43,731 nt of DNA, taken from Deltaproteobacteria bacterium. Lineage in GTDB: Bacteria > UBA10199 > JACPAL01. Both the position numbers and the translations under genes were made by a program. The DNA is taken from positions 1-43,731 of the forward strand of contig JACPAL010000012.1 in the NCBI GenBank assembly GCA_016180855.1. The letters run 5' to 3'. The notes beneath the pieces are model-generated. The model searched no databases and had not been told where the DNA came from. It saw only the letters and a program-made list of their open reading frames with translations. Shown piece by piece: positions 1 through 43,731 of the stretch. Numbering within the stretch: the first letter of the stretch is position 1; each line of letters opens with the position of its first letter.

Positions 1-824
1 GCCCGGAGCGGATTGACAATAAAAAGGTGCTGGGTTCCACGATTGGCGAGTTGCAACTCATCCGGATCGGTCGCAATCTTTTCGAGCGCATTGGCCAGAG
101 CATTTGGGTTTCGTGTGAGCTCAACCGCCGTATTATCTGCCAACAATTCTCGATGACGCGACATCGCAAACTGGATCATCTTGGCAACAAGCGGCGCCAG
201 AATCGCCAAGACAACAGCGAGGAGGATCATCACAATCTGCAACTGCCCACCCCCCTGCCCTCTCCTTCTCCCACCAAACCTCATCTGCCTCATCACCATG
301 TCGCAAATCATCGCGACCGCCCCGACCAAAACCGCCATGAGGATGGCAAAGCGGGTATCAAAATTTTTAATATGCCCCATCTCATGCCCGATCACCGCCT
401 GCAGCTCCTCACGATTCAGTCTCTCCATCAACCCGGTTGTAATCGCAATCGACGCCTTGTCGGGAGATCGCCCCGTTGCAAAGGCGTTGGAGGCAGGGGA
501 GTGAATGACAAAAACCTTCGGTGGTTTTAAACCCGCGGCAATCGCCATCTCTTCCACTACATTCATCAATTGCTGGTTGGCTCCCGGTTCAGCAGGCTTC
601 GCCCCCATCATAAAGAGGACGACCTTATCCCCCACAAAGAGAGAGAAAAGGGAGTAGACCAAAGAGCCCAAGAGCGCCGGGACAACACCAAAGAACGGAT
701 CCCCGTAAAAAAAGCGGCCGATCAGGTACCCGACAAAGACAAACAGGGCAATGACACCTAAGATAAGAAAATAGGTGTTCCGCTTGTTACGGGAGATCTG
801 ATCGTAGAGATGAGGAGCCGCCAT
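1..824 (-). CDS. htpX: M48 family zinc metalloprotease (HtpX-like), 3' end cut by window
   Basis: Reading leftward from an ATG at 824, an open frame of 274 codons runs off the window edge, so the C-terminus is missing. It has two N-terminal membrane segments (about residues 18-40 and 44-72), a zinc-binding HEMGH motif in the middle, two more hydrophobic helices, and then a segment resembling the RHRELLAD region that supplies the downstream Glu ligand in M48 proteases. This is the layout of HtpX/Ste24-type membrane proteases, which degrade misfolded membrane proteins. It follows lemA with a 19-bp gap, a common pairing. The family call is firm. The symbol htpX is less certain because several M48 subfamilies share this layout. 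Confidence 0.88.
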   Translation of the reverse strand, partial: MAAPHLYDQISRNKRNTYFLILGVIALFVFVGYLIGRFFYGDPFFGVVPALLGSLVYSLFSLFVGDKVVLFMMGAKPAEPGANQQLMNVVEEMAIAAGLKPPKVFVIHSPASNAFATGRSPDKASIAITTGLMERLNREELQAVIGHEMGHIKNFDTRFAILMAVLVGAVAMICDMVMRQMRFGGRRRGQGGGQLQIVMILLAVVLAILAPLVAKMIQFAMSRHRELLADNTAVELTRNPNALANALEKIATDPDELQLANRGTQHLFIVNPLR

Positions 825-843
825 AACGACGAGTCATCCGTTC

Positions 844-1398
844 TTAGAATTGCACCTTTACATTTTTTCGCTCTTCCGGATTCTCCACCACAAAAAACTC
901 CTCGGCCTTAAATCCAAACATTCCCGCCAGCATATTCGCCGGAAAGGCCTGAATCTTGGTGTTGTAGGTTGCCGTGGTGTCATTATAAAACTGCCGTGCA
1001 AAGGAGAGCTTGTTTTCGGTTGAGGCGAGTTCCTCTTGCAAGCGGAGAAAGTTCTGGTTCGCCTTGAGATCAGGATAACTTTCCGTGACGGCAAACAACG
1101 TCTTGAGTGTCCCGGACAACATGTTTTCCGCCTGACTCGCCTCCTTCGGAGAGTGGGCTTGGGTCGCCATGTTTCGTGCCTGCATCACCTTCTCCAGGGT
1201 CTCCTTTTCATGCTTGGCATAACCCTTAACGGTTTCGACGAGATTAGGGATCAGATCGTAACGACGCTTGAGTTGGACATCAATCTGCGACCAGGCATTC
1301 TTGACCTGCTGCCTCCAGAAGACGAGGCGGTTATATAAAAAGATCGCGGCAACAACAGCAGCACCAATGACTAATAAAAGTATCAAACCTGTTCCCAT
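844..1398 (-). CDS. lemA: LemA family protein
   Basis: The protein has 184 residues. A single N-terminal membrane anchor (about residues 3-22) is followed by the helical LemA domain, with the typical NAWSQIDVQLKRRYDLIPNL stretch and a C-terminal segment about FPANMLAGMFGF. LemA proteins are membrane-anchored coiled-coil proteins of poorly known function, often encoded beside M48 proteases, as here. I chose the ATG at 1398 over an upstream one at 1455 because AAGGGGG lies just before it and the anchor then starts at the N-terminus. It is probably cotranscribed with the downstream protease gene. Confidence 0.93.
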   Translation of the reverse strand: MGTGLILLLVIGAAVVAAIFLYNRLVFWRQQVKNAWSQIDVQLKRRYDLIPNLVETVKGYAKHEKETLEKVMQARNMATQAHSPKEASQAENMLSGTLKTLFAVTESYPDLKANQNFLRLQEELASTENKLSFARQFYNDTTATYNTKIQAFPANMLAGMFGFKAEEFFVVENPEERKNVKVQF

Positions 1399-1525
1399 GG
1401 TATCCCCCTTTTTCTTAAGATGAATGAGTGTAGTAAATTGTGGAAAAACCAGCAATCAAAATTCTTAAAATATTATTTCCTTCTCCCTCTAAAAGTGCTA
1501 CCTTGCTCCAATCCAAGGGGGGGGT

Positions 1526-2122
1526 ATGAAGAAACTATCTCTGATCGTTGTTTTTTTTGTGATTGGATTGCTCCGGTTGGCCTTAGCCGAGATTCCACCC
1601 CACCCTGAATACAACGCCGATATGATCTCCACGAACAAGAAGGGAAAAATCGTCAGTGAAGGAAAGATTTATATCGGAAAGGCTGCGGGGAAACTGGATA
1701 TGACGATGGGGAAAAACCGTCAGATCCAGTTTTTCCGTTTCGACTCTTCAAAAATTACACACTGTATGCCGGAAAATCAATCTTGCATGGAGATGACGAT
1801 GGATTTTAACGCCTTTATGAACCAAGATTGGAAGGGGTGGAATGAAAACTGCTCTGGCGAAGAGACGATTGACGGACATCCCTGCAAGGTTTGTCAGATT
1901 GAGGGAAAGTTTTTGGGGAAGACAAGGAAATCAACAATCTGGAAGGCCCAGGACCTCATGGGGACGGTTGTCAAGACGCTCGATGAAAAAGGTAATAAAA
2001 TGGAACTCAAGAATGTCGCCCAAGGCCCCCAACCGGATGAACTTTTTATTCCACCCGCTGAATATAGAAAAATAGGTCTCCCGGGAGATATGGGGAAGGC
2101 CCTCAAGGGGTTGTTTCAATAG
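1526..2122 (+). CDS. Secreted protein of unknown function, LolA/DUF4412-like
   Basis: The protein has 198 residues with a clear Sec signal peptide (hydrophobic core about residues 4-20, probable cleavage after ALA). The mature part is rich in beta-prone segments, contains four cysteines (CMPENQSC and a CSG...CKVC region) and reads like the small periplasmic proteins that resemble LolA/LolB or DUF4412, which bind lipids. That likeness is only a general impression. A GGGGGGG stretch just before the ATG serves as ribosome-binding site. It is followed 21 bp later by another secreted protein on the same strand, so the two are probably one operon. The exact function is unknown. Confidence 0.75.
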   Translation: MKKLSLIVVFFVIGLLRLALAEIPPHPEYNADMISTNKKGKIVSEGKIYIGKAAGKLDMTMGKNRQIQFFRFDSSKITHCMPENQSCMEMTMDFNAFMNQDWKGWNENCSGEETIDGHPCKVCQIEGKFLGKTRKSTIWKAQDLMGTVVKTLDEKGNKMELKNVAQGPQPDELFIPPAEYRKIGLPGDMGKALKGLFQ

Positions 2123-2143
2123 TTTAAAACGAAGGAGTCCATT

Positions 2144-2758
2144 ATGAAGACAAGACAACTTTTGTTCGTGTTGCCTGCCACTTTTTTTCTGGGGCTCGGT
2201 TTAGTTCACGCCCAATCGGTCGCAGTCTATCCAGTCAAGACAGAAGGATTTGAGCTCAACCAGAGTGAAGTCCTGGAAATGCACCGGATTGCAATGCAGG
2301 CCTGTTATGACGCCGGCCTTAAATGCAGCGGACGTGGCCAGACAACCGCCTCCGTTCAGAGGGAACAACAGTTTACCGGTGGAGGTCAGATTGCCGGTGC
2401 CCAGTATATCTCCGAGTGTGTTTTGGTAGGAAAAACGGAAGATCGATTCAATGTCGGTCTAAAAAACAAGAGCCTCAAGGTATTGGGTGGAGGGTTTAAA
2501 AAGGTGGGAGGGATCACCCTCGGCGGAGGAACACAGCTTGAGACAAGCGGGCTTCACTTCGGCGGTGGTGGGATGAACCTCGCATGCCAGTTTTCAAGTA
2601 CCGCTGACGGCACACTGGTCTATTCGGAATCGGAAGAAAAAATGGGATTCTCCGGCGCGCTTGTTCTTGCCGAAGGGAAATCCTCTAATGTAAAAAAGCT
2701 GCAAAAGTCCTTTAAAAAGATCTTCGAGCACGCCAAACCAAAACTGGCGAGTCAATGA
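2144..2758 (+). CDS. Secreted glycine-rich protein of unknown function
   Basis: The protein has 204 residues: a Sec signal peptide ending near VHA, then a domain with two cysteines (CYDAGLKC) and a glycine-rich middle (GGGFKKVGGITLGGG, HFGGGG), ending in a lysine-rich tail. A strong AAGGAG precedes the ATG. It lies 21 bp after the previous secreted-protein gene. Alternating Gly and hydrophobic residues suggest a beta-rich envelope protein. I do not recognise a family, and no catalytic motif is visible. Confidence 0.72.
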   Translation: MKTRQLLFVLPATFFLGLGLVHAQSVAVYPVKTEGFELNQSEVLEMHRIAMQACYDAGLKCSGRGQTTASVQREQQFTGGGQIAGAQYISECVLVGKTEDRFNVGLKNKSLKVLGGGFKKVGGITLGGGTQLETSGLHFGGGGMNLACQFSSTADGTLVYSESEEKMGFSGALVLAEGKSSNVKKLQKSFKKIFEHAKPKLASQ

Positions 2759-2780
2759 ATGGCCCCTGGTTAAAAGGCAA

Positions 2781-2815
2781 TTGACTACACTTCAGGATTA
2801 CTTTACAATCCTGAA
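2781..2815 (+). promoter_or_regulatory. Promoter with overlapping palindromic operator, leaderless start
   Basis: TTGACT (2781-2786) and TACAAT (2804-2809) are separated by exactly 17 bp, a near-consensus sigma-70 promoter. The predicted start of transcription falls within a base or two of the ATG at 2818, so the mRNA is probably leaderless, in keeping with the absence of a Shine-Dalgarno sequence. A perfect 9-bp inverted repeat, TTCAGGATT / AATCCTGAA (2791-2799 and 2807-2815), wraps the -10 box and is well placed as a repressor operator. The binding protein is unknown. Confidence 0.65.
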
Positions 2816-2817
2816 TC

Positions 2818-3975
2818 ATGATACATAGATTATGTAGCTTGCCGAAAAAACAGTCTTTTTTCCTTTTTGGCCCTCGTCAAACCGGCAAAAGCACCTTGAT
2901 TGAATCGATCTGGAGGGAACATGTCTGGCATATCGATCTCTTGCATTATGAAGAGTTCTTAAAATACTCAAAGGCCCCAGACCTTTTTCGAAGGGAAGCC
3001 ATTCAAAAGATCAACAAGGAAAAAATTTCTACGATCTTCGTGGATGAAATCCAGCGAGTACCATTAATTTTAAACGAAGTTCACTCTCTCATGGAATCGG
3101 TTTCCTGTCAGTTCATCTTGAGCGGCTCCAGCGCGCGCAAACTTAAAAGAGGTGGCGCCAATCTCCTTGCAGGACGGGCTATCCAACGTTTCCTTTTTCC
3201 TTTTATTTACCAGGAAATCCATGATGAGTTCGATCTGGAGGATTGTTTACGATTTGGCTCCCTTCCAGCCATCTACAAAAAGACGGAGCGAGAAAAGATC
3301 GATATTCTCACAGCCTATACGGAAACGTATCTCAAAGAGGAGATTCAGGCAGAAGGATTAGTGCGAAATCTTGGAGGATTTTCCCGTTTTCTGGAAATAG
3401 CATCCGCCCAATCCGGAGAACTCGTTGATTTTACCGCCCTCGGAAGAGAGGCCCAGCTAACAGCACGCACTGTCCAGTCCTATTATGAAATTTTAGAAGA
3501 AACCCTGATTGGGTTGCGCCTGCCTCCCTGGAAAAAAAGTGTCCGAAAGCGCCTCACGGCTCATCCAAAATTCTATTTCTTCGATACCGGAGTCACTAAT
3601 AGCCTCAATCGCCGTTTGTTGGCTCCACCCGATCCCCTTTTGCGAGGACGCCTGTTTGAACAATGGGTTATTCTCGAAACCCACCGTCTCCTTTCTTACA
3701 AGCAGAGCGAAGCCCGTTTGTTTTATTGGCGTACGAATACAGGTGCCGAGGTTGATTTGTTGATTGAAAAACATGGAAAAATCGTTGCGGCTTTTGAAAT
3801 CAAGGCTTCTCGAAGCGTTAATCGTGCCGATCTTTCAGGACTGAGGTCCTTCAGTGAGGATTATTCCAGAACTAAATTTTTTGCCATTTCGAATGTCCCG
3901 AATGCCTATGAAATTGACGCTGTCCTTGTTCTTCCCTGGCAGGAATATCTTGAATCCCTCGAACAATTCCTTTGA
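2818..3975 (+). CDS. AAA_14 / DUF4143 family ATPase
   Basis: The protein has 385 residues. The N-terminal AAA_14 domain has a Walker A motif, GPRQTGKST (about residues 18-26), and a Walker B-like IFVDEIQR (about 73-80), with a sensor-like SGSSARKL. The C-terminal DUF4143 domain contains FYFFDTGVTN, then a nuclease-like segment with YWRTNTGAEVDLLIE and AFEIKAS, which resembles a PD-(D/E)xK core. These STAND-like ATPases are widespread, often in many copies per genome, and are poorly understood; links to toxin-antitoxin or defence functions have been proposed. The gene stands alone with its own promoter. A decayed relative lies at about 22.5 kb. Confidence 0.9.
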   Translation: MIHRLCSLPKKQSFFLFGPRQTGKSTLIESIWREHVWHIDLLHYEEFLKYSKAPDLFRREAIQKINKEKISTIFVDEIQRVPLILNEVHSLMESVSCQFILSGSSARKLKRGGANLLAGRAIQRFLFPFIYQEIHDEFDLEDCLRFGSLPAIYKKTEREKIDILTAYTETYLKEEIQAEGLVRNLGGFSRFLEIASAQSGELVDFTALGREAQLTARTVQSYYEILEETLIGLRLPPWKKSVRKRLTAHPKFYFFDTGVTNSLNRRLLAPPDPLLRGRLFEQWVILETHRLLSYKQSEARLFYWRTNTGAEVDLLIEKHGKIVAAFEIKASRSVNRADLSGLRSFSEDYSRTKFFAISNVPNAYEIDAVLVLPWQEYLESLEQFL

Positions 3976-4008
3976 TAACGGTACCCACCGAAATTCACAG
4001 CTGGAGTA

Positions 4009-5163
4009 TTATTCCGACAGGTTTCCAGGAACGACAAGCCGATGTAGCCCTTGACCGTAAGTTGGGATATAGAGTGTCTCATTAGAGGGATTGTAATGAA
4101 GAGTCACCACATTAAGATTTTCTTCTAAAAGCACCTCAAAGGTCTCACCCCCATTGGTCGATTGCCAAACGCGTCCCCGCATGCCGCAGGCAGGATTATC
4201 CACGCAGTTAGGGGGCATCAATTCCCCGCAGAACATCTGGGATGGATTTTGAGGATTGAGTGCTAATGTGTGGCAGAATAATTGATCTTGAATCTGCTCC
4301 CAGGTATCACCGTTATCCGTAGATTTCCAAAGACGGGGCCCTTCATCATCGGCATAAATAGTATTGTTAACGGGATCAATTTCAATGTCGGTAATATGTT
4401 TATTGTTCTCTTCAAGAAGGGTCTCCCATGTCCTCCCACCATCCCTTGATCTCAGGATGGGAGGGTGATAAGGGGCCCCTTCCAGAAGGCTTTTGGCTCC
4501 CAGTTCCACTCCTAAAAAGAAATGGCCGGATAAATTCTGGGCCACGGCCCAAACGATCCAGGTAGGATGTTCAATACCAAAGGGATAAAAGTTAAAGGAA
4601 AGTCGTCTCCATCGTGTATCCGAGACGTAAATCCCCGACTCCCCCTCATTGACCTGAGGCGCAACGAGCATGGTTCCCCGACGAAATTTAGATCGGTCGA
4701 TCGCAATCGCACGGGCAAACCCCTCACTAAAGGTATAAATCAAATCCCAGGTTAACGCCCCATCGGTCGACTTGTAAAACTTTCCATCCTCACCACTCGC
4801 ATAAAAATGACTCGGCATCTCTCGATCCCCTCGATGCATCGTCATCTGCAGGATATTGTCCCCCAACGTCTTTCGCCAGATACGTCCATCGTTGTCTGAG
4901 ACACATACGATGTGACTCTCTCCTTCATCGATAATAGCAACCAATTTACCGGCAACCGATCGATCGATCAGAAATTCCCTGATATTGGATCGATCGGAGC
5001 AAGGACCCCTTTGAATTGGCAGATTGAGACGGGGCCGTGCCGCTTCTTGGAGTGGCGTCCTCCTGCCCTGCTGGACCTGAGGTCTTGGAAACATTTCTGT
5101 CGCATCAAGAGTTAAAGAAAAAAGAATGAGTAACAGGGACAAACGCCTCACGACAGAGATCAT
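4009..5163 (-). CDS. Secreted BNR/sialidase-repeat beta-propeller protein
   Basis: The protein has 384 residues with an N-terminal signal peptide (hydrophobic stretch about residues 6-20). At least four Asp-box (BNR) repeats are visible, of the type S-T/R-D-x-G-x-T-W: STDGALTWDLI, SRDGGRTWETL, STDNGDTWEQI and STNGGETFEVL. Such repeats build beta-propellers related to photosystem assembly factor Ycf48, sortilin/VPS10 and sialidases, but no sialidase active-site set is evident. GGAAGGTG precedes the ATG. The gene following it, upstream on the minus strand, is a lipoprotein protease candidate. An extracytoplasmic binding or scaffolding role is an inference. Confidence 0.8.
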   Translation of the reverse strand: MISVVRRLSLLLILFSLTLDATEMFPRPQVQQGRRTPLQEAARPRLNLPIQRGPCSDRSNIREFLIDRSVAGKLVAIIDEGESHIVCVSDNDGRIWRKTLGDNILQMTMHRGDREMPSHFYASGEDGKFYKSTDGALTWDLIYTFSEGFARAIAIDRSKFRRGTMLVAPQVNEGESGIYVSDTRWRRLSFNFYPFGIEHPTWIVWAVAQNLSGHFFLGVELGAKSLLEGAPYHPPILRSRDGGRTWETLLEENNKHITDIEIDPVNNTIYADDEGPRLWKSTDNGDTWEQIQDQLFCHTLALNPQNPSQMFCGELMPPNCVDNPACGMRGRVWQSTNGGETFEVLLEENLNVVTLHYNPSNETLYIPTYGQGLHRLVVPGNLSE

Positions 5164-5223
5164 AACACCTTCCTGGAGGGGGTGTCCAGATTCCCAAGTG
5201 CTTGGTTCGCAAATGTCGAAGTA

Positions 5224-7116
5224 CTAAGGTTCATAGCGAAACGTCACCAGAGGGAACGAATCGGTTATCGCACTTTTGTCATTGAGCATATTGAGGGCCA
5301 GCAGAGGGTGAATCGGAATTGGTGGCCCGCCCATTGCGCCCCGCAGAGTCAGGAAAAAGATCGCCCCCTCAACTCGAACCGGATCAGTGGAATAATCACT
5401 GAACAAGACCAATCCTGAAAAAGAGGTCCGGGCCTTCATATTATTACTATGCGCCAGATAGACACCATTGTTGCCCCGAAGATTGATCGATAAAGGGCCG
5501 ATATTATCAAGCCGATGGAGACCTAAGGGGATCTTTCTTCGCTCGGAACCGTCTTGGGAGATCACCTGAACAAGTAGCTGATAGGTGTTTGGTCCATCGC
5601 CCAATACATCAAAGTATTGAACACCCTGATTTGTCTCGTAACCAGCCTTCAGATTTCGAGTAAAGCTGATTTTGGGACTTCTTAAGTCATCCTTATAGAA
5701 GTGAATTCCCCTCTCCCCCCGAATTGCAAAATTTCCGTAACAGGCTGCTGCCTTTTCTTCGGTTAAAAATCCGGCATTTTTCAATAACACAATCTTCACA
5801 TAAGGAATAAGGGTTCGGTTATCGATTTCGTCGGTTGCATTTTGCATCCATTGGCAAACGAGGGGTAATCCTCTTGGTGAATACCGAGGCGCCTGAATTT
5901 GCTCCACATAGGTCGCCAGATCTTCTGCAGGAGCACTCCCCCCATAATTTCTGGCAAATCCCCCGCGAGCTGCGGCCTCATTTCCAAGCTGAGGCCAACC
6001 GTCTCCCACGTAGTCCCCTGCGACCCCAAATTGCTTTCCCTGCATCTGCATCATGGTCCACAGGCCGAGAAAGTCCTGATAAAGCCGGATCCCCAGGCGT
6101 TCGACAGTCCTCTGGGCCAGATCCCTGATCTCTGGAGGCCACTGGGCGATCGGCGATTCGTTACCCATCATTTCTCGCAGGGCGGCCTGACCGGGGTCTC
6201 TGGCTACAGAATAAAAGGTAAGCAAATGCTCATAAGCATGGGCCAGCTCATGAACCATATAGCCCTGACACCCCTGATTATCCATTTGCCACACGTTGAT
6301 CAGGATAACGGAACCAACGGTTGAGGCGCACGCTCGTTCATTCGGTTTATAGTCGGCAAATCCGATTAAAGTTACGGCCGACAATGTGGGGGGAGCTGCC
6401 TCCCGCATCTGTTGTGCAATCTCTTGCACCCACTCCGAAGGGGGCGGGTCGTAAACCCTCTCGATCTTCTCCTGAAGCACCTGGGGCAACAAATTCCATG
6501 AGGCATCCTGTCCCAGAATCCTGACATGCTCGACAAATACGTTTGTTGCCTCCCCCTCCTGGGCAAAGACCTGGGGAATAATCGTTAAGAGACTGCTCTT
6601 TGTCGCCATCACGGAGGATAGCGGCGCTCCGTCTCCCAAGGTTGTTGTCTCCAAAACGACCTGACCTCTCGGACTCATAACGGTCAGTTTGTCGATCGGT
6701 TCATCAACCTTGATCCAGACATGGGTCGTTCGGTTCCCTGTGAATTTGATCGTCTGCGAAACGGGATTCCCCGCCTGATCCACCCCTTCCGAATGGATCT
6801 CGTCCGGGAAATAAAAGGGGTAGGCCGCCTTTCTTTTTTCTCCGCTCCAAACCACCACTGCAAAGTTTCCAACAGGCTGCGGTGTCAACTGAAAGGAAGA
6901 ATCAACGCGCGATAATTCAACCGTACTCACTTGATCGCCGGAAAGCTTCAATACCCACTTCAAATAAACCCCCGGCACCCGCCATGATTCTGTTTTTACG
7001 GCTTTTGTCTTTGACTCTGTCTTTACTTGAGGAGACGGCTTGGAGGAACAGGCCTTACAACCGGAGATACCAAAGGCCAAGAGGGGGATGAGAAAAACGA
7101 GATACCTTGGCTGCAC
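5224..7116 (-). CDS. Lipoprotein with HExxH zinc metallopeptidase motif
   Basis: The protein has about 630 residues. A short positive N-terminus and a hydrophobic core end in the lipobox-like ISGC, so it is probably an exported lipoprotein. Near the middle lies HELAHAYEH, and about 105 residues later AEDLATYVE, a spacing and sequence expected for a zinc HExxH site with a downstream Glu ligand as in gluzincin-like peptidases. The N-terminal ~190 residues look like a beta-sandwich. No named family is recognised. I favour the GTG at 7116; a TTG at 7134 in the same frame is possible, and neither has a strong ribosome-binding site. It is divergent from the small membrane protein at 7213. Confidence 0.7.
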   Translation of the reverse strand: MQPRYLVFLIPLLAFGISGCKACSSKPSPQVKTESKTKAVKTESWRVPGVYLKWVLKLSGDQVSTVELSRVDSSFQLTPQPVGNFAVVVWSGEKRKAAYPFYFPDEIHSEGVDQAGNPVSQTIKFTGNRTTHVWIKVDEPIDKLTVMSPRGQVVLETTTLGDGAPLSSVMATKSSLLTIIPQVFAQEGEATNVFVEHVRILGQDASWNLLPQVLQEKIERVYDPPPSEWVQEIAQQMREAAPPTLSAVTLIGFADYKPNERACASTVGSVILINVWQMDNQGCQGYMVHELAHAYEHLLTFYSVARDPGQAALREMMGNESPIAQWPPEIRDLAQRTVERLGIRLYQDFLGLWTMMQMQGKQFGVAGDYVGDGWPQLGNEAAARGGFARNYGGSAPAEDLATYVEQIQAPRYSPRGLPLVCQWMQNATDEIDNRTLIPYVKIVLLKNAGFLTEEKAAACYGNFAIRGERGIHFYKDDLRSPKISFTRNLKAGYETNQGVQYFDVLGDGPNTYQLLVQVISQDGSERRKIPLGLHRLDNIGPLSINLRGNNGVYLAHSNNMKARTSFSGLVLFSDYSTDPVRVEGAIFFLTLRGAMGGPPIPIHPLLALNMLNDKSAITDSFPLVTFRYEP

Positions 7117-7212
7117 GGTTGTACCGTTTACCAAAATAATACCAGTTTAGCCATTTTATTTTCGACAACCCCCCCCCTCTTATGTTACACGCCCTTGAAA
7201 AAGGGGGACCCT

Positions 7213-7506
7213 ATGGGACATTTCATGCCGTATCAGATGCATGTCGCACTGGCCTTGCAGTTCATCGCACTGGTTTCAGGAGTGCTTCTCTTGAACAAGG
7301 CGTGTGGAGACGGTTTCTTCTGCAAGAAAACCGGAAAGATCATTGGCGGATTCGTCACGATTGCCACGATCCTTTCAATTCTCTGCCTCTCCTACATCGG
7401 GATCAAACGGTGTTGCCACAAAGGTGACGCTGGCAGCTACGAAGGCTGGCATCACCCACCTGTTGAAGCGCCCGGCTTACCTGAAGCCGGAAAACCGACG
7501 AATTAA
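7213..7506 (+). CDS. Small two-helix membrane protein of unknown function
   Basis: The protein has 97 residues. Two hydrophobic helices (about residues 9-27 and 41-63) are separated by a cysteine-containing loop (ACGDGFFCKKTG), followed by CC and a proline-rich polar tail. The ATG at 7213 has AAAAAGGGGG about 6 bp upstream, which is why I prefer it to in-frame starts further left that would lie inside the divergent gene. Its position beside a run of cytochrome genes suggests an accessory membrane protein, but the gene is on the opposite strand and convergent with them. I do not recognise a family. Confidence 0.6.
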   Translation: MGHFMPYQMHVALALQFIALVSGVLLLNKACGDGFFCKKTGKIIGGFVTIATILSILCLSYIGIKRCCHKGDAGSYEGWHHPPVEAPGLPEAGKPTN

Positions 7507-7541
7507 CAGTACACTGATGGGTGTGTTGAAAAATGGCTTTT

Positions 7542-7667
7542 GGGGACTGTTCAAAAATGCCCAGCTGCAAGGCACCCCGAGGAAGCCGCGACGCAGGCGT
7601 ACTTGAAGGTACGTCGAGGAGCCAGCGACGAGGGGAACGCAGCAGATGGCATTTTTCAACAGTCCCC
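7542..7667. repeat. 126-bp palindromic dispersed repeat, copy 1
   Basis: Outer arms at 7542-7560 and 7649-7667 are inverted repeats matching at 18 of 19 positions (GGGGACTGTTcAAAAATGC). Inside are the shared core blocks AGCTGCAAGGC and GCAGCAGATGG and a central hairpin tip CGTAC-N6-7-GTACG. It fills the gap between two convergent genes and ends 3 bp before the cytochrome stop codon, so its RNA hairpin could end transcription from either side. A partial extra arm-like stretch, TGTTGAAAAATGG, lies at 7525-7537. Other copies are at 25663-25788 and 34770-34897. Confidence 0.85.
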
Positions 7668-7670
7668 TGA

Positions 7671-8810
7671 TTACTTTTTAAGGGATTGGATGTACCCGAG
7701 CAGATCATTCAACTCCCCCTTCTCAAAACGGGGCCAAGGGATTTCTTTCTCCTGCATCACCGAATGCATGAAGGGGGTGTGGTTCCACATGGCGGCCACC
7801 ATATCGATTGATGAGGAGGCCTTCGGACTGGCCGAAAGATCGGGACCAGCCCCCTGGATTCCTCCGCCGAGTGAGTGACAAGTATTGCACTGTTTATCGG
7901 CAAAAAGTTTTCGCCCCGCCGTTAAATCCGGCGAAGAATCAAAGTAGTTGAGAAAATAGATATAGGCGACAAGGTCGGCAATCTCCCTCTCGGAGAAGTG
8001 GGGCGCCTCCAGCCCCTGTTCACTCAATCGGGAAAACATCTGAGGGGCATGGTTCCAGAGTCGAGAGACCGTCTGCGTAAGACTCACCTGCAGGCCAAGA
8101 GCGGGGTTCGCCAGGTTCGGCTGGGAACTGTCGTTGCTACCCCCATGGCACTGGGAACATCCCTTGCTGCGATAAACCTTTCTCCCCTCATTGGGGTTTC
8201 CAGGAACTCCATACGTTGTTGCTGACTCGCTCCGTGCCGTTTCCCTCAGGTAGGCAACGAGATCCATCATCTCCACTCCCTCAAAGCGTGGCCAAGGGAT
8301 ACCAAGCCGTGACATTTGTGCCGACATCCGGGGGCCATGATTCCAGAGTGTCTTGGCGAGATAAATCGGTGTCATTCCTCGCGGGAAGGAAGAGGGATCG
8401 GTATGGCAGCGAATACATTGGCGCTCCTTGAAGAGCCCCTTTCCGCGTGTCGAGTTCCCCGGCTCATCAAAATAGTTTACATAATAAAGGAAGGCGATCA
8501 GATTCTCAATCTCGGCTCCGGTCAGATGGGGACGAATAATCTTCATCTCCCGCATCTTCCCCCCCATCGTTTGGGCATTGTTTAACATCGCGCTGGCGAC
8601 ATCAAGACGCGAGCCTTTCAGGTTGATCTTCCCGAGGTCATGACCGATACGACCCCCTTGGCCGAGGATTGAGTGGCACTTCGAACACCCCTTTTCAGAA
8701 AAGAGATGGTCGCCCTGCACGGGACTTTGCGGAAAATTTTGCTGTCCGAATCCGATGACAGGAGAAATCAAAATCGCCAACAGGAGCCAACTGACAGAAG
8801 AGATCCTCAT
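7671..8810 (-). CDS. Four-heme periplasmic cytochrome c (four tandem class I-like domains)
   Basis: The protein has 379 residues with a Sec signal peptide (cleavage near GFG). Four CxxCH sites (CSKCH, CIRCH, CSQCH, CNTCH) are spaced about 90 residues apart, each heading a repeat of one cytochrome domain. Repeats 2-4 each carry WNHxPxM, whose Met is a candidate sixth heme ligand; repeat 1 has a degenerate version. The protein thus arose by internal quadruplication. It overlaps the NrfD-like gene by 4 bp (ATGA), so it is translationally coupled to that complex and is probably its electron outlet to periplasmic carriers or the oxidase. Confidence 0.88.
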   Translation of the reverse strand: MRISSVSWLLLAILISPVIGFGQQNFPQSPVQGDHLFSEKGCSKCHSILGQGGRIGHDLGKINLKGSRLDVASAMLNNAQTMGGKMREMKIIRPHLTGAEIENLIAFLYYVNYFDEPGNSTRGKGLFKERQCIRCHTDPSSFPRGMTPIYLAKTLWNHGPRMSAQMSRLGIPWPRFEGVEMMDLVAYLRETARSESATTYGVPGNPNEGRKVYRSKGCSQCHGGSNDSSQPNLANPALGLQVSLTQTVSRLWNHAPQMFSRLSEQGLEAPHFSEREIADLVAYIYFLNYFDSSPDLTAGRKLFADKQCNTCHSLGGGIQGAGPDLSASPKASSSIDMVAAMWNHTPFMHSVMQEKEIPWPRFEKGELNDLLGYIQSLKK

Positions 8811-10135
8811 TCCGATTTTCCTCCCATCCCTGGAAGATATCCCTTAACCCTCTCATGAACCTCTTGAAGAGAGGACTCACGCCCTTCCTCAATCTCCCAG
8901 ATAGAGACGATCGGAAAGATCTTGGTAAAGATCATATAAAGCAGAATAAAGGCAGCGAAGCAGCCGGCGGTAATGGCGAATTCAACTAACGTCGGATGAT
9001 AGATCCCCCTCACGTAAGGAAGACGCGGGTTGACGAGTGATGGGACGACGATCGTAAAACGCTCCAACCACATTCCGATCGTCACGGCGATTGAGGCAAT
9101 GACCGTTCCACGCACCGTCCGTGTCTTGCGGTTTGCCAGGATCACAAACGGAATGACAAAGCAACAGCCGACCATCATCCAGAAATAAAAGGCGTAAGGA
9201 CCGGACATCTTGGAGCGGAAAATTTCCATCTCCAGCGGTTCATTGCCATAGAAGACAGTCAGATACTCGCTGAATGTAAAATAAAACCAGAGGAGCGACA
9301 TGACAAGCAGGAGAATGCCGAGATAATTAAAGTGGATCTCCTTTAAGTATTCTTCCAGGCGATAAACCTTGCGGATGATGGCCATCGCAATCATGAGGGC
9401 GGCAATCCCCGAGAAGATCGCCCCGACAACAAAGTAAGGACCAAAGATAGCGGAGTGCCACATCGGCTGGATCGTCATGGAAAAAACGTAGCTCACTACG
9501 GTGTGGACGGAGACCGCGATCGGAATCACAACGACCGCCATGATTGAAATGAGACGCTCGAGGATCCGTTTTTGTTTCGGTGTCTCTTGCCAGCCAAGCG
9601 CTAGGATCCGGTAGAACCGTTGCCATTTGACGCCGCGATCACGAAGGCGGGCGATATCCGGGATCAGGGGCAGATACAGGTAGATCGAAGAGGCGGTGAG
9701 ATAACAGGTAATGCTCGTGACATCCCAGAGAAGCGGCGAGGTAAAATGGGGGTGTTTGATCACATTCAGCATCCGATCCGGGCGCCCCAGATCGATCAGG
9801 ATATTCCCCACACCGAAAAGGAGGACCATGACCGTGATCACCTCAGCCGATCGGGTGATCGCGCGTCTCCATTCTGCCTGGGAAATCCTTAAGATCGCCG
9901 AGATGAGTGTCCCGGCATGAGAGATGCCGATGAAAAAAACAAAATTGGTGATATAGATTCCCCAATAGGTCGGTCGGGAAAGGCCGGTGACCCCAAGACC
10001 ACTGTGAAATTGCCGGAGATAGGCCAAAAATCCGATAAACCAGATGGAGAAGAGGATCGCTGCAGTAATCCAAAATCGCTTCGTGGTCTGTTCCACCGGT
10101 TTAAGGAGAATCTGGTCCTGTTCACTGACCTTCAT
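8807..10135 (-). CDS. NrfD/PsrC-type integral membrane quinone-interacting subunit
   Basis: The protein has 442 residues with about ten hydrophobic segments. The first begins near residue 20, and the last is close to the C-terminus. Features of the NrfD/PsrC/ActC/QrcD family are seen, such as RPTYWGIYITNFVFFIGISHAGTL near the N-terminus. The family sits in the membrane and exchanges electrons with menaquinone or ubiquinone. The length and helix number fit ActC/QrcD better than short PsrC. It starts immediately after the Fe-S gene stop, with GAAGGAGGAGGTG upstream, and overlaps the cytochrome gene by 4 bp. Confidence 0.9.
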   Translation of the reverse strand: MKVSEQDQILLKPVEQTTKRFWITAAILFSIWFIGFLAYLRQFHSGLGVTGLSRPTYWGIYITNFVFFIGISHAGTLISAILRISQAEWRRAITRSAEVITVMVLLFGVGNILIDLGRPDRMLNVIKHPHFTSPLLWDVTSITCYLTASSIYLYLPLIPDIARLRDRGVKWQRFYRILALGWQETPKQKRILERLISIMAVVVIPIAVSVHTVVSYVFSMTIQPMWHSAIFGPYFVVGAIFSGIAALMIAMAIIRKVYRLEEYLKEIHFNYLGILLLVMSLLWFYFTFSEYLTVFYGNEPLEMEIFRSKMSGPYAFYFWMMVGCCFVIPFVILANRKTRTVRGTVIASIAVTIGMWLERFTIVVPSLVNPRLPYVRGIYHPTLVEFAITAGCFAAFILLYMIFTKIFPIVSIWEIEEGRESSLQEVHERVKGYLPGMGGKSE

Positions 10136-10825
10136 CTAGTCACCTCCTCCTTCTGAAAGATAGATCACCTTGGGTTCCGTTCCGAGATCCTCCATGAGGC
10201 GAAACGCCCGACGACTTCGAACCAGTTTGGAGACCTCACTCTCGGGGTCATCAAGATCCCCAAAAATCATCGCTTGTGAGGGACAGACCTCCACGCAGGC
10301 GGGGATATAGTCTTCAGGGATCATCTCCCGACCCTCCACGCGGGCCTTTTCACGCCCTTTCTGGAGGCGATGGGTACAAAGGGTACATTTTTCAACGACC
10401 CCCTTGGGACGAATCGATACATCCCGATTCCGGATCGGTTTCATTTCTTCCGGCCAGACCGGTTTTTTCCAGTTAAATTCACGGACGGTATAGGGACAGG
10501 CGGTTGTGCAATACCGGCAGCCGATACAGCGCGAAAAAATCTGACCGATAATCCCTTCCTCGCTCTTGTACGTCGCACTCACGGGACAGACCTTCGTGCA
10601 AGGGGGGTTATCACAGTGGAGACACGGCAACGGAAAAAGCCTCATCCGAAAATGGGGGAAGGTCCCCTCAAAAGTTGGAAGAACACGAATCCAGTGGATG
10701 GAACGTCCTTGCTCATGGAGTTCCTGATTCGGTGGGGCCACATTATTTTCCGACTGACAGGCTACCACACAGGCCTGACAGGCGCTGCACTTGTCGAGAT
10801 CAATCACCATTCCCCATCGTGTCAT
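10136..10825 (-). CDS. 4x[4Fe-4S] ferredoxin-type subunit (PsrB/QrcC-like)
   Basis: The protein has 229 residues without a signal peptide. Four cysteine groups are visible: CSACQACVVAC, CLHCDNPPCTKVC, CIGCRYCTTAC, and CTLC paired with a later CVEVC. Together these are 16 cysteines for four cubane clusters, the standard wiring subunit of complex iron-sulfur molybdoenzymes (DmsB, PsrB, QrcC, the C-terminal part of ActB). It lies between the molybdopterin-family gene (13-bp gap) and the NrfD gene. It probably passes electrons between the membrane subunit and the periplasmic cytochromes, and would reach the periplasm by riding with its Tat-signalled partner. Confidence 0.92.
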   Translation of the reverse strand: MTRWGMVIDLDKCSACQACVVACQSENNVAPPNQELHEQGRSIHWIRVLPTFEGTFPHFRMRLFPLPCLHCDNPPCTKVCPVSATYKSEEGIIGQIFSRCIGCRYCTTACPYTVREFNWKKPVWPEEMKPIRNRDVSIRPKGVVEKCTLCTHRLQKGREKARVEGREMIPEDYIPACVEVCPSQAMIFGDLDDPESEVSKLVRSRRAFRLMEDLGTEPKVIYLSEGGGD

Positions 10826-10838
10826 ACTCGTATCCCTC

Positions 10839-13073
10839 TCATACCTTATAAACCTTTACGCGGGTCATCCGAGGCTGGGGCAATTCCGTCGATCGTGAAT
10901 CCCCTTCCTCAATATCACGTGGGTTTGCCCCAATCCCCTTGGCCCACCGTCCCATCCCCTTATGACCAAACCCGACAGGAACACCGACGGCAGCCGGGTC
11001 TATCCCTTCATAAAGTCTGGCAACTCCGCGAATCCTGCCGCTTGAGGATTCAACCCAAATTTCGTCGTTCTCATCGATCTTTAACTGATGGGCCGTTATC
11101 GGGTTCAGTTCAAACCAGGTCTTCCAGCCGATTTGAAGGTGGGAGCCGGCGATATCGGCAAGCCAGGACTGATTTGCATTTCTTCCACCGGTCATCGTCA
11201 TCAGAGGATAGCTGATCAGGGAAAAGGGGAAGTCCTTCTGAACGCCCGGAGGGATTGTCGGGAGATCCTTCAAGCCGGGGAATTCAAATCGTCCCAGGTT
11301 ATTCCGAAAGACCCGCGCCCAGTCTTCGTAAAAATAAACCGGATCCCACCATCCTCCCTTTTCTCGAAGCATTTTTTGAAACTCATCAAGATTGCCATAG
11401 GAGGGGGAACGCCAGCCACCACGAGAGAGGAAAGAAGTCCAGGTCGCCTCAAATTCGGTTCCAAACAGATCTCCCTTTTGCGATTCGAAGAGTTGTCGCA
11501 TCCTCTCCCAGAGGGCCGTCTCAAAATCCTTCCACGGGAGCGCCTTGGAGATCGGATTCCCCAAAAGGCGTGACAGTTCCAGAAGAAGATCACCGGTATG
11601 TCGTGTCTCATAGAGTGGGGGGCGCACCGGCGCTGCAAGACCGACGAGTGGAAAACCCTGTATCGTGGAGACTGGGAGATCCTGCCATCTCTCCAGATAG
11701 GTATGATCCGGCAGGACGAGATCGCAGAAGGCAGTCGTCTCATCGAGAAACGGGGAGAAACTGACGAGAAGCGGAATCTTGGCAAAAATTTCACGCAGCC
11801 TTCCCGACTGCGGATTCGAAAAAAGCGGATCGGTGTAATAAAAAAAGAGGGCCTCTAAAGGATAAGGGGTTCGGGCAGTCCATTGGAATTTCCCGTGCCC
11901 AAGTCCCTCGAGGGCAATCGCATCTCTCTCGACAGGCGGAAGTTGTCCTGTGTCGGCCTCACGCGGGATGAGGACACCACCCGGAATATTGATGCTTCCG
12001 ACGAGGGCATTCAAGGTATGAATGGCGATCTGGTCTCTTGGATCGAGTCGGGCCGAAACGGCCAAGGCCGGCTTTGTGGCAGCGAACTCACGCGCCAATC
12101 GGATGATGGTGTCGATCGGGACACCGGTCAGTTCCGAAATGATCTGATGGGAGTAGTTCTCCAGGACAAGGTTTTTGAACTGACCGAACCCGGCCGTATG
12201 CTCACCCAGGTAATAGCCATCATAGAGATCCTCCTTCAGGATGACATGGATGATCCCCAAGGCGAGCCACCCCTCGGTCCCTGGATGGATCGGGACCCAT
12301 TCATCCGCCTTGGCGGCAGTTGTTGAGAGACGGCTCTCGACCTGTATGACCCGTCCGCGATGTGCGACATTGCCACGTCGCAAATTCGCCCAACCTCGCA
12401 AATTTTCGACCGGCGAACTCGCCGCCTCCAGGAGCGGTGTTGAGAAGGAAAGGAGAAAGCGTGTCCTTTCCAGATCCCATTTCGGTTCGCTTCGAATACC
12501 GTGGGTCTTTTCGAGCGCCTCGATCGGCCCCTGCCATGGTGCAAAGCTGTTATCGAGATAATTGGGGGATCCATAAGCCTCTAAAAATCTTTCGAACAGG
12601 GTCCGCATCAGTCCGTGATAACGTCCTCCCATCACAGCAACCTTGTGGGTTTCTTTCGCTTCCCGAAGCCGTTTCAGCTCCTTGGAGACCGTTGCCAACG
12701 CCTCTTCCCAGGTGATCTTTTCCCATTTTCCTTCGCCTCTTTCGCCGACGCGCCGCATCGGGCCACGCAGCCGATCCGGATCATAAAAAGACAAGAGGCC
12801 GGCAACTCCCTTGGGGCAAAGGGTCTTGTGATTAATCGGATGGATCGAATTTCCCGTAATGGAAACCGGCCACGAGCCGATCATCCGAACACGAATACCG
12901 CAGGCGCCGGGACATTGCTGACAAACCGACGTGACCCAGCTCTCCTCCCCACGCGCGAATGCCTCCTCAATCCCGGCCAGTTCGGAGGCCGAGAGGAGGC
13001 CTGACTGCCAGGCAAAAAGAAGGAGAGAACCGATCCCCGCATCCTTCAAAAATTCTCTACGAGAAATCGTCAT
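10839..13073 (-). CDS. Molybdopterin oxidoreductase-family subunit, probably without Mo (QrcB/ActB-like)
   Basis: The protein has 744 residues. A Tat signal (SRREFLK, about residues 4-10) is followed by an N-terminal cluster motif C51-x2-C54-x3-C58 ... C86, then the molybdopterin-binding domains and a C-terminal dinucleotide-binding domain. Polysulfide- and thiosulfate-reductase relatives have a Cys (Ser or Sec in other classes) as Mo ligand a few residues after a GSPN motif. Here GSPN is at 168-171, but the following residues (YLDNSFAPWQG) contain no Cys, Ser at the right place, or Sec. That is what is known for QrcB and ActB, which lack Mo. Neighbours agree: pentaheme cytochrome, Fe-S and NrfD genes. 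A catalytic reductase cannot be fully excluded. Confidence 0.82.
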   Translation of the reverse strand: MTISRREFLKDAGIGSLLLFAWQSGLLSASELAGIEEAFARGEESWVTSVCQQCPGACGIRVRMIGSWPVSITGNSIHPINHKTLCPKGVAGLLSFYDPDRLRGPMRRVGERGEGKWEKITWEEALATVSKELKRLREAKETHKVAVMGGRYHGLMRTLFERFLEAYGSPNYLDNSFAPWQGPIEALEKTHGIRSEPKWDLERTRFLLSFSTPLLEAASSPVENLRGWANLRRGNVAHRGRVIQVESRLSTTAAKADEWVPIHPGTEGWLALGIIHVILKEDLYDGYYLGEHTAGFGQFKNLVLENYSHQIISELTGVPIDTIIRLAREFAATKPALAVSARLDPRDQIAIHTLNALVGSINIPGGVLIPREADTGQLPPVERDAIALEGLGHGKFQWTARTPYPLEALFFYYTDPLFSNPQSGRLREIFAKIPLLVSFSPFLDETTAFCDLVLPDHTYLERWQDLPVSTIQGFPLVGLAAPVRPPLYETRHTGDLLLELSRLLGNPISKALPWKDFETALWERMRQLFESQKGDLFGTEFEATWTSFLSRGGWRSPSYGNLDEFQKMLREKGGWWDPVYFYEDWARVFRNNLGRFEFPGLKDLPTIPPGVQKDFPFSLISYPLMTMTGGRNANQSWLADIAGSHLQIGWKTWFELNPITAHQLKIDENDEIWVESSSGRIRGVARLYEGIDPAAVGVPVGFGHKGMGRWAKGIGANPRDIEEGDSRSTELPQPRMTRVKVYKV

Positions 13074-13076
13074 AAG

Positions 13077-13601
13077 TCACCGATGACACGAGATACAATC
13101 CACAGAGGCTCCTTGCCTCTGATGGCACTCAAGACAGTTTTCCATTAAAAGATCCTTTGGCGCCGTCGTCGGAGGTTTGTTCCTTTCCTCCATTTTGCCG
13201 TGACACTCCTCACAGGAGACCTTTCCAAATGTGACATGTCTTTGATGCGAAAAGTAAACATGGTCTGGCATGCGCGTGAGACGACGCCAGGGGATTTTCC
13301 CCTCTTTCTCGGCATACTCGCGCACCTTGGCCTCCTCGGGTTTTTCGGAAAGAGGTGCCGCATGACACCCGAGACAGATCTCTACAGGAGGGAGGGTTGC
13401 GAAGGCTTGGGTTTCCACCCCTGTATGACAGTGGTTACACTCCAGTTTCAGCTCCGTTACGTGAAGCCTGTGATTGAAGGCAATCGGTTGCACAACCCGT
13501 TGTTTGAATCGATGCACCCCTGCCAGAATGGCGAGAAGAGCGATCAACACAATCACCACAAGAACGATCTTCCCCTTTAATTTTCTTTGACTATCAGACA
13601 T
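13077..13601 (-). CDS. Membrane-anchored pentaheme cytochrome c (ActA/QrcA-like)
   Basis: The protein has 174 residues with one N-terminal membrane helix (about residues 11-29) that appears uncleaved, then five CxxCH sites: CNHCH, CLGCH, CEECH, CLECH and CISCH. Paired FNHRLH and FSHQRH segments supply likely distal His ligands, a pattern typical of class III/c7-like domains. ActA is pentaheme and QrcA hexaheme, and either leads its operon as this gene does. It ends 3 bp before the molybdopterin-family gene. It is likely the periplasmic heme subunit that links the complex to soluble cytochromes. Confidence 0.87.
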   Translation of the reverse strand: MSDSQRKLKGKIVLVVIVLIALLAILAGVHRFKQRVVQPIAFNHRLHVTELKLECNHCHTGVETQAFATLPPVEICLGCHAAPLSEKPEEAKVREYAEKEGKIPWRRLTRMPDHVYFSHQRHVTFGKVSCEECHGKMEERNKPPTTAPKDLLMENCLECHQRQGASVDCISCHR

Positions 13602-13706
13602 TATACTTAAAAATAGTGGGCAATGGCGGGAAACAACATGACCTCACTCATCGACCTGTATGAGAGAGATCATGCCCAATACAGCAAGTGGGTCTTTATC
13701 AACCTG

Positions 13707-14027
13707 TTAGAGTCCCTTGAGGTATTGGACAACCTCGGCAATCAATCCATCATCAAGTTTTCCCTTAAAGGCGGGCATTTTTCCGCCAATGCCGTCGGTA
13801 ACGCTCTTGATGAGGTCAGCATCCACTTTGGCCTTGGTGTCGTCCGTAAGATCGAGTTGTTTCAGCTCCACCTTCATCCCTTTGACCATCGGGGCGCTCC
13901 CCTTGCCATCAATACCGTGACAGACCTTGCATTTGGCCTCGAAGGTTGCCTTCCCATCGGCAAAAGCCGAAGGGGTAACGGCGGTGAGGAACCAGAGAAT
14001 CCCAATGATCAGTGATATCTTTTGCAT
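13707..14027 (-). CDS. Small monoheme cytochrome c
   Basis: The protein has 106 residues. A Sec signal peptide (cleavage near AFA) is followed by one class I cytochrome domain with CKVCHG, and a downstream KMPAFKG whose Met is the likely sixth ligand. The ATG at 14027 has AAGGAGG upstream; a start at 14051 is in frame but has no such site. It is a candidate soluble carrier between the bc-type or Qrc-like complex and the oxidase or NxrC. An FNR-like palindrome lies about 100 bp upstream, so it may be transcribed separately from the cytochrome b cluster. Confidence 0.9.
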   Translation of the reverse strand: MQKISLIIGILWFLTAVTPSAFADGKATFEAKCKVCHGIDGKGSAPMVKGMKVELKQLDLTDDTKAKVDADLIKSVTDGIGGKMPAFKGKLDDGLIAEVVQYLKGL

Positions 14028-14124
14028 GAACCCTCCTTGGTTTGTTTTCAAACCCCTTTGTCAACAGACCGCTAAATAGAGAGCTTTTCCCGTCTTTTGA
14101 ATATGATCTTCCTCGCCTCAGGGG

Positions 14125-14138
14125 ATGATTATTATCAG
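14125..14138. promoter_or_regulatory. FNR/CRP-like palindrome upstream of cytochrome c
   Basis: ATGATTATTATCAG matches the TGAT-N4-ATCA core of FNR/CRP-family sites. Its centre is about 104 bp from the cytochrome c start. A weak -10-like TATTCA at 14103-14098 (minus strand) lies about 28.5 bp from the centre, near the position expected for a class II activated promoter. No regulator gene of this family is in the window. Confidence 0.45.
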
Positions 14139-14152
14139 GAGCACCTCTGATA

Positions 14153-14251
14153 TCAGTGATGTGTCTCAAAATAGGCGATCACGAGGAGCGATGCCAGAAA
14201 GAGGATCGAGACGATAATCATGACTCGACGTTTGGCATTGAGTGACATCAT
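14153..14251 (-). CDS. Single-helix 32-residue membrane protein
   Basis: An ATG that abuts the cytochrome b stop codon opens a 32-codon frame ending in TGA. The peptide starts with basic residues (MMSLNAKRRV), then has one clear membrane helix (about residues 10-27) and ends ETHH. GGAGG lies about 11 bp upstream. Small single-helix subunits are common in bc-type complexes, and the position directly after cytochrome b suggests such a role. It is short, so a chance frame is possible, but the topology and location favour a real gene. Confidence 0.5.
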   Translation of the reverse strand: MMSLNAKRRVMIIVSILFLASLLVIAYFETHH

Positions 14252-15307
14252 TTAAACAAGCGCCTCCCACACGGTTAAGATGATTAAGGTCACGACGGCT
14301 ATCACCCCGAGCCAGATGGAAAAATCCCGGTTTGGAAATTTTTTGGCAAGACCGCTCTCAATAAATGGCCAAAAGATGAGAAGGGCGTAGGCGGCACCGG
14401 TCCCCAACACCCCAACCTGGAGCGAGGTCAGTTTCAACCACCGAAAGGTAAAATAAAAGTACCACTCCGGCTTGATATGTTCCGGCGTCAAGAAAGGATC
14501 GGCAGGCGGCCCGAGCCGCGCGGGAAAAAACACCACCAAAAAGGTAATCAGGAGCGTGAGACACATCCCGATAATCACCTCCATCAGGAAGTGATTTGGA
14601 AAGAACGGAAAGTGCCTCTCCGGCTTTCCCTTGTCCTCTTCAAACTGAAACTCGGTCACTCCCAACAAACGAATCAGCGTGATATGAACGACTAACAGAA
14701 GCGTCAGGCCGAGCGGCAAGAGCATCGTGTGAAAGACGAAAAATCGCGTCAAGGTATTCTCCTCCACACTATCTCCACCTCGCATAAAGCGAGCCAGAAA
14801 ATCGCCAAGTAACGGCACATTCTGCGTGATGTTAGCCGCCACCGTTGCCCCCCAGTAAGAGAGCTGCTCGTAGATAAGGGAATAGCCGGTAAATCCAAAA
14901 CCGAGCGTACAACCCAAAATCAGGCAGCCAATCATCCAGTTGAGTTCGCGCGGCTTCCGATAGGCCCCCGTAAAGAAAATACGAAAGACGTGAAGGATGA
15001 CTGCAATGATCATCAGATTGGCCGCCCACTTATGGACACTCCGGATAACCCAGCCAAAGTGGATGTCGTAAGTGATCCGTTGAATGCTTGAATAGGCATG
15101 GCCCGGTTCTGGAACGTAATAGAATGTGAGCAAGATGCCTGTGACAACCTGGATCATAAAAAGGTACGCCGGCGTTCCACCGAGTGCAAACCACCAGCGC
15201 TTGAGATGGTGTGGAACCGGCTCGCTCGTCACCTTGGTAAAAAATTCACCCGGAATGGGGATCGAGACCTTCAGCCAGTCGGTTAATTTTTTGAAAATCG
15301 GTTTCAC
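14252..15307 (-). CDS. Cytochrome b of a Rieske/cytochrome b complex
   Basis: The protein has about 351 residues. It has eight or so membrane helices, the four heme-ligand histidines in the second and fourth helices (HKWAANLMIIAVILH and FFVFHTMLLP...VVH regions), a quinol-site PEW (HIKPEWYFYF), and a long second half as in full-length cytochrome b rather than split b6/subunit IV. A GTG at 15307 is chosen because GGAGGAAGA precedes it and it overlaps the preceding stop codon as GTGA. A longer ATG frame from 15412 would read through the upstream gene. It transfers electrons from quinol to the Rieske protein and the low-potential chain. Confidence 0.93.
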   Translation of the reverse strand: MKPIFKKLTDWLKVSIPIPGEFFTKVTSEPVPHHLKRWWFALGGTPAYLFMIQVVTGILLTFYYVPEPGHAYSSIQRITYDIHFGWVIRSVHKWAANLMIIAVILHVFRIFFTGAYRKPRELNWMIGCLILGCTLGFGFTGYSLIYEQLSYWGATVAANITQNVPLLGDFLARFMRGGDSVEENTLTRFFVFHTMLLPLGLTLLLVVHITLIRLLGVTEFQFEEDKGKPERHFPFFPNHFLMEVIIGMCLTLLITFLVVFFPARLGPPADPFLTPEHIKPEWYFYFTFRWLKLTSLQVGVLGTGAAYALLIFWPFIESGLAKKFPNRDFSIWLGVIAVVTLIILTVWEALV

Positions 15308-16122
15308 TCTTCCTCCAGTGATCGGTGAAGCTTGATCAAAAGGAGAATGAAGAGAATGAGAAAAAGTCCGACCAGCGATCCAATGGCCCATCTCTTCTTG
15401 ACCTTTTTCCAAAGTGCGGCCGTCTCCTGTTTCATCACCTCGAGATTGGTGAGGACCAACTCGGTTTTTTTCTCGATCTCCATCACATCAAGCGTGTGTG
15501 TCATTTGATGGAGTGCGTTGCGCTCGGCAAACAGTTTCTCTTCAAATTTGCGGACCGGCATTCCACGACGGTCAAGCTTGTGGAACGTCGATTTCATTTT
15601 TTGAAGCTCCAGCTCGGCTGAGATAAACGCCTGTTTCATTTTTCGACCGTTCTCATACGAATGACATTGCGAACAGAGCGTCTCATCGATGAGATCAAAG
15701 GAGGCCCGTTCCACATCGTGACTCTTATGGCACGTGACACAACTTGGCCCAATCCCTCGGCGAAATGCTGAATAATGAGGGCTCTTTTTGTAGTTTTCCA
15801 TGACACCGACGTGACATTTGCCACAGAAATCCGGGATTTCTTCAGGTTTTGGCGAACCGACAAATCCCTTTTCAGGATTCATCGCCAGAGCCTCGTCGTT
15901 GGGATCTCCACCATGGCACCCTTCACAGTTGTTTCCCAGCTGGGCGTGAATGCTCTTTTCCCAGAGGCTGACCGGTTGCGCCAGCTCCCCCCCCATCTCA
16001 CGATGGCAGGAGAGGCAGACGCTGACTTTTGCCGGTTCTTCAGCGAAACTCAAGTTAGGCAACAGAAGCAGGAGAACGAATATCGCCCCCCTTAATTCAA
16101 GGGGAGATATCACGAGACCCAT
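15304..16122 (-). CDS. Pentaheme cytochrome c with coiled coil and C-terminal anchor
   Basis: The protein has 272 residues. A signal peptide ends near SFA, then five CxxCH sites (CLSCH, CEGCH, CGKCH, CVTCH, CSQCH) fill the first ~135 residues. A helical, probably coiled-coil stretch follows (about 140-235), and a C-terminal membrane helix (about 243-265) anchors it, leaving a short charged tail. Multiheme cytochromes of this shape accompany Rieske/cytochrome b genes in deltaproteobacterial-type clusters and take the place of cytochrome c1. It overlaps the Rieske gene by 13 bp and cytochrome b by 4 bp, which indicates tight coupling. Confidence 0.87.
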   Translation of the reverse strand: MGLVISPLELRGAIFVLLLLLPNLSFAEEPAKVSVCLSCHREMGGELAQPVSLWEKSIHAQLGNNCEGCHGGDPNDEALAMNPEKGFVGSPKPEEIPDFCGKCHVGVMENYKKSPHYSAFRRGIGPSCVTCHKSHDVERASFDLIDETLCSQCHSYENGRKMKQAFISAELELQKMKSTFHKLDRRGMPVRKFEEKLFAERNALHQMTHTLDVMEIEKKTELVLTNLEVMKQETAALWKKVKKRWAIGSLVGLFLILFILLLIKLHRSLEEE

Positions 16123-16523
16123 ACCTCATCCTCCTTCTCTTCCAATCGAAGTCGTTCCAACCCCTTGGGCGGTGGCCCAGAGACCACGCTCCCGTTCACA
16201 TCAAACCGGGCCCCATGACAGGGGCAGAGAAACTCATTTTTCACCCCTTCCCAGGTCACAAGACAACCCAAGTGGGAACAGACCAGCGAAAAAGCGGCGT
16301 ACCCCTCGGTACCATGGATCACCACCGCCGGCCCTCCCCGGATATGAAATCGCTTCATCCCGCCGGGTGGGAGTTCGTTCTTGAGAATCTTAATGGTTTC
16401 ACCCCCCTTCTTTTTTGAAGGAGGGATCAGATAGGAAAGAACGGGATAGAGGATACTCCCGGCAAAGATTGAACCAAGGAAACCGAGCGAGATTCCCAAA
16501 AATCGGCGGCGTGTCGGTTTCAC
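16110..16523 (-). CDS. Rieske [2Fe-2S] subunit
   Basis: The protein has 137 residues with a Tat-type N-terminus (TRRRFLG) and one membrane helix. The two cluster-binding loops are CSHLGC and CPCHGA, each giving one Cys and one His ligand plus the disulfide cysteines. It is shorter than mitochondrial Rieske proteins but of usual length for bacterial ones. It overlaps the upstream multiheme gene by 4 bp. It takes one electron from quinol at the outer face of the membrane and passes it to the c-type heme partner. Confidence 0.95.
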   Translation of the reverse strand: MKPTRRRFLGISLGFLGSIFAGSILYPVLSYLIPPSKKKGGETIKILKNELPPGGMKRFHIRGGPAVVIHGTEGYAAFSLVCSHLGCLVTWEGVKNEFLCPCHGARFDVNGSVVSGPPPKGLERLRLEEKEDEVWVS

Positions 16524-17644
16524 GGTAAGATCAGGCTCCCACCCCCGAGATCGACCCTCATCTCGGTCTCCTGGATCAATCGGGGTTGATAAAGATAATA
16601 AAGTCTTGCCGAGATCTCCAAGGCTCTTTCCTGTGGAACAAAAAAGGTGAAATGTTCAATCTTTTCCTCTCCCGGTTTGAGACGGTTATCCTCCTTGACC
16701 TTAAACGCCTTGAGAAAAAGATCGGAGTCTCGCGTGATCCTGTTCCCTGCCTTGTCAACCATGATCTTCTGGTAGATTCTTTCCTCTGAAACCAATGTTG
16801 TCCCGCCGCTTGTCACCTGGAGTTGGAGGATCAGTTTTCGTGTCGGCATGCCAGTCGGAACCTTGTGCCCCGAACCGACATTCTTGAGCCTCACCACCGC
16901 ATGGACCTTATCGCCCGAACGCCTTGCCTCACCGATCGTGATCTCCACCGCCTTTTTCACCTGTTCGATCGAATGCCCCCCGACCGCCTCGTGACTATTA
17001 ATATAAACCTCTTTAACCGGTTTAACACGCAGAGGGACGGGTGACCCTTCAATCGCAGGCATATGACACGACTGACATTCCCTCCCCTCGCGGCCGAATG
17101 AACTCTCCCTCCATTCGGAATAGGTCTCAAAGATCGGGGCGCCGAGGTCGTTGGTGTACTCGTGGCAACCGGCGCAAAAGACAGATTTTTCGAAATGGGG
17201 AGCGCTCTCGATCGGGTGAAACGGTGAACTGATCCCTTTGAGAGGACCCCATTTCTTTTGGGTCAACTCTAAAACAAACGGATCTTTGGCACCCAAACGA
17301 ACCTCTCGGACCCGGTGGCAAAAATCACAGCTGACCCCCTGTTGGATCATCGGCTCTTCGATGTCCTGACCTTTGATAAGGCGCGAAAAAGGGGCATGGC
17401 AGGAGAGGCAAAGAGAGTCACTCTTTCCCCTCGTCTCCCTCGAGGTCTCAATAAAAATAGGATAAAAGATCGGGTCCGAGACGGCGTTGGCATGCATCGA
17501 TCCCTTCCATCCTTCATAGATCGCCTCATGACACTCACCGCAGACCTTGGCAGAGGTAAACCCTCTTTCCTTAAGTTTTGAAGAGCGTTCTTCCCCCCAC
17601 GAGGGAATCGCGAGGAGGAGGAGTATAACGAATAGGGGTTTCAT
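16520..17644 (-). CDS. Pentaheme c554-like periplasmic cytochrome c
   Basis: The protein has 374 residues with a Sec signal peptide (residues about 1-17). Five CxxCH sites (CGECH, CLSCH, CDFCH, CAGCH, CQSCH) occupy the first half, in the arrangement of cytochrome c554-type proteins (VCGECHEAIYEGWKGSMHA). The C-terminal half is beta-rich and heme-free. ATG at 17644 is preceded by GGAGG and overlaps the upstream decaheme stop codon as ATGA; the longer frame from 17683 is unlikely. It probably links the bc-type complex with further acceptors. A nitrogen-compound role is possible from the c554 likeness but is not shown. Confidence 0.85.
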   Translation of the reverse strand: MKPLFVILLLLAIPSWGEERSSKLKERGFTSAKVCGECHEAIYEGWKGSMHANAVSDPIFYPIFIETSRETRGKSDSLCLSCHAPFSRLIKGQDIEEPMIQQGVSCDFCHRVREVRLGAKDPFVLELTQKKWGPLKGISSPFHPIESAPHFEKSVFCAGCHEYTNDLGAPIFETYSEWRESSFGREGRECQSCHMPAIEGSPVPLRVKPVKEVYINSHEAVGGHSIEQVKKAVEITIGEARRSGDKVHAVVRLKNVGSGHKVPTGMPTRKLILQLQVTSGGTTLVSEERIYQKIMVDKAGNRITRDSDLFLKAFKVKEDNRLKPGEEKIEHFTFFVPQERALEISARLYYLYQPRLIQETEMRVDLGGGSLILP

Positions 17645-18414
17645 TGAATCCTCCATCGGTGTGGTGCGTGACAAGCGGTGCAACTCAGCTCCTTGGAAAA
17701 GAGGGGATGCCCTCCCTTCAGATCAGAGTGGCATGTCATGCAAAGCTCGCGATCTGGGCGGATTTTTTCATGAGGCTTATGACAGGTGGAACAGTCAAAG
17801 GTCGACATGGGGGCTTCTTCGGGAAAACTCTCTTTCCCAACCTGAATTTTTTGATGACATTCAAGGCAAGTTTTCCGATCGGGTCGGAGTTCCTCTGACT
17901 TGGCCAAAAAGTGATGACAATCGGTGCAGTGCATAAAGGCCATTTTTTTGCCAGGTCCTTCCACCTTGTCGGTGTGACAATCGATACAACGATCGGTCGG
18001 TTTAATAAAATTATGAACGCCTCCCATATGACAATCCAAACAATCAATCCCCGCCTTTTTAAAGTGAACCTGATGCCCCGCCGTTTCACCAATCAACTTC
18101 CATTGAGGATCCTGACTCAAGTGACACCGGGAGCAGACCTTATGATCGAGTTCCGGATGGCGAACAACCTCTTTGGGTTGCTGTGTAAAATAAAACCAGA
18201 CTTGATGAAGACTCGCTGAAAGTGGTTGTTTGTGACATTCATGACAAGAGACAAGATGATGAGGAGAGGTGCTCCATTTTTCAAACGGCTTTTGCATGAT
18301 GTGGCACGACTGGCAGAAGCGTGCATCGTGTTGAACATAATCATAGGAACGATAGATAAATAAACTCGACAGGGCGATGAACATAGCGATTCCTGCTAAA
18401 AGGATTTTTCGCAT
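17641..18414 (-). CDS. Decaheme cytochrome c with NapC/NirT-like N-terminus
   Basis: The protein has 257 residues. One N-terminal membrane helix (about residues 3-20) is followed by ten CxxCH sites: CQSCH, CHECH, CSRCH, CLDCH, CIDCH, CTDCH, CLECH, CSTCH, CMTCH and CTACH. The first part resembles NapC/NirT quinol dehydrogenases (RFCQSCHIM...SPHH), and the second part is a further string of hemes. At one heme per ~25 residues it is a compact wire. It leads the Rieske/cytochrome b cluster with 4-bp coupling to the next gene, and could deliver quinol electrons to the periplasm independently of the Rieske protein. Confidence 0.87.
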   Translation of the reverse strand: MRKILLAGIAMFIALSSLFIYRSYDYVQHDARFCQSCHIMQKPFEKWSTSPHHLVSCHECHKQPLSASLHQVWFYFTQQPKEVVRHPELDHKVCSRCHLSQDPQWKLIGETAGHQVHFKKAGIDCLDCHMGGVHNFIKPTDRCIDCHTDKVEGPGKKMAFMHCTDCHHFLAKSEELRPDRKTCLECHQKIQVGKESFPEEAPMSTFDCSTCHKPHEKIRPDRELCMTCHSDLKGGHPLFSKELSCTACHAPHRWRIQ

Positions 18415-18436
18415 TTCACAAATTCCACAGCATTAT

Positions 18437-18667
18437 TCATTTTGCATTATGATTGTCATCATACAATTTTTCCTTTGAGATTTCACATCCCTTTGTATGT
18501 CTGATCCACCACAGAAATGCAGCAATAAAGAACAAGGGTAACAAGGTAAGCAAAATCGTCGTGCCGTAATAGGCCATCCGCGACTCCTCTTTTGACGAGA
18601 AACAGACGGCACAGGCCCAAAGAGGAGACGAGACAAAAAAAATGCTAAAGAAGGTAAAGGGCCACAT
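18437..18667 (-). CDS. Small CAVC-type membrane protein of the oxidase operon
   Basis: The protein has 76 residues. A hydrophobic N-terminus (about residues 1-17) is followed by the cysteine pair ACAVCF, then a membrane helix (about 37-56) and a polar tail. Small proteins with a CAVC motif after a signal-like helix occur beside cytochrome c oxidase genes in several bacteria; their role is unknown to me, and copper handling is a guess. It overlaps the end of the second subunit III gene by 23 bp and has only a weak ribosome-binding site, so coupled translation is likely. Confidence 0.62.
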   Translation of the reverse strand: MWPFTFFSIFFVSSPLWACAVCFSSKEESRMAYYGTTILLTLLPLFFIAAFLWWIRHTKGCEISKEKLYDDNHNAK

Positions 18668-19196
18668 AGATGACAGGCCACAGTAACACAACAAAGAACC
18701 AATAGATCCGGCAAAGGGCGAGTAGGGTTCCGGCGTTTCCCCTCTCAATCCGTCGGAGCCTCCAAAGGACAAAGAAAAGCAACAACAGCGCCACGACGAC
18801 ATGAAGCCCATGCATGCCGACAATCATATAAAACGTCCCCCCGTAAACATTCAGGGCCGTCGTAAGTCCGAACTGGATCAAACGGACCCATTCAAAACCT
18901 TGCAGGCCGAGAAAGGCAATCCCGAGCAACGCTGTTATCCCAAGAAAGGTCGAGATTTTTTTGATCCCTGCCTCGCGAAACGAACGGACGGCCATGTTCA
19001 TCGTCCAAAGGCTTGCAAGAAAAAGTACTGTATTGACCGCGGTGGTGCCAACGGGGAGTCTCGGCTGTCCTACGGGGGGCCACGGATGAACCGACTCCCT
19101 CAAGATCCAGTAGGAAGAGAGGAGCCCCGCAAAAAACATGATCTCCGTAAGAATGACAAGAACGAGGCCAATTTTGGCCGATTCTTCCTTGATCAT
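18645..19196 (-). CDS. Cytochrome c oxidase subunit III, second copy
   Basis: The protein has 183 residues with five membrane helices. It starts with the subunit III signature KIGLVLVILTEIMFFAGLLSS and contains GGTFYMIVGMHGLHVVVA and a final IYWFFVVLLWPVIYVALYLL. It lies 17 bp after the subunit IV gene. It differs clearly from the other subunit III gene of the operon at 19474-20061, so the duplication is old or the copy was acquired. Subunit III stabilises the core enzyme. Whether both are in one complex or alternate is open. Confidence 0.88.
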   Translation of the reverse strand: MIKEESAKIGLVLVILTEIMFFAGLLSSYWILRESVHPWPPVGQPRLPVGTTAVNTVLFLASLWTMNMAVRSFREAGIKKISTFLGITALLGIAFLGLQGFEWVRLIQFGLTTALNVYGGTFYMIVGMHGLHVVVALLLLFFVLWRLRRIERGNAGTLLALCRIYWFFVVLLWPVIYVALYLL

Positions 19197-19213
19197 TTCA
19201 CCCTCCCTCCTGG

Positions 19214-19477
19214 TTATCGACCTCTAATAATGTCCGGTACGAGTGCAAAATAAAGGATGAAGAGACAAACAACGCCACCCAACAGTATCCAGAGGATATA
19301 CCAGGGTTCCCACTTGAGACGCATGTAGTAGGCCCCCACCAAAAACGCCTTGGCAACCGCGATCACAAAAATCAGGATCGTCGACAGGACGACATTTCCC
19401 CAAAAACCGAGGAGGAGACTTAGACTTAAGAGAAAAAGGAGAACGGCCCAGAGCGCGACGAGGATTTTTGGTTTCAC
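19214..19477 (-). CDS. Cytochrome c oxidase subunit IV
   Basis: The protein has 87 residues with three hydrophobic helices, like prokaryotic subunit IV (CoxD/CtaF type). The middle contains IFVIAVAKAFLVGAYYMRLKWE, in which the Lys and the YYMRLK stretch match the family well. It overlaps the first subunit III gene by 4 bp and precedes the second. It is an accessory, non-redox part of the oxidase. Confidence 0.85.
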   Translation of the reverse strand: MKPKILVALWAVLLFLLSLSLLLGFWGNVVLSTILIFVIAVAKAFLVGAYYMRLKWEPWYILWILLGGVVCLFILYFALVPDIIRGR

Positions 19478-20061
19478 GACGCCCCTCCTTGAGAAGCAAG
19501 ATAGAGGAGCGGAAAGAGAAAAATCCAGACGACATCAACAAAGTGCCAATAGAGGCCGATCGATTCGATCCGGTGAGGAGTCCTTCCCTGACTCAAACCC
19601 CCCAAAATAACACCGTTGGCAACAAGCCCTCCAATGACATGAAGTCCATGAAGGCCTGTCATCAAATAGTAAAAACCCCAAAAAAGGCTACGGGACGGAA
19701 CAAGCCCCGCATGAATCTCATGAGAGTACTCATACCCTTTGAAGCAGAGGAAGAGGAGGCCCAAGAGGATCGTCACTCCGAGATACCGTCGGCCCAAGGC
19801 AAGATCCCCTTTTTCAACAATAGAATAATGGGCCAGTATCATCGTAAGGCTGCTCGTCAGCAGGACAACCGTATTCACTGACCCGACCCACAGGAGAGTT
19901 CGACCGGCCTCCATTCCCCACTCAGGATGATTAAAGCGGTACAGGATGTAACAAACGACCAACCCACCAAAAACGACAATCTCGGAGGCAAGAAACCACC
20001 AGATTCCAAGACGCCAGACCGGAACCTCTACGGACGAATTGTGAGAGACGGCGTGATTCAC
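19474..20061 (-). CDS. ctaE: Cytochrome c oxidase subunit III, first copy
   Basis: The protein has 195 residues with five membrane helices. The RLGIWWFLASEIVVFGGLV start, GLHGLHVIGGLV and the final ESIGLYWHFVDVVWIFLFPL are typical of subunit III. GTG at 20061 is chosen because AAGGGGAGG lies before it and it overlaps the subunit I stop codon as GTGA; a TTG at 20085 would also be in frame. It follows subunit I in the usual order. Confidence 0.92.
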   Translation of the reverse strand: MNHAVSHNSSVEVPVWRLGIWWFLASEIVVFGGLVVCYILYRFNHPEWGMEAGRTLLWVGSVNTVVLLTSSLTMILAHYSIVEKGDLALGRRYLGVTILLGLLFLCFKGYEYSHEIHAGLVPSRSLFWGFYYLMTGLHGLHVIGGLVANGVILGGLSQGRTPHRIESIGLYWHFVDVVWIFLFPLLYLASQGGAS

Positions 20062-21713
20062 GAGGCCTCCCCTTGGGAAAGCCAATCTTTTGCAGCCCCG
20101 GGAACGCTGTACTCATAGGGACCTCGGACAACAACAGGATCGGTCTCAAAATTTCTATGCCCCGGAGGGGAAGGAGCGATCCACTCCAGCGTGTTAGCCT
20201 GCCAGGGATTCGCCTCCGCAAGACGCCCCCGCCTAAGACTCAGAAAAAAATTAAGGATAAACGGAATCTGTCCCGTCAAAAGAATGATCAGCCCCACCGT
20301 CGCCAGGACATGGAGATGCTGAATGCGATGCAAAAATTCAAAGGCACTGGGATCGAAGATACGCCGGTGATGACCGGCAATCCCGACAGAGAAAAGGGGG
20401 AGAAAAGCGAGGTTAAAACCAATGAGCGTCAGCGTGAAGTGGACCTTGCCCCAAAATTCGCTCAGAAACCGGCCAAACAACTTGGGGTACCAATAATAGA
20501 TCCCGGCAAAGGTGGCGAGAAACGTAACGGGGAAGAGGGTGTAGTGAAAATGGGCGACGACAAAATAGGTGTCATGAACGTAGATGTCCGCCGCTGTCGA
20601 TCCATTCACGATCCCCGTAACCCCCCCCAACAAAAACTCGGCGATCATTCCGAGGGCAAAAAGCATCGCCGTCGAAAAGGAGATCGACCCTTTCCAAAGG
20701 GTGGCAATATAGGCAAACAGGGAAAATGCGAACGGAACGGAGATAAGAATCGTCGTGATACTAAAAGGCATCGCAAGCCTCGGATCAATGCCGCTGATAA
20801 ACTGGTGGTGGGCCCAGACGACAAAACTCAAAACCCCGGCAATCAGTGTTGAATAGATAATCGGCCGGTAACCAAAGAGCGGCTTGCGTGAAAAGACCGG
20901 GAGGATCTCGGCAATGATCCCGAGCGCCGGAAGCAGCAGAACGTAGACCTCCGGATGGCCGAAGAACCAGAAAAGATGCTGGAAGAGGAGCGGATCGCCA
21001 CCGGCGGCCGGAAGGAAGAATCCAACCTGCAGGGTCCGATCAGCGAGCAACATGAAGGCACCGGCAATCAAAGGACCAACCGAAAACATGAAGAGGATCG
21101 ACGCCACATTGATCATCCAGACGAAGATCGGCATCCGAAAGAGGGCCATCCCCTTGGCACGCAGACTGAGCGTCGTCGTCATAAAGTTGATCCCTCCCAT
21201 GAGCATCGACACAAACTCCAACGCGACGGCCAGGATCCAGAGATTCCCTCCCCAGACAACCCCCGTATAACCCGGTTCGGCCGAGAGGGGGGGATAGATC
21301 GTCCAGCCACCCGCAAACGCCCCGCCGGGGACAAAAAATGAAACAATGAGAACAACAGTGCTGAGGAAAAAGGTCCAATAGGAGAGCCTGTTGAGCCGCG
21401 GAAATGCCATATCCCGCGCGCCAATCATGAGGGGCAGCAGAAAATTGCCAAAACCCGAGAGAAGGATCGGCATCGCAACCCAAAAGACCATGATCGTCCC
21501 ATGCATCGTGACAAACATGTTGTATTGATCCGGACCGACCTGTCCAAAGCCGGGGACCGGTTCATTCGGCCAGGCGAGTTGATGACGAAAGAGGTAGGCG
21601 AGATATCCCCCGACAAGGGCCATCAAAAGGCCGGTGATGAGATACTGTTTCCCGATCGTTTTGTGATCGAGAGAGAAAACATACCTTCTCCAGAAACCCT
21701 GTTTTTCCGTCAC
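20058..21713 (-). CDS. ctaD: Cytochrome c oxidase subunit I (A-type heme-copper oxidase)
   Basis: The protein has 551 residues and 12 membrane helices. The metal-binding set is complete: a heme His in helix II (MHGTIMVFW), the CuB His and cross-linked Tyr in GHPEVY, the CuB pair in WAHHQF, and the heme pair in VAHFHYTLF. The Glu in GHPEVY indicates an A1-like proton pathway. It reduces O2 to water using electrons received at CuA of subunit II. It overlaps the subunit II gene by 4 bp. Confidence 0.97.
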   Translation of the reverse strand: MTEKQGFWRRYVFSLDHKTIGKQYLITGLLMALVGGYLAYLFRHQLAWPNEPVPGFGQVGPDQYNMFVTMHGTIMVFWVAMPILLSGFGNFLLPLMIGARDMAFPRLNRLSYWTFFLSTVVLIVSFFVPGGAFAGGWTIYPPLSAEPGYTGVVWGGNLWILAVALEFVSMLMGGINFMTTTLSLRAKGMALFRMPIFVWMINVASILFMFSVGPLIAGAFMLLADRTLQVGFFLPAAGGDPLLFQHLFWFFGHPEVYVLLLPALGIIAEILPVFSRKPLFGYRPIIYSTLIAGVLSFVVWAHHQFISGIDPRLAMPFSITTILISVPFAFSLFAYIATLWKGSISFSTAMLFALGMIAEFLLGGVTGIVNGSTAADIYVHDTYFVVAHFHYTLFPVTFLATFAGIYYWYPKLFGRFLSEFWGKVHFTLTLIGFNLAFLPLFSVGIAGHHRRIFDPSAFEFLHRIQHLHVLATVGLIILLTGQIPFILNFFLSLRRGRLAEANPWQANTLEWIAPSPPGHRNFETDPVVVRGPYEYSVPGAAKDWLSQGEAS

Positions 21714-22393
21714 GGCACCTCCAAGAGAGCGGCTGTCTCTTCTTTAACCCACTTCTCAAAATCCGGCTGATTAAGGACATGCAATTCACCCTTCATCATT
21801 CCATGCCCGCTCCCGCAAAGCTCCGCACAGGCGAGTGGAAAAACGCCTGTCTGCGTCGCCTCAAACCAGCCCCGGATCGTTCTCCCGGGGACTGCGTCCT
21901 GTTTTAAGCGGAGGTGGGGAATCCAGAGACTGTGGATCACATCAGCCGCCTCCAGTTCAAAAACAATCTTCCGGTTCACAGGAACGACCAACTGATTAAC
22001 AGCCTGGATGTCATCGGCGGAATCAAACTGCCCATCCGCCCCCGGGTGGGTGATATCCCAGACAAACTGCCTCCCGCGAACCCGGACCTTGTAGTCCGCA
22101 ATCGGCAATTGCTGTTTAATCTCCTCCCAGACAGGGGCCTGAACAACCTCGATGGCAAGATCAAATCCGAGGATCAGGGCCACAGGGAGCAGAATCCAGG
22201 CTAGCGCCTTGAGGGAGGTCCCGGGCTGGTAGGTCGCCGATCGGCCGGGGCGCCGCCGATACTTGAAGATAAAAAAGAGAAAAACCACTTCCGCCAGGAC
22301 AAACCAGGCACCGACGATATAATAGATGGTCCGGATGACATGATCGATCGCGCCGCCGTAGGTTGAGATGTTTTCGGGTAGCCAGTCCAGCAT
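21710..22393 (-). CDS. ctaC: Cytochrome c oxidase subunit II with CuA site
   Basis: The protein has 227 residues. Two N-terminal membrane helices (about residues 20-43 and 62-82) are followed by a cupredoxin domain with the complete CuA set: His in DVIHSLWIP, and CAELCGSGHGMM with two Cys, one His and one Met. There is no fused cytochrome c domain, so electrons must come from separate cytochromes. The ATG is at 22393. No good Shine-Dalgarno sequence is present, and a possible -10 box lies only a few bases upstream, so the mRNA may have almost no leader. It is the first gene of the oxidase operon. Confidence 0.95.
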   Translation of the reverse strand: MLDWLPENISTYGGAIDHVIRTIYYIVGAWFVLAEVVFLFFIFKYRRRPGRSATYQPGTSLKALAWILLPVALILGFDLAIEVVQAPVWEEIKQQLPIADYKVRVRGRQFVWDITHPGADGQFDSADDIQAVNQLVVPVNRKIVFELEAADVIHSLWIPHLRLKQDAVPGRTIRGWFEATQTGVFPLACAELCGSGHGMMKGELHVLNQPDFEKWVKEETAALLEVP

Positions 22394-22431
22394 AGAGTCG
22401 TGTATTGATAGGTGATTTTACAAAAAACGAT

Positions 22432-22445
22432 ATGATTTAGATCAT
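22432..22445. promoter_or_regulatory. FNR/CRP-like palindrome upstream of the oxidase operon
   Basis: ATGATTTAGATCAT is a good inverted repeat with the TGAT-N4-ATCA core. On the minus strand a -10-like TATCAA (22410-22405) lies about 28.5 bp from its centre, the class II spacing, and would place the start of transcription only about 5 bp before the subunit II ATG. The site could equally act on the decayed ATPase gene to the right. Confidence 0.5.
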
Positions 22446-22514
22446 GAGAGGATGTGAGTTTTTATGATAATTTTTTTACCTTTAAAACTCCAAAAAAGCA
22501 TGTAAAATGGAGTC

Positions 22515-23182
22515 ATGTACGCCAGATTACTTCATCCGCCGAAGGATAAAAGCCTGTTCTTGTTAGGTCCTCGGGGGACCGGTAAAACGAGTTGGGTCAA
22601 GTCAACTTTTCCTTCCGCCATCTATCTTGACCTCTGAATATTTCGAACGTTGCTCGAGAATGTGCCATTGAGAGAAAGGTTGTTGAAAATTATTTTTCAA
22701 TCCTCAAGGACTTGCTTATTTCTTATGAGCTTCCTGTTTTTTCCAAGAGGGCCAAGAGACGGGTGGTCTCTCATCCCAAATTTTATTTCTTTGATGTCGG
22801 CGTCTTTCGCACACTACGCCCGATGGGGCCACTGGATTCCCCCGAAGAGGCTGAAGGCCCCGCACTCGAAACTCTTTTTTTACAGGAGCTGATAGCCTTG
22901 AATGATTATTTGGACCTTGGGTATACCATCAACTATTGGCGCACTTCCAATGACCTCGAAGTCGACTTCGTCCTCTATGGAAAAAGAGGGATCAAGGCTT
23001 TTGAAATCAAACGAACCGGAAAACCCTCTCCCTCACACTTCTCCAGTTTGAAGGCCTTTCTCCGAGATTACCCGATGGCCCAGGCCTATTTTGCCTATGG
23101 TGGTGAACGAAGGATGAAGGAGAGAGAGATCCAGATCTGGCCAATCGCTGATTGTTTGCGGGATCTCCCTGGAATCCTTTGA
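22515..23182 (+). pseudogene. Decayed AAA_14/DUF4143 ATPase gene
   Basis: From the ATG at 22515 a 40-codon piece carries the P-loop (FLLGPRGTGKT) and stops at TGA 22635-22637. Further on, in another frame, come the end of the ATPase/DUF4143 region (FSKRAKRRVVSHPKFYFFDV) and the nuclease-like C-terminus (YWRTSNDLEVDFVLYGK, AFEIKRTGK) up to 23182. About 200 residues between these are missing compared with the intact relative at 2818-3975, so a central deletion plus frame loss has inactivated it. Its -10 (TAAAAT, 22503-22508) is also just before the ATG and is flanked by ACTCCA / TGGAGT arms, recalling the promoter of the intact copy. Confidence 0.82.
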
Positions 23183-23188
23183 TCCAAT

Positions 23189-24361
23189 TCACTTGAATGC
23201 AGAAATTCCTGTAATCTCCTGCCCTAAAATCAGCGTGTGGATGTCATGGGTCCCTTCGTAGGTGTAGACGCTCTCGATATTCATGAGGTGACGGATCACG
23301 GGATATTCGTCGATGATCCCGTTGGCACCGAGGGTCTCGCGGGCGAGACGTGCGATCCGTCGTGCCATCGCGATGTTGTTCCTTTTGGCAAGACTCACCT
23401 GCGTGTGATGAAGTTTCTCCTGCTCTTTCAGACGTCCGAGCTGGAGGGCCAGCAACTGAGCCTTTGTGATCTCGGTCAACATCTCCACCAATCGCTCCTG
23501 AACAAGCTGAAAGGAGGCAATCGGTTTGCCAAACTGGATCCGTTCCTTTGAATAGTTCAAGGCGGCCTCATAACAGGCAACGGCCGCCCCGATCCCGCCC
23601 CAGGCGATGCCGTAACGGGCCTGATTCAGGCAGGTCAGTGGCGCCTTGACCCCGAGCGCCTCAGGTAACCTGTTTCTCTCCGGCACAAGACAATCACTGA
23701 AGACAAGTTCGCCTGTATCCGAGGCTCGCAGTGAAAACTTCCCCTTCATCGCAGGTGCCGTAAAACCGTTCGTCCCTTTTTCAACGAGAAAACCGCGGAC
23801 CTCCCCCTCCTGATCCTTCGCCCAGACAACCGCAACATCCGCAATCGAACCGTTCGTGATCCACATCTTGGCACCATGGAGCACCCACTGGTCCTTTTTC
23901 CTGACCGCCCGGGTGATCATGCCAGAAGGATCCGAACCATGATCCGGCTCCGTCAATCCAAAACAGCCGATCGCCTCTCCTTTGGCGAGCCGCGGGAGCC
24001 ATCTTTTTTTCTGCTCCTCCGAGCCGTAGCGCCAGATCGGGTACATCACGAGCGAGCCGGTCACCGAACAAAAACTCCGGATGCCACCATCTCCCCGCTC
24101 TAACTCCTGAAGCAGGAGGCCATACGCCACACTGCCCAATCCCGCCCCTCCGTATTCCCTCGGAAGGCTCGCACCAAGGAACCCGAGGGCCGCCATTTTG
24201 GGAATCAGCTCACGCGGGAAAGTCCCCTCACGGTGATGCTCCGTAATAATCGGCAAGACCTCCTTCTGTACGAACTCGCGTGCCGCGTTCTGGACGAGGA
24301 TCTCCTCTTCACTCAAGAGCCCCTCCATCTGGTAAAAATCAGGACAGGATAGTCTTGTCAT
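23189..24361 (-). CDS. Acyl-CoA dehydrogenase, glutaryl-CoA dehydrogenase-like
   Basis: The protein has 390 residues. All domains of the acyl-CoA dehydrogenase fold are present: FAD-contacting CFGLTEPDHGSDPSG, WITNGS, and the C-terminal YEGTHDIHTLILGQ, whose Glu is the catalytic base position of glutaryl-CoA dehydrogenase. Overall the sequence is closest to that class, which oxidises and decarboxylates glutaryl-CoA to crotonyl-CoA in lysine and aromatic degradation. It overlaps the 2-oxoacid oxidoreductase gene by 4 bp, so the two are probably used together, for example for oxidation of a 2-oxoacid and the acyl-CoA it yields. The substrate is not proved. Confidence 0.88.
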   Translation of the reverse strand: MTRLSCPDFYQMEGLLSEEEILVQNAAREFVQKEVLPIITEHHREGTFPRELIPKMAALGFLGASLPREYGGAGLGSVAYGLLLQELERGDGGIRSFCSVTGSLVMYPIWRYGSEEQKKRWLPRLAKGEAIGCFGLTEPDHGSDPSGMITRAVRKKDQWVLHGAKMWITNGSIADVAVVWAKDQEGEVRGFLVEKGTNGFTAPAMKGKFSLRASDTGELVFSDCLVPERNRLPEALGVKAPLTCLNQARYGIAWGGIGAAVACYEAALNYSKERIQFGKPIASFQLVQERLVEMLTEITKAQLLALQLGRLKEQEKLHHTQVSLAKRNNIAMARRIARLARETLGANGIIDEYPVIRHLMNIESVYTYEGTHDIHTLILGQEITGISAFK

Positions 24362-25656
24362 AACCAGCTCCTTGCGATTTCCATCGCCTTTAAGTTTTCA
24401 TTTCGAATCGCCTCATTTCTGATTTCACCGATCACCTCAAAAAACGCCTCTTGCGGGACCAACGGGACCAAACGGATCAACGATTGGAGTGCAGCCGTTA
24501 TCAAGCTCTTGTTGGAAAACCGCTTGGGATCAATCGCGATAACCTTGGCCGGTGTCTCCAACGAAAGCCCCTCCCTCGCAATAACCAGTGAATTCTTCTC
24601 CATGACCGGCAGGACTTTTCGGACCTTCGCCAGACCCTCTTCCGAGAGGATAATGACGGCATCCGGTTTATCAACCCCCAGATATTCAACCTCCTCGGAA
24701 CTCAAAATCATCTCCGAGACGGAGTGCCCCGATTGGACGGTGATCGGAAAATCATCCTTTTGCGAGACATGAAGCCCGCACTTGAGTGCGGCATTCCCGA
24801 GATAACCGGCCGAGGAGACGATCTTCATGCCGGCGCTCCCGGCAAGGATGAGTCGAAACGGCTCCTGGGGAAGACGATGTTCAAACTTCTTTGCGATCAC
24901 AATCGGTCTCGTGACAGCGGTTTCCCCCTCCGATCCTTTTCTGCCGGCACGGAGTGTGCAACTGTATTCCGGCAGACACTCCTCCCTCAAAACGCCCAAC
25001 TTCATCCCGAGCTTTTCAATCTCCGCCTCCATCGCCGGTTTTTTAAAATCGTTCATCGGCATGTAATAGGCGGTGCAGACCTCCCAGACATCGAGAAAAG
25101 CAAACCCCTCAGACCGCATCGCCAGGGCGATCGTTTCATCGAGGTCTTTGTCGAAGGCGAGTTTTCGCGCAACGAAAGGAGAACCGGCTGCCTCAACCAG
25201 TTTGGCCAGATCAAACCCACGTTCCAGATGCCCCCCCGGTGTCGTTCGCGTCTTTGATCCAAAAAATGAGGTGACGCTATGCTGGCCACCCGTCATCCCA
25301 AAGTTGAAGTTGTTAAATGCGATCACCTTGATGCCGATATTCCTCCGGGCGGCGTTGATGAGATGATGCCCCCCGATGCCACAGCCGCCATCTCCCACCA
25401 TCACAAAGACATTGAGGTCGGGGTTGGCGAGCTTGATACCGGCGGCGTAGGTAAAGGAGCGACCATGGAGGCCATGAAACGTGTGGATGTTGAAGAAGCT
25501 GTCGACGAGCCCCACACACCCGATGTCGGAGACCATCACCGTTCGTCGTGGATCGGCCTCGACCTTTTGAAGCGCACGGTTGATCGCCTCGATCACCTGG
25601 ACATGCGAGCAACCAGGGCAGAACGGATACGGCTTTTTCTCTTCATTAATGTACAT
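24358..25656 (-). CDS. 2-oxoacid:ferredoxin oxidoreductase, fused beta and gamma subunits
   Basis: The protein has 432 residues. Residues 1-230 form the thiamine-diphosphate (beta) domain with PFCPGCSH and GDGGCGIGGHH...NNFNFGMTGGQ. From about 268 a second domain begins (LILAGSAGMKIVSSAGYLGNAA) that resembles the gamma subunit of this family. The expected GxGGQG loop is altered to AGSAGMK. There is no ferredoxin domain. Together with the alpha gene it should convert a 2-oxoacid and CoA to acyl-CoA with ferredoxin as electron acceptor. The beta-gamma order is less usual than gamma-alpha fusion. Confidence 0.88.
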   Translation of the reverse strand: MYINEEKKPYPFCPGCSHVQVIEAINRALQKVEADPRRTVMVSDIGCVGLVDSFFNIHTFHGLHGRSFTYAAGIKLANPDLNVFVMVGDGGCGIGGHHLINAARRNIGIKVIAFNNFNFGMTGGQHSVTSFFGSKTRTTPGGHLERGFDLAKLVEAAGSPFVARKLAFDKDLDETIALAMRSEGFAFLDVWEVCTAYYMPMNDFKKPAMEAEIEKLGMKLGVLREECLPEYSCTLRAGRKGSEGETAVTRPIVIAKKFEHRLPQEPFRLILAGSAGMKIVSSAGYLGNAALKCGLHVSQKDDFPITVQSGHSVSEMILSSEEVEYLGVDKPDAVIILSEEGLAKVRKVLPVMEKNSLVIAREGLSLETPAKVIAIDPKRFSNKSLITAALQSLIRLVPLVPQEAFFEVIGEIRNEAIRNENLKAMEIARSWL

Positions 25657-25662
25657 AACTTA

Positions 25663-25788
25663 GTAACCTCTCAAAAAGGACCAGATGCAAGGCAGGCCGC
25701 CGAGGCGCGACCGGAGCGTACTTTCGTGGTACGTGAGGATCGCGACCGAGGCGGACAACACCGCAGATGGGCCTTTTTGAGAGGTTAC
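25663..25788. repeat. 126-bp palindromic dispersed repeat, copy 2
   Basis: Outer arms GTAACCTCTCAAAAAGG at 25663-25679 and its exact reverse complement at 25772-25788 match over all 17 bp, but the arm sequence differs from the other copies. The shared core is present: CAGATGCAAGGC, a tip hairpin CGTAC-N7-GTACG, and CCGCAGATGG. Right arm and alpha-gene end overlap, and the alpha stop codon TAA (25785-25787) lies inside the arm. It separates the alpha and beta-gamma genes of one enzyme, where the RNA hairpin may lower expression of the downstream gene or stabilise mRNA. Confidence 0.87.
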
Positions 25789-26900
25789 ATACATCTCATT
25801 AACTCCTCGGGGGTGATCATTTTACCATCAATACGCGTCACCGACTGGACCTTCTTGTCAGGCAGAACGGACCTGATCTCGGAAAAATACTGACCGAGAT
25901 TGTGTTCCGGAACGATAATGTTTTCACAAGAGGCGGCTGCCTTTCTTATCCCGTTCTGCGCGACGGGCCAGAGCGAATGTACGACAAGAAGAGACACCTT
26001 CTTCCCCCGGCGACGCAGCTGTCTCACAGTCTCCCGGGCCGTTCGGGCCGCCAACCCATACGCAATAATCAATGTCTTCGCCCCCTCCTCCAAGTCTTCC
26101 TTGAGATACTCCAGTTCACTCCGATGCGACTCGATCTTCTCACTCAGATGACGGAGTGCCCGTTCCTTCTTTAACGTATCGGTCGCCAGAAATCCGCGCT
26201 CATCATGAATCGAGGTGTTGACACGTGAGTGAAGGTCTCCTCCCATTGCAAGGAAAGGGGGAACCTCTGAACCCTCCTTATAATGGTAAGGAAGAGACGG
26301 CTCTTTGCCGACCGTTCGATAGAGCGTCAAGGGAGCTTTATAATCCGAAGCAGAGACCGTCGCCTGGTTCATCACAAGCTCCTTGCAAGTCATGAGAAAG
26401 ACCGGTGTCCGAAACTTCTCCGCCAGATTGAAACACTCCATCGTGAGAGAGTAGGACTCGGCCAGGCTCGAGGGGCAGAGCGCAATCACGGGATATCCCC
26501 CCGATGTAACCCACCGCACAAACTGAATATCCCCCTCGGCGCTTGTCGTTGCCGCACCGGTTGCCGGCCCCATTCGCTGCACGTTCACAATCACGATCGG
26601 AAGCTCCGCCATCTGGGCAAACCCGATGTTTTCGGAATAGAGAGAGAGGCCTGGTCCACTGCTCGCCGTCATCACCTTCATGCCCGTCGCCGAGGCCCCG
26701 AGACAAAAACCGATCGAGGCGATCTCATCCTCTCCTTCAATCACAACCCCTTGAACCTGGGGGAGAAGTTTCGTCATCGCCGCGAGGATCCCTGAGGCGG
26801 GTGTGATCGGATAGCCGGCAAAAAAGCGACAGCCGGCATCGACCGCCGCACGGGCAATCACCTCACTACCGGTAACAAGTTCAAGCCCACTCGAGGTCAT
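25785..26900 (-). CDS. 2-oxoacid:ferredoxin oxidoreductase, alpha subunit
   Basis: The protein has 371 residues. It starts with the pyrimidine-binding domain (SEVIARAAVDAGCRFFAGYPITPAS, EDEIASIGFCLGASATG, SSGPGLSLYSENIGFAQMAELP) and ends with the transketolase C-terminal-like domain. It resembles KorA of 2-oxoglutarate:ferredoxin oxidoreductase without the N-terminal gamma domain, which is instead on the beta gene here. The ATG at 26900 has AAGGGGG 8 bp upstream; a TTG at 26906 is less likely. Whether the substrate is 2-oxoglutarate, pyruvate or a branched oxoacid cannot be told. Confidence 0.88.
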   Translation of the reverse strand: MTSSGLELVTGSEVIARAAVDAGCRFFAGYPITPASGILAAMTKLLPQVQGVVIEGEDEIASIGFCLGASATGMKVMTASSGPGLSLYSENIGFAQMAELPIVIVNVQRMGPATGAATTSAEGDIQFVRWVTSGGYPVIALCPSSLAESYSLTMECFNLAEKFRTPVFLMTCKELVMNQATVSASDYKAPLTLYRTVGKEPSLPYHYKEGSEVPPFLAMGGDLHSRVNTSIHDERGFLATDTLKKERALRHLSEKIESHRSELEYLKEDLEEGAKTLIIAYGLAARTARETVRQLRRRGKKVSLLVVHSLWPVAQNGIRKAAASCENIIVPEHNLGQYFSEIRSVLPDKKVQSVTRIDGKMITPEELMRCM

Positions 26901-26959
26901 TATCAATTCCCCCTTAAGGCATTACACCGATGACACAGGATCAACCAAACCTCAATGTT

Positions 26960-27724
26960 TTACGTCATCAAGAGAAAACCTTGATGAAGCAATCTCAATG
27001 AGACCCAAAAAATCAGAGCGGAGGTGACCCGTTGAAGAATCAGTTTGGGTAGCCTCTGTGAACCAAGACGGCTTCCAATCGCTCCCCCCACGAGGACCGC
27101 CAAGGCCAACGGCAAAAGGAGTTCGAGGGGAGGAACGGTCGCCTCCTTGGCAAACTGACCGATCAGGCCAGAAACCGAATTAACCAGGATAAAGACGCTC
27201 GACGAGGCGGCCGTCTGCTTGGCATTGGTCCATCCCAAAAAGTAGAGGATCGGTGAGAGAAAAATCCCTCCTCCAATACCGACCAGACCGGCAAGCCCCC
27301 CCAGCAGAAAACCAAGCGGAAGCCCTACGAGCCAAGAACTCTTCCAGGAAACATTACTTCGAATTGTAAAGGCCGACTCCGAAAGAAACATCCGGAGCGC
27401 AGCGGCAAGTAATGAAAAACCGAGCAGGAGTTGGAACATTTCCTTCTGAACAAGGACCGTCCCTCCCCAATAGGCGGCCGGAATCGACGCGACAATAAAC
27501 GGCACTGTCTTCTTGAATGAAAAGTGCCTCTCCTTGATAAAAAAATAACTGCCGCCCGTAACGACAACCAAATTACAGAGAAGGGCAACCTTCGGGATCA
27601 TGATGTGAGGAAGCGAGAAGAGAACGAGTAAGGCGAGGTAGGTCGATCCACCCCCAAAGCCGGCCATCGAGTAGATGAAGGCGGTTGCAAAAAATAAAGG
27701 GACAAGGGCCCACAAAGAGTCCAT
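26960..27724 (-). CDS. TSUP (TauE/SafE) family membrane transporter
   Basis: The protein has 254 residues with seven to eight hydrophobic segments in two similar halves. Each half has a GGG-containing turn (MAGFGGGSTYLALLVLF, GLVGIGGGIFLSPILYFLG), the hallmark of the TSUP family, which moves sulfite, sulfonates, or other small organic anions. It is 1 bp after moaC/moaB and is the last gene of the molybdenum-cofactor run, so an export or uptake role connected with the nitrogen or sulfur chemistry of the island is plausible. The substrate is unknown. Confidence 0.85.
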   Translation of the reverse strand: MDSLWALVPLFFATAFIYSMAGFGGGSTYLALLVLFSLPHIMIPKVALLCNLVVVTGGSYFFIKERHFSFKKTVPFIVASIPAAYWGGTVLVQKEMFQLLLGFSLLAAALRMFLSESAFTIRSNVSWKSSWLVGLPLGFLLGGLAGLVGIGGGIFLSPILYFLGWTNAKQTAASSSVFILVNSVSGLIGQFAKEATVPPLELLLPLALAVLVGGAIGSRLGSQRLPKLILQRVTSALIFWVSLRLLHQGFLLMT

Positions 27725-27725
27725 T

Positions 27726-28631
27726 TTAGTGACCTCCCCCCCTCATCATATTGTAGAGGTGCAGCACATTGGGAAAGATTGCCTGGATCGATTCGACGAC
27801 TCCCTTGGAGGAGCCGGGGAGCGTAATAAAAAGCGTTCCCCCTCGTACCCCGACAACCCCGCGGGAGAGCATCGCGTACGGCGTCCTCCTCTGGCCAAAT
27901 CCCCGCATCGCCTCGGCAATGCCGGGGACCTCACGCTCGATTATCTCGCTGACCGCCTCAACCGTTACATCTCTTGGGCCAAGCCCCGTCCCGCCCGTTG
28001 TCAGGACCAGTTGAATCCCCTCCTCGAACCATCCTAGAAGCTTCTGGCGGATTTTTTCCCGATCATCCGGAACAATTTCATAATGAAGAACCTTGACGGG
28101 AAACCGTCCCATCTCCTCCACAATCATTTTGCCGGATTTGTCCGATTTCTTGCCATCCGAGACACTGTCTGAAGTAACCAAAACGGCTGCGGTCAGCGGC
28201 TTAAGAAAGGTCTCCCCATAATCACTCTTCCCTCCCCTCTTCTCGACAAGTTTGGTTTCACCGATCACGACCTCCTTGTCGATCCCTTTGAGCATGTCGT
28301 AGACCGTCAACGCCGCAATCGTGGCAGCGGTGAGTGCCTCCATCTCAACACCGGTTTTGGCAATCGTTTTGGCCTCCGTTCTGATCCGAATCTCGTTTTC
28401 GCCTTTGTTGAAGGTGACACCGACAAAGTCCAGATGAAGTGGATGGCAATAGGGAATCAGTTCGGCAGTCTTTTTGGCGGCGAGAACCGCCGCCGCCCTG
28501 GCGACATTGAGGACATCCCCCTTCGGTGTCTCTCCCCTAAACGCCTTTTCAATCGTCTCGGTGCTGGCCAGGATCCGTGACTCAGCGACAGCCGTCCGGA
28601 GCGTCTCAATCTTTCCAGAGATATCGATCAT
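27726..28631 (-). CDS. moaCB: MoaC-MoaB fusion for molybdenum-cofactor synthesis
   Basis: The protein has 301 residues and two domains. Residues about 1-145 are MoaC (cyclic pyranopterin monophosphate synthase), with the KKTAELIPYCHPL and KTGVEMEALTA motifs. Residues about 150-301 are a MoaB/MogA-type domain with TTGGTGLGPRDVT and SRGVVGVRGGTLFITLPGSS, which activates molybdopterin by adenylylation. Such fusions are known. It begins 12 bp after moaA. It provides the second and a late step of cofactor synthesis. Confidence 0.92.
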   Translation of the reverse strand: MIDISGKIETLRTAVAESRILASTETIEKAFRGETPKGDVLNVARAAAVLAAKKTAELIPYCHPLHLDFVGVTFNKGENEIRIRTEAKTIAKTGVEMEALTAATIAALTVYDMLKGIDKEVVIGETKLVEKRGGKSDYGETFLKPLTAAVLVTSDSVSDGKKSDKSGKMIVEEMGRFPVKVLHYEIVPDDREKIRQKLLGWFEEGIQLVLTTGGTGLGPRDVTVEAVSEIIEREVPGIAEAMRGFGQRRTPYAMLSRGVVGVRGGTLFITLPGSSKGVVESIQAIFPNVLHLYNMMRGGGH

Positions 28632-28643
28632 GAATAACCTCCT

Positions 28644-29648
28644 TTACCCTCCAATCCCGTACATGCAGGGCGTCCTTTCTTCTTCCCACTGAGCAAAATT
28701 AAAATGGCTCTCCCGTTTTCCCTGCATAAGGTCCGCGATTTGTCGGGCAATCGCCTCATCGGAACAGTCCGGATCCCTCAACAGATCTCTCAAGGAGAAT
28801 CTCCCGTCATAGGCCAAACAATCCTGGAACCTTCCATCGGCCGAGATCCGGATCCGGTTACACCGCTCACAAAACGGCTGTGAAACGGGAGAGATGAAGC
28901 CGATCTCTGTTTCAAGTTCAACGACCCGATAATAAACAGCCGGGCCGCTTCCCCTCCGAAGCAGAATGGGGAGAAGTGTGTATTTTTCCGCAAGCCTTTC
29001 CCGAATCTCTCCGCAAGAAATGAAAGCTTGAGTCCTCTCACGGGCCGGGCCGATCGGCATCAGTTCGATCAGCCGCAGGATAAACCCTCGATTGACACAA
29101 AAGAGAAGGAGATTTTCGACTTCATCATCATTGAAACCTTTTTGGAGAACCGTATTGATCTTAATTGGAAAAAATCCAACCTTGCGAGCTACTTCGATGC
29201 CCTTCAGCACCCCTGAAAGATCGCCCCAACGGGTCACTTGTCTGAATTTTTTGGCATCGAGTGAATCGAGGTGAATATTGATTTTTTTCAGTCCTGCACC
29301 TCTCAGATCCTGGGCATACCTTTTTAAAAGAATTCCATTGGTTGTCATCAGAACTTCCTCCAACTGAGGAATTTGGCAAAGTTTGCGGACGAGATCTGGA
29401 AGATTTTTTCTCACAAACGGCTCTCCTCCCGTGAGCCTTACCCGGCGGATCCCGAGCGAGACGAGGATTCGAACGAGCCGTTCTATCTCCTCAAAAGTAA
29501 GAAGGTGGAGAGAGGGGCTTGCCCTGAGCGACGACGAGCGAAGCGAGGAGGAGTCGAAGGGCATGCAATACTCACAACGCAGATTGCAACGTTCGGTGAC
29601 CGAAAGGCGAAGATAATCAATCTTTCGTTTAAAGAGGTCCGATAACAT
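28644..29648 (-). CDS. moaA: GTP 3',8-cyclase MoaA with an in-frame repeat insertion
   Basis: The protein has 334 residues, a radical-SAM enzyme that starts molybdenum-cofactor synthesis. The first cluster motif is CNLRCEYC (Cys 21, 25, 28), and the second is CERCNRIRISADGRFQDC. The C-terminus ends in the family's Gly-Gly. ATG at 29648 has GGAGG upstream, and the gene overlaps the preceding one by 20 bp. Unusual: a 15-residue Ser/Leu/Arg-rich stretch (FDSSSLRSSSLRASP) sits directly after CMP, where relatives have a short acidic loop. It is encoded by the palindromic repeat at 29520-29563. The frame is kept, so the enzyme is probably functional. Confidence 0.93.
   Translation of the reverse strand: MLSDLFKRKIDYLRLSVTERCNLRCEYCMPFDSSSLRSSSLRASPSLHLLTFEEIERLVRILVSLGIRRVRLTGGEPFVRKNLPDLVRKLCQIPQLEEVLMTTNGILLKRYAQDLRGAGLKKINIHLDSLDAKKFRQVTRWGDLSGVLKGIEVARKVGFFPIKINTVLQKGFNDDEVENLLLFCVNRGFILRLIELMPIGPARERTQAFISCGEIRERLAEKYTLLPILLRRGSGPAVYYRVVELETEIGFISPVSQPFCERCNRIRISADGRFQDCLAYDGRFSLRDLLRDPDCSDEAIARQIADLMQGKRESHFNFAQWEEERTPCMYGIGG
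29520..29563. repeat. 44-bp palindromic repeat inside moaA
   Basis: The segment begins TGCCCTGAGCGACGACGAGC and ends GGAGGAGTCGAAGGGCA, with TGCCCT / AGGGCA as outer arms. It belongs to a family of short GC-rich hairpin repeats of the CCCTGAGC...TCGAAGGG type known from many bacterial genomes. It adds about 15 codons in frame between the first Cys motif of MoaA and the LTFEE segment. Confidence 0.72.
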
Positions 29649-30573
29649 CGGTTGCCTCCAGTTCTCGCAAATCACCCTCGGTGTTGACATTCCAGGCCAA
29701 TTTCCCGTCGATCGGGACCCAAACGATGTTATTAACTTCGCCGCAAAGCCCTCTCAAGGAGAGTCGTCCCTCTCGGAGAAAGCGACCGAACAGTGGCAGA
29801 AGTCTCCGCGAATAGAGGGCCATCAGATATTCCCGATTGTTCTCCCAAACCGGGACCGCCGCATCCGCCCCCTTTCCCTGTTCAATGATCTTGCGAATCA
29901 CCTCTTCACTGAGAAGCGGCATGTCACACCCCACGACAAAGAGGGTGTCATTAGAGGTCTGACGAAACGCCGTGTAAATTCCACCGAGCGGACCTTTGTA
30001 AGGTTCAAGGTCGCGTAGTAATGGCAGGTGGAGACGCTCGTACTCGGCAGGGTTGTTGGTCACAATGACCAGTTTCTGAAACAAGGGTGACATCACATTA
30101 ACCACTCGATCGATTAACGGAATCCCCTCATACGTGGCGAATGCCTTGTTCGAACCGAACCGGCTGGAACGCCCCCCCGCGAGGATGACGCCGGTGATCG
30201 GGACGACTGGAAGGTTTCTCTTCCAGATCGGGACCTTTTGTTTGATCTCTTCAATCAGAAACCGACAGGCCTCAAAAGCCTCGTGACGATGGGCCGAAGA
30301 GACCGCGACAACAACCGACACCTCACCGATCGGCACCCAGCCAACCCGATGAACAACGGAGACCTTTCGCAGGGGTGATCTTTTTTTGGCCTCTTCCACA
30401 ATCTCACAGAGCAATTTCTCCGTCATCCCTTTGTAGTATTCATAACGGAGCCCTTTAATCCCCGGCTCCTCCCGGACCGTCCCGATAAAATGAACGGAGG
30501 CACCCGCCTTCTGATCAGCCACAGAGGCCAGAACGTCAGAGACATCAATAGACCCTTCAGTAATTTGAATCAT
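29629..30573 (-). CDS. MoaE-MobA fusion for molybdenum-cofactor synthesis
   Basis: The protein has 314 residues. Residues about 1-125 are MoaE, the catalytic subunit of molybdopterin synthase (VHFIGTVRE, SSAHRHEAFEACRFLIEEIKQKVPIWK). From about 128 MobA follows, with its GTP-binding LAGGRSSRFGSNKA and GCDMPLL, which attaches GMP to make the guanine dinucleotide cofactor. The ATG at 30573 has GGAGG 6 bp upstream. It starts just inside the MoaD stop region, so MoaD and MoaE are made next to each other. This particular fusion is uncommon; the cofactor made would be the bis-MGD needed by Nxr. Confidence 0.9.
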   Translation of the reverse strand: MIQITEGSIDVSDVLASVADQKAGASVHFIGTVREEPGIKGLRYEYYKGMTEKLLCEIVEEAKKRSPLRKVSVVHRVGWVPIGEVSVVVAVSSAHRHEAFEACRFLIEEIKQKVPIWKRNLPVVPITGVILAGGRSSRFGSNKAFATYEGIPLIDRVVNVMSPLFQKLVIVTNNPAEYERLHLPLLRDLEPYKGPLGGIYTAFRQTSNDTLFVVGCDMPLLSEEVIRKIIEQGKGADAAVPVWENNREYLMALYSRRLLPLFGRFLREGRLSLRGLCGEVNNIVWVPIDGKLAWNVNTEGDLRELEATDVIGPL

Positions 30574-30574
30574 C

Positions 30575-30820
30575 TTAACCTCCGCTTGTGGGCGGGATAA
30601 AGGCCAGTTCATCCCCGCCTCTGATGACCGTCTCCGGAGCAACGTATTCGTTGTTCAAGGCAAAACGGGTCGATCTCAAAAACTGGCAGGCAAGTCTTGA
30701 ATCTTTAAAAAGAGAGAGGAAGAGCGTGCGGGCTTGCACAGGCTCATCCATTTCAATCTCCTTCTCGGATTCATGAAAATAATCCCGCAGGATAGAAAAA
30801 AACAGCAGACGGACCTTCAT
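30575..30820 (-). CDS. moaD: MoaD, small subunit of molybdopterin synthase
   Basis: The protein has 81 residues with the beta-grasp ubiquitin-like pattern. It ends in Gly-Gly (PPTSGG), the thiocarboxylate-bearing end that gives sulfur to molybdopterin. It overlaps moeA by 4 bp and its stop codon is 1 bp from the MoaE-MobA start. It works directly with the next gene's MoaE domain. Confidence 0.92.
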   Translation of the reverse strand: MKVRLLFFSILRDYFHESEKEIEMDEPVQARTLFLSLFKDSRLACQFLRSTRFALNNEYVAPETVIRGGDELAFIPPTSGG

Positions 30821-32025
30821 GCCCCCTCCTTAAATAATTCAAACAGAACCGGTTCACCTGTCCGAATCGTCCCCCTGGAAACTGGAATGATGAGAGTCGC
30901 ATTCGAGCAGGCGAGCGTCTTGAGTTGTGCCGATCCCTGCACACCCGCGGAGATCGCCTCGTATCGGCCGTCTTTGTACGCCACGACGCCGCGGAGATAG
31001 GTCTCGCGATCGGAAGACCCTTTGAATTCTTCCATCGCGATCGCCGTCTTTCTCACGGGAAAGCATTCGTCCATCCCCATCATTCTGAGGAGGGCCGGAC
31101 GAACAAATCGCTCAAAGACGATCAAGGCCGAAACGGGATTACCTGGAAGTCCGAAAATGAGTTTTTCCCCAACGGTCCCGAAGAGGAGTGGCTTGCCCGG
31201 CTTGATCGCCACCTTATGAAAGTGGATTTTGGCACCAATCTCGTCCAGGATTTTTGGGACAAGATCAAGATCCCCTGCCGAGACACCGCCGATCGTGAGA
31301 AGAACCTCTCCTTCTAATCCCTCCCTGATTCGGCTTGTCAGAAGGTCCGGCTGATCGGAGACGACGGCAACAGACTCCGGCGGAACACCCGCTTCACGAA
31401 GCGCCGCCACGAGGGTCGGCCCGTTACTGTTATAAATTTTTGCTCGTTGCAGGGGGGCACCGATCTCGACCAGTTCATTTCCGGTCACAACGATTCGAAC
31501 CCGCGGCCGCCGGAAGACCGAAACTTCGGCAATCCCCAACGCAGCAAGAAGTGATATCGTCCGTGAGGTTATCAAAACCCCATGCCGCAAGACCACCTCG
31601 CCTCGTCGAACATCTTCCCCCTTTTTTCGGATATTCTCCCCCTTGGAGACCTCATGATCAATCACTAGAGAATCCCCGTTCGATACTGACTCCTCAAAAG
31701 GAACGACGGCATCAGCCCCCTCGGGTACCGATGCCCCTGTCATGATCCGAACCGCTTGGCCTAAACGAACCCGAGGGGGCTCTACATTACTGCCAGCCTC
31801 TACACTTCCAATCACCTTGAACAAAACCGACGTCCTGTCGAAGGTTTCTTCACTACGAACCGCAAAACCATCCATCGCTGCGTTATCAAAGAGTGGCAGG
31901 TCAACAGGAGCCTTTACCGGGAAGGCGAGGATGCGCCCTAAAGCCCGATCCAACGGCAGAACCTCGGGGCCTGATGATAAAACAAAACTCTGAATTGTTC
32001 TCTGTGCTTCTTCGGCAGAGAGCAT
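30817..32025 (-). CDS. moeA: MoeA, molybdenum insertion protein
   Basis: The protein has 402 residues. MoeA features include RALGRILAFPVKAPVDLPLF...AMDGFAV near the start, the MoCF-like TIGGVSAGDLDLV and GLPGNPVSALIVFERFV, and a C-terminal domain. It inserts molybdate into adenylylated molybdopterin. The ATG at 32025 has AAAGGA about 9 bp upstream; another ATG at 32049 is possible, and the frame stays open to 32127. It is the first of the cofactor genes, after tatA. Confidence 0.93.
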   Translation of the reverse strand: MLSAEEAQRTIQSFVLSSGPEVLPLDRALGRILAFPVKAPVDLPLFDNAAMDGFAVRSEETFDRTSVLFKVIGSVEAGSNVEPPRVRLGQAVRIMTGASVPEGADAVVPFEESVSNGDSLVIDHEVSKGENIRKKGEDVRRGEVVLRHGVLITSRTISLLAALGIAEVSVFRRPRVRIVVTGNELVEIGAPLQRAKIYNSNGPTLVAALREAGVPPESVAVVSDQPDLLTSRIREGLEGEVLLTIGGVSAGDLDLVPKILDEIGAKIHFHKVAIKPGKPLLFGTVGEKLIFGLPGNPVSALIVFERFVRPALLRMMGMDECFPVRKTAIAMEEFKGSSDRETYLRGVVAYKDGRYEAISAGVQGSAQLKTLACSNATLIIPVSRGTIRTGEPVLFELFKEGA

Positions 32026-32181
32026 GGCGACGTTCCTTTCCAATTCCATCCACCTTAATCCCGCTTGATGCGGAACCTCGGCGCGACTTCGGGAGGCGGG
32101 ACCGTTTCCAATCCCACCCTGCCCCACCCTTCATGCCAGATCAAAGACCCGGTTTAGAAAGATGGAGTCGGATTCGTTTGA

Positions 32182-32361
32182 TTATGAAAGACCTACCTTC
32201 TTCTTAACCTCGTCGGTCTCCTGATCGACCTCTTTTACTCCCTTTTTAAAATTTTTGAAAAACTCAGCAATACTCGATCCCAGTTTCGGCAATTTGCTCG
32301 GTCCAAAAATCAACAACGCAATCGCTACGACAGCGGCTATCTCCCAAGGTCCAAGGCGCAT
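32182..32361 (-). CDS. tatA: TatA-type twin-arginine translocase subunit
   Basis: The protein has 59 residues. A short N-terminal membrane helix (about residues 6-20) is followed by FGPSKLPKLGSSIAEFFKNF, the amphipathic helix with FGP-LP-LG signature of TatA/E, and a charged tail. It lies between the hemerythrin gene and moeA, inside the nxr-cofactor run. Tat subunits dedicated to a molybdoenzyme cluster are unusual but sensible, because NxrA has a Tat signal and is folded with its cofactor before export. GAGGAT precedes the ATG. Confidence 0.92.
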   Translation of the reverse strand: MRLGPWEIAAVVAIALLIFGPSKLPKLGSSIAEFFKNFKKGVKEVDQETDEVKKKVGLS

Positions 32362-32439
32362 AATTTTATCCTCCTCATCAACTAGCTAAGTTTAATAAAA
32401 CAAGCACCCCTCCAAAATGACTCCTGACAGCAGGAGAGG

Positions 32440-32451
32440 TGATCTTCGTCA
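32440..32451. promoter_or_regulatory. Weak FNR/CRP-like site upstream of tatA
   Basis: TGATCTTCGTCA has one mismatch to the TGAT-N4-ATCA pattern seen upstream of other respiratory genes here. It lies about 80 bp before tatA in the 126-bp gap after the hemerythrin gene, which is the largest internal gap in the nxr-to-moaCB run. I find no good -10 box at the expected distance, so this is only a candidate for a second promoter serving tatA and the cofactor genes. Confidence 0.3.
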
Positions 32452-32487
32452 GGTACAATCTCAAGGAATCACAATAACTTTGAGCCA

Positions 32488-32961
32488 TTAGCAACAATGT
32501 TCATACCGTTCTGGGGGCACCTTTTCCATCTGGCGGTAGACCTCCGCAATCTCCCCTGCACTCATGAGGTGGTCCATCGCCGGATAGAGAATCTTCTCTT
32601 CCTTGAGGTTATGCTGGGACAGAACGGACAAAAGCATCGCCTCCTCGGAGTCGGTCTCAGGACTCCCTTTGGCCACCTGCGCATGGATTGCATCGAGCGC
32701 CTCGTGGATCTGCCGGTGCTCCGCACGCATGACTGACGTGGGGCCTGTCTTGGGGTTCACCCCGCTTTTTCTTTCAAAGAGCGGGAATAGGATATCCTCT
32801 TCCCAAATAATGTGACGTTGGAGGCCGAATTTGAATTCGACGAACGCCCGTTTCGCTTCCGTGAAATTTTTCCTCTTCAGTTCCTGAAAAGTTTTGAACA
32901 GAGAGCCCAATCGGTCATGATCCGCCTCGAAATATCCTTTCACCGTTATTTTTGTGTTCAT
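32488..32961 (-). CDS. Hemerythrin-like HHE-domain protein
   Basis: The protein has 157 residues forming a four-helix bundle with the diiron ligand pattern: HDRL (His) near the N-terminus, HIIWEEDILFPLFE, then EHRQIHEALD, and HNLKEEKILYPAMD. Hemerythrin-like proteins bind O2, sense it, or handle NO and iron. The start at 32961 has AAGGAGG upstream and overlaps the chaperone stop as TGATG. Within the nxr operon it may protect the enzyme's metal centres from NO or oxygen stress, or buffer O2. That role is inferred. Confidence 0.9.
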   Translation of the reverse strand: MNTKITVKGYFEADHDRLGSLFKTFQELKRKNFTEAKRAFVEFKFGLQRHIIWEEDILFPLFERKSGVNPKTGPTSVMRAEHRQIHEALDAIHAQVAKGSPETDSEEAMLLSVLSQHNLKEEKILYPAMDHLMSAGEIAEVYRQMEKVPPERYEHCC

Positions 32962-33542
32962 CAACAGCCTCCTTGTTCCATGCCGCATTCAAAATCGGTC
33001 GCAGAAACCGGGATTGGTTTCCATGCGGTCACCTTCTCCGGTGTCACTTCAAATCGCGAACATTCCTCGTCAATAAACTGTTGCAAGGTCTCACCCAGCA
33101 TCCGATAAAAGGGATGCCGCGCCTCCTGCTTCAGAAGGTTCCCTAAAAACGGGGCCCAACGGCCAAGATGATCGTGAAGAAATTTCGCCGCCGCCTCATG
33201 GCAAAGCTCTGCCTCTTCCGTTCGACCATTCTTCCGCGCATGCTCTTCCTTCAGAACGATCCAACTCATCCATTCAAGCTCGGCGCCGATGAAGTCGATT
33301 CGTTGGTGCGCCTCCGGCGCTACTTCAAACCCGAACGCCCTATAAAAACCGGCGATATCCGCCAGACTTTGTGTTTTGGCAAAAACCTCCTGATCGCCGT
33401 ACTCAGTTTCATAAGGGGAAATTCCTCCGGCGACCGTGAGCGAGAAGAGCCGGGCCTGTTCCGAACGGAGTTCTTCCAAATCCGGATCGGGAAGATGAAA
33501 GGAGGCGGCGAGCAATTGATACATCTCTGCCTTGGAATTCAT
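32961..33542 (-). CDS. TorD/NarJ-like molybdoenzyme chaperone
   Basis: The protein has 193 residues, all-helical, of the TorD/DmsD/NarJ family. YETEYGDQEVF, DIAGFYRAFGFE and ELEWMSWIVLKEEHA are visible family features. These chaperones bind the Tat signal of the catalytic subunit and hold it back until the cofactor and clusters are in. It lies between nxrC and the hemerythrin gene, with a 4-bp overlap to nxrC. It is the probable chaperone of NxrA. Confidence 0.88.
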   Translation of the reverse strand: MNSKAEMYQLLAASFHLPDPDLEELRSEQARLFSLTVAGGISPYETEYGDQEVFAKTQSLADIAGFYRAFGFEVAPEAHQRIDFIGAELEWMSWIVLKEEHARKNGRTEEAELCHEAAAKFLHDHLGRWAPFLGNLLKQEARHPFYRMLGETLQQFIDEECSRFEVTPEKVTAWKPIPVSATDFECGMEQGGC

Positions 33543-34906
33543 TGGAGCCTCCTCAAATATTCCGCAAGATCCTTGAAATCCTGCTCGGCCACCTGACCTT
33601 CAAAGGAAGGCATTGTCGAGGTGAGAGTCTTCGGGTCAAAATAACCGGGCGCCGGAACAACCACAGCACTCGGATTTTTAACCGACTCCAACAGATATTC
33701 AGCGCGATGAATCAACCCCGCGTAACTTAAATCCGGACCGACGTCATTCATCGCCGCTTGGTTGGGGAAATTGTGGCACAGATTGCATCCCATCTCGGCC
33801 GTCAACTGTTTACCATGTTCCGGATCAGCGCCCGGGATCGGACCGATCATGAACGATTGCAGATAATCTTTGTGAACCGATTCCCCCTCCAGTTTTAGAA
33901 ACCGCCAGCGACTTAATCCCTTCATTCCGTTCCGCTCACCGCCGGAGCCGTCCCAAACGGCAAAGGTGATCGGGATCACACCTCCCTTGGAGGAGCTTAG
34001 ATCAACCGCCGTCTCTTGTACCGATCGGGATCGCTTCAGAACAACTGACCAGCGTCCATCTTTCCAGATCCCTTTTCCGTTCAACTGTTTGGAGGAAACC
34101 GATGTAAGGGTTCCAAAACCTTCCGAGACGAGATTCTCGACAGGACTCCTATGTTCATATGCCGACAGGGGATTACCGGCCTCTTCTCCGGTTCGATGAT
34201 TAACAGGATAACCAGCTTCGAGGGGATCGCGGCGGAGGATCGGGCTTCGCCCGTCCGAAGCCGAGGGGTTAGGGGGGATGGGGCCCTCGTCCCGCGAAGC
34301 GGGATGGGGCAGCGATCCCCCCTCCCAGGATGATTTCCAATGCCAGATATTGACCGGATGCCCCGCGCTTCCCATCCCTATATAAGGAATCGGTTTCCCC
34401 ACGCCAAAATCGATCGGAAATCCCAGCGCAACCGCATCTCGAAACCGAGTCACACCCGATTCGAGGGTGTCGCGGGTCGGATCATCCCAAGAGATTAGAA
34501 AGCCAACCTCTTTGCGGCTCACTAGAGAGCGAACAGTGATCTCCATTTTTTTCATCGAGGAAGCTCGGGGAGCGACTGAAACCTGCGACCCAAGCGGGAT
34601 CTGAAAACCCGTCGCCGTCTGCCAGGCCGGGTCAAACGGATCATTCGGAATCTCACCCTCAAACGACTTCGCTGAAATCAGATCTCCCTCTTTTTGAAGT
34701 TTCTCCAGCAGGAGTTGTACCTCCGGATCCACCTTGGTTGGATGACACCCACCCAGCAGTAGTGATAAAAAAAGATTGCTGAGAATGATCCTAGATGCAA
34801 GGCGCCTGACAAAAAAGATCCGAGGCGTACTAGAAAGTACGTTGAGGGTTTTTTGAGGAAGGCAACGAAGCAGATGGGGCATTATCAGCAATCTTTTAAA
34901 CAGCAT
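33539..34906 (-). CDS. nxrC: NxrC-like heme subunit: lipoprotein with EB-dehydrogenase-gamma and cytochrome c domains
   Basis: The protein has 455 residues. An unusually long 53-residue N-terminus leads to a lipobox LLGGC. The middle (about residues 80-330) resembles the heme-b-binding gamma subunit of ethylbenzene dehydrogenase/NxrC. The last ~85 residues form a cytochrome c domain with CNLCHN and later TMPSFEG, whose Met is the likely sixth ligand. The ATG at 34906 has AAGGAG upstream and overlaps nxrB by 11 bp. Two insertions break the gene in frame: a palindromic element in the signal peptide (34770-34897) and a 99-bp repeat at 34222-34320 which adds 33 Pro/Ser/Gly/Arg-rich residues. It takes electrons from NxrB and passes them to periplasmic cytochromes. 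Confidence 0.83.
   Translation of the reverse strand: MLFKRLLIMPHLLRCLPQKTLNVLSSTPRIFFVRRLASRIILSNLFLSLLLGGCHPTKVDPEVQLLLEKLQKEGDLISAKSFEGEIPNDPFDPAWQTATGFQIPLGSQVSVAPRASSMKKMEITVRSLVSRKEVGFLISWDDPTRDTLESGVTRFRDAVALGFPIDFGVGKPIPYIGMGSAGHPVNIWHWKSSWEGGSLPHPASRDEGPIPPNPSASDGRSPILRRDPLEAGYPVNHRTGEEAGNPLSAYEHRSPVENLVSEGFGTLTSVSSKQLNGKGIWKDGRWSVVLKRSRSVQETAVDLSSSKGGVIPITFAVWDGSGGERNGMKGLSRWRFLKLEGESVHKDYLQSFMIGPIPGADPEHGKQLTAEMGCNLCHNFPNQAAMNDVGPDLSYAGLIHRAEYLLESVKNPSAVVVPAPGYFDPKTLTSTMPSFEGQVAEQDFKDLAEYLRRLQ
34222..34320. repeat. 99-bp in-frame repeat inside nxrC
   Basis: The 99 bp (33 codons exactly) are bounded by 9-bp inverted arms GGGGATCGC / GCGATCCCC. Inside are two perfect hairpins, CGGGC-TTC-GCCCG (34241-34253) and TCCCGC-GAA-GCGGGA (34290-34304). 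It is much more GC-rich than the flanking gene and encodes a low-complexity Pro/Ser/Gly/Arg stretch within the heme-binding domain. Confidence 0.72.
34770..34897. repeat. 128-bp palindromic dispersed repeat, copy 3, in nxrC signal peptide
   Basis: The outer arms AAAAGATTGCTGA and TCAGCAATCTTTT match perfectly over 13 bp. The core contains TAGATGCAAGGC, the tip hairpin CGTAC-N6-GTACG and GAAGCAGATGG, as in copies 1 and 2. It begins within the last codons of nxrB and reads in frame through the nxrC N-terminus. Without it, MLFKRLLI would join ILSNLFLSLLLGGC, a normal ~22-residue lipoprotein signal. The element adds about 32 residues. Confidence 0.8.
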
Positions 34907-36095
34907 TGGTTCTCTCCTTGGGCCGTAGATAAGTTGGTTCTTCGACCGTTGTTCGAAAAATCTCTTTTCCGTCCTCTCCAAAGGCGATGACCGTATCGTT
35001 ATAGAGTGTGAACGGCTTGCCATGGACTATCGTCTCAAAGAGCTTCGGCCCCTCTTCAATGTCGTAACGAAAGACGATCTCCTGACTTCGGCGGAACAGT
35101 TGCAACACCGCCAACAGTTCGCGATCGGGCGCGAGATATCGGTCAACCGCCTCGTCGACACCCGGTCCAAACATTTGATGCAGGTAGTTTTTGGGGACCC
35201 AGCGCGGCGGAATGTAATAAATATTCGGTTCAGTGCCGAATTGCGGGTAGAGGGGCAAGGCAATCTTTGCCACCTTGATCAAGTAATACAACGGGTGTTG
35301 CCGATTTTCAGCCCAAGAGCCATCCGGCTGAACATCGACTAGTCCTTGCAGTCGGATCTGCCCGACACAGGCCGACATGCACCGGGTCTCCATCCGTTTT
35401 CCTTTCAGGAGTGGATCCTTCCCCTCAATCCGGGGATAACAGCCGATACATTTTTCGGTCACCCGAGTCTCGGCGTTGAACATCGGTTTCTTGTAGGGGC
35501 AGGCCTCCATGCATTTTCGGTAACCCCGGCACCGTTCCTGATCGACCAAAACGATTCCGTCTTCCGGTCTTTTGTAGATCGCCTTGCGCGGACAGGCGGC
35601 AAGACAGGCGGGATAGGTGCAATGATTGCAGATCCGCTGGAGATAAAAGAACCATGCCTTATGTTCGGGAAGAGAAACCCCCTCCCCTGAAAGGCCTAAC
35701 GAACCACCTGAATTGTATTTTGTGGAGGTATCTTCGTACAGATTGGGGGCCTTCCACTCCCGATCCTCCGGAAGATACCCCAAGACCCGTTCGCCATGAG
35801 GAGCCGCCTCGAAGATTGTCTTTTGTCCTTCCGGATCCGCTTTCGCGAGCATCGCAAGAAGTTTGACGTCCCAATTGCGCGGGTAGCCGCCGTACGGTTT
35901 GGTTTCGACGTTGTTCCACCACATGTACTCTTGCCCCTTGGAAAAGGTCCACGTCGACTTGCAGGCCATCGAGCAGGTTTGGCAAGCGATACAGCGGTTG
36001 ATGTTAAAGACGGCAGCAAATTGCCGCTTGGGATGGGCCTCCTCATACGGGAAATCCATCTCCCGGCCTATCTGCCAGTTGTAGACTTTAGCCAT
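34896..36095 (-). CDS. nxrB: Nitrite oxidoreductase/nitrate reductase beta subunit (NxrB)
   Basis: The protein has 399 residues without a signal peptide. Cluster ligands come in four groups: CIACQTCSMAC; CNHCTYPACLAAC; CRGYRKCMEAC; CIGC with CMSAC. In the third group a Tyr replaces the second Cys (CRGY), which in NarH-type proteins marks a [3Fe-4S] cluster. The N-terminal stretch VYNWQIGREMDFPYEEAHPK and KGQEYMWWNNVETKPYGGYP are highly like NxrB of periplasmic nitrite oxidoreductases as I recall them. It overlaps the small ORF by 8 bp and nxrC by 11 bp. It carries electrons between NxrA and NxrC. Confidence 0.92.
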   Translation of the reverse strand: MAKVYNWQIGREMDFPYEEAHPKRQFAAVFNINRCIACQTCSMACKSTWTFSKGQEYMWWNNVETKPYGGYPRNWDVKLLAMLAKADPEGQKTIFEAAPHGERVLGYLPEDREWKAPNLYEDTSTKYNSGGSLGLSGEGVSLPEHKAWFFYLQRICNHCTYPACLAACPRKAIYKRPEDGIVLVDQERCRGYRKCMEACPYKKPMFNAETRVTEKCIGCYPRIEGKDPLLKGKRMETRCMSACVGQIRLQGLVDVQPDGSWAENRQHPLYYLIKVAKIALPLYPQFGTEPNIYYIPPRWVPKNYLHQMFGPGVDEAVDRYLAPDRELLAVLQLFRRSQEIVFRYDIEEGPKLFETIVHGKPFTLYNDTVIAFGEDGKEIFRTTVEEPTYLRPKERTNAV

Positions 36096-36351
36096 GGCGC
36101 ACCTCGTCGATGATGTTTTTCACAAATGTCTCTCCCTTCTTCTGAAGGATGTCGTATGTCCCCCGATAATAAGGCTCGTGGAAGAGGGCGAGGATCTCGT
36201 CATCCGCCCAGCCGATCATCATGTATTCCTCAATGAAGGTCCGTGCCATTTCACGGTAGAAACTGTTGTCCGCCGGCACGTCGAAAAATGCCTGCACAAT
36301 CTCAAGGGGGTCGTCTGATTCGACCTCAGATTTTTTTGACAAATCCGCCAT
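36088..36351 (-). CDS. Small acidic protein between nxrA and nxrB, unknown function
   Basis: The protein has 87 residues and is acidic, probably helical, with no signal, membrane helix or cysteine. Motifs that stand out are FFDVPADNSFYREMARTFIE and EPYYRGTYDILQKKGE. GGAGG lies 7 bp before the ATG. It overlaps nxrA's 3' end by 26 bp and nxrB's start by 8 bp, so all three are translated as a chain. It may be an assembly factor or a small subunit of the Nxr complex. I do not recognise the family. Confidence 0.72.
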   Translation of the reverse strand: MADLSKKSEVESDDPLEIVQAFFDVPADNSFYREMARTFIEEYMMIGWADDEILALFHEPYYRGTYDILQKKGETFVKNIIDEVRHG

Positions 36352-39300
36352 TCAAATACCTCCGCATTTCAACGTTCTCATCGCCCGGTGTGCGACCGGT
36401 CGTTGCCCCTTCCCATTTTCCATGTCCCCCCAAGCCGCCGTCCTCCGCCTTGACGACCCGGACAAGTGTCTCCTTCGGGACGGTATTGATCATGTGGTTG
36501 TCCGCCTCGCCCCCGAACAAAAACCGCTGTCCGATCTTTGCCTTGTGAAAAAGCGTGTCTGTCTGATGCATCGGCATCGCCCACTCGCGCGTGATGCTCT
36601 GCTGAGAGCCATAGCGAAAATTCGCCTGATAACCGGTCTCCGAGAGGGCACGGCCGTCCGGTCGAGACTCATGCGCCTTGACCGTCTTTTCCGTCGCGAT
36701 CCAGGTTCCATGCTTGATCATCACCACATGGTACGGATAGGCCGGGTTGTATTTCGCGCGAAGCATCAGCCGGGCGACCTTGTAAAACGGATCGTCCGGT
36801 TTCCAACCGATGTACGGTCGGTCAGCCGGGTTCGCATCGACATAGACATAATCGCCGTCGCTGATCCCAAGATCCTTCGCCGCCTGCGGGTTGATGTGAA
36901 TCTGGTGATCCGCCGCATCCGGTTGTCGTTTGTCCTCCCGCAACTGGTCGGCAAAATTACTCGCCCAAACCCGGTTCCAAGTGACGTTCGACCACTGTGA
37001 ATGGACGGTATGCCGGGTCTTCGGAGTCACACAGTAAAAATGAAAACCCTGTTTCCAGAGAGGATTGACAGTCGCCTTCACTTGTTGCCAAGGCAATTTG
37101 ATATTCCGGACATGCCGCGCCTCCGCATCCATCTCATCGGGCGACAATCCGTAATTTTCGGGACGGACCATCGGGTTCGATGAGACAATCGCATTCGGCA
37201 GATATGGCGTCGCCTCCGGCCCTTCACGATGCACAATGAAATTCTCGCCATATTCGATCGCCTCCGGAATATCGCAATAGCTGTTCAGCCGGCCGGTATC
37301 GGTGAAGAAAGGCTTATTTTCGTTCACCTGTTCCCAGAGAGGAATGCGCGGGTAGGTTCGGAACAACATCAACGCAGCACCCGGTTCACCGTATTTACCG
37401 GAGATAATATCGTCAAACTTGTAGCCATGAAGTGTCATTGAGGCATCGAGCAATCTTTGGATATAAACCTCCGTCTTCCCCTCAAGGGCAAATTTCCAGT
37501 AGTCGGCAAATCGATTGTCTTTCAGTATTTCTCCTAGACGTTTTGCAACACCCGCCAGAATTTGGACATCATCACGGGTGTTGACGGGCGGTTTTAAGGA
37601 ACCTTTCCAAATTTGCAGGAACGGATTCGAGCAGGAGGAGGTGACTTCAAAATTTTCGATCTCCGCCCACCAGCTGGCCGGAAACGCGATATCGCAATAT
37701 TCGATCGTGCCGTTCAGTTCGATGTCGGTCACCGCAATCATGTTGCAGGTGGGGAGAACATTTTTGATCACCTGATACGCCCACTTGGAATTGTTGATGT
37801 GATTGACGTTCGTGAACCACATCCCCTTGGTCGGCGTCGGCATATGCGTCTTGCCTGTAAACATCTTGCGACCGAATTTCGGGGTTTCGACAACCAGCGG
37901 ATGATCGCCATGCGCCCAGTAGGAGGCCCCTTCATCAAGGGCATAATTTTTGACGGGCACTTCTTTGCCCGGCGTGCGCGAACTGAGGGCAGGATGAAAC
38001 GGATCTTCAGCGACCCAAACTCCAAGCCCGGCACCAACACTCGGCGCGGCCTGAAAATTGGCCGATTTGTAGTTCCCCGCCCAGGTGAATGAACCGGCCC
38101 CATGCTGGCCGATGTTCCCGGTCAGCATCAGCGGGAGAAAGGTTGCTCGATTTACCTCGGTCGCGTGAAACCAGTGATTGATTCCTTCCCCGATATGAAT
38201 CGCAACCGGTTTGATCGTCGCAAAATCTTTCGCCAATTGTTCGATCAGCCGTTTCGGCGCCTGCGTGATTTCAGCGACGGACTCCAGATCATAATCTTTA
38301 AGGTGGATCTTGTACGCCTCCCAGAGGGTCATCGCCTCCACCGTTTTCCCGTCGACCAGATTGATCTCCCCTTTCCACTCTAGCAGGGGATCAATCTCTT
38401 TTTTCTTTAAATGATTTCCAACATCATCCCGCGTAATCGCCTTGAACTCATTCGAGGAGGCATCCCGCACAACGTAATCTCCAAGTTTCTCGTACTGTTC
38501 TTTCGTTAAGCCCTGTTCCTTGAAACTTGCTCCCTCAGAACTTAAACCCGGCTTGTAACCAGCAAACACCTCAGAGGCGTGCAGGCGTTTTAAATTGTCC
38601 TTTCGAACAAGCAACGGCAGGTCTGTAAATTTTTTTACAAAATCTTCATCGTACCACTTTCGATCGATCAGGATCTTTGAGACTCCTAAAAAGATCGCCG
38701 CATCCGACGCCGGCCGGACCGGAAGCCAATAATCCGATTTGGTCGCAGGCGGGCTGTACTCCGGCGTGATTGTCACGACCTTGGCACCCCGCTCGATCGA
38801 TTCGATAAACCAATGCGACTCCGGCATCTTGTTCTCGACCAAATTTTTCCCGCACTGGATGTGGAGCTTGGTAAACCGGAGATCGTTAAAATCGCAGTCT
38901 GTTGTCTGCAAGCCATGAACGAACGGGTAGCCAGGCGCCTGATCGCCATGCTCCGTGTAGTTATCCCAGCTTCTGCCGCCAACTGCCTTTTCTTCACCGA
39001 CCCCGCGCACATGGCTGTCGAGGAGCGCCATCATGTTGGAGAATCGAAACATCCCGAATTTGCCGATCACCCCCAAGAGCCCCATGCCGCCGCGGAATTT
39101 GAGGGTTCGAATCCCCGCCCCCTCCGTCCGCTCGATCATCTCCGGGACATACCCCTCTTCTTGAAGCCGTCTCTTCCCCTCCTCACCGTTGTACATTTTG
39201 GCGATTGCCATCATCGCCTGCGCCGCCAGGTCAAACGCCTCATTCCAGTCAATCACCTGAAGTTCATCAGAACCGCGGCTGTCGAATTTGTACTTCTTCT

Positions 39301-39766
39301 TCAGCTCCGGGGTCAGATACGGAAAACTGTCTTTCGCCCATTCCCTCCAACCTTTTCTTACAACGGGGTTTTTAAGACGGTTCGGGCCGTACATCCGTTG
39401 CGCAAGCGTGTACCCTTTCGGACACATCCGAGGATTCCAGTTGCAGGACGCCTTGTTGCCGTACAGATCGCCGTATCGCTGAACATCGTAATTCTGTTCC
39501 GTTCGTATTAAGACTCCGTTCCGGACAAATGCGCGCACCCGGCAGGCATGGGTGTCGTTGGGAGAGCAGACAAAGGTAAAGCTCGAATCGTACTTGTATT
39601 GGTTCCGATAAACCTTCTCCCATCCGCGCTCCGGATAAAATTCAAGGGGATTATCAACACCGACAATCGGCTTTAAAAAAGAGTACGCCTGAGACGAAAG
39701 AAAGAGAGTGGCGGCTCCGCCGATTCCGACTTTTTTAAGAAACGCGCGTCGTGTGATCGGATCCAT
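36326..39766 (-). CDS. nxrA: Nitrite oxidoreductase/nitrate reductase alpha subunit (NxrA), Tat-exported
   Basis: The protein has 1146 residues of the type II DMSO-reductase family. A Tat signal (TRRAFLKK, residues 5-12) shows periplasmic location. The N-terminal cluster site reads C67-x3-D71-x3-C75 ... C115, with Asp where NarG has its second ligand, a Cys. D268 in SWDNY aligns with the NarG Asp that binds Mo. The length and the whole sequence, e.g. SSFTFVCSPNDTHACRVRAF and the HGLQTTDCDFNDLRF region, are closest to NxrA of Nitrospira-type periplasmic enzymes. It oxidises nitrite to nitrate, or the reverse. Its gene is the first of the operon and is divergent from the Rrf2 regulator. Confidence 0.92.
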   Translation of the reverse strand: MDPITRRAFLKKVGIGGAATLFLSSQAYSFLKPIVGVDNPLEFYPERGWEKVYRNQYKYDSSFTFVCSPNDTHACRVRAFVRNGVLIRTEQNYDVQRYGDLYGNKASCNWNPRMCPKGYTLAQRMYGPNRLKNPVVRKGWREWAKDSFPYLTPELKKKYKFDSRGSDELQVIDWNEAFDLAAQAMMAIAKMYNGEEGKRRLQEEGYVPEMIERTEGAGIRTLKFRGGMGLLGVIGKFGMFRFSNMMALLDSHVRGVGEEKAVGGRSWDNYTEHGDQAPGYPFVHGLQTTDCDFNDLRFTKLHIQCGKNLVENKMPESHWFIESIERGAKVVTITPEYSPPATKSDYWLPVRPASDAAIFLGVSKILIDRKWYDEDFVKKFTDLPLLVRKDNLKRLHASEVFAGYKPGLSSEGASFKEQGLTKEQYEKLGDYVVRDASSNEFKAITRDDVGNHLKKKEIDPLLEWKGEINLVDGKTVEAMTLWEAYKIHLKDYDLESVAEITQAPKRLIEQLAKDFATIKPVAIHIGEGINHWFHATEVNRATFLPLMLTGNIGQHGAGSFTWAGNYKSANFQAAPSVGAGLGVWVAEDPFHPALSSRTPGKEVPVKNYALDEGASYWAHGDHPLVVETPKFGRKMFTGKTHMPTPTKGMWFTNVNHINNSKWAYQVIKNVLPTCNMIAVTDIELNGTIEYCDIAFPASWWAEIENFEVTSSCSNPFLQIWKGSLKPPVNTRDDVQILAGVAKRLGEILKDNRFADYWKFALEGKTEVYIQRLLDASMTLHGYKFDDIISGKYGEPGAALMLFRTYPRIPLWEQVNENKPFFTDTGRLNSYCDIPEAIEYGENFIVHREGPEATPYLPNAIVSSNPMVRPENYGLSPDEMDAEARHVRNIKLPWQQVKATVNPLWKQGFHFYCVTPKTRHTVHSQWSNVTWNRVWASNFADQLREDKRQPDAADHQIHINPQAAKDLGISDGDYVYVDANPADRPYIGWKPDDPFYKVARLMLRAKYNPAYPYHVVMIKHGTWIATEKTVKAHESRPDGRALSETGYQANFRYGSQQSITREWAMPMHQTDTLFHKAKIGQRFLFGGEADNHMINTVPKETLVRVVKAEDGGLGGHGKWEGATTGRTPGDENVEMRRYLNGGFVKKI

Positions 39767-39797
39767 GGGGGCTCCTTTGTTTCCTGGGTCAAGATTT

Positions 39798-39832
39798 TCA
39801 TAATAGACATTTTTTATTTTTGTCTATTATGA
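39798..39832. promoter_or_regulatory. Perfect 12-bp inverted repeat upstream of nxrA
   Basis: TCATAATAGACA (39798-39809) and TGTCTATTATGA (39821-39832) are exact reverse complements around an 11-bp T-rich spacer. It is 32-66 bp before the nxrA ATG. Its TAATAGAC core recurs in the module just to the right and upstream of the porin. It could be an operator for the neighbouring Rrf2 protein, or, if transcribed, a leader hairpin. Confidence 0.6.
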
Positions 39833-39848
39833 GATCCTGGTCATGTTA

Positions 39849-39931
39849 TTAATGGACCTTGCCATCTATTATTAGGAAAGAGGCGTTGAGATTAATGACC
39901 GAGATCAATGGCCGACATGATTCTCATCAGG
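39849..39931. promoter_or_regulatory. Composite regulatory module upstream of nxrA (copy A)
   Basis: Three blocks are shared in order with 41748-41829: TTAATGGACCTTGCCATC followed by TATTATTAG at 39849-39875; an FNR/CRP-like ATGACCGAGATCAA at 39895-39908; and ACATGATTCTCATCAG at 39915-39930. On the minus strand a -10-like TAATAG (39871-39866) is about 30 bp from the palindrome centre, as in class II FNR-type promoters directed at nxrA. Location between divergent nxrA and rrf2 allows action on both. Confidence 0.6.
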
Positions 39932-40014
39932 TGCCGGTTTTGTGATGAAGCTCCCCGCCGCAAGACAGCAGGGTTTTCTGGCGGAGGGGATAAGGGAGGA
40001 AAGGAGAAGGGAAT

Positions 40015-40431
40015 ATGATCCAAATTTCGCAAACGGCCGTTTACGCCCTGCAGGTCATCATAGAACTCTCCCGCCTTCGTTCCGATCATGCCGTTCGCGC
40101 TAAAGACATTCGCGGGAAAACAGGGGTCCCACTCCCCTTTCTCTCCAAGATCCTGCGACGGCTCGTCGAAAAAAAACTGCTCCTGGCCCAAAAAGGGCCT
40201 CATGGCGGATTTCTCATGGCGCTCCCCCCTGAAAAGATACATTTGAGCGACATCTTCCACGCCGCCGGCTACAACATAGAGAAGGAACGCTGCCTCCTTG
40301 GCCTGAAAAAGTGCGGCTCCGCCAACCCCTGTGCCATCCATCACTCCTGGAGTTTTGTGAAAGAGACCTTTATCTCCTGGGCCGAGAACGTGACCGTTGC
40401 TGATGTTATTGGCCTTCGCAAAAATAAATGA
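40015..40431 (+). CDS. Rrf2-family transcriptional regulator with Fe-S cysteines
   Basis: The protein has 138 residues. The N-terminal winged helix (SQTAVYALQVIIELSR ... PFLSKILRRLVEKKLLLAQKGPHGG) is typical of Rrf2. Three cysteines (C93, C100, C106) are arranged as C-x6-C-x5-C, near the spacing in IscR/NsrR, so it should hold an Fe-S cluster and sense NO, O2, redox state or cluster supply. AAGGAGAAGGGA lies before the ATG. It is divergent from nxrA with a 248-bp shared control region, which makes nxrA the obvious target. Confidence 0.9.
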   Translation: MIQISQTAVYALQVIIELSRLRSDHAVRAKDIRGKTGVPLPFLSKILRRLVEKKLLLAQKGPHGGFLMALPPEKIHLSDIFHAAGYNIEKERCLLGLKKCGSANPCAIHHSWSFVKETFISWAENVTVADVIGLRKNK

Positions 40432-40434
40432 GTT

Positions 40435-41721
40435 CTAAAAATTCACCTGGGTCTGTGTGTACAGGAAGTGGGCGGTTCCGTTTGTGCCGGTCGTGCTGAA
40501 AAATTCCCCTCCCTTGAAGAGCGAATACCCGAGCAGAAAATTCACTGCCTTATTCCACTGATATTTGCCGAGCAGATCAACCTCATGACCTGCCAGACGC
40601 GAGGCCCCGCCGGCCCCCGCACGGAGCTGTGTTCCCGCAGCACGAAACAGACCGTCGATCACACGTGGGAGCAGAAAGAGATGATAGTCCAGGCTCACAA
40701 CCGCCCCGTTAAACGGCTTGAGGCTGAAGGTCGGACCGGCATCGATCACGTTTTGCCAACCGACAAAATCGATGTAACCATACTTGGTGTGATTTGTCGG
40801 GAAAAGGTTATGAAACCTCTCGATCCGTGCCGTGGAAGCGTCATCGCCCGAGGCATAGTTCGCCTCCAGACCAAAACGCGGCCTTGTGGAAGTTTCAAAA
40901 TTGTAACCGGCGGCCGCATGGACGGCATGTGCCAGATGATTGTTCGGTTCCGTCTTGCCGACCTGCATCGCCATCTCCGTGTTGTAGTCGATCCGGTTCT
41001 CCAGAAGATTTCCCACCATCCGGTGACCGACCGTCGCGAGCGTGAGCCCCAACCCCTGCAACGCCGATCCGTCGCCGTCGTTATCCCGGAGCAACAAGGC
41101 ATATCCCTCCATCGTCATGGAACTGTTCATCTCCGAGCTCCCATAGAGGCCTGAAAAATATTCGTTCCCCCCTGCCTTTTCATTCCAGGCAAAAAAGCCA
41201 TCGAGCCAGAAATGGTCCCATTCCAGGCGGAGTTTTCCGGCGTCGAACGATCGACCGATATTGCTCCAGCCAAAGGCGCCGACGAGTCGTTCGTCACCGT
41301 AGACAAGCTCCTGCCTTCCGACCTTGAGCGAGAAAGGTGATCCACCGATCTTCTGAAAATTCAGGTATCCCTGGTGAAGATCAAACACGTTGTTGCCATT
41401 GGCGGCATCACCATTGTTGGCAATCGTCGATTCCTCCTGCGCAAAGATCCGGGAGAACTGCGGCTGAATAAAGACCTGCAGCCCGTCGAGCGGTCGGGCA
41501 TCGAGATGCGTTCTGGCACGTGAAAGTACAAATGAGTCGTTGTCAACCCCTCCCGTGATACCACCGTAGGCGAGCTGGCTCTCACTGCGCAAACGAAGCT
41601 CACCACCGACCGAAACCTTCTCATGCCAGGCAGACGCCTTTCCTTCGGCCTTCTCGGCAGTCCACACGAAATGCGGCATGACAAGGACCGCGAGGATCGT
41701 AATGATGATTTTTTTAGTCAT
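40435..41721 (-). CDS. Outer-membrane beta-barrel porin, alginate-export family-like
   Basis: The protein has 428 residues with a signal peptide (cleavage near TAE). Alternating hydrophobic strands throughout and a final Phe (QTQVNF) mark an outer-membrane barrel. SVGGELRLRSE, FQKIGGSPFSLKVGRQELVYGDERLVG and NIGRSFDAGKLRLEWD are typical of the alginate-export/Alginate_exp porin family, which includes general or nitrate-linked porins. It is convergent with the Rrf2 gene and shares a promoter module with nxrA, so a role in nitrite/nitrate passage is a reasonable inference. The substrate is unproved. Confidence 0.85.
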   Translation of the reverse strand: MTKKIIITILAVLVMPHFVWTAEKAEGKASAWHEKVSVGGELRLRSESQLAYGGITGGVDNDSFVLSRARTHLDARPLDGLQVFIQPQFSRIFAQEESTIANNGDAANGNNVFDLHQGYLNFQKIGGSPFSLKVGRQELVYGDERLVGAFGWSNIGRSFDAGKLRLEWDHFWLDGFFAWNEKAGGNEYFSGLYGSSEMNSSMTMEGYALLLRDNDGDGSALQGLGLTLATVGHRMVGNLLENRIDYNTEMAMQVGKTEPNNHLAHAVHAAAGYNFETSTRPRFGLEANYASGDDASTARIERFHNLFPTNHTKYGYIDFVGWQNVIDAGPTFSLKPFNGAVVSLDYHLFLLPRVIDGLFRAAGTQLRAGAGGASRLAGHEVDLLGKYQWNKAVNFLLGYSLFKGGEFFSTTGTNGTAHFLYTQTQVNF

Positions 41722-41747
41722 AAATTCCTCCTGTTTTGAAATTCAAA

Positions 41748-41829
41748 TTAATGGATCTTGCAGTCTATTAATCAAAAAGAGAACTTGGATAATGATCCGG
41801 ATCATAAAAGCAACATGATTCTCGTCAGA
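41748..41829. promoter_or_regulatory. Composite regulatory module upstream of porin (copy B)
   Basis: The three blocks of copy A recur in the same order and spacing: TTAATGGATCTTGCAGTC followed by TATTAATCA (41748-41774), an FNR/CRP-like palindrome ATGATCCGGATCAT (41792-41805), and ACATGATTCTCGTCAGA (41813-41829). A minus-strand TAATAG (41770-41765) is 28.5 bp from the palindrome centre, as for class II promoters. The porin is on the left, and the flavin oxidoreductase on the right, so either or both may be controlled. Confidence 0.62.
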
Positions 41830-41889
41830 TCGATTAAAATTATTTCATTTTGAACAGAAATTGATATATAAGGGAGGCTCTTTCTATCT

Positions 41890-43629
41890 ATGGGAGCCTC
41901 AAAAGAATATGACCTTGTTATTGTAGGGGCGGGATTGGCGGGGCTCACCGCCGCCTACACGCTCAAGAAACTCAAGCCCAAGACAAGCATCCTCGTGATC
42001 GAGCGATCGGGGACGGCCGGGGGACTCACGGGCAACTGGGTCGATCACCGCCTTGGGACCAACAAAAAACTCCAGATGCCGATGCATATGATCTTCAACA
42101 AGTACGTCAATCTTGTTCCTCTCGTCGAGGAGATTGGCGGCGAGATGACACCGGTTTTTCCTGGATTTACCATCATCACAGGAGATGAGGTGCGACACCG
42201 CCTCGAGATGAACGACTGGACCTCCCGTCATCTCCCTCCCCCTTTCCACTCCCTGGGGATGTTTGCCAAACTCAAACTCCCGCTCCGTTCCAAATGGGGG
42301 ATGATGAAGTTGGCCGCCGTAGCCACCTATTGTGCCGACAAAATTTCACACGGAATCGTTGAACCGCCTGCCGTCCCGAATACCTTGAGCCTGGAAGGGC
42401 TGGGCCTCCTGCTTCACATGGATGCCCGCTCACGCCATTTCATGGAGGCGGTCACCCCGAGCATCTATAATACGCACCCCTGGTATACAAGCGCGCCTCG
42501 TATCGCAACGGTCATGGCGGGGACAATGACGCTCCATCGCAACGCCCTCCACTATCGTGTCTTCGCAAAAAACTATAACAGTGCCTTTATTGACCGGTTC
42601 GTGGAAAAAATCCGTCGAATCGGTGTCGAGTTCCGCTTCTGGACGGAGGCACGAAGGCTGGAAAGCGACACCGAAGGGCAGAAGATCAAGTCGGTCTGGA
42701 TAAAATCATACGGCCCTGAGGCCGCCGGTTCTTCCCGTTATATGTGCGATAACTGCGGCGCCGAGAACTACAGCCTGGACCGCGCCTTTTGTACGCGTTG
42801 CGGTGTGAATACGACGCTCTCCCGAACGCGAGCCGGCCAGATCAACAAGCCGGCCAGTGAAAATCTCTGGGAGAATCCGGCAGAGGCGGGGTGTGAAGAG
42901 ATCCGCTGTCATGATCTTATCACGGCGGTCTATCCCCACATGATCGCCCCTCTCCTGCCTGATAATTCTCCTCTAAGACGCCACGCGGTTGTCCGGTCCT
43001 ATTTCTCCTCACGGGGGAGTCAGACCCAGCTCTCTATTGCCCGTGTCTACTATGGAAAGAGCGTCACCGATGAGCGTGAGATTACGGGGACACATAATCC
43101 GAGTTTTGCCTTTAACGGTTGCCAATCGGTCTTCAACAATTTTGGGGCCGAAGACCTCGGACATCGGGGAGACGTAATCGACGTGCTCCTCGATGTCGGT
43201 ATTATCCAGGATGCCTGGAATCGCGAAGAGATCGTCCAGAGGATCATCAAAGATCTAAATCGTGTCTACCCCGCGGCAAAGCCGTCGCTCGTGGAAAATG
43301 TCTCTTTCGCAAAAATCCATCCAAAGGTTCTTTACTTGACAGAGCAAACGGCCATCACGGGGCTTCATCGATCCTTCAATACCCATCGAACCGGCGTCTC
43401 CAACTGGTATGTCGCCGGTTGTCACAGCGGCATGATCGGAATCGGCATGGAGTCGGCCGTTGAAAGCGGATTGGCGACGGTTAACTGCCTGCTTGAAGAT
43501 GCCGGTCAGGCTGAAAGGGCGGAGATTCGACCTTACACCGTTCCGCTTGGGAGCCATCTCCTCGGCCTGTTCGGCCGCGCCCTCCTTGTCTGGAAGGGGC
43601 ATGCCCTGGGATTGCAAAGGCTCCGCTGA
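41890..43629 (+). CDS. FAD-dependent amine oxidase/phytoene-desaturase-like oxidoreductase with zinc ribbon
   Basis: The protein has 579 residues. The N-terminal dinucleotide-binding motif VIVGAGLAGLTAAYTL with ERSGTAGGLTG and the C-terminal YVAGCHSGMIGIGMESAVESG enclose a flavin-oxidoreductase fold of the phytoene desaturase/hydroxysqualene dehydroxylase kind. A zinc ribbon-like insertion, C286-x2-C289 ... C301-x2-C304, lies in the middle; I know no close parallel. Sequence GGCTC precedes the ATG, and no strong ribosome-binding site is seen apart from GGGAGG 10 bp upstream. It is divergent from the porin. Substrate unknown: carotenoid, squalene or another lipid. Confidence 0.82.
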   Translation: MGASKEYDLVIVGAGLAGLTAAYTLKKLKPKTSILVIERSGTAGGLTGNWVDHRLGTNKKLQMPMHMIFNKYVNLVPLVEEIGGEMTPVFPGFTIITGDEVRHRLEMNDWTSRHLPPPFHSLGMFAKLKLPLRSKWGMMKLAAVATYCADKISHGIVEPPAVPNTLSLEGLGLLLHMDARSRHFMEAVTPSIYNTHPWYTSAPRIATVMAGTMTLHRNALHYRVFAKNYNSAFIDRFVEKIRRIGVEFRFWTEARRLESDTEGQKIKSVWIKSYGPEAAGSSRYMCDNCGAENYSLDRAFCTRCGVNTTLSRTRAGQINKPASENLWENPAEAGCEEIRCHDLITAVYPHMIAPLLPDNSPLRRHAVVRSYFSSRGSQTQLSIARVYYGKSVTDEREITGTHNPSFAFNGCQSVFNNFGAEDLGHRGDVIDVLLDVGIIQDAWNREEIVQRIIKDLNRVYPAAKPSLVENVSFAKIHPKVLYLTEQTAITGLHRSFNTHRTGVSNWYVAGCHSGMIGIGMESAVESGLATVNCLLEDAGQAERAEIRPYTVPLGSHLLGLFGRALLVWKGHALGLQRLR

Positions 43630-43731
43630 ATCCCGTCACCCCCCCAACACCCATCGGGTATTTTCCCACCCATTTTCTTTTCTGACCCCTCAATTTTCTG
43701 ATTGATTTTATGGGGATAAGAATAGAGGCTC
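43630..43731. other. Intergenic end of window, no gene seen
   Basis: These 102 bp after the oxidoreductase stop codon have a pyrimidine-rich stretch (CACCCCCCCAACACCC) and then an AT-rich tail with TTGATT and TAAGAAT, which could be the promoter of a gene beyond the edge. No hairpin terminator is evident and no reading frame can be supported. Confidence 0.4.

Follow-up and report, generated by a model that had tools for sequence, protein, structure and literature searches.

Introduction

The described systems closest to the locus reported here are ACIII (ActABCDEF) and Qrc (QrcABCD). The MoOR parts of both are described as carrying no cofactor in the relevant portions of two papers (PMC13059093 section 3; PMC5928083), and ActA normally contains five hemes (PMC8076601 Table 1). 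Proton pumping by ACIII, and the role of ActC, ActD and ActF in pumping, are treated as an open question in the passages concerned (PMC5928083; PMC13059093 section 9), and the account of Qrc in PMC6303296 has the protons for quinone reduction drawn from the N side. A tetraheme "ActE-like" variant has been mentioned once in print, in the part of PMC9386147 that deals with ACIII-like cluster 4 of the MBNT15 bacterium SHF-111.

A preliminary description of the window (the whole stretch of DNA analyzed, 43,731 nucleotides of the Deltaproteobacteria contig JACPAL010000012.1) had pointed to a Qrc/ACIII-like complex, and both the subunit set and the affinities of the subunits agree with this view. 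We propose that the cassette (A-B1-B2-C-E4) encodes a Mo-free, periplasm-facing quinone:cytochrome c oxidoreductase that would represent a third ACIII/Qrc branch, a sequence-based reading to which we assign a probability of roughly 0.78.

Results

Organization and recurrence of the cassette

Five tightly packed genes occupy the minus strand from 13601 to 7671, and all of the ORFs are open at the coordinates in Table 1. A and B1 are separated by 3 bases and B1 and B2 by 13 bases, B2 and C abut, and C and E4 overlap by 4. Pfam families across the cassette were Cytochrome_C7; Molybdopterin, Molybdop_Fe4S4 and Molydop_binding; Fer4 families; NrfD; and Cytochrom_C. ORFs, motifs and Pfam matches agree with the order originally read from the window, which was pentaheme c, MoOR-family protein, 4x[4Fe-4S] protein, NrfD and four-heme c.

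Table 1. Genes of the cassette and of its surroundings in the window.
Feature	Coordinates	Strand	Details
A: membrane-anchored pentaheme cytochrome c, ActA/QrcA-like	13077..13601	-	174 aa, 5 CxxCH
B1: MoOR-like, QrcB/ActB1-like, without Mo cysteine	10839..13073	-	744 aa
B2: iron-sulfur subunit	10136..10825	-	229 aa; 16 Cys, proximal cluster motif CIGCRYC
C: membrane subunit of the NrfD family, ActC-type, with quinone site	8807..10135	-	442 aa; from trees and residue alignment
E4: secreted tetraheme cytochrome, four class-I c domains	7671..8810	-	379 aa, 4 CxxCH
Context: class-I cytochrome c with one heme, immediately upstream	13707..14051	-	
Context: Rieske/cytochrome b cluster	14252..17683	-	cytochrome b, 5-heme cytochrome, Rieske, 5-heme c554-like
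Context: aa3-type oxidase genes	18645..22393	-	COX2, COX1, two COX3-like
Context: nitrite-oxidoreductase-type operon	32961..39766	-	NxrA, NxrB, NxrC-like heme subunit, NxrD-like chaperone

The search for this order in other genomes that the preliminary description had suggested found it unchanged in two further genomes of the order (G001 and G003, with MoOR identities of 88% and 64%) and also in other phyla. Given this recurrence within and beyond the order, the arrangement is much more than a product of chance. In a clade of 21 loci from several phyla, delineated by membrane subunit C, a tetraheme homologue adjoins B1 in 18, and in the remaining three the contig stops first; at one locus (L057) E4 sits upstream of B1. 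Several genomes have two copies, and the matches from a plasmid search were all below 60% identity. The gene order suggests that A, B1, B2, C and E4 form a single complex.

Affinities of the membrane and MoOR-like subunits

Subunit C matched R. marinus ActC (6f0k_C) at 249.8 bits, as against only 54.9 for ActF. Of the ActC quinone-site residues, Trp82 and Asp169 are kept, while His139 (R. marinus numbering) is replaced by Asp115 and Asp253 by Val217. An Asp at the His139 position also occurs in three of four QrcD proteins, and Asp at 115 with Val or Ile at 217 was found in all 21 clade members read. Every N-side channel position examined is kept in C, together with Glu394/Arg395; these ActC channel residues are absent from QrcD. 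In trees, C groups with ActC, near the ACIII clade, and a long 100/100 branch separates it from the four QrcD rows. Support for the E4 clade in C was SH-aLRT 98 in a 76-row quick tree versus 75/88 in a careful tree of 43 rows.

B1, by comparison, groups with QrcB (94/93 in the careful tree; SH-aLRT 97 for a wider group in the quick tree) and, like QrcB and further rows that are not ACIII, is excluded from an ACIII clade supported at 100/100. Holding E4 and ACIII rows together in the B1 tree gave a borderline p-AU of 0.0475 for a hypothesis named after the tree had been seen. The E4 rows alone as one clade were not rejected (p-AU 0.0688), so a nesting of Qrc inside the E4 clade is unsupported. 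Since C groups with ActC while B1 groups with QrcB, the earlier suggestion of an intermediate or separate branch is partly supported: the trees favor a branch with mixed affinities, separate from canonical ACIII and Qrc, but the supposed oddities (split ActB, pentaheme cytochrome, Mo loss) are usual in the superfamily.

The MoOR-like subunit and its missing Mo ligand

The N terminus of B1 is of the twin-arginine type (SRREFLK). The Mo ligand, expected after GSPN (residues 168-171), is missing as initially noticed: the ligand column falls on Pro179, with Cys in 13/13 Mo-type rows versus 0/21 clade rows, and the loop there is unconserved within the clade. In pairwise phmmer alignments, the Cys residues of ArrA and PsrA fall on Pro179 and Trp180. 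The Asp of the PGTD motif, present in 13/13 Mo-type rows, is Glu267 in B1 and likewise Glu in 39 of 42 ACIII rows. Loss of the Mo site does not distinguish the cassette, being common to ACIII and Qrc too. The N-terminal cluster cysteines are retained (C51, C54, C58 and C86), but as a special trait the quartet was dropped: most homologues examined have it, and so do nearly all rows, in a count that is biased because the contig scan pattern itself included the fourth Cys. The four solved ActB chains, however, had no such quartet in the alignment.

The predicted structure of B1 (pLDDT 86.4) matched ArrA (Z 40.8) and PsrA (Z 36.6) best, with ActB lower (Z 33.5), and parts of the pterin-binding motifs persist. 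Thus, of the features that the preliminary description had set against its own reading, the resemblance to a reductase was found in the nearest folds, but neither an intact Mo site nor, in the trees, a place in a Mo-enzyme clade. Arsenite oxidase is not known to have a protein ligand to Mo, and the loss of this ligand by itself leaves room for a bound pterin. Two archaeal-labelled relatives (L062 and L064) retain the Mo cysteine; the quick tree places them within the wider B1 group, the careful tree at the base of that group.

Iron-sulfur and cytochrome subunits

The cysteines of B2 form four quartets, and the proximal quartet has all four Cys, which differs from the three-Cys proximal cluster ([3Fe-4S] FeS1) of the ACIII type. 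Of the 42 ACIII rows, 41 show C-x-G-[TV]-R and one was unread; the four-Cys motif was present in all 21 clade members read and in four Qrc loci. In the B2 tree, the E4-clade rows do not fall together, and most deep branches are unstarred.

The best PDB matches of A were ActA chains (8k9e_A, 6lod_A and 6f0k_A). Its five hemes, which had been taken as a distinguishing mark, are those of a normal ActA, and as a mark against Qrc the heme number is weak, because the four Qrc loci fetched also give 5 CxxCH by the same count. In E4, the hemes are at residues 42, 132, 218 and 308. With regard to a mono-heme ActE, the end of the cassette is taken by this four-heme protein, and a mono-heme cytochrome is encoded upstream, though in G003 it is not at that place.

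Subunits of ACIII and Qrc that were not found

ActD and ActF had been reported absent from the cassette, and our searches bear this out. The ActD family (PF11821) had no match in G000, G001 or G003 but matched in 10 of 19 genomes searched; the ActF profile matched only C in the same three genomes, versus two matches in each of the controls (G027, G422 and G420). The single PF03916 (NrfD) match in each of the three genomes was discarded as evidence on ActF, and the ActF profile used instead, because PF03916 misses a real ActF. None of the NCBIfam cut-offs for QrcA to QrcD was reached (103.9/180, 268.4/440, 294/400 and 39.3/570 bits, respectively).

Genomic neighbors

The upstream mono-heme cytochrome has the same place in G001 but not in G003 and was therefore not counted as a conserved subunit. 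The Rieske/cytochrome b cluster adjoins the cassette in all three cassette-bearing genomes of the order; its genes, like the mono-heme cytochrome, were considered as subunits but left as context, being adjacent within the order and having only weaker relatives close to the cassette in L169. G001 and G003 also have homologues of the aa3 oxidase close to the cassette. NxrA (36326-39766) matched nitrite oxidoreductase subunit A (7b04_B) at 1736.5 bits over about 1141 residues. Relatives of NxrA were found in 11 of 19 clade genomes, with no match in the other eight.

Discussion

In the proposed oxidoreductase, quinone would bind in C, at the P side and next to the proximal Fe-S cluster that B2 carries, and electrons would move between the quinone and the five hemes of A. 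E4 may take over from mono-heme ActE in wiring the complex to soluble cytochromes, which could link on to the co-encoded aa3 oxidase or to the NXR-type enzyme, and B1 would be a scaffold, perhaps still holding one [4Fe-4S] cluster. As there is a single NrfD-type subunit and neither ActD nor ActF, the complex would lack the second proton pathway through the membrane that has been suggested for ACIII.

As the most likely direction we moderately favor the oxidation of quinol coupled to the reduction of cytochrome c. The same complex could tentatively be read in reverse, from a periplasmic cytochrome c (e.g. from NXR) to quinone, as in Qrc or in reverse electron transport. The Qrc/Psr-like traits of B2 and C, namely the four-Cys proximal cluster and the Asp for His139, would fit quinone reduction, and the grouping of B1 with QrcB rather than ActB, the QrcABCD-like absence of ActD and ActF, and the NxrA relatives point the same way; bidirectional complexes including ACIII are assumed for a nitrite oxidizer in the section of PMC6050957 concerned. 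However, C retains channel residues that QrcD lacks, and N-side protons would make an uphill reduction from a high-potential donor harder still. Moreover, eight clade genomes have no NxrA match, and the adjacent Rieske/b complex could perform the reverse step.

It seems unlikely that the locus is an ordinary ACIII that lost ActD and ActF secondarily and had ActE replaced, with no deeper separate history. The position of C near the ACIII clade would suit such an origin, and ActF-less ACIII-like clusters are known, as in the actABCDE clusters of Nitrospirales described in PMC12342949, but B1 lies outside the ACIII clade, the borderline post hoc topology test disfavors joining the two, and the four-Cys cluster, Asp115 and Val/Ile217 are common to 21/21 members read. 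Very improbable is a B1 that is still a Mo or W enzyme with an unusual metal site, which would make the complex a reductase or dehydrogenase acting on a substrate of its own. The top folds, the persisting pterin motifs and the Mo cysteine of the archaeal-labelled relatives speak for such an enzyme; against it stand the ligand column without Cys in 21/21 rows, its unconserved loop, the ACIII-like Glu267 and kinship with Qrc and ACIII, whose MoOR parts are described as cofactor-free.

More speculatively, the cassette might be a distinct third enzyme from whose stock Qrc arose by an exchange of the ActC-type for a QrcD-type subunit, and ACIII by gain of ActD, ActF and the three-Cys cluster. Such an enzyme would work with a single proton pathway through the membrane and a proximal [4Fe-4S] cluster of low potential, and uncultured bacteria would use it as the quinone gateway of their NXR-linked chains. 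Whatever its history, a complex that naturally has the ActC channel and lacks both ActD and ActF separates the roles of the three subunits in the question of proton pumping. With the residue marks (four-Cys cluster, Asp115 and Val217), annotators could distinguish the cassette from both ACIII and Qrc, a distinction of importance when the respiration of uncultured lineages with NXR-like enzymes is interpreted.

Among known systems, PsrABC and ArrA share the MoOR-like fold and the N-terminal Cys quartet but have the Mo cysteine, and their complexes include no heme subunit according to PMC8076601 Table 1. Cluster 4 of MBNT15 SHF-111, compared by description only, shares ActA-, B- and C-like genes and a four-heme ActE-like protein but, unlike the cassette, has ActD (PMC9386147). 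An unfused ActB, formerly thought distinctive, is common in ACIII, to judge from the accounts of separate actB1 and actB2 in iron oxidizers and Nitrospirales (PMC4643136; PMC12342949). By the same descriptions, these split ACIII keep ActD and ActE; ActB1 of iron oxidizers retains a CX2CX3CX27C motif (PMC4643136), and in Nitrospirales ActF, as in the cassette, is absent and ActG is missing (PMC12342949). With ACIII the cassette shares pentaheme A, Mo-free MoOR-like B1, iron-sulfur B2 and an ActC-type subunit with channel residues; it is not a canonical ACIII, because ActD and ActF are undetectable in the genome, the proximal motif has four Cys, and Asp and Val replace His139 and Asp253. It differs further in that a tetraheme would stand in place of mono-heme E and in that B1 lies outside the ACIII clade. 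With QrcABCD it shares the small subunit set without ActD and ActF, the grouping of B1 with QrcB, the four-Cys motif and the Asp at the His139 position; it is not Qrc, because the membrane subunit is ActC-type rather than QrcD and no NCBIfam Qrc cut-off was reached, and it has a pentaheme rather than hexaheme A and the extra tetraheme E4. With a membrane half that is ActC-like and a periplasmic half that is QrcB-like, the cassette forms a link between two enzymes whose reactions proceed in opposite directions.

Organization and distribution of the cassette

All five genes were recovered on the minus strand, and their coordinates and heme-motif counts agreed with the preliminary description (Table); the iron-sulfur protein has 16 cysteines. 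Pfam domains were consistent with each assignment. The spacing is operon-like, with 3, 13 and 0 bases separating A, B1, B2 and C, and a 4-base overlap of C and E4. Just downstream lies a short palindromic repeat with 20-base inverted ends, a MITE-like element with 43 matches in the host genome, of which about ten are nearly full-length and at least 96% identical.

Table. Features in the window and at other loci (L numbers)
Feature	Location	Strand	Remarks
A, pentaheme cytochrome	13601-13077	minus	174 aa, 5 CxxCH
B1, MoOR-like	13073-10839	minus	744 aa
B2, iron-sulfur protein	10825-10136	minus	229 aa, 16 Cys
C, membrane protein	10135-8807	minus	442 aa
E4, tetraheme cytochrome	8810-7671	minus	379 aa, 4 CxxCH
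Repeat element	7530-7675		
Multiheme cytochrome	17641-18414		257 aa, 10 CxxCH
Molybdenum-cofactor genes	27726-32127		following Nxr operon
Nitrite-oxidoreductase-type operon	32961-39766	minus	NxrA, NxrB, NxrC-like, NxrD-like; NxrA match to 7b04
Cytochrome/barrel-like pair	L021 14381-16352; L022 756-2619		G001, G003
B1-like with Mo cysteine	L062 7471-9921; L064 865-3300		archaeal-labelled

The cassette is single-copy in the host genome (G000; 2.21 Mb, 30 contigs, 95.9% complete). A 60-genome sample contained five further members of the order, two of which have it: G001 (MoOR identity 88%) and G003 (64%). A MoOR match at E≤1e-50 was found in 46 of 385 relatives. Genome contigs were also scanned and the best 80 loci among the matches listed were retained; these included the same cassette in Candidatus Rokubacteria and Acidobacteria. 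The exact order A-B1-B2-C-E4, which was to be sought in other genomes, recurs in loci L173, L174 and others. In a 76-row tree of C, the window fell within a 21-row set (SH-aLRT 98), hereafter the clade, inside which C identity to the window was 57-92%, as compared to ~36% between such C subunits and reference canonical ActC. A four-heme E4 homologue occurred on the same locus in 18 of the 21 rows; the other three (L060, L061, L175) lie on short contigs with no room for E4, L061 ending in a two-heme fragment. Gene order is variable, with two tetraheme genes upstream of B1 in L057, and four loci (L168, L169, L177, L059) have two copies.

B1 and the molybdenum site

The claim that the MoOR subunit lacks a Mo ligand was borne out. 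In an alignment including Mo-type proteins, the ligand column was Cys in 13/13 Mo-type rows and 0/21 clade rows (Pro179 in the window); Ser occupied it in 2/21 clade and 7/42 ACIII rows, and the surrounding loop was otherwise unconserved. The PGTD Asp, which we take to be the residue contacting the cofactor guanine, was kept in all 13 Mo-type rows and is Glu267 in the window, a replacement shared by 13/21 clade, 39/42 ACIII and 3/4 Qrc rows. The predicted B1 structure (mean pLDDT 86.4, pTM 0.86) was nearest to ArrA (Z 40.8, 670 residues, 2.6 A) and PsrA (Z 36.6, 647 residues, 2.6 A), both Mo enzymes, ahead of ActB (9ilt_B; Z 33.5, 577 residues, 3.1 A). Since these folds are closer than ActB and the ligand Cys is missing, the model indicates that B1 retains more Mo-enzyme architecture than canonical ActB, without the metal ligand.

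As also claimed, the N-terminal quartet (C51, C54, C58, C86) is intact. It is missing from the four solved ActB chains in our alignments, and R. marinus B1 has no cofactor (PMC5928083); for this reason a [4Fe-4S] cluster in the window's B1 is possible. QrcB is described as free of redox cofactors (PMC13059093).

Two archaeal-labelled loci (L062, L064) encode B1-like proteins in which the Mo cysteine persists (GTPN, then C after 7 residues), adjoining ActC-like subunits; these are possibly Mo-bearing kin near the superfamily root.

Genomic surroundings and proposed function

Upstream of the cassette, on the same strand, are a Rieske/cytochrome b cluster containing multiheme cytochromes, the genes of an aa3-type oxidase and, farther away, a nitrite-oxidoreductase-type operon, whose NxrA matched 7b04_B with 1736.5 bits over about 1141 residues. 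This operon, which is followed by molybdenum-cofactor genes, may serve the host in nitrite oxidation or nitrate reduction. The Rieske/cytochrome b cluster is immediately upstream in both G001 and G003, where this oxidase and NxrA-B-C-D are likewise encoded no farther than about 30 kb from the cassette. Of 19 clade genomes searched, 11 contain NxrA relatives (E≤1e-30) and 8 do not; G002 and G004, of the same order, had neither an NxrA match nor a close MoOR match. Relatives of the window's ten-heme-motif cytochrome in G001 and G003 have 8 motifs. Just past the cassette, these two genomes encode a multiheme cytochrome together with a barrel-like protein predicted for the outer membrane, a pair reminiscent of a porin-cytochrome conduit, which was not found at the corresponding place in the window.

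The complex would function as a quinone:cytochrome c oxidoreductase, in which E4 would broaden the range of soluble partners. Its relatives ACIII and Qrc are described as operating in opposite directions (PMC6303296, PMC13059093). C is ActC-like at Asp169, Trp82, the N-side channel residues, Ser245 and Glu394/Arg395. Because this channel is retained and the neighbours are high-potential enzymes, we favour quinol oxidation (probability about 0.6); the reverse direction, quinone reduction, is less likely. The complex co-occurs with canonical ACIII in some genomes, e.g. G390 (loci L061, L101), which makes redundancy of the two improbable.

Comparison with Qrc and ACIII

The literature already describes a split ActB (PMC4643136), ACIII-like clusters without ActF/ActG (PMC12342949) and, in one report, a four-heme ActE-like protein (MBNT15 SHF-111 cluster 4; PMC9386147). 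Among open-licence PMC papers, we found no title or abstract naming the complex as a separate branch, and text passages of related papers do not give the clade's residue marks. In three Chloroflexi loci (L063, L065, L066), a four-heme cytochrome of another type, about 490-500 aa long, is encoded upstream of a B1-like gene; it has no BLAST match to the window's E4.

With respect to Qrc, the nearest NCBIfam models were QrcA for A (103.9 bits, cut-off 180), QrcB for B1 (268.4, cut-off 440) and QrcC for B2 (294, cut-off 400), all below cut-off, while C scored 132.7 bits with DsrP and merely 39.3 with QrcD. C is not QrcD-type: a very long 100/100 branch split the four QrcD rows from all others. In contrast, B1 grouped with Qrc (94/93), apart from a 100/100 ACIII clade, and another tree supported a wider group with Qrc at 97. 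Holding the clade with ACIII, Qrc outside, gave a borderline p-AU of 0.0475 for a group named post hoc from the tree. In the B2 tree, weakly supported branches left the clade's rows scattered near Qrc and ACIII. Taken together, these trees suggest a mosaic, its membrane half closer to ACIII and its periplasmic half closer to Qrc. The suggested intermediate or separate branch is partly supported, with B1 set apart from ACIII and C from QrcD. In the best B1 tree the clade was not monophyletic, although a single group was not rejected (p-AU 0.0688). B1/B2 pairs of one family (L182, L183, L184; genomes G354, G069, G216) adjoin Qrc in the trees.

With respect to canonical ACIII, the cassette lacks ActD and ActF, as previously claimed. 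PF11821 (ActD) had no match in G000, G001 or G003, whereas elsewhere it was present in 10 of the 19 genomes searched; a profile from 17 ActF sequences matched just the C gene in those three genomes, as compared to two matches in each of three control genomes. The proximal Fe-S motif has four Cys in the clade (CIGCR[YF]C, 21/21), like Qrc (C[FI]GCRYC, 4/4), and three in ACIII (C-x-G-[TV]-R, 41/42 rows, one unread). A [4Fe-4S] cluster at this site of B2 is a prediction only, because EPR shows a [3Fe-4S] proximal cluster in D. vulgaris Qrc (PMC6303296). Within C, the Tyr323 position is Thr in 21/21 clade rows, and the Glu338 position, Glu in the window, is occupied by His in 9 of the 20 remaining rows. 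Finally, the position of R. marinus His139 is Asp throughout the clade (21/21; Asp115 in the window) and His in 42/42 ACIII rows, and that of Asp253 is Val/Ile (21/21; Val217) as opposed to Asp in 41/42.
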